A stretch of DNA of 64,000 nt, taken from Dolomedes plantarius (Eukaryota > Arthropoda > Arachnida > Araneae > Dolomedidae). Under the pieces are notes generated by a model that ran no database searches, was not told where the DNA came from, and was given only the letters and a program-made list of their open reading frames with translations. This document shows positions 1 through 64,000 of this stretch, in pieces. The stretch lies in contig OU015493.1 of the NCBI GenBank assembly GCA_907164885.2, forward strand, positions 58,484,802 to 58,548,801. The letters are read 5' to 3'. The position numbers and the translations under genes are program-made. Within the stretch, counting starts at the first letter, position 1. Each line of letters opens with the position of its first letter.

Positions 1-917
1 ACATGTCCAAGAAGACGTCGGACAACGAACGCAAATATACAAGCTACGAACTTGAAGTTCTCGCCATTGTGGAAGCACTTAAAAAAATTCCATACCTACG
101 TTCTTGGTTCACATTTTAAAATAGTTACTGACTGCAATGCATTTGTGAAGACCCTAAGTAAAAAAGAACTTAACTCACGTATAGCACGATGGGTATTGTA
201 TCTTCAAGACTTTGACTACGAAATCGAACACCGTACTGGTTCAAAAATGGCTCACGTTGATGCCCTTAGTAGAAGCCCATGCTGCATGGTTATTCAGGAC
301 AGTGTCCTTATACGACTTCTTAAAGCACAACAATCAGACGAGCATATAGAAACTATAAAAATACTTCTTTCAACCGCACCATATGACGACTATATAGTAA
401 AAAATAATCTGCTATATAAAACTGTTCAAGGAACTGATTTACTTGTAGTGCCCGAAGGTATGCAGGCGAACATAATTCAGGCAGCTCACGAACGAGGCCA
501 CTTCGCAGTACTACGTACTCAAGAACTGTTACAAAAAGAATTTTTTATCCCGAACTTGAAAGAGAAAATACAGCGATGCATCAATAACTGTGTCACATGC
601 ATCCTGAATAATAGAAAACGTGGAAAGCAAGATGGAATGCTGCATCCCATTGAAAAAGATGACACACCCCTGCAAACGTACCATATTGACCATCTAGGCC
701 CACTTGCCAGTACATCTAAGCGTTACAAGCACATTTTTGCAGTTATTGATTCATTTACTAAATTTGTGTGGTTATACCCAAACCGGTCTACAGACGCCGC
801 TGAAGTAATCAATACCCAAAGAGCCGTCTTCGGTAATCCGTCCCGGATAATTTCAGACAGAGGTACCGCGTTTATGTCTACTGCATTTCAAGAGTATTGT
901 GAAAAACAGAAGGTTAA
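1..917 (+). pseudogene. Ty3/gypsy pol fragment: RNase H end, zinc-binding domain and first part of integrase
   Basis: The window opens inside a retrotransposon pol. The end of the RNase H domain is visible (YELEVLAIVEALKK, then FKIVTDCNAF and HVDALSR). An integrase zinc-binding region follows (HERGHFAVLRTQ...CINNCVTC), then the start of the integrase core with two catalytic aspartates (YHIDHLGPL and ISDRGTAF). An extra A in the A-run near 80-90 shifts the frame. The third catalytic residue lies beyond an insertion at 918-2451 and resumes at about 2475. The family is Ty3/gypsy by motif order. The element is dead: frameshifted, interrupted, and with its 5' half outside the window. Confidence 0.85.
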
Positions 918-940
918 TTCCCAATATACGGTGCCCCTTG

Positions 941-1039
941 TATTTCACTGCATTGGAACCGCCATCTTGGTTCCGTCTCCCGTCGCCAATTTGGCGATGG
1001 GAGACGGAACCAAGATGGCGGTTCCAATGCAGTGAAATA
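941..1039. repeat. Near-perfect 99-bp palindrome
   Basis: Two 47-base arms separated by 5 bases match as inverted repeats with one mismatch that I can see. Each arm contains GGAACCGCCATCTTGG, so the two arms present opposed GCCATCTT motifs, the core recognised by YY1/Pho-type zinc-finger proteins. The DNA could extrude a cruciform, and an RNA copy would form a long hairpin. Confidence 0.8.
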
Positions 1040-1670
1040 ATATAAATGACAACATGCAGAACTTTCATTGAAAATTTATACAGAAAATGAAAAAATGAAG
1101 TTATATAAGGGCAGTCGATTTTATTTTTTTAAATTTTTTGTCGCCCAAGCCGAACGAGTATTTTTGGAACGGGAAAGTCCGAAAAGTCCCAAAAATATGC
1201 ATTTTTTAAACTGTACAACCACAATAAAGCACAAAAACACACAAATACAAAAAATGAAAGCTGATAAATAATGAGAAATTTATTATGTGTGGGGGGGCTG
1301 CCGCCCCCCCAACCCCCCGCTAAAAAGAAAAGTCAGTATATTGCAAATAATTCATTTAAATAGTCGATTTTATTTTTTAAAATTTTTGTCGCCCAAGCAG
1401 AACGCGTGTTTTTGGAACGGGAAAGTCCGAAAAGTCCCAATTACGCATTTTTTAAACTATACAACCACAGAAAAAGCACAAAAATACACAAATACAAAAA
1501 ATTATGAGAAATTTGTTATGTGTGGGGGGGCTGCCGCCCCCCCCAACCCCCCGCTAAAAAAGTCAGTATATTGCAAGTAATTCATCTAAACAAATGTAAA
1601 ATACATCTTGGTTAAATATATCAGCAAGTAAAAAAAATGACAGTTCTGCATGTTGTCATTTATATTATTT
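1035..1670. repeat. Nested inverted repeat pair, possible inner MITE
   Basis: A 29-base sequence at 1035-1063 recurs as its exact reverse complement at 1642-1670, containing ATGACAACATGCAGAACT. These could be the termini of an inner element carrying the tandem repeats, or part of the subterminal structure of the outer insertion. The left arm overlaps the edge of the 99-bp palindrome. Confidence 0.5.
1112..1590. repeat. Two tandem ~230-250-bp repeat units
   Basis: The unit starting AGTCGATTTTATTTT at 1112 recurs at about 1363. Both units hold GTCGCCCAAGC, GGAACGGGAAAGTCCGAAAAG and a G/C-block palindrome (GTGGGGGGGCTGCCGCCCC), and both end TCAGTATATTGCAA. The open readings across this stretch only reflect the repeat and are not called as genes. 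Confidence 0.75.
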
Positions 1671-1803
1671 CATGTTAAAATTTAAAAAAAAACCACTTAC
1701 CGGTTATTCACTTTCGGATTCATCCAATTCGTCTGTAATCCAAGAACACGGCGTTTTTTTTACCCATAAATAAGTTAATTTTAAAACCGTAATTAAATCC
1801 AAT

Positions 1804-2079
1804 TTACTCTCTTCGAACCCAAACACGACAAACCCAAGAAAACCCATCATTAACGTCTTTTCTTTCAGTTAAAGTCATTGGTAAATTAAAATTTGGACAA
1901 TAATAAACATTAGCGATTAACCCAATATACATACAATATTCAATTACAGTTCTCTTACCCGCTTTTTGAATATCCCTAAAGAAATCCAAATTCACTCTCT
2001 CATTCACAAAAGAAGCCATACCTAGCAAAGAAATGTACGTCCGAGCTATGGAACTGCAAATCCCAAAAAGGATTTTCAA
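1804..2079 (-). pseudogene. Possible Merlin (IS1016/ISXO2-like) transposase N-terminal fragment
   Basis: A 91-residue minus-strand reading ends in a segment resembling the N-terminal zinc ribbon of Merlin/ISXO2-type transposases: an early LDFFRDIQKAGKR, then NLPMTLTERKDVNDGF, then WVCRV. One expected zinc-ligand cysteine pair appears lost. No DDE catalytic part follows, because the downstream minus strand (1690-1800) reads into unrelated sequence ending DELDESESE. The assignment rests on the LTERKD.xDGF pattern alone and is tentative. Confidence 0.35.
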
Positions 2080-2451
2080 CGGATTAATTTCTTTGAAACA
2101 GGCGCGGTTTAAAAATCCAGATTAAACTCGTCTACCGGTAAAACACAGGCCCTGATTGGCCATTAATTATTCAAAGAGGAAGTGATATATACAGCAAACT
2201 TAAACGGGCTTAAAAGCATTTAACAAACAGAAACCACATTTGGCATTTTATCGTCAAAAATCTAAAAATTTGGCAAAAATCTAAAAAACATCGCCAAAAA
2301 ATATCGCCATCTTATTCAAATCGGGAGCAATAAATGGTTACCTTAAAAGCATAAAACAGACACAAACCACATATGGCGTTTCATCGCCAAATTGGCAAAA
2401 ATCTCAAAAAATCTAAAAAAAGTATCGCCAAGCCGCGGCACCGTGTATTGG

Positions 2452-3063
2452 GAATGAGCCAAACAGGTTATATGTCACATTGCTGTTACTGCTGGACTTC
2501 CCAGATCGAACGGTCAAGTTGAACGTCTCAACTCCGTCATCATCGCCGTACTTTCTAAACTCTCTATCGACAACCTGGAAAAATGGTATTCCCATGTTCC
2601 AGCCGTTCAACAAATCATCAACTCCACCTTCCAACGTAGTATCAATTCCAATCCATTCGAAATTCTTTTTGGGACTAAAGTGCATTCTCCCCATGACATC
2701 AAAATTGTTGATATGATCAACGAGGAAATAAAATCTACATTTCTCCAAAAACGTGATGATCTCCGTAAAGACGCCAAACGACAAATATGGAAGGTTCAAG
2801 ACGAAAATCGTCGTACTTACAATCTGAGACGCCAACAAGCTCACCCCTTCCACCTCGACGACCTTGTAGCAATCAAGCGTACTCAGTTTGGTCCTGGTCT
2901 CAAACTCAAACAAAAATTTCTTGGACCATATAAAATTACAAAAGTAAAACCAAACAACACTTAAGATGTTGTAAAGTGTGCATTCTTCGACGGACCAGTG
3001 AAAACATCAACTTGTGCAGAATATCTGAAACCTTGGTCCAACACCATTGAGCATATAACTTGA
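2452..3063 (+). pseudogene. Ty3/gypsy integrase, C-terminal part
   Basis: Integrase coding resumes after the insertion with a short segment holding the third catalytic acidic residue (LPRSNGQVERLN at about 2495-2530). The integrase C-terminal region follows (VWKVQDENRRTYNLRR... and HLDDLVAIKRTQFGPGLKLKQKFLGPY, an SH3-like fold typical of Ty3/gypsy). A TAA at about 2962 and further breaks end the reading near 3060. It belongs to the same element as 1-917. Confidence 0.8.
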
Positions 3064-3359
3064 TATTTTTATTCAAATGAACTTACTTTGTTTTTTACAA
3101 CAGACTATTGACAATTGACTCTCAAGAACTTAATTTTTTTTTTCTCACGTACATAATTTTCCATTTTTTTTCTTGTCATCACTAATATTGTTTTTCTTTT
3201 AGTTATTTCGTATTTGCTGTGTCTTTTTTTTTGCCAGTTTATTTCCAGCCAACTATGGTATTGTATCACTATTATCATTTTTTCCATTTTATATTTTGCA
3301 TTTTTACTGTTATTTTATATTTGTATTAACTGTGTTCTAATGTTTTTGATAAATTTTTG

Positions 3360-3645
3360 CTGTGTACCTTAAGGCGAGGTCGCCTGTCCGGTCATGATGG
3401 CCGAATATGGGAAATTCAATCCCATCTCCATCTCCAAACGTTACGCGGCGCTACTGTCTGTGTGACGTCAGTGCGTACGCCCGCATGATGTATTCCCGCC
3501 TTATCAGACGATCGCTGTACTCCGAGATGGGAAGACGTCCCTCTCGAGCTGTTTATTTTCATTTTCTAATATTTAACTAATAAAGGATGTTTATATCCAA
3601 TGTTGCTGTGGTCGTTCCCTCTCCACATTATTTTAATACTTTTAG
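3360..3645 (+). repeat. Probable 3' LTR of the gypsy element
   Basis: A moderately GC-rich block follows the pol end, holding a short hairpin pair (CCATCTC / GAGATGG at about 3422 and 3523) and an AATAAA signal near 3581, as in LTR R regions. The 5' LTR lies outside the window, so the boundaries cannot be proved by comparison. Confidence 0.4.
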
Positions 3646-3649
3646 CCAT

Positions 3650-5231
3650 CTTTAAGCAGAACTGAATCCATTTTCAGTTAATTTTGTTTTGTAGACTGGT
3701 GCAGCCATCTATCGACCGGGACGGGAATGAAAAGTTAAACGCAAGTTAACTTCCAATTAACTTCATTTTCTTTCAAGTTGATGGGATAATTCATAAATTT
3801 TTTTTAAAAAAGTATTTATTAATACATAGAATTGTCAAGTTTAGATGATTCAACAGAAAATTTAAAAACATGGTGTATAAAAAGTTCTTACCTTGTAATT
3901 ATTTACAGTTAAATAAAGTAATTGAAAAATAGTTATTTTCAGCCCAAATACCCCTTCTCCATTAACACAAGGACCTTATAAAAAGAGAAAATGTAAAATG
4001 CTACAAAAATTTTGAGAACATTATTTTAAATTAATCTAAAAAATATATCTGTCACCAGTATGTAAACCTGGAATAGTTATTAAAAAACTGCTTACAGAAG
4101 CAATTTACAGAAATAAGTTTAAAATTTCTCTCAACAGTTTAAGTGTTCACAATCTTGAAATCAAATCTAAAACTGAATTTTGTTTCAAATCAATAAAAAA
4201 TCTGTTACCAAAGTTCTGACAACTGTATTATTGCTCTGTTATAAAGTTTGGTTTCAGGTAACTCTGTCCAACATGATTATCAGCCTCCCAGAAATGAATA
4301 CATTTCCCATAAAACACGTTTAGTTAATTGTAATTTTGAAATCTCGAAAGTGAGTATAAATATATTAAGATACTAGTATCACCTACATTGATTCAATAAA
4401 ATACAATCTACATTAATTCAATTTTTGCTCCAAAAATTTATATATGCAGCTGGGAAAAAGTTTTTTTCAACATAAACACCCCTTTTCTGTTAACACAATT
4501 ACCTTAAAGAAGTAAAAATTAAATTTGAGAAAGGAGTTATAAAAAATATATTTTATTAATAGCTGTCATAACAAACAATATAAAATTTACCTGATCAAAA
4601 ACTTTTTTAATAGCAAGTATTACCTTTGTAAAACAAAGCAGCTATATGTTACATCAACAGTAGTGCTAAATTTTACAAAACCATTTCATTTAATAGAAGC
4701 TTTAATTTTACAAGTCATACGTGATACTAAAAAAGAAGAAGAAAAAGATAAAGAAAAATACACAGAATTCTCCAAGAAGTATAATACTGAACATCGTTCA
4801 CAAAATATATATATATGAATAAAGGTGAAAGGCACATATCTATATAACATAGTATGTCAATATCATCAATTCAAAATATGCAACAAAGGTAACATTCAAA
4901 ATACAGTATGGAGGGCATATACAACATTTAAAATTCCATGTTTTAAAGTATAATATTAATCACACACATATATTTGCATGTATATGTATGTGTATGTGAA
5001 AGAGGGCTTAAACAGTGTATTTGTGCCATGAAATACATTAAGAATGATCAAAATTTAATTAAGTCAGAAAAACAAAATATAAACAAGACAAGAATGCCTG
5101 TGTTAGGTATTTTAAAGCAACACCAACAATGTTAGCATTCAATTTTGACAGAAGAATAAGAAAATTAAGAATATAAAAATGTGTGCATTATGAAAATTAA
5201 GTATATGCATATAAAATTATGTGTAGCAAAG
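3650..5231. other. AT-rich non-coding stretch downstream of the PRXL2B-like gene, including its probable 3' UTR
   Basis: I see no coding sequence here. On the minus strand this is the 3' flank of the PRXL2B-like gene. An AATAAA on that strand at 4552-4557 is the nearest canonical poly(A) signal and would give a 3' UTR of about 680 nt. A purine-rich run (4730-4760) and an imperfect CA/TG-rich hairpin (4955-4998) are present. I searched by eye for a SECIS element (RTGA, about 11 nt, AA, then a paired GA) and found no convincing one. Confidence 0.5.
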
Positions 5232-8200
5232 CTATTTTGCTTCCTTTTGCTCCTCCACTTTCCCATTATTATCATCTGCATTGGAAGTAACTTCAATATT
5301 TAAGCTTTTTAGAACTTCAGATGGGTCAACGTGATCAGCTAAAGATTCTTGTTTGTGACTTAACAGCACTTTCTCTCCACCTGAAAATAAATTAGAAATT
5401 ATTTATCTCACTTGACTACCTGGAGAAAACTTGGGCATCACTAACTGGTTACAGAAAAAAATAAGCAATTCCTACAATAAGTACACACTACTTCATGATT
5501 TCTAACAGCTTTTCAGTGACTTAAGATCCAATTTTGGTATCTCGATATATACTGTTTTAAACATATGATTAATACCAATCTTCTTCCTTGACCTCATACT
5601 TTTGATTTTTATAGAATTCTAAAATTAAACTTTTGAATGATAAAAAAAAATCATAGGGAAAACAGAAAACTAATAAAAATAGTTCTTACACATGCTTAAG
5701 AAAGGAATAATAAGAGTTGATATGAATTTATTGATTTTGGTGCTTGATAAAAAAGGCTGTTATCGTATTTTACATTTTGAAAAAAAATTTGATTTTCCAT
5801 GACAATATATGAATGCATAAATACCTATATGTACACACACACCAAAATACAGGATGTACATATCCATTCTCTTTGAGTATGTGTGCATTATATATACATT
5901 CAGAGAATAAAGAGGAAAATTCCATTCCATTGCATACAATGGAATATTGAGACTTTCACGAATTTAAAGGACTGGATAGACACTCTAAAATTATATCTTT
6001 TCTTATTTATAGAATTTTTTTGCTCTGAACTCTGATAAAAACTGAAACCAATTTAGGTAATTATAAAGTCATAATTATACACTGAATATCAAACATGACA
6101 ATCTTAACAACATAAATGTTATTATTACAATTAGCTCTTCAGGAAAAGAAACAAAAAATCATAAATGGTGTGAATAATGGAATGTTTTGTTTGAAATGCA
6201 CAAATAGACTAATGAATGCATGATAAAAAGAAAAACAGGAGATATGAAAAACACACATATTTGTACTGAATATATTAGTGTAATGTACTTGCATAAGAAT
6301 AACCTTAGCTTGACCAAATAAATTAAATAACTTAATATTAACTATTATTTCATAAAATATAACCATTAAATTTTAATATTAGAAAACTGTTACTGTAAGT
6401 CGGGGGAAATGTCTGAAGTTACCCAGCTTTTTTAAGTTCCTCTTTATTAGCCTAATTTTTGTTTTGGGGAAGCTTAACTCTTCCTGATTGCATCCTAGTT
6501 TTTCATTTAATTAACATTCCATAGCAATTGAATTCTGATTACATTAATTTAAAAGTATTTTATAGTTTTAAAAACTATATACTACATTTAATTCTTCAAT
6601 TTGAGGGGGTCTAATTTATCAATTCTATACCATCTCAAGAATAACACACAATCACAATTATTTTTTTCTATGAAAATGTAATACAAATTCGGAAATACAA
6701 TATTTCAATTAATATAATGTTGTAACTTAAAATTTCTACTTCTAAAATAAACTGATAATACAATCAGATAAAGTTTAATTATAAGGTTAAAAATAAAAGA
6801 GAGAAATGTTGCTATATCTAAAATTGATGTCTCTTACATGTATAAATATTCATTTTTATGAGCTTAAGAACATATCCTACCAAACATAGTTACTATATTT
6901 TCTATTACAAGAATTGGCAATAGTATATATATATATATATACAGAGGCTGTTCACACATTTTTTAGACGATGTATATTGTATTCACAAAACTAAATTACA
7001 TAAAATTCTTGTGTTTTAAATGTTCTATTTGACATCCCTTATTCTGAACTATCTTTCAACACCGCAATTTCCAGGATAATAATGCCTTTTGAAGTGTCAG
7101 AAGAGGTATTCTATCCCATTCCTCCTGAACAGCTTTCCGGAGTCCTGTAAGGGTTTTGGGACGACGTTTGGATAATGCAGATTTTAAAAGTCCGAAAGCA
7201 CAAAAATCCATAGGTGATACATCGGGAGATTTAGTAGGGATATCAGTGAAGGGCATTGCCTTGATACCAGTTTTTTGTTCCATTTCTTTTAGGAAATTTA
7301 CAGTGGATTTTGATGTGTGACTGCTAGCTTTGTCCTGATGGAGTCTCACAGATTGATGGCACTGTGGGTAAAGCAATGGTATTTCATTCAGAAAAATTGG
7401 CAATAAAATAAGTTCCTGATAGTATTTGGAGTTAATCTTGACATTTTTTTCCACTCTCTCTATTTTTAACTTGCCATTATAAGAAAAACCAGCAACAATC
7501 ATGAATCCCTTAGAAAAACTTTCTTTCGATTCTTTGAACCATGTACTTTTATGATAATAATTCTCCCCTTTTATGATAATAAATGGCTCTTTTTTAGTTG
7601 CAATCATTTAAATACACCCGTGATTCATCTATTGTGACAATTGTTTTCCATTTTTCTTTGGATAAGTGTTTCTCATATAGAATTCTGCAGCGTGTCCTGC
7701 GTTCAGCGATATGATTTGGAAGAAGACGATGCACATTGCATTTTTTCGCTTTCTAAAGATTTAAATCAACGTTTATCATTTTGTTTACAGTGGACACTGA
7801 GAATTTTAATGATTTTGCAACTGTCCTTGACTAGGGGGATTTTATTTTAACATTAAACATAGTCGAAGATGTCTGTTTTTTCCTTGGATACTTGTTTGGA
7901 ATTTTTGTCCCACTTGAGGCTCCAATTTGACGTTTTTTTCCTTTCTTGTTGACGATATTACCTATCGACGGTTTAGATATCACAAAACCATGACTCTCAT
8001 ATCGTTTTTGGATATCAGAGTATGCATATTTCTCTTCGGAAAGAGCATAAATGTAGCCTTTGAACCACTGCTTTGTTAAAAACGCCATTTTGAATAAAAA
8101 CAAAACTTTCAAGCCGCAGACGATAATTTTGACTTTTAAAAACATAGTACAATTGCAATTATTTCTTTTGCAGCAAACGATTTTTTATTACCACTTACCA

Positions 8201-11200
8201 AAATCGTCTAAAAAATGTGCGAACAGCCTCTGTATATATATATATATATATATATACATATATATATCAAAACTTTATTCTAAAGCAGACTTAAAACAGA
8301 CAATAAAAAGAACTTTAAGAAAATTACATGAAAAAAATGTCCATTGTACTTGCCTTTAGCTACAACTAAAGTTCCACCCACTTGATAATAATCACCTTTC
8401 AAATCTCCACCAAGATTAGCTGCTTTTGCCTAGAACAAACAGTAGCAATAAAATAAATAATAATCTTAAAATGCTAATACAACAGCAGAATAATCAACTA
8501 ACATGACTCGTCAGTTTTTTTTTACTTTATTTAAGGTCTTAAAAAGGCATATTTCCATTATACTTGTATTGCATAATTTTTTAAAAAATTTTATTATTAA
8601 ATAACTTTTTAAATACTAACTTTAAAATTAAAGAAAAACTTAATAATAAAAAAGGAAAAAATTACATTTTTATACATTATTATGAAGTGGATTTTGGAAA
8701 TCACTGTATAACATAATAGCTTAGGCTTTTAAAAATTCCCCTCTTCAACTAAGAAAGGTACTGCTGTTTTAATTTACATAGTGGACTCACAAATTTAATT
8801 TTTCAAGCATCAGAGGAGGATAGTATACCTGTACAATTGAATAAAAATATGTCAACAATGTTTTAATAAATATTCTGTAAGAATTTTAGAAAAATAACAT
8901 TTTGATCCTTTGGAGCAACATGAAAATTTGGCAGCATCATATAGAATTAAGACAGATATTACTTACTTCAGCAACAGCATCCCTTGATGTCTTTGTAAAC
9001 AAAGCAGGAATTAAATTCAGCACTCCATACCTACACCAAATTCAGGAAACAATGAATTAATATTCCAACAACAAATAAATAAATAAATAAAAATATTAAA
9101 GCCTATATTTAAGATGTGAATCATTAAATACTAGTTTGGAAAGAAATACATAAATCTTTTCTATGTGGGCAATACTTAATATGCAATTTACATACAGCTT
9201 ACATGTTCCCATAGCAGCCATAATTTACTTTAACCTTAGCTACTCACAAGTTTATTGGGAGCTTATGCACTATACAGTCAGTTGAACAAGTGAGAAAAGT
9301 AATTTCATATGTGGAATTTTTTAGCATTTTTTACGACAATGATATACATTTTTACTACCATACCATAGTGGACAACTTAACAGATTAATGAAGAAATATG
9401 AAGTTATTTAGAAATACAAACAGCACATTAATATGAGTTAAGGAATAACTCGTGTAACTTCAATGCTATTTATAAAAAATATACCAACCCATTCTGCATA
9501 AATCTAAAATACCATATTAACTATGTTTAACCAAATTCTGTTCCTGGCCACCACAATGCTTACCATCAGTATATAAATATAAGTAATGTAACTAAACTAA
9601 AACAAGTTATGCATTATAGTGCATAATTTAATTAGCTTCAGCTATGATGCATTTTAATTTTAAAAATTCATTGAGAGTTATAGGCAATCAAAAACTATAC
9701 ACCTAATCCTTTTTTTTACACGGAGGATGCATTCCAGATTGTGCAGTGTAAAAAAAAGACAGGGTATATGATAAAATGATGGGTATGTCTAATAACTTGT
9801 TTTTGTTCATAGAATGCACATAAAAATTTTAATAAAAGTAATAAATAATTGAAAATTAAGTAAAATTATTCATTTATTTCAATATTCATATAAATTTTAT
9901 GCATTAAACATCAAGAAAATCATTCTTTAAAAAAAAATTTAAAAATTCAGTCTCTTGAAATTCAAATGAATCAAAATTTGATTTTTAATTTTAAAATAAA
10001 CACAAAATCAGGACCAAAACAAGAAAATTACAGGATTGGACGCTTTATTATTCGGATTAGCCTTCTCGGACTATTTGCATTCTTTTGTATTGCACTGGTA
10101 CTTTTGTCCAATATAATTTGTACAGTTGCTTCATAGGTTTTTGGGCAAAACTTCTGATGACTGAGGTTGGATGTCATAAATTCTGCAATAGATCATTGTG
10201 AACCTGTCTTGAATAGCTCCTTGTAAATTTCTTTGTAGCGTGCCATACAAGATTTTAGATATGATTGAAATTTCAATATTGGGATCCTTTATCAAGCAAT
10301 AAGTTTCCAATTTGCTGCAAATTTGAATGCCTTCAAGAATTACTTTAGCTGTTAAGGCCGGTAAATCTTACTCATTGCTTCTGAATCATCTTGTTCTAGC
10401 ATGATCTCTAGCAGCTCATCAGAAAAATAATCTGGCATGAAATTGGACACTTATGCCCCACTCTAGAGACATTGAAAGTAGAGTTTTCGGTGCAGGTGTT
10501 ATGAAAAAAAAAGCAAAAATTTTGAATTTTTTTTATTGTGTAAAAACAGGATTAGAATATTTTTTCCGACCATGTTATTTCAAAATTGTGTAAAAAAAAG
10601 GTCTGTTTAAAAAAAGGATTAAGTGTAATTATAAATCTCTGTCATTACAAAGTTGTTGAATATTTGAATTTTCATATTATTAGTCATATTAAGTTCCCAA
10701 AATATTAATTTAAAGGAAAAATATGCATCTCTGTATTAAATATTTGATTTTAGACACACTCTAAGTCAAGTCATTTTTTAAAAAAATTAGCTAATTAAAA
10801 TTTCAAGTGTATAAAGCATGATTAAATTTTAGCACATCTTAGTAATAGGGATAACCAATAGAATACAAGTATTACCAGTATATCCAGCAGCCTTGGTTTT
10901 GGGGTTTCTTACTATAATAGACTCCTAAGCCAGGTATAGCTGGTAAGTATGCCAGAGGAAATGAAATTCCACAAGTGGTATTAAATTTTTACTAGTGTTT
11001 GACAAACTGAAGTCAATCTAGACTACAAAGGAAATCAAGCCACCTCCATGATTTGAATTATAAAATTTAGATAGCTTAAAAATGATACAATTCTGAGGAA
11101 TTAATAGCATACCTTTTATAACTCATGTCCTTAAAGCATTTCTTTTCAACATCAATGAATAAATCTATTTAGAAAAATTTAGTTTATATTTAAGCATCAT

Positions 11201-14200
11201 AAAAATTGTCAACATATTCGAGTATAAACACTTACATAACAATTATAAACATATGTATACATATTTATTTATTTACTCCATGCAAACTTCACAAAAAATT
11301 ATAAACATATCAGTACATAAAACTACATAATATCTGGTCTGGCACACTGGAAACTAAGTATGCACAAAAATTTATAATTTTTTTTAATAGATTTATAGAA
11401 GTTATATTTTTCAATCTGTATTCACATTAATTGCTGTTCATAAACAAACAAAAATGTGCCATGTCAGCCAGCTAGACAGTAACTTTCAAAATAATTTATC
11501 CTAAATTTCTCAGACTAACAGTTGTTCGAAAATGAAGAAATAATAAAAGAAATCATCATTCCCTCTTCTTTTTTCCTACACTGAAGGAAAGGAGCACCTA
11601 AACTTAAGCTCACTTCAGGTACCAAAAGGGCTCCATCCAGCCCAGCAAATATGGATAGTATAAAAAATACAGCACTTCATTGGCCAATGATGTTAAGTTC
11701 TAAATAGCTATCTGCAGAATAGTTGACAGATTTTTAACAACAAGATTTGATTCTTTATGCTGTATAACAGATTCAGTTCCCTTATAAATATCACTGATTT
11801 TCTAAAACAGCAGATAGTTCTTAACATACTTTTGTCTCTGCAACCACCTGAAGCTTTTCTTTCTGCAGCAGCAAAATGATTTTTTAGAAGATATTTAACT
11901 GACATGTTTAATTCACAGGAATTATTTTTCATACTTTTATCCACAAAATTTTGAAGATCAAATTCAATTAGTAATTCCTATGAACAACATAATATAAACT
12001 TTAGACTTACAGATATTTATTTATTTATTTTGTGATTTCAGGTACCTCCTTTTAAGATAATTTTTATTCAAAAGATTTTCAAAGATAATAATTATTTAAA
12101 TTTAAATTGATTCAGAACTTTTGAAAAAAGATTACATAAATAAATAAATAAATTTTAGATTAAAAAGACAAGTACTTTTCTTACATCTAAACATATTTTT
12201 AGCTTTTACATTTTTCTTAACTATGCCCAGATTACTGCATAGGTATAATAGATCAAAACTGAAGGAGCCACTTAACAGAAACTTATAATTTTATTTCCAC
12301 TCACCCATATGAAGTCTCTCTCACATTAACAAATGTTTTAGATGCACACTCTCATCAAATCCTACAGCGAATTGTCCAGTTAGTAAAAGTAGAGAAAATA
12401 TTCAAAAGCTTAAAGTTACTCGTATAATATGTTCTGATAAGTTACTTAATTTTTAAAGGTAGTTATGACACCAAAAACATTAAGTGATGAGCTTAATTTA
12501 GCTTGTACTTAGGACCTCCATTTTAATTTATGTATGGAACCTGAAAGAGTTGGAAGTTAACTATCTGTAATATTAGTACCAGAACTTAAATTCAATTCTT
12601 TAATAATTAAAAATAAACTTTCAATAAGAGTTAGGACAACATTTTCAAGAAATATTTTTGAGGATTCTATGAGGCAATAAAACAAGTCTAGAATTACCTT
12701 ACCAACACATTGTATTACAATTCTTCTGTGGATTTAAAAATTATAGTTCATAAGGATTTTTAAGAAAAACAAGAAATTTGAGATACAGTAGTCAAAGAAA
12801 ACATAAGTAGAGAGCATTAATGTAAAGGATAACATGAACTAGCACAGTAAAACATTCAACTCTGAATTAAAATACCTCCATCAAAAAACTTTCCATCCAT
12901 AAATTCTTGAACACCCAACTCTTCTACTCCTACTCCAACCAGACGAACATTATGAGCATCCAATTTGGGTTTAATGCCACTCAGCTGCTTAGCAGCCAAG
13001 CGGCAGAAAGGTCATCCAAATCTACGGAAGAAGGTTATAACACAGTCCTGATTCTCCCACAAAGACTTCACAGTAACCTCCTTAATACAAAAGCAAAAAT
13101 AAAGAAAATTATTTTTTTAAACAGCATGTTATGGATAAATTATCAGAGGTATGATATTAAAAACAAATCAGAAAAAGGATATCTGAAAAAATTTACATAT
13201 TAAAATATCAAATATAGCTTTAGTAAGTAACGCTTAACAGATTTTGTAAAGGAGATTTTCAATTTATTGAATTTACACTGAAAAATTTTCTAAATTAAAG
13301 TTAAGATTAACATGTTGATATTGCCTGTTGACTGCTTTATGTAAAGAGATTTAAATAAAAGGAGTGGACAATTTATCATTAAAAAAGATATCTGAGACAC
13401 AACAGAAGTTAAACTTTTCTTTTTTCCCCCAATGGCTGGGAGCTGAGCAATACTCTTTGACCTGTAAGAAGCCAGAACTGTGACCACTTCGCCACATACA
13501 TTGCATGCCTTATCCCAGGTGTACCACTTGGGGTGGGTCCATGCTACACTTGCACCAGTCCTGTAATTTTGAACCGAGTCAAGTGACCAGACCAGAACAC
13601 TTGATCTTGCACCTCCAGAGGTAACTTGGAGGACATTGCAGCTATGACAGATTTTCCCCATGCACCAGCTGCAATTAGTATACACGTCAGAAGTTTTGTC
13701 AGCGTCAGGTATCGAACCAGCAACTTTCAAATCACTGGCTCAATGCCTTTGCTAAACAGGCCACCGTGCCCACAGAACTTAAACTTCAGACTGAAATAAA
13801 ATTAAGGGTTCAAAATAGCTTGTGTGAAAGTGACCTGATTTAATTATTCTATTTAAGGAATGGGGACGGACTAAACTAGCTTTCCTTTTCAGTAAGAAAT
13901 AAACTTTTTTGAAATACAATAATAAAACCTGTAACCTTTTTTTCATCTTTATAATTTAATTTGTAATGAGCTTTTTAGTGCTGCATAATGTACTTAGCTA
14001 AGCATTCTAGTTTTCATGAGCAAGAGAAAATATTAATAGGCATATTGAGCATTTATTAGTGTTGTCATTTTTTATCACTCAAATGTTTAAACAGACTGTT
14101 ACCTATAGTTTATATATGATTATGAATAGTTACAAACAACCAATGCTGAAATTAAGTCTTTAGAGTCCTTATTATTTTTTTTACAAACTTTATAAACTCT

Positions 14201-14442
14201 TTGATAAAAGTACAACACGGCATAAAGATTACTGTAAATATAAACTGGTGAACTTAAGGTATCGTTAATATTTTATTTTTCCTGGAGAGAAAGTTTTCCT
14301 AAAAAATGCAACACGTAAATGCATAATTAACGAAGTTTAAAACAAACATTTTAACACTTAGAAAGTAACTTTAAAAGTAACTTACCTCTCCATTTACAGC
14401 AGATTTAAGCTTATTTTCTGCAATTTTACTGGCTTCGTTCAT
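5232..14442 (-). CDS. PRXL2B: PRXL2B-like thioredoxin-fold protein (SelU family), six exons, in-frame UGA at the redox site
   Basis: The minus-strand coding exons are 14442-14386, 13080-12876, 11164-11113, 9030-8967, 8429-8354 and 5380-5232. All junctions keep phase, giving 603 nt (200 residues); human PRXL2B has 198. Diagnostic stretches are NVRLVGVGVEELGVQEF in exon 2, LFIDVEKKCFKD in exon 3, YGVLNLIPALFTK in exon 4, and GGTLVVAK joined to GGEKVLLSHKQ across exons 5-6. Family knowledge: PRXL2B is a cytosolic, thioredoxin-fold reductase of prostamide/prostaglandin H2 with a CxxC active site. Residue 42, the first position of that motif, is TGA (UPFC), discussed separately. All splice acceptors are AG, and five introns hold only decayed repeats. 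The start ATG follows no competing in-frame start in the exon. Everything else is open and conserved, so this is a living gene or a very recent null. Confidence 0.9.
6942..8232 (-). mobile_element. Tc1/mariner element, DD41D (rosa-like), in a (TA)n tract
   Basis: Terminal inverted repeats of about 30 bp start CAGAGGCTGTTC and match with one mismatch; TA dinucleotides flank both ends. The insertion sits inside a TA microsatellite (6923-6941 and 8233-8268), an ideal target for a TA-specific transposase. The element is 1291 bp, the usual mariner length, and carries a transposase remnant on the minus strand. Confidence 0.9.
7056..8145 (-). pseudogene. Decayed DD41D mariner transposase
   Basis: The N-terminal part starts near 8087 (MAFLTKQWFKGYI) and holds the helix-turn-helix region (YSDIQKRYESHG). 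After stops and frame changes in the middle, the catalytic part is readable: TIDESRVYL near 7628 supplies the first Asp, LHQDKASSH the second and SPMDF the third. The second and third aspartates are 42 positions apart (41 residues between), which places it with the DD41D, rosa-type mariners rather than the DD34D or DD37D groups. A premature stop follows shortly after the first Asp, and a frameshift lies near 7575. It cannot encode a working enzyme. Confidence 0.85.
9706..10619 (-). mobile_element. Fossil TA-flanked DNA transposon, possibly pogo/Tigger-like
   Basis: Inverted termini ATCCTTTTTTT are flanked by TA on both sides (9704-9705 and 10620-10621). The interior minus strand (about 10450-10030) has short coding-like stretches (YFSDELLEIMLEQDDSEAMSK, AEFMTSNL, YEATVQIIL) broken by stops, with an acidic composition like the tail of pogo/CENP-B-type transposases. 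It lies in intron 3 of the PRXL2B-like gene. Superfamily assignment is weak; the inverted ends and TA flanks are clear. Confidence 0.5.
13012..13014 (-). other. In-frame TGA at the redox-active position: candidate selenocysteine codon
   Basis: Exon 2 reads FFRRFG, TGA, PFC. In human PRXL2B the aligned site is the first cysteine of CVVC, and in fish SelU1 (FAM213A) it is selenocysteine in a UxxC motif. The stop therefore falls exactly on the Sec/Cys position of a family with known Sec members. A substitution (Cys TGC or TGT to TGA) is the only difference from an ordinary reading, because the frame is intact on both sides. No SECIS was confirmed by eye. The alternatives are a nonsense allele or a base-call error. 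Confidence 0.7.
13430..13772 (-). repeat. tRNA-derived SINE in intron 1 of the PRXL2B-like gene
   Basis: Read on the minus strand, the block opens with a tRNA-like head: CACGGTGGCCTGTTTAGCA, then GTTGCTGGTTCGATACCTG, which carries a near-consensus pol III B box (GGTTCGATACC). About 270 nt of tRNA-unrelated body follow. The 146-residue open reading here is fortuitous. The block is much more GC-rich than the flanking intron. Confidence 0.65.
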
Positions 14443-14696
14443 GATTTTTTTAAATAGGCGATTATTCAAGAACCTCCAAAGAGGAGAATAAGTTTTATTA
14501 ATAATGATGTACTGTAAACCAGGAAATATATCAACAACGCACTATGAGAGTAGATAATAATCACAAGACAATGTCACCTGACAAGAAAATAGTCCTTGAT
14601 GAATTTTCTTCAATGTAAGACAAGGTATCATCTGTTACTGCTCCCCCCGGCCTCTTCCGTTGTTTACAATTTGTCTGCCACGGAGTTAGAGCCTTT
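14443..14696 (-). promoter_or_regulatory. Probable promoter/5' UTR region of the PRXL2B-like gene
   Basis: This is the sequence directly upstream of the PRXL2B start codon on the minus strand. It is unoccupied by repeats up to the MITE at 14697 and contains a locally GC-rich patch (14640-14690). I see no TATA box that I would defend. The call follows from position only. Confidence 0.35.
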
Positions 14697-14824
14697 GAGT
14701 CTGTTCACATAGGAGTCTGATAGAGGAAGCGTAAAAGGAAAGATGGCACTGAGACGGAAATAAACCAATCATAGGCCTTAAAAGTTTCATTGCTAATCGT
14801 TTGAAGGTTTGTCATTGGTTAAAT
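14697..14824. repeat. Truncated GTTCACATAG-family MITE
   Basis: The left terminus GTCTGTTCACATAGGAGTC and the interior (AAACCAATCATAGGC, CATTGCTAATCGTTTG) match the MITEs at 58711-58890 and 58893-59072, partly in reverse order. The other terminus is missing, replaced by the P-element remnant that starts at 14825. Confidence 0.6.
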
Positions 14825-15092
14825 CATGAAGCTACAGAAGGAGGAGTAGCTCCTTCTGTAGCTTAAAAAAAGTGTCTCCCATTTGGTCGCCACCACTAGA
14901 TAGCGCGCGCGCTTTTATTTGCGTCACTATAACAAGGAAACCATAAGCTTTAATATAGATTTTTTAAAAGAAATGCTTTTTTAGTACGTTTTTAATATGA
15001 ATTTATTTATTCAACTTAACAATTGTTTATCTTCATTCAAAATGTTCATTTGATTTGCTTTTTTAGCTAAACTTCATTAAAATTCTTAAGGG
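14825..15092. mobile_element. Diverged end of a P element, with terminal palindrome
   Basis: It begins CATGAAGCTACAGAAGGAG, identical to the TIR of the P elements at 26086 and 48049. The rest follows the right-end sequence of the 48049 copy at clearly lower identity (GTGTCTCCC, a CGCCACCACTAGA-type block, then TTAATATGAATTTATTTATTCAA and AAAATTCTTAA). The TIR is followed immediately by its own reverse complement, GGAGTAGCTCCTTCTGTAGC, making a 36-base hairpin. The remnant ends at an AAAATTCTTAAGG-like sequence and has no coding part. Confidence 0.7.
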
Positions 15093-15146
15093 TGAGATTA
15101 CCTTTGCATGCGCAAAAATACACTGATTTTACTACCAAGCTTAGGG

Positions 15147-18100
15147 CCGAATTCAATGTAACGTTTTAGCTCTTTAGCTACTTGGCTAGTTAGCTCTTTA
15201 GCAAACCTCAATTTTGCCAACTGATAGCACATCGGCATTCAAATGGCCCGTTAGCTGTCCGATCCGAGCACCACTCTCCGACGAGGGAATGTTCGGCAAA
15301 CCTCGGAAGCTTTTAAACGAATGCTCTCAGTAAGCCAATCAGACAGCCCAAATTCATCGCCAGCGCGACATCAAATGTAAACAAACATGGAAACTTTGGA
15401 ACCGATAAAATAAATATAATAAAAACAAGTAATGCCTGGATACGCAACAAAAGAAAAATGAATCAAATGATTTTAAATTTGTGGATAGAATACTTACAAA
15501 TATTTTCATAATTCTATGTTCAACTTTATTTGAAATATTTATAATTCACTATGTTAAATTACCGGAAGCTTTATTTTTCTTTTCTTTTAGCAAAATGCCA
15601 CATTTTTTAAAATTAATTAGTAGAGAATACAGATGATGAAAAATATTACTAATATGGAGGATATGAAGTAAAATATATTTAAAACAAAGTTTAGCTAAAT
15701 GTTAAAATATCGTTGTATTCAGTAATCTAACCTTCCAAAAGCTATTCGTTTTGACATAAAAAAGTTTCTGATAAAATGGTACACTGAACTTTATGTGATG
15801 CCCTTGTTTCAATTAAATACATTTAATAAAAGCTTTTAAAATAGTTATCACATTGATGTGTTTCCCATCCGAAATAAAAGACATTCAAATCTCTGAAGTT
15901 TATACTAACAGCATGGTATTTAAAACTAACAGTATTGTATTTAAAATTTTCAAATATACACATTATATTGTACAGACAAACTTTAAATTAAATAGTATTA
16001 TTTAAGATGTACTCACCTGATTATTCTCAGTTAAGATTTAGAACTCATAACATTCAAATTATGCATCACAATTAATAGTAGCCAAAAAAATTACAAGTAC
16101 AGACACTGCTTCAGTATAAATACAGCACTGAACAAGAATTCATTTAGCTCAATCTTTTAAATGTTGATACAATATCCTTTTAAGAAAATCGATAGATTTA
16201 CACTCTTTTAAACATATCCATATGTAAATGAAGAAAATGCTAAATCTAGTTTAATTGAAGTACAAGGGGAATACAATTGATAGTACTTAGTTTTTTTTTC
16301 GACTATCACTGATTTTGGTTCATTGCAAATATACAATTTTAAGATATTCATTTCATTCCTTACACTAGGTGCAAATAGGCAATGTTTAAAAGATAAAGTA
16401 TTTGAAGTACTGCATACTTAAGTTACTATCTTTTTTCAATTTGTGGCGATAAAAATTTTAAATTTCAAGTTATCTTAAATGTAGTCATGCAGAAAAAAAA
16501 CAGTTTCACAAATATAACAGTCAAACAAAATTAAATATAATTAATTTCTGTATTAATCTTTTTCTTTATGAGGAATAGGGCAGTAAAATACTCAGCTGCA
16601 TTGTAGTTTTGTAGTTTAATATTTTAATTTACAGAGTGACATATCTGCAAAGTACTATCAATTACAATGGAATTCAATTGATAGTACTTTGTCGACTATC
16701 ACTGATTTTGACTCATACCTATTCAAAGATACAATTTTAAGGTATTCATTTCATTCATTACACTAGGTGCAAATAAGCAATGTTTAAAAGATAAAGTAAC
16801 GAAGTAATGCATAGTTAAGTTACTATATTTTATTCAATTTGTGGCGATAAAAATTCAAAATTTCAAGTTATCTTAAATTTTGCAATTATGCAGAAAAAAA
16901 ATACAATTTCACAAATATTTTAGAATTTTCTTAAGAAGCACACAGAGAACAGTCAAGAAGCAGTTGATTGAATCACATTATAAATATAACAGTCAAACAA
17001 AATTAAATGTAATTAATTTCTGCAGTAATATTTTTTCTATGTGAGGAATTCAGTAATTTAATCCACAATTCAATTAGTACAATTAAGTACAATGGAATAC
17101 AATTGATAGTATTTTTTTTGGTCGACTATCATTAATTTTGGTTCATAGCTATGCAACAAATATATAATTTTAAGGTATTCATTTCATTCGTTATACTAGG
17201 TGCAAATAAGCAATATTTAAAAGATAAAGTAATGAAGTACTACATAGTTAAGTTACTATATTTTATTCAATTTGTGGCGATAAAAATTTAAAATTTCAAG
17301 TTACCTTAAATTGTGCAGTTATGCAGAAAAAAAATACAATTTCACAAATATTTTAGAATTTTGTGAAGAAACACACAGAGAACAATCAACAAGCAGTTAA
17401 TTGAATCACATTATAAATATAACAGTTACAGAAACATGGTTTGTACCAAATTTCATAGTCCTGGCTGAAATTTCAAGACCCATTGCTAAGCCAAATTTGA
17501 TTTTAGTTATAGTTTGATTAACTTTTAATAGAACATTATATTAGGTCAGGAATCAGCTTGTGCATTGTAAAATTTAACATTAGTAACTGCTTTTGAAAAA
17601 GCATGACTTTTTCTAACGCTTAAATTTTGTTTACATATTAAAAAAGAAGAAAAAAAAGTAAAGTCCTGGAAACTGGAATTAACCACATTTTATAAAATTG
17701 AAAAAAACAGAAATTAATGTTGTGCTCATGAAAATCATACTTAAAGACATATTATAGCTGTACTTTTTTTTAGATTGAAAAAAAAGTTTCTTCTAGGTAA
17801 GCATTCAATTACACACTGACAAAATTTAACACAATAAAACAATTATTGCACACATGGGAGAGCAGTTTCTTCACAGACATACTAGATAAAATTGTTCCTT
17901 TTATGTAAAAGAGTAATAAATGGGAGAAATCAATATTCACTATGGTTTTTATTAAAAAAGAGCAACAGCCAGGAAGAACAACCCATTTTATATACATCAA
18001 AATTTAATTTCCAGGGAACAGGTATTGGGCTTGAAGCTTGTAATTTGTCTGGGAAGAGAGGATTAGAGGATTATAAATTTTTAAAATGCTTTCCAGCTTA

Positions 18101-18749
18101 GATACAAATATTTTGTAGTGTTATTACTAAGTTTCTGTTGATTGATACAATTCTCATTCTTTAGCACGAAGAATGATTAATTAAACGTATTTTCTAAAAT
18201 TCTTCTGTGCTCTTTCACTACGGATATCTAAATTGAGAAGAGATCAAATGTTTGATAGTTAAAATCTATATTTCGTTTGTGTGTGAGAACTGTATATAAC
18301 TCGTCCATTTTACAACACAAGCGAAAGCGGTTAAAGCTACAGAAATTCTCAAATCATTATACTAATCACTAATATCATAATGTCTACTGTAAATTTCTAA
18401 ATCATTATACATAACGGTAAACATGAATTTTTTTTAAAGTGCTCGTAACAAAAGATTAATCTAATTAACAAAAGAAAATTTGCTTATTTATAACGTATTT
18501 TACGTAACTGCTAAATAAATATAATTTGGAATATTCAAAAATACAAGAAAGAGTTAATTACTAACTTCAAAACAGTAGAAACTAGTCGAAACCTTAATCA
18601 AAACAAAAACACCACCAGAGAAACCACCTAGCAAGGGTTAGCTAACAGGCGACCGGATATTTCGCTCTTTTTGGGCATTTGAATACGGAATCGGCTAAAG
18701 AGCTAACTAGCTAACTAGCTAAAGAGCTAAAACGTTACATTGAATTCGG
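15147..18749. mobile_element. 3.6-kb non-autonomous element with long TIRs
   Basis: Both ends carry CCGAATTCAATGTAACGTTT in opposite orientation. Iterated GCTCTTTAGC / GCTAGTTAGC motifs follow, so the TIRs reach about 55 bp with internal sub-repeats. There is no transposase reading inside. The interior is AT-rich and contains three tandem ~420-bp repeats. The target duplication is ambiguous (G-run at both junctions), so I do not assign a superfamily. Confidence 0.7.
16253..17430. repeat. Three tandem ~420-bp repeat units
   Basis: Units begin near 16253, 16664 and 17089. Each starts ATACAATTGATAGTA or a close variant, then TCGACTATCA, ATTTCATTC, ACTAGGTGCAAATA, TTTGTGGCGATAAAAATT and a CATTATAAATATAACAGT end. 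Units 2 and 3 share an extra block (CACACAGAGAACA) that unit 1 lacks. They lie inside the long-TIR element and look like an emerging satellite array. Confidence 0.8.
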
Positions 18750-18823
18750 GGGTTAATGTGTTGCGAAACAGTGAATTTGCAATTAATTTAAACCAATTTT
18801 TTATGGTGAATTGTACAAAGTTT

Positions 18824-19345
18824 AATCTATACGGTGAAACGTCGCAACGGCACTGGCTACGTCAGTTTTCGTCTACTATAGATCACGTGATTATCGGGTG
18901 GCAGAAAACAGAAGCCGTTCCTATGCGTATTGCATGTGTTTTTGGACGATACCTTCATTTTGAGTTAAATAATTTAAGTTTATTTATAAAATTCCTCATC
19001 TTAGTTGTATGTAACAGGTATTTTAACACTTTTTTCAATATTTCGCAAGGTTTAAGAGAATATAATCATTCTTTCTTTGAGAATTATTATTATTATGTTG
19101 AGATATGTATAGATATTAGGATAAGTTACTTCAGGCCAGCGTCTTGTATCGTAACTCCAGTCTTCCTCTGTCAATAAATACGGGCCGCATACTGAATAAA
19201 CCTTTCCGGGCTGTACCTGAATGTTTAATTTAGTAATATACCTTTGTTTAGATACCGTATCTAAAGACTTTACGTAATCTGAGAGCATTTTATTCAACAA
19301 GCTGTAAGAAAGCTCATTGAACGCCATGTTAAATTATGCAATGTT
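18824..19345 (-). pseudogene. Duplicated gene fragment, copy A (start exon)
   Basis: The minus strand from 19327 reads a 76-residue segment: MAFNELSYSLLNKMLSDY..., KQRYITKLNIQVQPG, KVYSVCGPYLLTEEDW and RRWPEVTYPNIYTYL, after which similarity stops. The pattern resembles the N-terminal region of large uncharacterised invertebrate proteins often annotated with SWIM or YqaJ-type domains; I infer this from memory of the pattern only. A second copy lies inverted at 56450-57083, matching from upstream of the ATG to about 500 nt beyond it. The LINE is inserted a few bases upstream of the ATG, cutting the 5' flank off; that flank continues at 32494-32563. Confidence 0.65.
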
Positions 19346-19636
19346 GAATTGAATTGAATTGAATTGAAAATTTGTGAGACTTATGCTACAGCCAGGCGGC
19401 CGGCTTTGTCTCTACATAAACGACCCGAAAAGGAAAAACATGGACGGACAGACTCTAGACCAACTAGCACGGAGAAACTTTGAAACACAAACTTCGAACA
19501 TGGGAGAAGGAAAGCGGCGAGAAGCCCCACCCGGGACCACAAAAACAAAACACGGGGTAGAAGAACCACGCAGACACCGCAAACCAACGACAAACAACAG
19601 ACACAGAACAACACACACACGAACAAAATCAGAGAT

Positions 19637-22535
19637 CACCCCCAACCAAGGGAGCGAAGCGTTAAACACACCAGGGCAACCAGCCCACGCCACGAACTCG
19701 TAGCCGAATTAATAACAGAATCATAAGAAGGGTTATCGCTAATCCTAAGAGAATTAAATAAAGCACAACGCTGCACCCGGAACTTGGAGCAGCTGAGCAA
19801 AATATGATCTGGCGTATCATTTTCATAGAACGTGTCTCACAGAGGGGAACGAGCCATATTCAACTTATGCCAAAGATGGTTGCACTGAATCGTTTTGGTA
19901 CGCCAGCGGACAACCAGAACATCAATTTGGCGATGGTAAATCCACCTACGATGCGTTTGATTCTTGAGGTTAATTGCGCCATACCGCTGACGATAAATGC
20001 TTCTATTCCATTCATCCGCCCCGGCAGCATACATGTCACTTTTGATCTTTCTTATGATGTCTTCCGGGCTAACCACATTAAGTTGGTCGGTAGTGAAAGG
20101 GCCATGTCTACACATCTCATCGGCCACCTCATTTGGATAGATGCCCCGATGACCAGGGGTCCAGACCAGCCGAATGGAATTGATGCTCTCAAGAGCATTA
20201 GTAATTTTACTATGCAGCAAAAGGATGACCGCTGGGGACTTCGAATGAGCCATATGTAACGCCGAGAGAACGGAAAGGCTGTCAGAAGCAATTAAAACAT
20301 GATCAACCTCCTGGCCACAAATATCAATAGCGAGAACGATAGCTAGAGCTTCCGCGGTAAAAATTGAATTCAAACGATGGGTTAACATGGCTTTCCCAGA
20401 ATTAGTCGAGTGGTTAAAGGCCGCTATCGCCACTTTGTGGTCGGTCTTGGAGGCGTCAGTGGCAATCAAAAAGCACTTTGGCTGGTAATTATTGACAAAC
20501 TCAGCCCATAAAGCTGAAATCACCGAGTTCGGGAGATCTTTATTTTGAAAGGGGAGACCCTGCGTAACAATCTCCACCTGATGAGAAAGAAAAGTGCGAC
20601 CAGGGTCAAGGAAAAAGCTTGAGCCCAGACAGTACGTATCCATAGTGATATTCATGGTATGCAGCAAACCAGGGATATTGGATGAGTTTCCCGAAATACA
20701 CCTATGAAGGTTACTGTAAAGCAAGGATTCGGTATGGAGTGACAGGTGTTTAATAAGAAAACATTTATTAAGGTGCTGAATACGGCACGCAATGCTGTTT
20801 TGGTGAACCTCAGCCCGAACGAAGTACAGGGATCGGCGTCCACCGGGAGAGACCAGTGGCCAGACGGAGGGCAATGGAGTATAAGGCCTCCATGGTATTA
20901 GCGTCACTCTTTGAAATCTGGGAATACAGGAAACCACAATAATCAAAAACACTGCGGATAACCGCATTGACGATTGGGATAAGAGTCCGGCTAGTGGTGC
21001 CACGAGTTTTATACACCAAACCTTTTAGCATGTTTAGCCGACGGTGAGTTTTTTCACGCAGATACTGAACCTGAGGCGCGATGGACATGGTTGACGACAG
21101 GACGCAACCTAGAATTTTGATATTTTTACTCCATGGAATAGGATGGCCAGCGATACGGCTTTCCGGGCAGGGAAATCTACCCCTTGAAAAATTTATAGCC
21201 GTGCTCTTCGATGGGGAGAGAGAAAACTTCCAATAATTACACCACTTCAGAATGTTATCAAGAGCTGTTTGCAAATCATTGCAAGTGGTAGCAGGATCAT
21301 CACCAATAGCATACACAAAAATGTCATCAACGTAAGTCAGCACAGTAACCCTGGACGGGGTCGTTTCAAAAATATCAAGCATATACATAGAGAAAAGAAA
21401 AGGGGACAGAACGCTACCCTGAGGAATTCCAGACGTAACCTTTTGAGGGGGGGAAATGTGATTGTGCCATTTCACCTTAATATTCCTATCCTGTAGCCAC
21501 TTAGAAATCCATAATAAAACATTTCCACCAACACCAACGGAAGCCAGCTTGTAAATCAACCTGTCAATCCAAACGGAATCATACGCCTTTTCAATGTCTA
21601 GGTTAACAAGGAGAATATATTTTTTGTTCAGGCGAGCTTCCTGGATATCAAGGTACAGCTTGGCCAAGACAGATTGGCTGTCCCGATTGGGGAGACAGCC
21701 ACCGAGGCCGGGAGGAAAAACATTGTGGCTAATAGACCAGCGAGTGAGACGATGGAGAATAATGCGTTCAAAAATTTTACTCCAAACCGAAGTAAGGGCA
21801 ATCGGGCGATACGAAGAAATCAGAGTACTGGGCTTCTTGGGTTTCAGAATGGGAAGAATTATGGCAGAGCGCCACTGACTTGGGACACTGGCCGTATCAA
21901 GGAGATTATTAAAAATACCACCAATCTTGCAGAGGTTATTAGGATCAATGTGCTTGATTAGCTTTGCCGAGATGCCGTCTTCCCCGGGAGTGGTGGGTCT
22001 AGTAGCCTTGATCGCAAGCTGGAGCTCCGGAGTAGAAATAGGGTTGTTAAAATCCCCCATTACATTGGTAAGAGAATACGGAAGGGGAGGGTGATGTGAA
22101 GTAGGGTAAAGGTTCTGGCCGAAAAGGATAGCTTGACAATAGGGGCAATTGATACAAACACCCCGATAAAGCAAAGTCCCCCCAGAAGCCTATAGGGTAG
22201 ATTGCTTCTTAAGAATGCGATAGATGGTCTGCATACTGTTTTGACTATTACAGAGTTTGTTCCAAAAGCTACGAATGCTGCATTTTATATGACGCCGTAA
22301 AAGACTTGAAATTTTTTTTATACTGTAACCAGTAATCACGCGAAAAAGTCCGCTTAACCAGCCGAAGATACTTCCTTTTCTGCCCCAAGATCCAAGAGCA
22401 CCTCGAGTTCCACCACTGTGGGTAGGACGTCCCAGTAATTCTTTGAGAGTGATTATTATCTGAGATAGCCTGTTTACTTGAAGACATAAGATCCGAGAAG
22501 GAAAGAGTGTTATGGCAATTCATGCTATTATTTAA
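19637..22535 (-). pseudogene. LINE ORF2, reverse transcriptase, RNase H and C-terminal part
   Basis: Reverse transcriptase motifs follow in order: SSYRPIALTSVWSKIFE, VNLDIEKAYDSVW, GIPQGSVLSPFLFS and the catalytic LTYVDDIFVYA. The RNase H domain follows: FLIATDASK, the FTAEALAI glutamate, LIASDSLSVL and VWTPGHRGI. A C-terminal Cys/His-type segment (HILLSC) comes last. I see frame breaks near 22285, 22205 (stop), 20845 and 19850, so ORF2 is non-functional. Confidence 0.85.
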
Positions 22536-23762
<1,227 letters not shown>

Positions 23763-23766
23763 TTAA

Positions 23767-24510
23767 ATCTCGGCCAGCCCTAGTCCAATTGGTCCGAAGT
23801 CGAAAGGTAGTAGTAACACACTGAGCGTAAGGGCCATAAATCTGTAAGAACATCGGACAATGATCCGAGTCAAAACTATCAGGGTGGATATAAAATTTTA
23901 CAATAGGGAATAAGTCTGGAGAAATAATAGCAAGATCGAGTACAGAAGGTGAATTGTTAGCCATGAAACGGGTAGGAATGTCCCTGTTAACAATGCAAAG
24001 ATCATTTCTAGCAACCCAGTCAAGAAACTGATTCACCGGGGCCAGGCCTTGACTGCCCCGTTTTAGTAAATTTAAATTTAGGTCCACCATGATAATAAAA
24101 GGTGGTTCAATATCATCAAGAAGAGAAACGAAAAAGCCAAGGTCAAAACTGCATCTGGGATTATAGATATTTACAATGGTGAGAGGAGTATTATTGACCC
24201 ATAATTTAACAGCAACATACTCGATGAAAGGATGTTGAATGGGGAGAGAAAGGTCGATGGAAATAACATTACGCTGGATCGCGGTGAGGACGCCACCCCC
24301 ACCGCCCCCAGGCCTATCTCTACGATACAGGACTTTCTGATTGACAGCGAAAGAAAAAGCCGGAGTAAGGAAGGTTTCTTGAGTAAGCAAAACAGGAACA
24401 GAAGCAAAAACCGGACACCGGAGCCAAGCGGCCCTGGCCCGAACACCACGAACGTTCCACGACACAACATAAAAAGAAGCCAGACCAAAAACAAAAAAGA
24501 ACACGGACAA
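23767..24510 (-). pseudogene. LINE ORF2, apurinic-type endonuclease domain
   Basis: The EEP-fold endonuclease is visible in order: YVVSWNVRGVR (metal-binding Asn), LLTQETFL (catalytic Glu), IVNIYNP, IIMVDLNLN, and SDHCPMFL (the terminal SDH motif). The reading then runs into the TTAA element at 23762. Across that insertion, removing it with one TTAA leaves ORF2 continuous in frame, so the insertion alone did not damage the frame except by its presence. Confidence 0.85.
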
Positions 24511-24542
24511 ACCAAAAGAAGGCCGCCAGACAGCCCACCCCG

Positions 24543-25829
24543 CTAGAGGGGAGGGGAGTCAGGAAAGGCCCCCTCAAAAAACAGGGGCGGCCCAGGCGGA
24601 GGACCGGGATTATCAAGATCGGTGGTCCCGGAGAAATCCATCGAACCGAAGTCCCCAGCAATAGAGGACAGGGGCAATGGCGAATTAGCTTGTGACAGTC
24701 TCTGTTTTTTCTTTATTTTCTCTCTAGTTTGCGGAGCACCCGACAGCGTCGGGGGGAGAAATTTTTGTAACATGTTCGTAAAGGATGTTGTCATTATTTC
24801 GATGACTTTGTTGAAAGTTTCGACTTGAGTACTTAAAAAATTCTGGAGGGTTTCCTCAAACTTAGCCTCGAATCTTTCCATGATCTTTTCAAAGTTCGTG
24901 GTTACCTCCTGTAGATTAATCTTTTCCTCCCTATAGCTGGGAGACGCAACCCCCGCATAGGAAGGTGCCTTCCTATTGTTATTATTCTGTGCATAACGAC
25001 GCCGAGCTTCTGTGATCGTTAAATGGTTAAGGCATTTGAATTTATTTATTTCAGCTTCTCGGATACATGCGCTGCAACTTTTGCTGATTGCTTCATGGCC
25101 CTCGCCACAGTTGCTACATTTCACTTTATCAGCCTGGCACAATTGAGTAGCATGTTCTTCTCCACACTTATAGCATACCACAGCGTTTTTACATGCCCTA
25201 GTCGAATGTGAGAGTTGGAAACAATTATTAAACTGCCGGGGTATATCTATAAAAGGCCGTATGCGCATTTCTTCGAACCACAAGTGAATCTTGTCAGGGA
25301 GTTGTTGCCCAATTTTTGTTACCAGCATGGTTTTAAGCGGAAAACGATTACCTCCCGTCAGCTTCTGAAAACGACGGACTTCAAAAACCAGAATGACATT
25401 CTCTAACAGTTCTTCCGCAACTTCATTGCAGGTGACATTTAGCGGAATATCATAAAGTAAAAACTTTGACGTAAGTGTATCCGGATTTAATCTGGGCACG
25501 ATAGGTACCGACAATATTTCATTAATTTTTAACAGTTGGATGGCAGTATTGTTATCTTCCGTGACACAAACGATTTTTCCGTTACGTGTGGCCTTTAAAA
25601 AACTTAAACTTATCTTGGGACCAACGCGACTGACCAGCTCATCCTTCAGTTTTTTGGGGTGTGAAATAGGGATAGCCCCTGCAGGACTTTCAAGAAAAAT
25701 TGTTAAAGTTCCTACACCTTGACCCAAAGCTTCATTCAAAAATTCCTGCGGCTGGAGCTTAGCAGACCAGAAGAAGTTGTCGTCAGCCGGCGACTCCTCC
25801 ATTCCAGAAAAGCAAAATTCAGAAACCAC
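24543..25829 (-). CDS. LINE ORF1, gag-like zinc-knuckle protein (428 aa)
   Basis: ORF1 is intact. The middle holds three consecutive cysteine/histidine knuckles: CFQLSHSTRAC, CYKCGEEHATQLC (CX2CX3HX4C) and CSNCGEGHEAISKSC. This is the arrangement of I- and Jockey-group ORF1 proteins that bind the element RNA. A predicted coiled or amphipathic stretch follows (FEKIMERFEAKFEETLQNF), then a proline-rich tail. ORF2 begins just downstream, with the two frames close to overlapping, as expected for coupled translation. The start chosen is the first ATG of the open frame; MEESPADDN nine residues in is an alternative. Confidence 0.85.
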   Translation of the reverse strand: MVSEFCFSGMEESPADDNFFWSAKLQPQEFLNEALGQGVGTLTIFLESPAGAIPISHPKKLKDELVSRVGPKISLSFLKATRNGKIVCVTEDNNTAIQLLKINEILSVPIVPRLNPDTLTSKFLLYDIPLNVTCNEVAEELLENVILVFEVRRFQKLTGGNRFPLKTMLVTKIGQQLPDKIHLWFEEMRIRPFIDIPRQFNNCFQLSHSTRACKNAVVCYKCGEEHATQLCQADKVKCSNCGEGHEAISKSCSACIREAEINKFKCLNHLTITEARRRYAQNNNNRKAPSYAGVASPSYREEKINLQEVTTNFEKIMERFEAKFEETLQNFLSTQVETFNKVIEIMTTSFTNMLQKFLPPTLSGAPQTREKIKKKQRLSQANSPLPLSSIAGDFGSMDFSGTTDLDNPGPPPGPPLFFEGAFPDSPPL

Positions 25830-26265
25830 TTACCGCATACTCCGTCACCGGCAGCTGCAGAACCAACACCACAAACAAAACCGAGGAAAAAATCTCAAAA
25901 CCACACGAAAAGCAGCCACAAGAAGCACAACGCAACACAGGAAACAATGTACAAACGGTACACGAAGAATGTCTATCAAAAAGCAGCGAAAAAACAAGAT
26001 AGAACAACAAGAAACGCAACCGACCGCCACGTGTCACTAAGCCTCGGGCGCGTCTCAATTTATTTTCATTATGCAATGTTTTGCCCATGAAGCTACAGAA
26101 GGAGCGGAAGCTTCAATGGGGAATTTTTCGAAAAATGAACCGATTGTTGTCGCTCACCGGTAGAGGGCGCGACATGCAATCGTAGTGACTATTTTACATT
26201 GAGTTATACGGCGTGGTGGTGAAAGTTGTTTTATAAATTTTTAAATTTATTATGCGTGGAGAAAT

Positions 26266-29200
26266 ATGCCATACACGTGTTTTGCTCCGGGTTGTTCCAC
26301 TGGCTATAGATCAGTTTTAAAAAGAAATAAAGAAACTGGACAGAGAAATCCTAGTATATTTGCTGCTCCTAAGGTAAGAACATTATTATTGTTTTGTGTT
26401 AATATAAGATGTATAATAATGAGAGAAAAGTACAGCTGCTGTGTTTTAAGTGAACGCAAAGTTAAGACATCTTAAGTTCTGCTGAAAATAAGCGTGTTTT
26501 ATTTTTCAATCATCCCTATATCCCATCAAAAATAATTCATGACGTGTTCACAAAGCTCTATTGTATGTAAAAAGATGTAAATAATTACTCATACTATTGC
26601 TCTAAAGGAAATAGCTCATCAATAAAAGATGTACGATACTTACGTATATAATGAAGCATTAGTTTTTGATGGCTTTCAAATTTTTAATTACAAATTTACC
26701 TTCATTAGCGATTGTAATTCATTTGATATGTTTGTGGTATGTAACAAGTTATCAGAGAGTTAATTTTATACCAAGCATACAATTTTCATTTTATAAATAT
26801 ATATTGATTGTGTTTGTTGTTCATTTCAATTCTACTCATTCCAGGATAGTGAACTTTTGGAGAAATGGCAAAAAGCCATCCCCAGAAAAGACAAAGTTTT
26901 CAGTAATCGTGACAAGCTCTGTGAGTTGCATTTTGAAAAAGAGTGTATAGAAAGGTCATATGTGACTAAACTCACTGATGGAACAATATTTACTCTTGAG
27001 AGAGGGTCACCTCTTTTAAAAGCAGGTTCTGTACTAATATTATTCCCAAATTTACCAAAATATCTGTCTGTTAGAACATGCAAGAGAAAAGCTCCAGCTC
27101 CCCGTCATTCTTCATTTGAAAAAAACAAAAGGCCTAATATAAGTACAGATGTTGAATCTCATACAGAAGCTGAACAACAGCAAAATTATTATTCTACATT
27201 TTTGATTCATTTAGAAAATATACAAAAACCAGATTCATGGTGGACAGTAGCATCTACTCAAGAGTATCTAATATGTTCAAAATGGAATTCTAAATATTCT
27301 TGTGAGCGACGAGTCATTATTTGTCAGGATTCATCTGTAAAAGTATGTACAGAATATTATTGTTTAAAAAAGTTGAAATTGCAAAATGGTTAATGGTTAA
27401 TTTTAAAATGTTAAATGGTGTAAAATAATGTTCTAAGTATATTACTTCCACCTTAACTATTAGATATAAAAGTAATGAACAGTTGTTTCCAATTGTTGTG
27501 TTGATTAATGTAATCATAAGTACTTTTTAAACAGATTTCTTTACTTTAAGAATACATGACATAATGAATTAATGCATATTGATTTTAATCATTAAATATT
27601 GCTAATAATAGAAATTGAAGTACATTGCTTTTCGAATTTCAGATTTTTTTGGGAAATATAGAAATATCACTGGATGTTGATGTGCATGATATTGAAAGCC
27701 TGTCATTTTTACTACAGCGTGTTAATGATTTAGAAATTTGCAAAAATGCTGAATCAGTGTAAGTTTAATTTTAATCTGTTTCATTGGGTGGTAACATTTG
27801 TTCTTGAACTTTACTTATTGTTTCATTTTATTTTAGGATGTCTATTAGTTGTCTTGGGTATCTCTCTAAGAAAAATAAGCAAACACTGTGTAGTGTGTGC
27901 TGTCTATCTATGAAGAGAAAAAATGACTTGAAAAGAAAAAAAGAATTGCGGCTTGCAGCAAAGAAAAAATTTAAAATTGCGTTACGGATGAAATATATTA
28001 CACAAATGAATTCTCGTTTGAAGAAGAAAGTTAACCTTAAAGGAAAAATTTTAAATATAACATTTGAAATTTATTTTTAATTTGATGGTGTATTTATTTT
28101 TAACTATTTCTTTACATAGGTTTTGCTGTTAAGAAATGATCTCTTGAGATCTAAACGTTTATGTGCTGAAGTGAAGGAAAAGGTTTTGCAAACAGCCATT
28201 GCTCATTTGCCATCCCAACAACAAATGGCTATAAAAACATGTGTTTCAGCTGCAAAGGCAACATGTAGTGCGGCCGTGAGATACCCAAGGCAGTGGATTT
28301 ATGAGTGCCTGCTGCTGAGAATAAAAAGCAGCAAAGCATACAAACATCTAAGGGAACATAATATACTCTCTTTGCCTTCCCCGCGTACCCTTATGAATTA
28401 TATTCAGTCTGTTAAGGGGGTGTATGGGTTTCAGAAAAGTATATTCGTGTGTATGAAAAAGAAAGCTGGTGACATGGAGGTATCTGACCGCCGAGGTAAT
28501 GCTTGTGCAAAATTTAATATGATGTATCATGGCTGAAAAAATCTTTCTTAATTTCTTTATTGTGCTTCTTTTTAGGAACGCTGCTCATTGATGAGATGAA
28601 GCTGTCCCCTGCTCTTGTGTTTGATCAGAGAGAACTTTCAGTAAAGGGCTTTACTGATTTAGGAAAGTTTACTCCGGATCATCAAAAATATGAGAAGGGG
28701 GACCATGCTTTAGTGTTCATGTATCAGCCCTTTAAAGGTAAATGGGTCCAAACGCTCGCATGCTTTCTGAGCACAGGAGCTGCATCTGGAACAGTGCTCC
28801 ATCATCTGATTATAGAATGCATCATTCTGCTGGAGCATTCTGGATTTTTTGTGGATGCTGTCGTCAGTGATGGAGCAACATGGAACAGGAACATGTGGAC
28901 CCTATTTGGTATCAGTGCAGAAAATTTAAGCTGCAATCATATTTGTGATCCTGAGAGAAGATTATGGTTCATTTCTGACTTCCCGCATCTTGTTAAGAAC
29001 ATGCGTAATTTCATATCTTGTAATAAACAAATAATGGTATATTATAAATTTTCTTATATTTTGTCTACTTTAAATTTTCTGTATTTAAAAGATAAGACTT
29101 CTATATTCTGTGATTCTTTCAGACTCATGAAGGTCTTATTGATACAAGATGTTGGGAAGCGGTTATGGAAATGGATAACCCTAAGGGTTTCAATTTGAAA

Positions 29201-30553
29201 GCTTGTCCTAATCTCTCTTGGGATTCAATTTATCCCAAATTTTTCCAGAAGATGAATGTGAAAATGGCATTTCAAGTATGTTTTAAATTGATCTTAAGGG
29301 TTTACTTTAGATGACTGCAATTCACCTGTTTGGTATAGTTCTTTACAATTAAGATAATTTTTTTCATTTAGTTCTTCAGTAACAGCATTGCTGCAGCCAT
29401 GGAGATGTATAAAGATGAGCATTTGTCACTGGAAAACTGTGGGCATTGTATACAGTTTATTAAAATTGTGGATGCAGCCATTGATGCAATGAATTCAAGA
29501 GATATACCTGCAGCATTGAAGTTAAACTCTCCTGGACATAAGGTGATCAAATAGAATATCTGTTTTGTGCAAAATGACTAAAATTAATTTTAATTATAAA
29601 TGTAATTTTGCATTTCTTCTATGTCTTACATTTATAACTGACAGTATATGTTTAACATTTTAGGCAATTGAAGATCTTCTAAATTATGTAATAAAGTGGG
29701 AGGAGTACACTAAAGAGAGAGATTTCAAATTCTTATCGCATTCAACATCAACAGGTCTAAAAGTAACCTTAAAAGGCACACTGGAGATTACGTCGTATCT
29801 AACTAAAGAATGTGGTTTTTCCTATTTAATGACATCTAGGCTGAACCAAGATGCTTTAGAGGTTGGTTTTTTTTATGTTAAAGTTTTTAATTTTGGCTTA
29901 TATGTTATATTTGTGATTCCTTATCAGTATTTTAAAATTATTTTAACATGTTAAAATTTTTTAGTATGAAACCAAATTATAGAACTTAAAAAATAGGAAA
30001 CAATGATTTAAAAAAATTCAATGCAATTCTTGTATAATTTATTGGTTCTCATGTTACAAAGTTTTTATTTTTTCAGAGATTCTTTAGTATGATGCGTCAT
30101 GCTTGTGGAAGTAACGACCATCCCGACTCCTCTACATTTCTCCAGTTATACAGCCTTTTAAGTACATACTCTTTAGTGAAGCCCCCTAAAGGATCCAATG
30201 TTGCAGGGGAAGAATACATAACAGCCCTACTGAATTTAAGAGATTCTGGTGAATCTTCAGATAAGAAGATAGAATGGGCTGAATGGCTGGATAAAATTAT
30301 TGACAAGGGACTTACAGTTGAAGTCATACCTGCCGTGGTCAATAAGATTGATGATCATGATTATTTAATGATTTCATCATCAGATTTTGTAATAAATTAT
30401 GTTGCTGGTTATGTTGTTAGGAGGATCAGCAGATTTTCTAAATGTGACCAATGCATACAACAATTAATCTCTACAAACATTAATACTGATCAAAATAAAT
30501 TAATTTTTTTAAAAAGTAAAGGTTCCTTAATATACCCTTCAGATTTGTTTTAA
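26266..30553 (+). CDS. P-element transposase with THAP domain (916 aa, ten exons, intact)
   Basis: The exons are 26266-26373, 26845-27342, 27643-27758, 27837-28029, 28120-28495, 28576-29036, 29123-29275, 29372-29542, 29664-29861 and 30077-30553. All introns are GT-AG, phases match at every junction, and the total is 2751 nt including stop. Exons 1-2 encode the THAP DNA-binding domain (CFAPGC, then EKWQKAIPR and CELHFEKEC). A basic, leucine-rich region follows (exon 4), then the RNase H-like catalytic core: D436 in LLIDEM, D529 in VVSDGATWN and probably E758 in RLNQDALE. The D-to-E spacing of 229 is close to that of Drosophila P (D303-E531). Human THAP9 is 903 aa. Expected action: cut-and-paste transposition using GTP. 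Nothing seen argues against activity. Confidence 0.9.
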
Positions 30554-32400
30554 AAGTCATTAATATTCTCGAAATGGCAATAATCAAAACTCTAAATTTT
30601 AATAAATTAAATGATAAACTAATTTTTCAAGTGATAAAAGAGATTCATACTGGTCCTCCTATGCCAGTAATTGGTTGCACTGAGCAGCATAACTTTGATT
30701 TAGTTCAAAAGGTTATCAATTTTTTTCTCATTACGCGCATGCATTTTATATGCAAACAAGAGAATAAAAATGCTCAACTATGCGCTGATGTTAAAAGATT
30801 GAGAAAACAATCTAAATTATAATTCTGTATTATTAAATTTAAGCTTTCATTTATATTACTTTTGAATTGAATTATTCTCTTGTCTGAAGTTATTCCCTTG
30901 TCAATATCAATGAAGAATGTTATCAATATCTGCAAAACCTGTCATGTATAATTTTTTGATCAAATTTATCTATAGTAAATTGTATATCACACATTTAATT
31001 TTTATTTTATAATAATGTATTAATAGTGTATGTTGTTAATTTCAGTTCTTTATAATTATGAAATACTTTTCTTCTATTCAATATATTTTGTGGTTATGGC
31101 AAATTGAGCTACACGTCTGAACTAAAGCCATCATTTTTTTAATTGTGCACAGAAATAAAATATTTCCAGTTAACTTTTCTTAATATTGAATTTTATCACT
31201 ATTAAGTTAGTTGATAAGTAAATAAGTTTTCATTGTGTGATAAATAATGTTGTTACTATAAATGCTTATGCAAAATCTGTTGAGTATAATTTAAAAAAAA
31301 AAAAATTAATATTTTCCTATCTTTTTACTGTGACTACAATGAAACCCATACTTTGTGAAAATGCGAAAATATAGCTGATATGTACTTATGAATGTTATTT
31401 GGGGATTTTTTCTTTTTAATTTGCTGAAAATATTTGTAATCGATAATTTACCAACTTGAAGGTAATTCCTGACAATGCTGGAACCATAATATTGAATTTA
31501 ATCACTATTTAAGTTAGTTGATAAGTAAATAATTTTTCATTGTATGATAAACAATGTTACTATAAATGCTTATGCAAAATCTGCGTACAAAATCTGCTTA
31601 TGCAATTAAATGCGTACTTTGTGAAAATTCAAAAATATAGCTGATTTGTCCTAGTCAAAGTTATTTGTTTTTTTCTTTTTAATTTGCTGAAAAAATTTGT
31701 ATTCTGTAATTTACCAACTTGACGATTATACCTCCAGTTTTTAAAAGTGTAATCTGAGATGCTTTGACTGATTTTTTTTTTCCCAAAGGAAGATATTTTA
31801 AAGTATTGTCTGATTAAATACTGAATTGACTTCCTATTTTATTAGTCCTGATAAGAATTTATTTGGGATTGATAGAAAATGTTGCTTTTTTTTTTTAAAG
31901 TGCATAAGCTTTTTTTTAAAGTGCAGTTGCTTTTTTTTTTTAAAGCCTGTTATATATGATGTATTATTCATACTTATCTGCAAATAAAAATATTCTTATA
32001 TTACTATGTGTGTGTGTGTTTTGGTTAATCAGTATTATTTCTCACAATTTTTTTTCCATAAGAGATTATGAACAATGATAAAAAACTTTCTTCACAATTC
32101 TTTTCTGTAATTTCATTTCCTTAATTATTAAATTATTACAAAATTCTGAACTAATTTATTCTGAAACCAATACACAATTATTCTGAAAAAGTTTATTTAC
32201 TCATTTCCTTTAAGAATTTTATTGAATTGTAGCAAAAAAACCACTTGAAATAAAGATTTTGAATGAAAATAAAAAATTGTTAAATTGAATAAATAAATTC
32301 ATATTAAATACGCACTAAAATAAAACAACTTGTTTTCGCTAGGAAAAATACGAAAAATCCATATTAAGCATATGGTTGTCCGTGTCTAAGCCGCCCTTCA
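30554..32400 (+). other. P-element 3' non-coding region with internal repeats
   Basis: No coding sequence beyond a short AT-rich reading at 30574-30822, which continues the transposase-like style (HTGPPMPVIGCTEQHNFDLV) but lies after the stop and is probably the remains of a longer C-terminus. Two similar ~250-bp segments (about 31180-31440 and 31485-31740) each contain a TTGATAAGTAAATAA block, an AAATGCTTATGCAAAATCTG block and a TTTACCAACTTGA block. Confidence 0.5.
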
Positions 32401-32493
32401 GAGCACGCGAGCGCCCTCTAGTGGCGGCGACAAAAAGGGAGACACATTTTTAACACTGAGCTGCGGCTCCTTCTGTAGCTTCATGGTTTTGCC

Positions 32494-32563
32494 ACTCCTC
32501 TCCAAACAAGAAGTAAAATCTGCAAGAGTTGAGATGTGACATGCTGCGAGACACTGCCCTATT
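32494..32563 (-). repeat. Detached 5' flank of duplicated gene copy A
   Basis: This 70-bp stretch matches the reverse complement of 56457-56527 (AAACAAGAAGTAAAATCTGC, AGTTGAGATGTGACATG). It was once contiguous with 19345; the LINE and the P element now separate the two by 13 kb. Beyond it, 32564-33334 is AT-rich and I see no gene or recognisable repeat there. Confidence 0.75.
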
Positions 32564-33334
32564 AGAAAAAAAAAACAGAATTGTTGGGATATTATTAGAA
32601 ATTATTTTATGAAAAAAATGTTTTATGAATAGTGAATCTTAGATCACAGCATTGTGCTGATTTTTTTAAAACCTATAAGCGGTATATATTAAATTATTTG
32701 TATATATTTTATCCAAAGGTTATAATTTAATCTGCACCTAAAATAGTTACCATATTTCACATAAAATTTTTTTTTCAGGCAAATGTATTGTAACGTACAA
32801 AACAATATAAATTAAAAAAAAATTCTGCAAAAAAATTAGTAATATGTACTTACCTAAATTTAGGTAGAAATTGTACAAACATGCAAGATAGACATGTATA
32901 CAAAAAGTTTTAGCAATTTGTGACGATTAGTTTTGAAGAAATAGTGTAAACAAGTTTCAAAATAACAGTTTTTAGAAAAAGCAATTTAAAGTTTAAATTT
33001 TCTATAAATTACTTTACTATTAGCTTTATACATTTGGCCATAAAATCGGTTCTAATTGTAGTATCGACTTGAATTTTTTTGATATGATTCCTTATATTCC
33101 ATTCTTCAAAATTAAATCGTAATAAAAAATTGGGTTTTTTGAAGGTTTTAAGGTGATCTCCCTCCTTAAAGGAAATGAGTAAATAATGATCCATTACTTT
33201 CTAGAGCGAACTAGTTAATATAAAATCACACACTAGCTGCAGCTACAGAGTATGCAATGTCCAAACATGAGTTGACAAACATCTGACACATGAAGAGTCA
33301 TACTTCATTATATGAACATCTTCAGAATAATTTT

Positions 33335-33880
33335 GTATTAGTTCCGGAATAAATGAGTTCAGAATTTTGCAATAATTGAATAATTAAGGAAAAATTACAG
33401 AAAAAAAATTGTGAAAAAATCTCTTATGGAAAAAATATTGTGAGAAATATTACTGATTAACCAAAACACACACACACACATACTGATATAAGAATAGTTT
33501 TATGTGCAGATAAGTATGAATAATACATCATACATAACAGCCTTTAAAAAGAAAAGCAACATTTTCTATCAATAATCACAAATAAATTCTAATTAGGACT
33601 AATAAAATAGGAAGTCAATTCTGTATTTAATCACATAACAGTTTTAATTATCTTCCTTCGGAAAAAAAATCAATCAAAGCATCTCAGATTACACTTTTTA
33701 AAACTGGAGATATAATCCTCAAGTTGGTAAATTACTGAATAAAAATTTTTTTCAGTGAATTAAAAAGAAAAAACCCAAATAACATTGACAAGGACAAATC
33801 AGCTATATTTTTGCATTTTCACAAAGTATGGGTTTCATTGTACTCACAGTAAAAATATTGGAAAATATTTGAATGTTAAC
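33335..33880 (-). mobile_element. Internal fragment of the P element 3' region
   Basis: The plus strand matches 48340-49180 of the inverted P copy in order (GAATAAATTAGTTCAGAA-like, CACACACACA, AAGTATGAATAATACATCAT, GGACTAATAAAATAGGAAGTC, ATGGGTTTCATTGTA), with a deletion. No TIR is present. A short piece of the same region (CTTAAAGGAAATGAGTAAATAA) also occurs at about 33172. It is an old, end-less fragment only 0.85 kb from the intact P element. Confidence 0.75.
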
Positions 33881-33978
33881 TTTTATTCGAGAGGCTTGGT
33901 TTGGGAAGAAACTTGAAAGGATCGTTTAAAATATTTACATTTCTTCCCTGAAATCCTTCATCCCCATGCTGGACGTTA

Positions 33979-34056
33979 AGGGCCTGTTTCCATAGAATCA
34001 GTCAGCATCAGCGTTAAAGATTTTGTAATACATAATAAAATATGCTCAACGCGTTA
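33979..34056. repeat. Partial GTTCACATAG-type MITE end
   Basis: GGGCCTGTTTCCATAGAATCAG followed by CATCAGCGTTAAAG matches the left end of the MITE at 39674, with a duplicated CAG step. No opposite terminus is seen; the gypsy element starts seven bases beyond. Confidence 0.5.
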
Positions 34057-34062
34057 TACTTC

Positions 34063-34346
34063 TGTGGCAACCCAACTCGCAGACAGCTCCGACGTCGCGT
34101 TCTGCGCATCTGGTTTGCGAAGGATTGGGGAATTGTCGCGGACATTGGAACACCGATCTAGACTACTTCACTTTTCCGTACTAGCGTGGTACGTACGCTT
34201 CTCCGCTCCGAATTCACTGCGATGAAGTACGAGCCGGGTTTCGTAACTGTAAATTTGTTATGTGTCAACTTTTAAATAAAAGAACATGTTATGTTTATAA
34301 TTGCTGCTTACCTTCTGATGTCGTAATATGGGAATAATAGTTCCCA
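34063..34346 (+). repeat. 5' LTR of the gypsy element
   Basis: 284 bp, TG...CA ends. It contains AATAAAAG shortly before the 3' end and AACATGTTATGTTTATAATTG, identical to the 3' LTR. Confidence 0.92.
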
Positions 34347-35085
34347 TAAACTGGTGACCCGGAGATTGGCTGGACAGTTTTGCTTTCGATTTGCCGCGTG
34401 GCCGACCAAGCAGCAATCCATCAGCATCGCCCCGGTTTGTCTACAATTCTAATGAAATTGTGCTTCATATGATCTCTTAAGCGGCTAACCATTCGGAGTA
34501 CGTCTCACTTTTTTCTTCTCCACCATCCTGATACTGTGTATGTGTAGATATCCATTACGATATGTGTGGTGCAAGGTTTTATACCTTACAGTGATTATTC
34601 TGAATTCTTGACGCAAAGAATCAAACAGCGATCACGTGTCGGATAATTAAGCCCTAGGACTAATTAAATGGATTATCACAACTATCTACGTGATAGGTAA
34701 GCTGTCCCATTATTTTTTACCGTAAACTCTATTAAACTTACCTTCTCAGTATTGCGTATATATGCTCTTCCAATCCTTATCCTTTTTTTTGTGTGTAATG
34801 CATTTTCGTACTGTGCTGTACCAGATATTATCCCCGTAACTTAATTACATGCAAGCGTCTCTTTCTCAAATTTTTTTTGCTAGATTATTTTTGTTTTGCA
34901 TTTTGGTATTGATGTTTTCTTTGCATACTTTATTTCTATACATACTTTTCTTTGCACATGCTTGATTATTTCCCTACTGAATACTTATATCGTATAACAA
35001 CTGTATTTCACCTTATTTTTGCACAATTACCTTTGGCATACGTAGCTGTTGAATTGTATTTGTATTGTTTCTCTCCTTGATTTAT

Positions 35086-35885
35086 ATGATGCAACCTCCC
35101 GGCGACCCTTCCGCGAATCTTTCGCGCGTCTCCATTAAACCACCTCCTTTCTGGAAAACCAATCCATACATATGGTTTAGGCAAATTGAAGCGCAATTTA
35201 CCATTGCAAATATTACGGCGGACTCCACAAAATTTAACCACGCCATTGCAGCTCTGGAGTCCAGTGTTTTAGACCCAATTGCTGATTTCGTTCTAAATCC
35301 ACCTGACAAGGACCAATATGATACTCTAAAGCAGCGATTGATTGAGTTGAATACCGAAAGCCAAGAGTCGAAAATCCGTACGCTGCTAAAAGGTCTCAAA
35401 TTGGGCGACCACGTCCTTCACAACTCTTGGCGCGAATGCGCACATTAGCTGGCACGTCGATAGGCGACCCCTTGTTAAAATCTTTATGGTTCGCGAGGCT
35501 TCCAACCTCTACCCGAAGTATTCTCGCTACCTTGAGCGATGACCTCAGCACATTGGCTGCAGCTGCAGATAAAATTCACGACCTAGCACCCACCGAAATA
35601 AACATCATCGCCAGTACAAAACACACCAATCAAGATTCCGACCTTGATTCTCGCATAGATAGACTTACCCAGCAGGTGAACGAGTTATCGGCATTGGTAC
35701 GTGGTCGTAACCCACATAAAGGTGCCCACCGCCGCGAGAACAGCCGATCGAGAAGCCGCCCTCGCCAATACAAGGAAGCGGCCAACGGGCTCTGTTTCTA
35801 CCACACCAACTTTGGAGAAAGAGCCAAACGGTGTAAATCCCCATGCTCCTTCCGGCAGTCGGAAACTAATAAGGCGACCGCCTGA
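35086..35885 (+). pseudogene. Gypsy gag, one frame break
   Basis: The capsid-like region starts MMQPPGDPSANLSRV, and includes PYIWFRQIEAQFTIANI and KQRLIELNTESQESKIRTLL, as in many arthropod Ty3/gypsy gag proteins. A single-base break near 35410 moves the rest (MRTLAGTSIGDPLLKSLWFARLP onwards) to another frame. The C-terminal part holds an Arg/Ser-rich stretch and a Cys/His cluster ([18 protein letters not shown]), probably the nucleic-acid-binding end. It ends at 35885, overlapping the pol frame. Confidence 0.85.
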
Positions 35886-38800
35886 TGGCCTACAACGCGA
35901 TCGCCAGATCAATCGCATCCTCTTGGCCGATCCCTCGTCTACAATAGAATTTCTCATTGATACAGGTGCCGATTTGTCGGTAATTCCCAAATCGTTAGTA
36001 CCAAACGCATCAGGCACGTCAGACTTGGTTCTTTTGGCCGCCAACGGCTCGAACATCCCCACTTACGGAACTAAACTGCTCAAGTTAGACCTCAATCTCC
36101 GACGCTCCTTTACGTGGACGTTCGTCATCGCGGACGTTTCACAGCCTATTATAGGTGTCGACTTTCTGAAACATTTTGGCTTACTGGTCGATGCTCGCAA
36201 TAACTCCCTAATCGACAATCTAACTAAAATATCTTCGAGAGGCAAATCAACTTCAACTAATCCTAGCTCCACAAATATTTCTATTCTCTGGGAAAACTCT
36301 AGTTTCGACCAGCTTCTCAAAAATTATCCACAACTCACAAATCCATCCCACCTTCCGTCCAATCCTACATCTATTTCTGTTTTTCATCATATCGAAACTA
36401 CGGGTCCTCCTGTGTTTTCCAAACCCCGACGTCTGTCACCGGAATTATTACGGGAAGCACGTCAGGAATTCGAATTTCTGCTTTCCCAAGGCATCATTCG
36501 GCCATCGAAAAGCCCTTGGGCTAGTCCCTTGCATATGGATAGAAAATTAAACGGTGATTGGCGTCCTTGTGGCGATTACCGCAGACTCAATGCCGTAACC
36601 GTTCCGGACCGGTACCCTGTACCACACATTCAAGATTGTACGCAACTCTTGCATAATAAGTCTATTTTTCCCACCCTCGATCTGGCCAGGGCTTACCACC
36701 AGATCCCTGTCTATCCGGATGACGTGCCAAAGACCGCCGTCACCCCTCCTTTTGGCTTGTACGAATTTGTATTCACTCCTTTCGGTCTTCGAAACGCGGG
36801 ACAAACGTTTCAGCGTTTCATCCATCAAGTCCTTGTTGGCCTTGATTTCTGTGTGCCATATTTCGATGACATTCTCATCGCCTCTTCCTCCTCTGAAGAG
36901 CATAGTTCTCACCTCCAACAAGTTTTTGACCGTCTCAAACAATACAACCTTAAACTGAACCATGCCAAATGCGTCCTCGGTAAACCTTTTGTAACCTTTC
37001 TGGGCTGTAAAATTTCATCTTCCGGTATTGAACCCTTACCTGAGAAAACGCAACAAATTACTAACTTCCCAAAACCTGAGACCATTTCCCAGCTCCGCAG
37101 ATTCCTGGCCATGATAAATTTTTATAGGCGTTTCATGGTACACGCCGCGCATACTCAAGCGCCCTTGAATGAGTTCTTGAAAGATTCTCGAAGAATGATA
37201 AACGTCCTGTGCCATGGACGGACGAAGCGCTTGGTGCATTTAATAAATGCAAGGCTGATCTCTCACAGGCAGTCCCCCTCGGTTTCCACTCTCCCGGGCA
37301 GCAACTCTCTCTAATGGTTGACGCTTCCGATTCTGCCATCGGAGCGGCCCTGCATGCAAAAACCACTTTGGGACTCCAGCCTCTTTCTTTCTTCTCACGA
37401 AAGTTAACGAACGCTGAGCGGAAGTATAGTACCTATGATAGGGAATTGCTAGCTATCTACTCAGCGATTAAGCACTTTCGACACTCTCTCGAAGGTCAGT
37501 CCTTTATAGTTTTTACCGATCATAGGCCCTTAACGTATGCCTTTACTAAGAACTCCGATTCTTGCTCGCCCCGTCAGTTGAGGCACCTCGACTTCATAGC
37601 GCAGTTTACTACAGACATTCGCCATGTTCCAGGAAACAAGAATGTTGTTGCAGATACCTTGTCACGCCTGGACCACATTGCGAGTATCACCAGTTTCGAT
37701 TTCACCGAACTCGCTAAGGCCCAGTCGCATGACCAGGAAAAACAACGTCTTCTCTCTGGAGAGATGCATACGAGTTTGGTTCTTCAACCATTAAAACTTT
37801 CCAACGATCTGCAAATATTCTGCGATAGCAGTACCGGCAAAGTACGTCCTTTCGTCCCAGAGGCGTGCCGAGAACGTCTGTTCCACTCCCTGCATGGACT
37901 ATCTCACCCTGGAGTGCGAGCAACCAAGAAGCTCATTTCAGAACGTTATGTGTGGCCATCAATGGCGACATCACAGCATGGACTCGTACCTGCTTGAGCT
38001 GTCAACGCTCAAAGGTACATAAGCACACACGCAGCCCCCTGCAGCAATTTTCTCCGCCATCTCATCGCTTCGATCACGTACATCTTGATTTGGTGGGCCC
38101 TCTTCCACCTTCGGAGGGATTCACTTACTTGCTTACGTGCGTGGATCGGTATACTCGATGGCCGGAGGCGATCCCGATAACGGACATCTCGTCCGAGACA
38201 GTATCACGCGCTTTCATCAGTCAGTGGGTTGCCCGTTTTGGAATCCCTTCCGTCATCACCACCGATCAAAGACGCCAGTTTCAAGCACATCTTTTCTCTG
38301 ATCTGATGTCACTACTAGGCACGAAGCACATCCGCACCTCGCCGTACCATCCAGCGGGCAACGGGCTAGTTGAGCGTTTTCACCGCTCACTTAAACAGGC
38401 CCTTAGATGTCACTCAAACAACCGGTGGACTGAGACTCTCCCATTAGTCCTCCTAGAACTCCGCTCCTCGTTTAAGGAAGACCTCCAGTGCACAAGTGCA
38501 GAGCTTGTATATGGTTCTACTCTCCGCCTCCCTGCAGATTTTCTCCATCCATCCCCACCCCCTGCAGTCGAACCATCCGAGTTCGTCCAACATCTCCGTA
38601 GCTTAATGCAGAGTCTCTCACCAACTCCCACTTCTGCTCACCACAATCCGACCACCTTCGTGCACCCTTCTCTCGAATCGTGCTCTCATGTCTTTGTGCA
38701 CTATGATGGGATCCGGCGCTCACTACAGCATCCGTACAACGGACCCTTATGGTAATGGACAGAACGGCTAAATATTACACATTGCTTATGAATGGTAAGA

Positions 38801-39024
38801 ATTGTGTTATTGGCCTCGACCGTTTAAAGCCAGCATTCCTCACCACTAGCGACTTCCTGACGTCGCAGCATCCTGTGTTGAATCCAAATGATCCTGTCAC
38901 GACTAGCGTACCTACTCCTACAACTGTTACGAGAGCTTCGCCCTCGCCGACTCCAATAACGACTCCAGTACCAGTGTCAACGCGTTCTGGTCGACGGGTT
39001 CGGTTTAACCCCCGTTACTTGTAA
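35880..39024 (+). pseudogene. Gypsy pol: protease, RT, RNase H, integrase, several frame breaks
   Basis: Domains in order: aspartic protease ([13 protein letters not shown] near 35950), reverse transcriptase ([11 protein letters not shown] and [10 protein letters not shown] near 36680-36890), RNase H ([32 protein letters not shown] near 37315-37540), integrase zinc-binding region (HGLSHPGV near 37895 and CLSCQRSK) and integrase core (HLDLVGPLP, VITTDQ and LVERFHRSL). Frame breaks lie near 37195, 37965 and 38748. The second integrase Asp is followed by QR where most relatives have RG. The last segment ends with a Pro/Thr/Ser-rich tail at 39024. Confidence 0.9.
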
Positions 39025-39057
39025 CCCTCAATACCTACGGTACTTGGGGGGGAATAC

Positions 39058-39340
39058 TGTGGCAACCCAACTCGCAGACAGCTCCGACGTCGCGTTCTGC
39101 GCATCTGGTTCACGCGGATTGGAGAATTGTCGCGGACATTGGAACACCGATCTAGACTACTTCACTTTTCCGTACTAGCGTGGTACGTACGCTTCTCCGC
39201 TCCGAATTCACTGCGATGAAGTACGAGCCGGGTTTCGTAACTGTAAATTTGTTATGTGTCAACTTTTAAATAAAAGAACATGTTATGTTTATAATTGCTG
39301 CTTACCTTCTGATGTCGTAATATGGGAATAATAGTTCCCA
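39058..39340 (+). repeat. 3' LTR of the gypsy element
   Basis: 283 bp, nearly identical to the 5' LTR; the visible differences cluster where the 5' copy has TTTGCGAAGGATTGGGG and this copy has TTCACGCGGATTGGAG. Confidence 0.92.
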
Positions 39341-39708
39341 TACTTCTCTACTATATAAAATTTCAATCATTTGTTGCTAATTGTTTTTCTCATTCTGTGT
39401 AAACTAACTCTTCTATGTAATATAATATTCTCATATTTTCCTGTCATATTAAATACCATTTGAACTTCATTATTTCCTTAAAATTAGAAACAGGTTTTAT
39501 TTGTAATAATTCTAAAATTAGCAGTAAATAAAGCATTTTAAAACCCTGTAATTACCGTGCTAATTACTATTACTCTTTATGTAATGTTCGCAATTTTATG
39601 AACTGCATTTGGCACCGTTGTTTGTACTCTCAGAATCGTCTTTAAACTATGGATTTCAGTCTGTTTAACCCGTAGGGCCTGTTCACATAGAATCAGCATC
39701 TGCGTTAA

Positions 39709-42549
39709 GGGGTCTCAGGACTATTAAATCTTCAAAATTTTCGATTTTTCGATATTTATATATATTAAACTGCAGGCATTTCTGCACATTTTGGTACCTT
39801 TACTTTCCTGATATCTCCAGTTGAACGGAAGTTATAGGGAGTTTAATTATAATCACTATCTAATTTAAAGGGATTTAAAGGGACGCATCATGGATGATTT
39901 TCGTTTGTTTACGATACTTATATCGCGTTTCGATAAATATTACAAGCCGCAAACTTTTTTTAATAATTTTTAAAGCAGAAGAAGACTCACAGGGAAGCAT
40001 TGGAACTCCATTCCAACATATTCAATAATCAAGGCATTCTTCAACGACCTCGTTTGTTTTGAAAACTTACTTTCGTTTGCATTTCATTTCCAAGTATCTT
40101 TTAGTTTGCATGAAGTTTTATCTTTTAGTTTGCATAAAGTGATATTATAAATAATGAATGGTGATAAATGCAAACGTCGTTCTGGTGTAAGACCCAAGAA
40201 AAAACGCTTTCAAGGTAATAAATATTTAAAAAGAAGTAGTAGTAATACGAAAGTATTTGAAAGGGTAGATTCTGCTGATTCGTCGAAATATGTTAGTGCT
40301 TCACATAAGAAGCTTTCAAAGTGTGAATATGTCGAGAATGTTTCTTCATCAACTGAATATAGGTTTATCGATATATCCTTGTTTCTTAATGAATTGAAAA
40401 ATTTACTGTGCTGTAAGATTTGCCACTCTGACATAGATATAACTGAAGTGTCAAGATGTGGTTTATCGTCAAAATTCAGTTTGTTGTGCAAAGAATGTGG
40501 TGAACTTTCTATATTGCGTTCTTCTAAAATGATTGGCAAAAAGAAAAATGCCCCAGATATTAATAGAAGAATAGTGTTCGCAATGAGGTGTATTGGGCAA
40601 GGACTATCAGGTTTGGAAACATTTTGTGCTAGAATGAATTTGCCAGTACCTGTGTCACAAAAAGCATATAATGCAATCAACAGAAAAATTCTTTTTGAGG
40701 CTAAGAGTGCTGCATTAACATCTATGAAGAATGCAGCATGTGAAGAAGTTAATTTATGTGATTCTGATGAAATAACTATTAGCGGTGATGGCACCTGGAA
40801 AACCAGGGGCCATTCATCGCTTATTGGTGTCAGTACTATTATAGGTGCTGAATCAGGTAAAGTGATTGACGTCGACATAATGTCATCTTATTGTAAAAGT
40901 TGTGATTCTTATAAAGGACGTAGATATGGTAAAGTTTTTGAAAAATGGAAGAAAAATCACCAAAAAGTGTGTAAAAGAAATCATATCCATTCAGCTGGAA
41001 AAATGGAAGTTGATGGGATGTGCAGAATATTTAAAAGATCGGTTGAAACACGAGGTGTAAAGTATAAGCATTACATTGGTGATGGGGATACTAAGACATT
41101 TTCAAATATTGAGAAAGAGCAACCGTATGGCAGTGATATGCAAGTGGAGAAAATAGAATGTGTTTCGCATGTGCAAAAAAGGATGGGAACCAAATTAAGA
41201 AAGTTAAAATCAGAAATGCGTGGTAAAAAGTTATCCGACAAAAAAACTATTGGTGGAAAGGGACGCTTAACTGAAAGTAATATATTAAAATTAACAAGAT
41301 GTTATGGATATGCAATTCGGGAGCACAAAAATAATTTGTTTCAAATGAGGAAAGGAATATGGGCTATATGGATGCATTATGTATCTACGGATGAAAATCC
41401 TCAACACTTCTTTTGCCCCAAAACACCAAATACTTGGTGCAAATATAATAACGCTGTGAACAGCAATTCTTTGCAAAAACATAAACATACTTCTTCCATA
41501 CCGTTAGCAGTTATGGAGTTAATTAAACCAATTTTTAAAGACTTGTCAAATCCAAAGCTACTCAAGCGTTGTTTGGGTGGAAGAACCCAAAATGCAAATG
41601 AGTCTTTTAATAATATGATCTGGAAGTTTTGTCCAAAAACTTCTGGATCTGGGAGAGATGTTGCTGAAATTGCTTCATATATAGCTGTTATGATATTTAA
41701 TGAAGGAAACAGTGGTATAATTAAACTGATGGATTCATTAGAACTTAATGTATCCAAAAGCAGTCTGAATGTGTGTCAGCTAAGTGATATAAAACGAGTG
41801 AGAACAAGTGTGAAACGAGCGTCAGCTGCATCATATGAGGCTCGTAAAAGTAAAAAGAGATTGAAAACTCAACTTCTTGATAAACAGGCGGAAGTGGAAG
41901 GCAAAATTTATGTACCTGGAGGCTTTTAGTTCATATTTGCAAATATTAAATCACTTTCACAGATAATTTAAACTTTAAACTGGATTTTCTCAAATTCTAT
42001 TTTTTTCAGTTTGTGCGCATGATATCTTCAAAACTATTCATATTAGCTACATAAAACTTTGTGTACTGATGTAAGTATGTGTATATTATGACTTATACAT
42101 CAATAAATGTAATTATATGCATTATATTTTTAAATTTTGAATTTTTTAGTATTAAAAAGTAGGCTATTTTTGTATTTTTTAATTTCCAAAATTTTTTACT
42201 CATAAATAATTTATATATTAATTTTAAATGGTGTATAAAATAAAGTTAGAATATTATCAGTTATATTTGTGCAAGAATTGGTATTATAAATGTAAAATAT
42301 TTTCTGAAATGTTGCGCGCAAGACTTTTCCTCACTTTTGCTTTCTAATACAGACGGTAAAAAAACACCTGATTTTAAAATTACTTGTTCAAATTATGAAC
42401 ATTATATATATTTTAAAAAAATCTAGATGTCTTAAAATATATAAAAGGCAAAAAAACTAGCAGAAATGGAGATGAGAAGACTTTTTAAAAAATTACTGAA
42501 AAAGCTCAATTTTCTAAACTTTTCAACGCACCAATAGTCCTGAGACCCC
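39709..42549 (+). mobile_element. TTAA-flanked DNA transposon, Kolobok-like (2.8 kb), apparently intact
   Basis: TTAA duplications flank both ends (39705-39708 and 42550-42553). The 17-bp perfect TIR is GGGGTCTCAGGACTATT. One uninterrupted transposase gene lies inside with no intron. Among animal transposons, TTAA duplications are made by piggyBac and Kolobok; the protein is not piggyBac-like, and the GG-starting TIRs agree with Kolobok. It is a candidate autonomous element. Confidence 0.8.
40154..41929 (+). CDS. Mutator-like-domain transposase (591 aa), intact
   Basis: A single ORF, the only one in the element. The N-terminus is basic (KKKRFQGNKYLKR). Two cysteine pairs follow (CCKIC near residue 90 and LLCKECGEL near 115), suggesting a zinc site. 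The catalytic-looking motifs are GDGTWKTRG with D212, a CKSCD cluster after it, HYIGDGDTKTF with D310/D312, and TQNANESFNNMIW with E483. This D...D...E layout and the GDGTW and NANES motifs are those of the animal proteins labelled Mutator-like domain. The C-terminus is again basic. I assign Kolobok from the TTAA target, not from sequence search. Confidence 0.8.
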   Translation: MNGDKCKRRSGVRPKKKRFQGNKYLKRSSSNTKVFERVDSADSSKYVSASHKKLSKCEYVENVSSSTEYRFIDISLFLNELKNLLCCKICHSDIDITEVSRCGLSSKFSLLCKECGELSILRSSKMIGKKKNAPDINRRIVFAMRCIGQGLSGLETFCARMNLPVPVSQKAYNAINRKILFEAKSAALTSMKNAACEEVNLCDSDEITISGDGTWKTRGHSSLIGVSTIIGAESGKVIDVDIMSSYCKSCDSYKGRRYGKVFEKWKKNHQKVCKRNHIHSAGKMEVDGMCRIFKRSVETRGVKYKHYIGDGDTKTFSNIEKEQPYGSDMQVEKIECVSHVQKRMGTKLRKLKSEMRGKKLSDKKTIGGKGRLTESNILKLTRCYGYAIREHKNNLFQMRKGIWAIWMHYVSTDENPQHFFCPKTPNTWCKYNNAVNSNSLQKHKHTSSIPLAVMELIKPIFKDLSNPKLLKRCLGGRTQNANESFNNMIWKFCPKTSGSGRDVAEIASYIAVMIFNEGNSGIIKLMDSLELNVSKSSLNVCQLSDIKRVRTSVKRASAASYEARKSKKRLKTQLLDKQAEVEGKIYVPGGF

Positions 42550-42643
42550 TTAAAGCGCTGATTGGTTAAATGGGTCAATGATTGGTATACGATTGGTTAA
42601 AATTTTCTACGCTGACGCTGATGGATTCTATGTGAACAGGTCA

Positions 42644-43531
42644 TTAACAATCATAAGATGACGAGAACGCTAAAAAATGCACGCTCTACAACAACCTATT
42701 AACCCTCTCTCTTGCTTATAAAAACAAGAGTAGGGCGATAAGAACTTGACGCAGCATCAGTACTTAAAAGCTGTTTTTCATTTCTTTTCTAATGCGGAGG
42801 TACTTGTCGTGAGACATTCGTCTTTTGTTATTCACCGCTAAGTCTTGCTGGCTACTTTATTATAGGAGCACCATTTTAAGAGTTTGAAGTGATCGGTATA
42901 ATGGATTCTTCCATCACCCCTCTCTCCGTTAGTCGACGCGCCCATACGCAAGAACTATCGCGCAATCACGCGCAAGTTCGACTCACTTGTCATTCGGGAT
43001 CTCATGGAGAAACAACTCCAACGATGCGTTTGTCTTCCTGTTAAACATTAAAGTTTATTTTGTGTATAAAAAATGTCGCAATGGGGAGGGGACAGAATTC
43101 AAAGGAAAGCGTTTGCAACAAGACTTGGAAGCTACCTCCATTATCAACGTGCATTTAATAGTCAATATTTTGGTTCGTGTTAGGGTTACGACAAAATGTA
43201 TTTAATCTTTTTTGTACACAACTTAATGTTCTTTAATTTATGTATTATAATTTTTTTTACATAAAGTTAATATTTCCCAAGTTATTTGCAAAAACACAAA
43301 AAAAGTCTGCAAAATCTATAAATAACTCATGGAGATTATTGAATTCCAAATCAGATATGTCCATGCTGTCAAAAATTATTTTTTCCAAAACTGTATGGGT
43401 AAATAAATGAGCTAGGACTGTTCTAGTGTATGCATGGCCAGGCAACATTTTTTCTACTGACGTAGGTGCCTACATAGAAGTTAGTATTTATTTCAACCAC
43501 CTCCTGCCATTATGTACCCACTGCAGCCTAA
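42644..43531. other. Intergenic stretch, no gene recognised
   Basis: No supported coding sequence. The minus strand at 43448-43257 has a 63-residue reading ending in CVFANNLGNINFM; a diverged version of the same sequence (CANNLRNIDFM) lies at 45600-45720 beyond the Harbinger remnant. A run CTCTCTCTTGCTTATAAAAAC at 42706 resembles a TATA-type promoter but has no gene after it. Confidence 0.4.
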
Positions 43532-43739
43532 AGCTGCATTCAGACTACGCTGACGTGACGTGTTGACACGCGCTGACGACAACGTCAGCAGACGTGTTAA
43601 CACGTCAGCGTCAGGCGGTGTGTGCACACTACTCTGACGTGTCGTGACGAATTAACGTCAGTTGTTGTTTGGTTCCCACAAGGTGCATATCGTTGCGGGT
43701 GGACCCTATAAACAGTGGCACCCTATAAATAATATGGAT

Positions 43740-44030
43740 GCACCCTATAAATAGTGGCCGATCGATTTATTGTCGCTGATGAGGCTTTTACATTAAAAAC
43801 ATACTTGATGCATCTCTATAGCAAGAATTCCATAAAGAGCGATGAAGAAAAAATTTATAACTACAGGCATTCAAGAGCACGACGCACAGTAGAAAATGCA
43901 TTTTGCATATTAGCAGAAAAGATGGAGAGTGTTTCTGAAACCCCAAGAAACTCAACCGGAAACTTGTGATTATATAGTTTTAGCAGCATGCTGTCTTCAT
44001 AACATGTTCAGAAGTTGTAAAACAATTACA
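43740..44030 (+). pseudogene. Harbinger (HARBI1-like) transposase C-terminal fragment
   Basis: The readable part is RFIVADEAFTLKTYLM (containing the second catalytic Asp region GDEAF-like), then YNYRHSRARRTVENAFCILAE with the third acidic residue. After a frame break near 43925 comes DYIVLAACCLHNMF, the conserved tail of HARBI1-type nucleases. The upstream N-terminal half is lost and replaced by short CACCCTATAAATA repeats (43705-43755). Confidence 0.85.
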
Positions 44031-44449
44031 CCTTTGAACAGCAAGTGCAAGTAAGAGAGGAAGAAATAAGAAGTTTTCGAAATGTGGAAGCGATTCATGG
44101 AAATAATTTTAGTGAAAATGGACAAGTAAGGAAGTTAAAAAAATACTTCGTTTCTCCTGAAGGGACTGCAAGCTGTTTATGGCAGTGAGAGAGCATTCAT
44201 GAAGGCAGAATAGCCCATTAATATTTTTTGTAAACATTTTTATTACTGTTTTTTTTATAAACAAATTTATCATTTTTGTTGCTATAATTTTGAGTTATTA
44301 AAGAATGTAAATAAATAACCTGTAGTGAAAATTTTTTCTGCCTAGTATTCAAATAATTCAAATACTCTACAAATAAGTATGTAATTTTTGGACGAAGACC
44401 GTCGTCTGCCTATAATATTTAATTGAAAGTAACTATCAATCAAAAATAT

Positions 44450-44870
44450 ATATAAATTTATAAATATACATAAACTAAGCTCATATAAATTATTTTTGCT
44501 ATTTAAAATATGGAAGTTTAAAAACAAGAGGGGACGAACACCTGTTTATACTGTATTGTTGCACACTCCATTTGTTTACATTTGACAAGATCAGTAGCCA
44601 ACTGTTGCCGCTAATTCATAAAAAACAATTTTTTTGCTATGAAAAATTTAAATAAAATACTAAATTTATAAAAGTAAATAATATAAGCACATATAAATTA
44701 TTTTTGCTCTCTAAAAGACGAAAATCGAAAACAAACCGAGGGCACGAACACCTGTTTATATTGTTAAATCACCCCTTCCTCTTTGTTTACATTTTACAAG
44801 ATCAGTAACCAACTTTAGTGCCAGTTATTAAAGAAACCAAATTTTATGCTATGACAGTGTTAAGAAAACA
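44450..44870. repeat. Two diverged ~225-bp tandem repeats inside the Harbinger element
   Basis: ATAAATTATTTTTGCT, then GACGAACACCTGTTTATA or GCACGAACACCTGTTTATA, then TTTGTTTACATTT.ACAAGATCAGTA and ATGCTATGA-type ends occur near 44483-44640 and 44693-44860. Confidence 0.6.
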
Positions 44871-45301
44871 CTGATTTTATAAACGTGTTTTTAAAGTGTT
44901 TGAAATATTGGTTAAATCAATCAAACGGCCTAACTTTGCAATAAATTAGTAAATAAATGTAAATAGTAGCTGATATTTCCGATCTCTTCCCATGCTTCAT
45001 TGCATGCATATTTGTTTCTACAATCTTTGTTGAAATGGTCGAATAAAATAGGGTGTTTCTTTACATGCTTGATGAGCTATTCTTCCCTGTTCATAGCTGA
45101 CGGCCTGACGCCTGCTGACGAGATCTGAGAATTTATATTTGGAGCTGACGCGTCAGGGAGCGCGTTTTCTCACGTCACGACACGACTCAACACGTCAGCG
45201 TAGTATGCACACTCCTTTTTAAAATAATGGTTTAATTTTTTTCGTAACATGACAGCTGATGTGTCAACACGACACGTCAGTGTAGTGTGAGTGCACCTTA
45301 A

Positions 45302-48040
45302 GTATGACATTAAAATATAGAATCCACCATGCTTCACAATACAACCTGATAACAATGGATTGGATGTTGCTGCAACTATCTATTGAGCTTTAATTATATA
45401 GAGGTTTGATAAACGTGAGTATGCAAGTTTTTTGGTGCACATGCCCCCATCGCGATGAGGATGATCCGTGCATCCACGTCCCAGGTGTGATTGTCCGCTC
45501 CTTTCAAAGTCAATTATCTTTGTTTGTGTTAGACTTATGAAAAAAATGTAATGGATGTTTTTGTACATAATTTAATGGTAAAAACCATTAAATTCCACAA
45601 AAACCACTTTTGTATTCAATTCTTTTACATAAAATCAATATTTCTCAAGTTATTTGCACAAAACCAAAGAAGTCTACACATTTTACATGATGGTGGAGAA
45701 AGCTCAAGTACAACTTTTAGTATGTTCAACAGTATGCCCAAACAAACATCTCTACCAATTTTCAAAACTTTCATACATATATTTTAGCCATAAAACCTAT
45801 TTCGACTGGGCTATAAGTAACTCAAATAGAATCGAAAATAAAACTTGAATCATTTGATATTGATTCAGGTTTCTCATTGAATAATATTAACCCAGTCATA
45901 TCAGCCTTGCTAATATTATTCATAACTTTATCCTTATGACATGTTAGTGATGACGTAATAACACGCTTTCTAATTTTTAATTGTTCCATTACACTTCTGA
46001 AACAAATAATTCGGAAAGATTGGGTGGTTGATCTTTCCCCGGCTCGACGGACTAATGGTTACACATTCCCAAAAATATGCTGGCATAAGCAACAAGTGTT
46101 GTGATGATAATTAATAGTTTATAAATAATTAACGTTTATTTTAATATCGGGTTTTGAGATAATTAAGTTAGTAAAGTAAACAATTAAATGTTAGTAACTG
46201 TTGTGCTTTGTTAAATAGATTTATTAAGCCTCTGCTGAATATACTTGGTGGTTAAACTTGTGATGATCAAATATTCATTTATTTGGTTAATGTCATCGCA
46301 TTTGGAGAATAGTGCGCAAATTTCTCGAACTGTTTTGACATTAGGAAAAATTAAATTGGAGATCATATGTTTGACTTCATTGTTCCAATTGTTATTATTT
46401 AGTTAATCTGATTTATAAACCTTGTAAGTAGCTGGTACGTATATTTGGCTGGTGAATTTTACTTCAAAGGTTGAAGAAATTTGGATAAATAGTAAAAGTA
46501 TTAGAAATATTCATTGTTTATCTTTCTTTCCCAAAAACTGAATCTGTGCTTGGTAACAAGTTCTTATCGCTACCTCTGCTGGCCGCTGTCTGTAACCCGA
46601 TACATCCGCTGAGCGCAATTTTTCGAACGGGGGAGAAATCTCAGAATAACAGAAGGAAGTGCGTAAGAATACATCATCAGGTGGATGACCAGGGCGCCGT
46701 GAATTAATTTTAATCAACAAGAACGAGAGGGGGGGGTGAATAATAAATTGTATAACGATTTGCAGAGTTCAAGAATGCAACCTGTAGCCTTCCCCCTCAT
46801 TTTTATTATCTGCAATTCATGGTGCGCCGACGGACTACTTTGTATGGAAGCTGATTTTACGCGAATGATGCAAGTGGTGACAAGGGGCTGACTCGGGAGC
46901 TCGGGAGTTTGAAAGAGGATGCTAGACTGGTAGCGAGGGGGCGTGAGACCCAAGTTCGGAGCCGTCCGGCTCTAGGCCTCAGGACGATGCAAGTTGTTGG
47001 GTGATATTCTTTCTTTTCTGTTCTTTAAATTCTATCCCTAAATTCTCTCCTTTTTGAAAGCTGCAGCAGAGTCATTAAGATTCAATTTAAATTTTAAATT
47101 ATTTAATTATTATCAATTACACATAGAATAATTAAGCTTTTGATTCACCAGCCACTTCATTTTATTGCATTGATTTTTATATAATTATTTGTATTATGGA
47201 GAGTAGAAGTCATTTAAACGGAATTGTATTTTATTCAATTGACTTTGGTTTGTCGGAATAATGTTAAGAAAATCTTGAATTAATAAGTTTGATTGTTATA
47301 ATGTCAGTGAAACGGTTAATAAATTTGTTATTTTTGGTTTGTAAAGTTGTGTCATGTCGGTCCTGTGTTAATTTTCTAATTTCTAGCTTTAGGTTTTTTA
47401 TTTCAGCAGAGTTGAATTCTTTAAGCTTTTTCTTTTAGGTGAAGTAATTTTATTTTTAGGTGTGCTCCAATGTTAGATAAGTAATTTTAGTTGATTTAAT
47501 TTGATTTGTCTTTGTGGCTCATTAATCACCACAGTGATGCAACAGTAAGACGAACCAAGGGTAAATTTTAATTATATATATTTATGGGTTATTGCATTAA
47601 AATAAAACACAACGAAAACTTTCCATCTACATAAATGTACTAACCACTATGGCTATGTTTGAAGTAAATTTGATTGAAACGTAGTACTAATTGTAAATTG
47701 ATATTAAAGATTGTAAAGAGTTATACTATTAACTATCCTACCTTTAATATCCTACCTTTGATTAGTAAATATAATATAAAGTTTAATTACCCCATATCAA
47801 TATTATCGTCGCCACACAAGTACTTACACTAGAATAATTTAATTTTTATTTACATCAAAATACACACTCAGAAACGAAACTTACACACTAAGTCGGCTAA
47901 CTGATTCGTCGTTGCGAGACTAAATAATCAAAAAGCATATTGTGAGCGGTAAGAAAAAACTGGGCGAGTGCCAGCCATTGAGATTTACAATAAGAGCCAA
48001 AATATAACTGTATCAAACAAATATAATAATAACACAGTTG
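45302..48040. other. Long stretch without a recognised gene
   Basis: I see no supported coding sequence. It includes the diverged partner (45550-45780) of the 43215-43450 sequence, a GC-richer patch with no homology that I recognise (46510-46990), and a ~500-bp repeat (47060-47560) related to 55640-56165. Confidence 0.5.
47060..47560 (+). repeat. Diverged ~500-bp repeat, possible LTR or retroelement end, copy 1
   Basis: It shares in the same order with 55640-56165: GCCAC and ATTTTATTGC, GTTGTGTCATGTC, TTTATTTCAGCAGAGTTGA, TTTTATTTTTAGGTGTG, and TAATCACCAC.GTG. The partner follows a retroelement gag in the expected place of a 3' LTR, so this may be a solo LTR of the same family. Confidence 0.5.
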
Positions 48041-48048
48041 TTATGTAT

Positions 48049-51000
48049 CATGAAGCTACAGAAGGAGGCGCAGCTCAGTGTTAAAAATGTGTCTCCCTTT
48101 TTGTCGCCGCCCCTAGAGGGCGCTCGCGTGCTCTGGCGGGCGGCTTAGACACGGACAACCATACGCTTTAATATGGATTTTTCGTATTTTTCCTAGCGAA
48201 AACAAGTTGTTTTATTTTAGTGCGTATTTAATATGAATTTATTTATTCAATTTAACAATTTTTTATTTTCATTCAAAATCTTTATTTCAAGTGTTTTTTT
48301 TTTGCTACAATTCAATAAAATTCTTAAAGGAAATGAGTAAATAAACTTTTTCAGAATAATTGTGTATTGGTTTCAGAATAAATTAGTTCAGAATTCTGTA
48401 TTAATTTAATAATTAAGGAAATGAAATTACAGAAAAGAATTGTGAAGAAAGTTTTTTATCATTGTTCATAATCTCTTATGGAAAAAAATTGTGAGAAATA
48501 ATACTGATTAACCAAAACACACACACACATAGTAATATAAGAATATTTTTATTTGCAGATAAGTATGAATAATACATCATATATAACAGGCCTTTAAAAA
48601 AAAAAAGCAACATTTTCTATCAATCCCAAATAAATTCTTATCAGGACTAATAAAATAGGAAGTCAATTCAGTATTTAATCAGACAATACTTTAAAATATC
48701 TTCCTTTGGGGAAAAAAAAATCAGTCAAAGCATCTCAGATTACACTTTCAAAAACTGGAGGTATAATCGTCAAGTTGGTAAATTACAGAATACAAATTTT
48801 TTCAGCAAATTAAAAAGAAAAAAAACAAATAACTTTGACTAGGACAAATCAGCTATATTTTTGAATTTTCACAAAGTACGCATTTAATTGCATAAGCAGA
48901 TTTTGTACGCAGATTTTGCATAAGCATTTATAGTAACATTGTTTATCATACAATGAAAAATTATTTACTTATCAACTAACTTAAATAGTGATTAAATTCA
49001 ATATTATGGTTCCAGCATTGTCAGGAATTACCTTCAAGTTGGTAAATTATCGATTACAAATATTTTCAGCAAATTAAAAAGAAAAAATCCCCAAATAACA
49101 TTCATAAGGACAAATCAGCTATATTTTCGCATTTTCACAAAGTATGGGTTTCATTGTAGTCACAGTAAAAAGATAGGAAAATATTAATTTTTTTAAAAAT
49201 TATACTCAACAGATTTTGCATAAGCATTTATAGTAACAACATTATTTATCACACAATGAAAACTTATTTACTTATCAACTAACTTAATGGTGATAAAATT
49301 CAATATTAAGAAAAGTTAACTGGAAATATTTTTTTCTGTGCACAATTAAAAAAAATGATGGCTTTAGTTCAGACGTGTAGCTCAATTTGCCATAACCACA
49401 AAATATATTGAATAGAAGAAAAGTATTTCATAATTATAAAGAACTGAAATTAACAACATACACTATTAATACATTATTATAAAATAAAAATTAAATGTGT
49501 GATATACAATTTACTATAGATAAATTTGATCAAAACAATAAGTTAAGTTCAAGAACAAATGTTACCACCCAATGAAACAGATTAAAATTAAACTTACACT
49601 GATTCAGCATTTTTGCAAATTACTAAATCATTAACACGCTGTAGTAAAAATGACAGGCTTTCAATATCATGCACATCAACATCCAGTGATATTTCTATAT
49701 TTCCCAAAAAAATCTGAAATTCGAAAAGCAGTGTACTTCAATTTCTATTATTAGTAATATTTAATGATTAAAATCAATATGCATTAATTCATTATGTCAT
49801 GTATTCTTAAAGTAAAGAAATCTGTTTAAAAAGTACTTATGATTACATTAATCAACACAACAATTGGAAACAACTGTTCATTACTTTTATATCTAATAGT
49901 TAAGGTGGAAGTAATATACTTAGAATATTATTTTACACCATTTAACATTTTAAAATTAACCATTAACCATTTTGCAATTTCAACTTTTTTAAACAATAAT
50001 ATTCTGTACATACTTTTACAGATGAATCCTGACAAATAATGACTCGTCGCTCACAAGAATATTTAGAATTCCATTTTGAACATATCAGATACTCTTGAGT
50101 AGATGCTACTGTCCACCATGAATCTGGTTTTTGTATATTTTCTAAATGAATCAAAAATGTAGAATAATAATTTTGCTGTTGTTCAGCTTCTGTATGAGAT
50201 TCAACATCTGTACTTATATTAGGCCTTTTGTTTTTTTCAAATGAAGAATGACGGGGAGCTGGAGCTTTTCTCTTGCATGTTCTAACAGACAGATATTTTG
50301 GTAAATTTGGGAATAATATTAGTACAGAACCTGCTTTTAAAAGAGGTGACCCTCTCTCAAGAGTAAATATTGTTCCATCAGTGAGTTTAGTCACATATGA
50401 CCTTTCTATACACTCTTTTTCAAAATGCAACTCACAGAGCTTGTCACGATTACTGAAAACTTTGTCTTTTCTGGGGATGGCTTTTTGCCATTTCTCCAAA
50501 AGTTCACTATCCTGGAATGAGTAGAATTGAAATGAACAACAAACACAATCAATATATATTTATAAAATGAAAATTGTATGCTTGGTATAAAATTCACTCT
50601 CTGATAACTTGTTACATACCACAAACATATCAAATGAATTACAATCGCTAATGAAGGTAAATTTGTAATTAAAAATTTGAAAACCATCAAAAACTAATGC
50701 TTCATTATATACGTAAGTATCGTACATCTTTTATTGATGAGCTATTTCCTTTAGAGCAATAGTATGAGTAATTATTTACATCTTTTTACATACAATAGAG
50801 CTTTGTGAACACGTGATGATTATTTTTGATGGGATATAGGGATGATTGAAAAATAAAACACGCTTATTTCCAGCAGAACTTAAGATGTCTTAACTTTGCG
50901 TTCACTTAAAACACAGCAGCTGTACTTTTCTCTCATTATTATACATCTTATATTAACACAAAACAATAATAATGTTTTTACCTTAGGAGCAGCAAATATA

Positions 51001-51269
51001 CTAGGATTTCTCTGTCCAGTTTCTTTATTTCTTTTTAAGACTGATCTATAGCCAGTAGAACAACCCGGGGCAAAACACGTGTTTGGCATATTTCTCCACG
51101 CATAATAAATTTAAAAATTTATAAAACAACTTTCACCACCACGCCGTATAACTCAATGTAAAATAGTCACTTCGATCGCATGTCGCGCCCTCTACCGGTG
51201 AGCGACAACAATCGGTTCATTTTTCGAAAAATTCCCCATTGAAGCTTCCGCTCCTTCTGTAGCTTCATG
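48049..51269 (-). mobile_element. Internally deleted P element (3.2 kb), KP-like
   Basis: It has the same TIRs as the element at 26086, reversed in orientation, flanked by a perfect 8-bp duplication TTATGTAT (48041-48048 and 51270-51277). Compared with the 6.4-kb copy, the region equivalent to 27824-30956 (about 3.13 kb, exons 4-10) is missing; the break has a TTT microhomology. The remaining sequence is nearly identical, so the deletion is recent. Both ends and subterminal sequences are kept, so it could be mobilised in trans. Confidence 0.93.
49598..51089 (-). CDS. Truncated P transposase, THAP domain only (~241 aa)
   Basis: Exons equivalent to 1-3 of the full copy remain: 51089-50982, 50511-50014 and 49713-49598. 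They are open and almost unchanged (one visible replacement: the third residue is Asn in place of Tyr). The donor after exon 3 reads GTG TAA in frame, so without the downstream exons translation ends there at about 241 residues. The product would keep the THAP DNA-binding domain and lose the whole catalytic core. In Drosophila, KP proteins of this design act as repressors of P transposition; that role here is inference. Confidence 0.75.
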
Positions 51270-51297
51270 TTATGTATTAACTACTGGTACTTCCACT

Positions 51298-51672
51298 CAG
51301 TGTTGCCAACCTAAGAGGGTTTTCCCCCTAAATTTGGGGGTAAGTTAGACGAAAAGGGGTGTTTTTAGGGACCCCATTTTTTTAAGGGCATTTTGTGGGG
51401 GGGAACATTTTTTTAAAAATTTGTACAATCGAGAAGCGTTTTTTTATTAGAATATAAGTTCCATACATATGTCAAATGTAAATAAACCCCCATTTCATTA
51501 TGTAAGTGTGCATTTTCTATTTATTTCAATTTATCTCTCAAACAGGATGCCTATTTAGAACCAGAATTTCTTTTAGGAAGGTCTAGGGTGATCTCAAGTT
51601 GGTGTTAGAGGAAAACAGGGGGATTTTGAGATGGCGCTAGGAGGAAGCACTTCGTAGTGGTTGGCAACCCTG
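51298..51672. mobile_element. hAT-type MITE (375 bp)
   Basis: The termini CAGTGTTGCCAACC and GGTTGGCAACCCTG are inverted repeats flanked by a perfect 8-bp duplication CTTCCACT (51290-51297, 51673-51680). There is no coding content. The size, 8-bp target and CAGxGTTGCCAAC ends fit a hAT-derived MITE. Confidence 0.88.
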
Positions 51673-51680
51673 CTTCCACT

Positions 51681-52700
51681 ACTACTATTTTCTACTTCCG
51701 CTTCTACCCACTTTTTGTTCTTTTTCTGTTCCTGTTGTTGATGTCGTTCAATAAAACGTATAGTTGATAATATCGGCATACGTGCCAAGTGTTCCGTAAA
51801 AAACGTATTCGTTTCGTTTTTTAAGCTTTGTTACGAAAATACGTTTTCAAGCAAAAATGTCCCATATTTTTACTTCCCCAGCACCATCGCTTTTTTCCCC
51901 CTTACATCGCGCTTTCGAGATTACCCTCCTAGCAGTTTACACTATACAAAAACTTCCTGGACAGCAAGCAGCTTCTACAACATTAGAAAGAAAGAGAAAG
52001 TCAACATGATGTGTTTCACCTAAACTAATAAAAAAAAGTAAAATCGACCTCATTTGCTTCACCAATAGCCAATAGCAATAAAAAAATTAAAATTAATGTC
52101 AAGTCCTTCACCCAACTCTGTAAAACAGTTAAAACCAACCTCATGTGCTTCTCAAAAATCAGCAGAAAAAGTAAAATCACTTGCAGAGTCACCATCATCT
52201 ACCAATAATAATAATAAACGCATATTGCAGTGGGAAGAAAGAATTTTTCTAACATTAAGCTCAAATCTTGATCATGCTTTAGCATTTTTTGTGAAAAATG
52301 TGATTGTCATTTATGAAACATATAATGTGATGTTTTAAAGTGAAGAGCCGAAAATTCACAAGATGAGAAGAGAGTTATAGAATTTTTTTGAATTGTTGGT
52401 GAGATTTGAGAAAATATCTGTCACAACTAGCTCGAAATGTGTATTTAATGTGAAATTTGATGTATTTAAAAATCATAAAGATTTAGTTATAGAATGTGAC
52501 ACATCAGAATTTGTCAAAGAATTGTCTGAAAGCGATATTTTACAGTTCTATTCTTGTGTTAGAAAATATTATACAACATCTTGTTGCTCTTTTTTTTTTT
52601 AAATTCTGTCGCGCGCTGTGTTCTTTATTTTTTTCTTGGGAGGTTGGCAGCTATGTGTCGGTCACTCGTCTCCTCAATGATTGATCAAAATAATTTCACC
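51681..52700. other. Stretch upstream of the retroelement gag, nothing identified
   Basis: Short readings at 52096-52338 and 52393-52602 look coding-like in composition (Ser/Lys-rich, then FNVKFDVFKNHKDLVIECD) but match no family I recognise. The right part probably includes the 5' LTR and leader of the gag element at 52746, whose left boundary I cannot define. Confidence 0.35.
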
Positions 52701-52724
52701 AATATCAAACAAATATTTAACAAA

Positions 52725-52741
52725 GTGGCGACGAGGTAAAA
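52725..52741 (+). promoter_or_regulatory. Possible primer-binding site of the retroelement
   Basis: GTGGCGACGAGGTAAAAC shortly before the gag ATG resembles the tRNA-complementary primer-binding sites (TGGCGAC-type) of Ty3/gypsy elements. The position is right; the tRNA match was not checked. Confidence 0.4.
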
Positions 52742-52745
52742 CGAA

Positions 52746-55635
52746 ATGGCTGAACTTACCCAGTTGATAGCGACTCTCCAAGAATTCGTTACAAAACTTA
52801 ATGTTACTTCAGAATCGAAATGTAGTGCCAAGGATGTTCTCGCTATACAAAATCTAACTTTCGACCAATAGGGTAGGTGGGGGCAAAGGTTCGCATGGGG
52901 CAAAGGTTCGCACATACATTTTAAAATGACCGGGAAGAGTTTTAGGAAGAATAGGGTAGGCAGTGCATTCCTCTACTTCCAGTCAGTTGCCTCGTAAAAA
53001 ATGTTGAAGTTAAGATCCCCTCTTGCAGAGAAAATGAGGTAAGTTTATTTTCGTCTCTTTTAACGTAATTTTTTGCAACTTTTGAGTAATTTTGAGCATC
53101 ACTCAAACTCACGAACTGTTTTGGGCTTATTTTCGCATGTTAGGGTGGTAAATAACCTTTCAAATCCTACCTTAAGTTTTGGGTTAACTCAAATACAGTG
53201 GCGTCCATTCTGCAGAAACAGAACCAGCACGAAATGGGGTAAAGGTTTGCAGGAGTCATGGGGTAAAGGTTCGCAGTGCAAACCTTTGCCCCATCTGCAA
53301 ACCTTTGCCGCTCTAACTATTAACATTTGTTTCATGTCCTCTTTTCATTAGGAATCCTTATTAACAAAGTCTATTATTATTAATGGGAATTCACATTTTT
53401 GTAATTTGAAAAAAAATTATGGTTTTTGATAAAAACTGCCTGTTTTTAATCAGAAATTTTTTTGTAAAATGTTTGAAAATCCATAAATTAAAAATAAAAT
53501 AAATTAGTACAACACAAAAATAAAATAGCTCTGAACAAAGACCTATTTTACAAGATAAAGGAATTAAATGTTGTTACAAGACATTATAAGCTTCGAAGGT
53601 CTGGTTAGGGAAAAAAAACTCTAAATGAGTAATTTCCAGATTTGCAAGTCTTTGAAATGCTCCTTGCGTCACAATTTTTGACGAAATTTTATAAAATTTA
53701 TTACAAAGACTCCTCTTATACATTAAAATAAAGTTATGTATCCATTTCAGGTTTAGACATCATTCAGATTATCAAAGTTTAACTTAAGCGTGGAAAAGTA
53801 CAAACATTTCACGAGAATTCAGAGTACAAGCATAAAAATATTTCCTAAAAATTAATTATTCAACGAAAGCACAAATCAAAACATAACCCTGATCAAAATG
53901 TATAAGCAATCTAAATGCAAAATTAAGGATAAGGTTAAAAATTGGATCGCAAGGAGCAGTTTAAAAAACATAATAAAATTTCAATTTTTTAAATATAAAA
54001 AATAAAATTTTAAATATTTATAAAATTTATAAGGTGTTTGAAATAGTTTTACTTTAATGAATATTTATGCCCAATTTCATATCTCTGAGGTAAAAATTTC
54101 AAAAATTGCTTTGTAATGTCCCCCATCCCCTTAATTTGCTTAATTTTTACGGGTTTTAAAAGAATAAGTAAAGCCTAAGATATAATATAACGATAGTGTT
54201 AATAGTTGATATTTTAATTGGAAGTTCTTTAGTTTAAAAAAAAAATTATTGAGATTAACCCCTTTTCATTTTGTGAATTTCTTTGTTAGATTCAACTTTC
54301 TGTGTTAATAGTTGATATTTCATTTTGAAGTTATTTAGTTTAAGAAAAAAATTATTGAGATTAACCTGTTCAATTTGTGATTTTCCATATATGTAACACC
54401 TTTAAAAAGATTACAAAATGTGAAATAAAATTATTTAGACAACTCTTTTTGTGATTTTCGATGCCTATCCAGTAAGAAACCAACGAGTGGGGTAAAGGTT
54501 TGCAGTGCGAACCTTTGCCCCACCGATTGGGGCAAAGGTTCGCAAACAGGTCTTTTGGTAAAATTAAAAATTCGGTGACTAAATATTTCGGGAAAAAATT
54601 CATTATTTTATAGAAGGTAGAGGGAATACCCAACTACAATACAAGTGACTTTTTGGGGCGATAGGATCTAACGGAGGCCCGTAAGAAACCCAAAACTCAA
54701 AACTGCAAACCTTTGCCCCCACCTACCCTATGTTGAGACATCAGAATCTTTTGACTGTTATACCCAGAGACTGGAAAATTATTAAAAGGACTATCGACCG
54801 ATGACAAGGAAATCGAAGAATTAAAAGTCCTTGTTCTAATAAATTGTCTTGGATCACAGCAATACCAGCTCCTATCAAGTCTTACTGGTCCTGATCTACC
54901 CTCAACAAAGATATTCAAAGAACTTTTGTTATTACTTAAACAACATTTATCGCCAAAACCCAAAGTTTTAACGGAACAACATAAATTTTTCTCTAGACTT
55001 CAAAATCAAGGTGAGTCGATATCTACTTTCATTTCTTCATTGAAAGATCTTAGAAAAATGCTGAATTTATATCTGAATGTAATTTAAGTGATTGTTCTAA
55101 ATCTATGTTAAACTTATTATTACGTTCTCAGTTTATTCAAGGTTTGTCTGATTCTGATATACGTGAAAAATTATTACAACAAGGTGATATAACGTTTGAA
55201 AAAACTATCAAAATTGCTTTAGCTATTGAAGCTGAAAAAATTGAAAACAAAGAAATTTATAAGAGTCAATTTTCAACTTCTGTTAACAATATATTGCCCA
55301 ATAGTGACAAGAATAGGCGTCATTTTCAAACCATAAATGAAAATTCCAAAACCAGAAGTAGATCAAAATCACCCATGAAATCGAAAGGTGCTAGTCTAAA
55401 AGAGCTTGTATTAGAAGGATTATGTTTCCGTTGTGGAAAATCCAATCATAGAACTCAAAATTGCTTTCTAACGAATAAATTGCGCTGTAAATCGTGTAAA
55501 AAAGGTCATTTAGTTTCAGTTTGCATTTCTAGTTTAATAAAAAACAAAATGAACAATCGAAACGTTAACCACATAATGAATAACTCAGATGACTTAGCTG
55601 TGAATCAGATTTATGATGTGTTTTCTTTTTGTTAG
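52746..55635 (+). pseudogene. Retroelement gag with zinc knuckles, split by a TA element
   Basis: The reading starts MAELTQLIATLQEFVTKLN at 52746, stops at the insertion (52871-54728) and resumes at 54731 with ETSESFDCYTQRLEN. Its capsid-like region includes LINCLGSQQYQLLSSL and FISSLKDLRK. After two more breaks (near 54776 and 55060-55090) it continues at 55105 with LLLRSQFIQGLSDSDIREKL. It ends with two CCHC-type knuckles (CFRCGKSNHRTQNC and CKSCKKGHLVSVC). The order and knuckles are those of a Ty3/gypsy-type gag. No pol follows; the sequence passes into the repeat at 55640, so the element is internally deleted. Confidence 0.8.
52871..54728. mobile_element. TA-flanked element with repeated GGGGCAAAGGTTCGCA boxes (1.86 kb)
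   Basis: TIRs GGGTAGGTGGGGGCAAAGG extend to about 25 bp with one mismatch; TA lies on both sides (52869-52870 and 54729-54730). The box GGGGYAAAGGTTYGCA recurs about ten times: a pair at the left end, four clustered at 53235-53310, three at 54488-54545 and one at the right end, in both orientations. No transposase is seen; the interior is AT-rich with a duplicated block (TGTTAATAGTTGATATTT near 54195 and 54302). It is a non-autonomous TA-target element, with pogo or Tc1/mariner relatives likely. Confidence 0.8.
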
Positions 55636-55639
55636 AGTG

Positions 55640-56165
55640 CTGCAGCATTTTAATTTGGTAATATGATTTTAATTTCCTTTTTTTTGTTTATTGAATTTTT
55701 CTTTAGTTTTTCTTTTGATTTTTTTACTTTAATCACTTTTCATTTAAACGGAGTTTTTCTCACTAGCCACCCTTATTAGTAATTGATTTTATTGCGACTT
55801 CTCTGAATTTGTTCATGTGAAATTATTAATGTTATGAAGGCTCTATTACTGTTAATATCTTGTAATCGTTGATTGGTGGAGAGTCATGTAGAATCTAAGA
55901 CTAGTCGTCAGTGTAATAAAATTGTTATTTTTAGTCTGGAACGTTGTGTCATGTCCGTCTTTGCGTTTGAGTTAATTTTATTATTTTCAGCTATAGGTTC
56001 TTTTATTTCAGCAGAGTTGATTTCTTTGAGTTTTCTTTTAGGAGAAGTTGTTTTATTTTTAGGTGTGATCCAATGATAGAGAGGTAATTTATTTGAGTTA
56101 ATTGCATTTTTCTTTAAGGCTCATAAATCACCACTGTGGTGCAAACAGTAACGAACCAGTGTAAA
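55640..56165 (+). repeat. Diverged ~500-bp repeat, possible 3' LTR, copy 2
   Basis: It follows the gag directly and matches 47060-47560 in order. It contains splice-like and poly-T motifs (TTATTTCAGCAGAGTTGA) and ends near ACCACTGTGGTGCAAACAGTAACGAACC. Confidence 0.5.
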
Positions 56166-56449
56166 ATTGTATGTGCCAGTGTAATGTGCAGTGTATGTAC
56201 CAGTGTATGTGCCCCATTCTTTAAACCCGTCCATTTTCACATGGTTCCGTCAGTGACGTCGCATGAAACTGCCTTTTTCACAATGAAGCAATTGCTTAGG
56301 CATGCGTTTCCTTATGAATTTTAGTAAACTACGTATCTAACATCAAACGTCTTGCCCTTTATTTTTACTTTGTTTTGAGATGTGACATGCTACGTGTAAT
56401 TGCCTTTTTGATTATGGTCACGGTTGCCAATAATAAACTGGAGGGACTG

Positions 56450-57083
56450 CATCGCAATAGTGCAGTGTCTCGCCACATGTCACATCTCAACTCTTGCAGA
56501 TTTTACTTCTTGTTTGGCGAGGAGTGGCAAAACATTGCATAATTTAACATGGCGTTCAATGAGCATTCTTAGCTCATTGCTAATAGCTTGTTGAATAAAA
56601 TGCTCTCAGATTACGCAAAGTCTTTAGATACGGTATCTAAACAAAGGTATATCACTAAATTAAACATTAAGGTACAGCCCGGAAAGGTTTATTCAGTATG
56701 TGACCCGTATTTATTGACAGTGGAAGACTGTACGTTACAAGGAAGACTGAGTTACGATACCAGACGCTGGTCTGAAGTAACTTATCCTGATATCTATACA
56801 TATCTCAACATAATAATAATCATTCTCGACGAAAGAATGATTATATTCTCTTAAACCTTGCGAAATATTGAAAAAAAGTGTTAAAATACCTGTTACATAC
56901 AACTAATATGAGGAATTTTATAAATAAACTTAAATTATTTAACTCAAAATGAAGGTATCGTCCAAAAACACATGCAAACGCATAGGAACGGCTTCTGTTT
57001 TCTGCCACTCGATAATCACGTGATCTATAGTAGACGAAAACTGACGTAGCCAGTGACGTTGCGACGTTTCGCCTTATAGATTT
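56450..57083 (+). pseudogene. Duplicated gene fragment, copy B
   Basis: It is the inverted, uninterrupted partner of 18824-19345 plus 32494-32563. The coding start ATGGCGTTCAATGAGC lies at 56549. After an in-frame stop the reading picks up at 56588 with LLNKMLSDYAKSLDTVSKQ, KLNIKVQPG, YSVCDPYLLT, a small extra stretch (CTLQGRL) not in copy A, and RRWSEVTYPDIYTYL. It shows the undisturbed structure of the site into which the LINE and P element entered in copy A. Confidence 0.65.
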
Positions 57084-57639
57084 TCAGATATTAAAAGATG
57101 TACTGTTGCATCGCATTGCCATCCACGACTTCACATGTTCTTCGTTAGCCATTAAAATTTTAATCAAGTTTTTCCTTATACGATATATTGAAAATAATCA
57201 TGATGTATAGTGATCATAGTGCATAGTGAGCATAGTGAGCATGATGCATAGTGAGGTAGGAGACAAAGTTTTTCACAGCTTTTTAAAATACGATTCTGCA
57301 TTTTACTTGCTCTAGTTTCTGTAAACTCTTTCGAACTTGGAACTCCTGCAACTTTATTTTGACATGACTCAAGTTTTGAAACATTTTGTAATGATTGTTT
57401 TAAATTTAAAGTCACGTGACCTAGTGTTCTTTTATTAGACTGTTGCACGTAGGGCAAACAATAAGACTTACTAAGGGGTACAAGGATTTTCCACATGAAA
57501 ATTCATCCGGAAAAACTTGCCTAGACAATTGCGCCATTGAAGACAAGACTCCTCGTGTAAGCATCAATTTTCTGTCCTTCGTTTTTCACATTATAGTATT
57601 ATATTGTACACCAGTAATAACATGATACTGTTGCGCAAC

Positions 57640-57960
57640 TTTTATAGCAGGGACTAGCAAGGAGAAAATATTTGTTAGGCACGTAGCTCCTAGCATGTGG
57701 ACCCGGGTTTAAATCCCAGACGAGGCGTTGATGTTTGTGTCGTTTGAAGTAGAATTCAGACTCTAGCCATCTGATTGCCTCGGAGAAAGTGGAACTAGTG
57801 CATCTCTACCTGTCTTCTACCGAAGTGCCAGCCACTCCATAAATTATAAACTATGTTTTCTTTAATGTCTGTTCCCCAACTCTATCTGACCTTTTCTCGA
57901 ATATTCATTGTCCTGGGTCAGGTGGGACATGACGTAAACAACACCATGCTGATGAAATCT
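57640..57960 (+). repeat. SINE-like repeat with a pol III B-box-like motif
   Basis: GGGTTTAAATCCCAGACG near 57708 fits the B box and T-stem of a tRNA-derived SINE, preceded by GGCACGTAGCTCCTAGCATG, which may be a worn A-box half. A GC-richer body follows, containing CTGATTGCCTCGGAG and TGGGTCAGGTGGGACATGACG. It differs from the SINE at 13430. The 3' end is not defined. Confidence 0.45.
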
Positions 57961-58085
57961 CTCCATCAGTGAGGCATGCTTACATTATGATTTTTAAAGG
58001 ATCAGATATAAGGAAACTAGTTGAAAACTAATAGAGATCATTATGGTAATAAAAATGGACTAGATATGCTCAAACTCCTTCTATA

Positions 58086-58238
58086 GGCCTGTCCACATAG
58101 GAGTCCGTTAGCGTAAGCGTAAAAGGTCAACGGAGTGTTCGCGGATGATGATACGTGAGTCAACAGTTCAAGCGTTATATTTCAACAGATTGGTTAAAAT
58201 TTAACGCTTACGCTAACGGACTGCTATGTGAACAGGCC
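58086..58238. repeat. GTTCACATAG-family MITE
   Basis: GGCCTGTCCACATAGGAGTC and its near reverse complement at the right end (TATGTGAACAGGCC) bound a 153-bp element. The inner inverted arms TCCGTTAGCGTAAGCGT and ACGCTTACGCTAACGGA extend the pairing well beyond the TIR. Confidence 0.75.
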
Positions 58239-58254
58239 ATGTTCACATAACAGT

Positions 58255-58700
58255 AAGCATAGGCATCGAGGGGGCACGGGGGGGGGGGAACGCCCCCCCC
58301 CCAACTTAACTTGAATTAAATTAAAACGTTGATAGAAGTTCAGTTAAAATCAGAAAATTGTAGAAAACTTTTTAAGAAAGCTGGTTTTTCAGCCTTTTCA
58401 CACTGTGAAACTGAAGTTTCCGATTATGTCTTTAGCCTTAACATAGTTTTTAACAATGATATGATCCATAACAAAAGTTCTAAGCTATATATATATTTTT
58501 CATTTTATTTATATTATATTTATTTTTCTCATTTTATAACTTTTGAATACTGCTCAAACATCAATTCTATTGTTATTCAATTTCAAAAAATCATCATATT
58601 TCACATTTTAAGGACCGTCCAGCAGTCAATGCGCTGAGGAGGACCCTAATCTGAATTCATTTCGTGCCCCCCTCCCATAAAATTAGATGCACGCTACGCC
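58255..58700. repeat. Repeat with G-rich and C-rich arms
   Basis: AGGCATCGAGGGGGCACGGGGG with a following CCCCCCCCC run lies at the left, and CGTGCCCCCCTCCC with CTACGCCTATG at the right. The interior is AT-rich. The partial mirror of AGGC/GGGGGCACG and CGTGCCCCC/GCCT suggests an old inverted-repeat element. There is no supported coding sequence. Confidence 0.45.
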
Positions 58701-58710
58701 TATGGTAGTA

Positions 58711-58890
58711 AGGGGATATTCATAAAGGAGTCCGGTAGAGGAAGCGTTAAAGTATTGAAATATATTTAACCAATGACAAACCTCCAAACGATTAGCAACG
58801 AAATTTTTCACGCCTATGATTGGTTTATTTTCGTCTCAGCACCATCTTTCCTTTAACGCTTCCGCTACCGGACTCCTCTGTGAAAAGGGA
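58711..58890. repeat. GTTCACATAG-family MITE, diverged ends
   Basis: Its interior is almost the same as the next MITE (TTTAACCAATGACAAACCTCC, AACGATTAGCAACG, GCCTATGATTGGTTTATTTTC). Its ends have drifted (GGGGATATTCATAAAGGAGTC and GACTCCTCTGTGAAAAGGG). Confidence 0.75.
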
Positions 58891-58892
58891 CT

Positions 58893-59072
58893 AAGGGCCT
58901 GTTCAGATAGGAGTCCGCTGCGGAGCGTTAAAGTATTGAAATATATTTAACCATTGACAAACCTCCAAACGATTAGCAATGAAATTTTTAACGCCTATGA
59001 TTGGTTTATTTTCGTCTCAACGTCATCTTTCCCTTATAGCTACGCAACGGACTCCTATGTGAACAGGCCCTT
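58893..59072. repeat. GTTCACATAG-family MITE with ACT duplication
   Basis: 180 bp, ends AAGGGCCTGTTCAGATAGG and CCTATGTGAACAGGCCCTT, flanked by ACT on both sides (58890-58892, 59073-59075). It lies directly beside the previous copy, so the two are back to back. A 3-bp target and GGGCCTGTT ends are compatible with PIF/Harbinger-type (Tourist-like) MITEs. Confidence 0.8.
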
Positions 59073-59075
59073 ACT

Positions 59076-60936
59076 CTGCTTCCTTGTGATAATTAATTAC
59101 AACACAGCATGCATAGAAGAAACAAATCAGAGACACAGATGCAACTTATTGTTTATATCTTCATGATTTGAAGTGAAGTGATTATCCACAAATAATTTAA
59201 TTGAGACTATTGTCTACATTTCTTATTGACATATATAAAAATAAACTGATAATCTCTTAAAGGTGCTCAGACTCGAATTGAGTGATACATATTTTTATAC
59301 AAATCAATCGGTCTAAAGTAAAAAAAAAAGAGAGAATAAGAGATAAGTAAGGACTTCTTAATATATATTATTATTATTGCAAAAACTTATTACCTTAATG
59401 TAATTTAATACCTTAATTTATAATTAACAAAATTTAAAATATTTAGGCAAAAACAGTTTTAATGCTTTTGAATGTATTTTGTTGCTACTATCTTTAAAAT
59501 CAAAAGCAGAATAATAACAATAATTATAATAATGTTAAAAATAAACAGACTAAACTTTAAAATAACCTTGTTACTCTTGGATTTTGATTTTTGTTAACAT
59601 CGTGCTATTACCTATGAGGATCATAAGGTCATACAATCGTACGGGATGAGATTTCTCAATCCCACTGTCACTGCCTTTGCGAGATGGCGCCAAACTTAAT
59701 AAGTGCGGCTAAGGATATCTGCCATTGGTCTAAGTATATAAATCCTCCACATAATGAGGATAAAGTAGAAAAGTAATTGGTAAAAATTAATTTCTATCAG
59801 TTTTATGATTTGCTTGACTACTTTTCTAAACTACTTTTGGAAGAGAACGGTACCCATGGTATGAACACAAACAAAATAAAACAAAATTCGAGAAAATCGG
59901 TCAAGAGGTTTTTGAGTTATAGGTATTTTTAAGGCTGCAGAAGCAAATCGTGGGGCTCATGCCAGGTCGGGCCCGATGTGTGCTTTCTGGAAACTGCAGA
60001 AGCAAAATTAGCTACCATTTGTGGTGATTATTTTGGTTTGCACTAATATTTGGCGACATCCCAATGACAAGATGAGACGTAAAACTAAAGTTCACAATTT
60101 AGCAGATCTGGCAAGAAATCACCGGAAAAAATTTAAAAACTAAAACACGAACATTGCCAATCGGAATCATATTTCATAAACAATATCACCATTTAGACGA
60201 AAGATATAGTCTCATTTATATTTCCTGTTGGAAAGAAGAGGAATTTTTATTTAAGGAAAAACTTAATTTATTCAACATATTTTTTTAAAGGAGCTATTAT
60301 GGTAATGCGTTTTTAAACAGAAGAAATAAAGGACAATATTCAAATAATTTTGAAAACAGGTAAGTCCCCACAATTATCACCAAAACCACTCTTGAGCTTA
60401 GACAAGTTACTTTTTAAAGTACCCAGGAATTATTTACCGATTCTTCAATTCACAAAAACACGAATGTTACACGAAATATTTAATTAAATTATTTCAAAAT
60501 AAATCTTCATATCGGTGCATAATCAAAATTATTTGTATTTTTCTTAACCAATGAATTTTGGGTGATCCAACAAGTTTCGAGATGTCTTGTTTTATATTAA
60601 TTTTCTTACGATGCCATGTTGCACATCTAATTCGTTATTCTGCAATATTATTAATATTTTGATTATTTTTTAGGAGGCCTAATTTAGGTCTAAATCTGCA
60701 ATTTCTCCATTTTAGTTATCCAAAATTTATTGTTATCACCTATGGAGCCTCCCACCCCTCAAAATTAACACACTTGACAGTGTGAGAGTTAACCACCAAA
60801 AACTGAAACTGCGACATGATTTTGTCAAGATTTGATTAAGTATGAGATATAGATAACAATTTTGTTCTCGTAATTATCTAGCTTTTCAATAACATAAGAA
60901 GAGACATGGAGATAACTTTCTTCTGTAAATATTAGC
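59076..60936. other. AT-rich stretch, no gene recognised
   Basis: No coding sequence that I can support. A TATA-like TAAGTATATAAATCC at 59732 follows a locally GC-rich patch (59640-59720) and could be an isolated promoter or an LTR piece. Confidence 0.4.
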
Positions 60937-60944
60937 CCTTAAGA

Positions 60945-63409
60945 CAGTGGTTCTCAAACTTTATATAGTCTGAGCGCACTTAAAATACTACAGATACTTG
61001 CTGGCGCACTGTATACAAAATAGGACTAATATGTTATAATTTAGTTAATATATAGAAAAATAACGCATTTAATAAAAGCCGACTTAACATACCTCTATGA
61101 AGTTTATTCATTCCTATGTTAATGAGAAACACGAGCTTGATGAGACCTTGCGATTTCTTCAATGTTTGGTCTTATGTTTGCGAGACAAACTCTCATTTCC
61201 TCATCAACGCATTGAAGAGTTCTTCTCTTTTTACACTTAATTATAGCGAGGGTTGAAAATCCCAGTTCACATAAATATGAGGTGGAAAATTGCAATAAAA
61301 TGGCAAGCGCGTTTTTAGATATCGGCACATGTTCTTCTTTGCTAGAAATCCAAAAAGCTTCAAGAGGCAATTCTTTGTATTTAATCATCAATCCACGATC
61401 AGTGAACACAGCTGCCAGTTCTTTTTCTGTTAGCGTTAAACTAGAATCTATTGCAGTTTCTACAAAAGGGTTTCTAATCCAGTCATATTGCGCAGTGTTA
61501 ATTGGTGGAAAATAATAAATCAAATTTTCTTCTAAAGTTGATAAATGTTCAACTATCATTGGCAGAATTTCAGTTTTGCAAGTATTACTTACCAATGGAA
61601 ACATTTCGAGACTGCCTTCCATTGCTGTTCTTTTCCAAATCTATAGCTTTCTCTGCAACGCTTTTATTTTGTCAGTGGATGTGACGATATTTTCCTCTTT
61701 CCTTTGCATGCAAGAGTTCAAAATATTGAGATGCTGAAAAATAGATGCCAAATATTGTAACTTTGTAATCCAAAATTCACATCGAAGGAGGTTACAAAAA
61801 TGAGATTGTTCCATTGCTTCAAAAAATGTGATATGTTCTTGTCGTAACTCGTGTACACGGGTAAGTACTTTGCCTCTTGACAGCCACCTCACATCGGTGT
61901 GTAAAAGTAGCCGTCTGTGTTGAGAATCCATATTGGTGCAAATCTGTTCAAATAGGCGTGATTTAACTGGTCTTATTTTAATAAAGTTCACCATTTTAAC
62001 AACTTGATCTAAGACCTCTCTTAAATCTTCTCATAATGTTCTTGACATCAAGAATTCTCTATGAAGGAAGCAATGAGTTGCAATAACATTTTCGTGTTGT
62101 TCCTTTATAAAGGATACAAGACTCTTGTTGCAGCCTATCATAGAAGGAGCTCCATCTGTGCAAATGCCTACACACGATTTCCACGATAGCTGCCATCTAT
62201 CAAGGTAGTTATTCAGGATGTTAAAAATGTCCTCACCTTTTGTAGTCAGACTTAATTCTTTACAAAAAAGAAACTGATTTGTTATTTGAATTTCGTTAAT
62301 GAAACGAATGAATGCTTTGAGTTGCGCCTTGTTGGTAATGTCGGTTGACTCGTCAACTTGCAGTGCAAAATCAGAACACTGGAGTTTATTACCACATACA
62401 TTTTTCTCAATATCAGAAGACATTTCCAAAATACGCCTGTTAACAGTATCATTGGACAGAGGTATCTGGCTTATTTTCATAGCTGCTTCATTTCCTAACA
62501 TCGCGCTGACAATCTTTTGGCTAGCAGGCAAAATAAGTGACTCACCCAGAGTATGAGCTTTTATATTTTGTGCGATCAGTTGAGACTTGGTAAGAAGCAA
62601 TTTGAGCTTTATCAGAAACAGTGATTGAACTTTTAAAAGAATCACATGCATTTCTTTTCTGTTCGGACATTCTCTTAAAATAACTGGTTGGTTTGTCTTG
62701 TAAATGAGAGTGTTTACTTTTCAAATGTTTACCAAGTTTACTAGGGAGCATTGATTCATTTGACATTTTTAGTCCAAAACTAAACATACTGGCTGCGGAT
62801 TATCAATATTTCCGGTCCAAGAAAAGCCAAGGCTTAAATAACTCTCATCGTATTTACGAGTCAGTCGCGATTTTGCTTTCTTATTAGAACAACTTTCCAC
62901 ATGTGAGGTTTGCTCACTTTCAGGATTACATTCACCAATGTCACGCTTCTTTTTAAGAAACTTATCCATTTTTATGGGTGATTTATTCTTAACAAAGACA
63001 GTTATATCAACGGTAATTATTCTGAAAATTGTAAAAGGCACAGTACGTTTGCTCTTGACGGCAGTTCACAAGACACGACACGCCCACTCAACAACGCCTG
63101 CTATGCAACACTGTCAGTTGCCAGGTGATGAAAGCTAGTGCCGGTGTTAACACGCCGTTCCAACCACGTTTGTTACGTGTTTTAAACGCGTAAAAAATTT
63201 GCGGATCAGAAGCTAGTTGCAAGAAAAGTAACTTATAACTATCATAATAATGTCGCAACGAAACAAGCCGAGTGTTCGTAAAGAAATGGTATAATATATT
63301 AACATTTGCTTTTCATATCTGGATAGATTTTTTAGGAATATTATGGAGCGCACCTGAAAAAGCTCTGGGGCGCACCAGTGCGCCTGGGCCGACAATTTGA
63401 GAACCACTG
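60945..63409 (-). mobile_element. hAT element, Charlie/ZBED5-like (2.5 kb)
   Basis: The termini CAGTGGTTCTCAAACT and AATTTGAGAACCACTG are inverted repeats, with the CAGTGGTTCTCAA start typical of hAT/Charlie elements. The 8-bp target duplication is CCTTAAGA / CCTTAGGA (7 of 8 match). The subterminal GCGCAC/GCGCACC repeats are retained. The interior is one transposase gene on the minus strand, now broken. Confidence 0.9.
61119..62969 (-). pseudogene. hAT transposase, ZBED5/SCAND3-like, broken
   Basis: It starts MDKFLKKKRDIGECN at 62969. A BED-type zinc finger follows (CLV..., GLKM..., LGKHLKSKHSHLQ), then YFKRMSEQ. The RNase H-like core has FALQVDESTD (first Asp) and GICTDGAPSMIG (second Asp), and later THCFLHRE and LHTDVRWLSRG. 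The C-terminal dimerisation region has YLCELGFSTLAIIKCKKR and a Glu-rich tail. Frame breaks lie near 62780 and 62600, and in-frame stops near 62030 and 61640. The line of descent is clear but this copy cannot make a full enzyme. Confidence 0.9.
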
Positions 63410-64000
63410 CCTTAGGAATTATCATAAACCAGGACACTAGCATATTTTAAGGATTAAATATTTCATTCCGATAATTCAACGCCATTTTTCGCTCTCGCGA
63501 CTTTCCAAAAATTGTTACTTGGAATTTCTCCACATTGAAAATTGTGACGTCTTCTCGGCCCGAAGACACTAAAACCAAAAAAAAGTACAACAGAAAACAT
63601 AATAAAAAGACTACCACTTGAAGAAGTGATTGAGTTCAGTCAAATAAATAATTGAATCCGTAAAATATCATTTCATTGTCAGTTGGGTTTACACAAAAAC
63701 AGAAGGTAAAAAGAATACATAGCAAAAGTTTATTAGCAACATTTTTGTTAATTATTTTTCTGATTAATATCAACATTTTGAAATGGGAATAAAATTCAAT
63801 ATAATGACGAACTATCTTTAAACCAACATTTACTAGCTATATTTTGTTCTAGTAAGAGAACGTACACTTTAACACGTGGATACAGATATTTCATGAATGC
63901 GTATTGTGACGGCGTGTGTGGTAACCATTATCAAAGTGGCGACTCTCATTCTGGCTCCTAAATGAGTTTGAGATTCATAGGGCCTGTTCAGCGTCAGAGT
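63410..64000. other. AT-rich end of window, no gene recognised
   Basis: No coding sequence seen. The last 25 bases (TAGGGCCTGTTCAGCGTCAG) look like the start of another GGGCCTGTTC-type MITE running out of the window. Confidence 0.4.

Follow-up and report, generated by a model that had tools for sequence, protein, structure and literature searches.

The analysed window, a stretch of 64 kb of Dolomedes plantarius DNA, very probably holds on its minus strand a working spider gene for a selenocysteine (Sec)-containing PRXL2B, in which UGA codon 42 would be recoded by way of a SECIS element in the 3' UTR and Sec would act as the attacking residue of a UxxC motif. This reading follows from a frame that is kept past the TGA, from the Trp or missing site found at the same place in close spider relatives, and from a SECIS-shaped hairpin in the 3' UTR. 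Taken at the level of sequence, a Sec-encoding UGA is by far the best supported reading of the TGA.

The first-pass annotation had joined six in-phase exons into a 200-codon PRXL2B homologue whose sole internal stop is a TGA, and splice-site reading together with the joined translation confirmed this structure. The joined exons run from ATG to TAG across a coding span of 9.2 kb, and all six were placed by tblastn in the window. The only internal stop of the spliced frame is the TGA at 13014-13012 (codon 42, context RRFG*PFCR); both other frames of the joined exons contain many stops. All five internal splice acceptors are AG, and the donors are GT with the exception of a GC after exon 5. The search with tblastn yielded no convincing second gene copy in the window, the remaining matches having E values of 0.16 or more. 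The features of the gene and of its 3' UTR, all on the minus strand, are as follows.

14386..14442, minus: exon 1, with the start codon ATG at 14440-14442; P0001 begins at the same Met
12876..13080, minus: exon 2, holding the redox motif RRFG-UGA-PFCR
13012..13014, minus: TGA codon 42, proposed Sec, aligned to the first Cys of human CVVC
11113..11164, minus: exon 3, from the spliced frame and tblastn
8967..9030, minus: exon 4, from the spliced frame and tblastn
8354..8429, minus: exon 5, with a GC donor, from the spliced frame and tblastn
5232..5380, minus: exon 6, coding part ending in TAG, from the spliced frame and tblastn
4626..4713, minus: SECIS candidate, form 1, with helix I, open core, helix II and an 8-nt apical loop, from the unconstrained fold
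4686..4689, minus: SECIS 5' core AUGA, from the fold and sequence reading
4671..4674, minus: SECIS apical AAAA, from the fold and sequence reading
4653..4656, minus: SECIS 3' core UGAU, from the fold and sequence reading
4552..4557, minus: AATAAA, likely polyadenylation signal, read from the sequence

The predicted protein matches PF13911 (AhpC-TSA_2 / Prx-like2 domain), scoring 72.2 bits where the cut-off is 27, and residues 8-184 align with the human enzyme in PDB entry 9us9_A (E 7.1e-50). Among the matches listed, named homologues are mostly annotated as prostamide/prostaglandin F synthase. Judged from these matches the family is PRXL2B (prostamide/PGF synthase), a Prx-like2 protein with a thioredoxin fold, and the gene itself is a spider gene. 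Alignment with 9us9_A also upheld the earlier placement of the TGA at the first redox position: it aligns with the first Cys of human RRFGCVVCR, so that spider and human proteins have the motif position in common while human PRXL2B has Cys (CVVC) where the spider gene has TGA and reads UPFC. In a second human PDB entry, 9usa, Ser replaces both Cys residues of the motif.

A first protein search gave 28 relatives, 13 of them named spider rows, and a profile search, with scoring limited to the 7995 candidates sharing most words, gave the best 120 of 275 relatives; the alignment set comprised 127 distinct proteins from both searches. A scan for relatives in viral contigs found none. At the redox site the 127 aligned homologues carry Cys in 88 cases, Trp in 22, a gap in 16 and Tyr in one. 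The five closest proteins among the matches listed (P0001-P0005), which are 76-90% identical, all have Trp at the site, and the longest contigs behind them measure 889-1580 nt, a cDNA-like size compared with the 9.2 kb over which the coding sequence extends here. Conservation spanning the UGA, which had been proposed as a check, was found in these relatives: coding sequence past the TGA matches them closely, and chance would not keep the five exons after the stop at this level of identity. The gene thus carries a UGA in frame where Cys or Sec serves as redox residue, and its coding sequence stays conserved beyond that codon, as is characteristic of selenoprotein genes.

All 22 Trp rows come from nameless contigs labelled lgn, jgi or ena, a restriction that is expected if a TGA was translated as Trp. 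The Trp is therefore likely a product of gene calling in which UGA was read as Trp, as inferred from protein rows rather than from DNA. The 13 named spider rows behave differently: the site is Cys in five (P0006, P0007, P0008, P0014 and P0017) and absent in seven (P0009-P0013, P0015 and P0016), whose models are either joined around the site or start just past it, and one further row (P0028) stops short of it. Close relatives that all carried Cys had been named beforehand as the outcome that would speak against Sec; Trp in P0001-P0005 and a missing site in seven spider models were found instead. Models from seven spider genera consequently appear to lose the active site of PRXL2B. The three Araneus ventricosus rows (P0014, P0009 and P0028) share the same longest-contig figure, 5552035, and so perhaps lie on one scaffold; a local array is possible in this species, one copy having Cys (CQFC) and another a site-less model.

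These comparisons bear on whether the true codon might be TGC, TGT or TGG, misread during sequencing or assembly. A single base in one assembly is at stake, which is what such an error would look like, but independent spider sequences behave as if TGA stood there, and the SECIS candidate would be left idle; an error of this kind is considered extremely unlikely. As a control, a selenoprotein W (SELENOW) search was used, with 98 matches made up of 68 named-source rows and 30 nameless-contig rows. By the pattern used, an intact Sec motif was absent in 63 of the 68 named rows, some of the 63 being fragments; the motif read C in four rows (U is converted to C by the tool) and G in one. Among the rows listed are models that omit the Sec codon or are spliced so as to bypass it. 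Only one of the 30 nameless rows held the motif, and it reads CGAW. This control, thin as it is, shows that both artefacts, the Trp and the lost site, occur at the proven Sec codon of SELENOW.

In the 3' UTR, where the first-pass annotation had seen no SECIS in the 0.7 kb downstream, a good candidate was found 518 nt past the stop codon (4713-4626, minus strand) and before the AATAAA, correcting that statement. The by-eye motif AUGAA-AUGGUUUUGU-AAAAUUUA-GCACUACUGU-UGAU is flanked by complementary arms, and the exon coordinates put its AUGA 1019 nt 3' of the UGA once the message is spliced. When folded freely, the 88 nt form a long helix I, an open core with AUGA and 3' GAU, and a helix II capped by an 8-nt apical loop beginning AAAA, a canonical-looking form 1 SECIS candidate. 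The fold energy was -18.2 kcal/mol (z -2.16), a value equalled by 8 of 200 shuffles; folded by itself, the 73-nt core had a z of only -0.76 and was equalled by 44 of 200.

A loose energy-only SECIS score was not discriminating, since 10 further rows, spread over 8 sites of the window, scored equal or better; the unconstrained fold was judged by its layout instead, first under strict and then under relaxed rules. Under the strict rules, whose thresholds were chosen after the candidate was known, the candidate was the sole match on both strands of the window, and the 772-nt UTR stretch gave no match in 1500 dinucleotide-shuffled versions. Relaxed rules gave two matches on both strands of the window and 24 among 6000 shuffled UTRs, of which one reached -18 kcal/mol or below and two had AUGA plus GAU. 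The second relaxed match, at 36128 on the minus strand, lies opposite a retroelement ORF (35701-37314) and was taken as chance. The check for a SECIS that had been recommended for the downstream region had a divided outcome: the unconstrained fold shows helices I and II and the layout AUGA..AA..(U)GA, and Rfam reported no SECIS at the gathering threshold in the whole window, by E-value in 3000-14500 or 4540-5240, or even at E up to 10 in the 701 nt of 4540-5240.

The hairpin also bears on whether the UGA might be read through as Cys, Trp or Arg, or only partly, with selenium not being the point. Such decoding would gain from the Trp of the database rows if these reflect real TGG or true Trp insertion, and mammals are known to insert Cys at UGA when selenium is low. 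The Trp rows are, however, limited without exception to nameless contigs, and to our knowledge Trp cannot act as the redox residue of a CxxC/UxxC motif here. Furthermore, the 3' UTR holds a SECIS candidate and Sec decoding occurs in spiders, as described in the portion of PMC5330540 cited here, leaving read-through by another amino acid quite improbable.

With Sec as the preferred reading of codon 42, a mechanism can be outlined from general knowledge of selenoproteins. SECIS elements recruit SBP2 and eEFSec to recode UGA, and in thioredoxin-fold CxxC/UxxC enzymes the first residue attacks and the second resolves. If the gene is expressed in Dolomedes plantarius, as we infer, the 3' UTR hairpin would recruit SBP2 and eEFSec with Sec-tRNA, and UGA codon 42 would then be decoded as Sec. 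Sec-42 would be the attacking residue of the UxxC motif, its selenolate reducing a peroxide or endoperoxide, after which Cys-45 would resolve the selenenyl intermediate and recycling of the enzyme may fall to thioredoxin or a comparable donor. Reduction of prostamide H2 is a possible reaction in spiders, by extension from the enzyme described in the cited part of PMC3473315.

A tree of 54 rows and 203 columns was generated from the window gene, 21 of the 22 Trp rows and 32 others picked from the 127, leaving PRXL2A and PRXL2C out. Eighteen rows, spider by name or by tree place, form a spider group with support 100/99. Within it lie a Cys group of four rows (100/99) and a 14-row UGA-type group (94/92, below the tool's star), the latter consisting of the window gene, P0001-P0005, the seven site-less models and one Cys row, P0014 from Araneus. 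The five named spider Cys rows, including P0014 within the UGA-type group, count against a Sec-encoding gene, as do the negative Rfam result, the undiscriminating energy score, the strict thresholds chosen with the candidate in view and the unremarkable fold of the 73-nt core. These Cys rows would also suit a pseudogene or recently broken copy, a decaying gene whose Cys codon mutated to TGA: a single base separates TGA from TGC and TGT, and Cys forms exist in spiders. A decaying copy is nevertheless hardly credible: the six exons carry no other lesion and their splice sites are intact, the end branch of the window gene is short (0.031), relatives show Trp at this position or lack the site, and the UTR retains a SECIS-shaped hairpin.

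Elsewhere in the tree, Cys rows form one group that includes ticks (100/100) and another of insects (100/98). The Cys-type PRXL2B of ticks (P0031, P0036, P0037 and P0043), insects (P0038 and P0051) and orb-weavers (P0006-P0008) belongs to the same enzyme family as the window gene but, unlike it, has Cys at the site and falls into separate tree groups. Placing the label C on the tree requires five changes, at least three of them by starred branches, suggesting that more than one Sec-to-Cys change is likely, with weak deep branches. Six Trp rows from jgi/ena contigs (P0020, P0023, P0035, P0041, P0045 and P0061) form a group of their own outside the spiders (100/100) and probably represent a further animal lineage that has the Sec form. 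Both spider groups contain one row from Nephila pilipes and one from Trichonephila inaurata, two species that seem to hold Sec and Cys copies and so offer a natural test of what selenium buys. On balance, we lean slightly towards a history in which spiders kept an ancestral Sec PRXL2B, ticks, insects and vertebrates went to Cys separately, and a duplication in orb-weavers gave Cys and Sec copies. If true, single animals would naturally carry paired Sec and Cys versions of the same enzyme, which would allow a direct test of why selenium is kept.

According to the portions of PMC3473315 (Jiang et al. 2012) cited here, SelU split into three families before animals, SelU3 being the prostamide/PGF synthase lineage and SelU2 being C9orf21. 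The "SelU2-type" label of the first-pass annotation is thus unsafe and PRXL2B is the safe name; the Sec assignment made with it is supported by the conserved frame, the Trp or missing site and the SECIS layout. The same portions describe eight invertebrate SelU3 proteins, three of which have Cys, all three deuterostome. The invertebrate Sec SelU3 proteins share with the spider gene the subfamily and, with codon 42 read as proposed, Sec at the first redox-motif position, and the spider SECIS candidate resembles most invertebrate ones in being AUGA-type with apical AA. In contrast, those portions name no arthropod, while the present gene is from a spider and has a related Cys group in orb-weavers. 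Sec forms of the subfamily had thus been described from other invertebrates by 2012 (PMC3473315, as cited in part), and the candidate of the first-pass annotation would add to the Sec-PRXL2B group a spider member with its SECIS candidate. All vertebrate Sec SelU belong to SelU1 in the cited part of PMC3316567 (Mariotti et al. 2012), so that the Sec SelU1 of fish and other vertebrates is of the same wider SelU family, with Sec in the redox motif, and of a subfamily other than spider PRXL2B. For the spider Parasteatoda the excerpted accounts give four copies of tRNA-Sec and 12 selenoproteins (PMC5330540), among which a Sec PRXL2B may be included, and for a centipede 20 selenoproteins (PMC4244043). 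Among the matches listed, open-access titles and abstract starts, a scope outside which most subscription journals fall, contained no Sec PRXL2B/SelU in spiders.

The remainder of the window contains mobile-element sequences, and ARAGORN found no tRNA genes in it. Intron 5 holds a transposase-like ORF of 183 aa (7607-7056, minus), and inverted ends can be made out near 8235 and 6940; Pfam gave no match to this ORF, which was judged by eye to be a mariner-like element. Retroelement ORFs encode an integrase with RNase H (52-1035, plus) and a reverse transcriptase with aspartyl protease (35701-37314, plus), and LINE-type reverse transcriptase and endonuclease ORFs lie at 20810-22174 and 23689-24510 (minus). 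An inverted pair of 1738 nt (26086-27823 and 51269-49533), 99.0% identical, has a weak THAP match below cut-off and perhaps represents two copies of a P-like DNA transposon. A long intact Mutator-like transposase ORF of 591 aa (PF20700, E 2.9e-73) occupies 40154-41929 on the plus strand.
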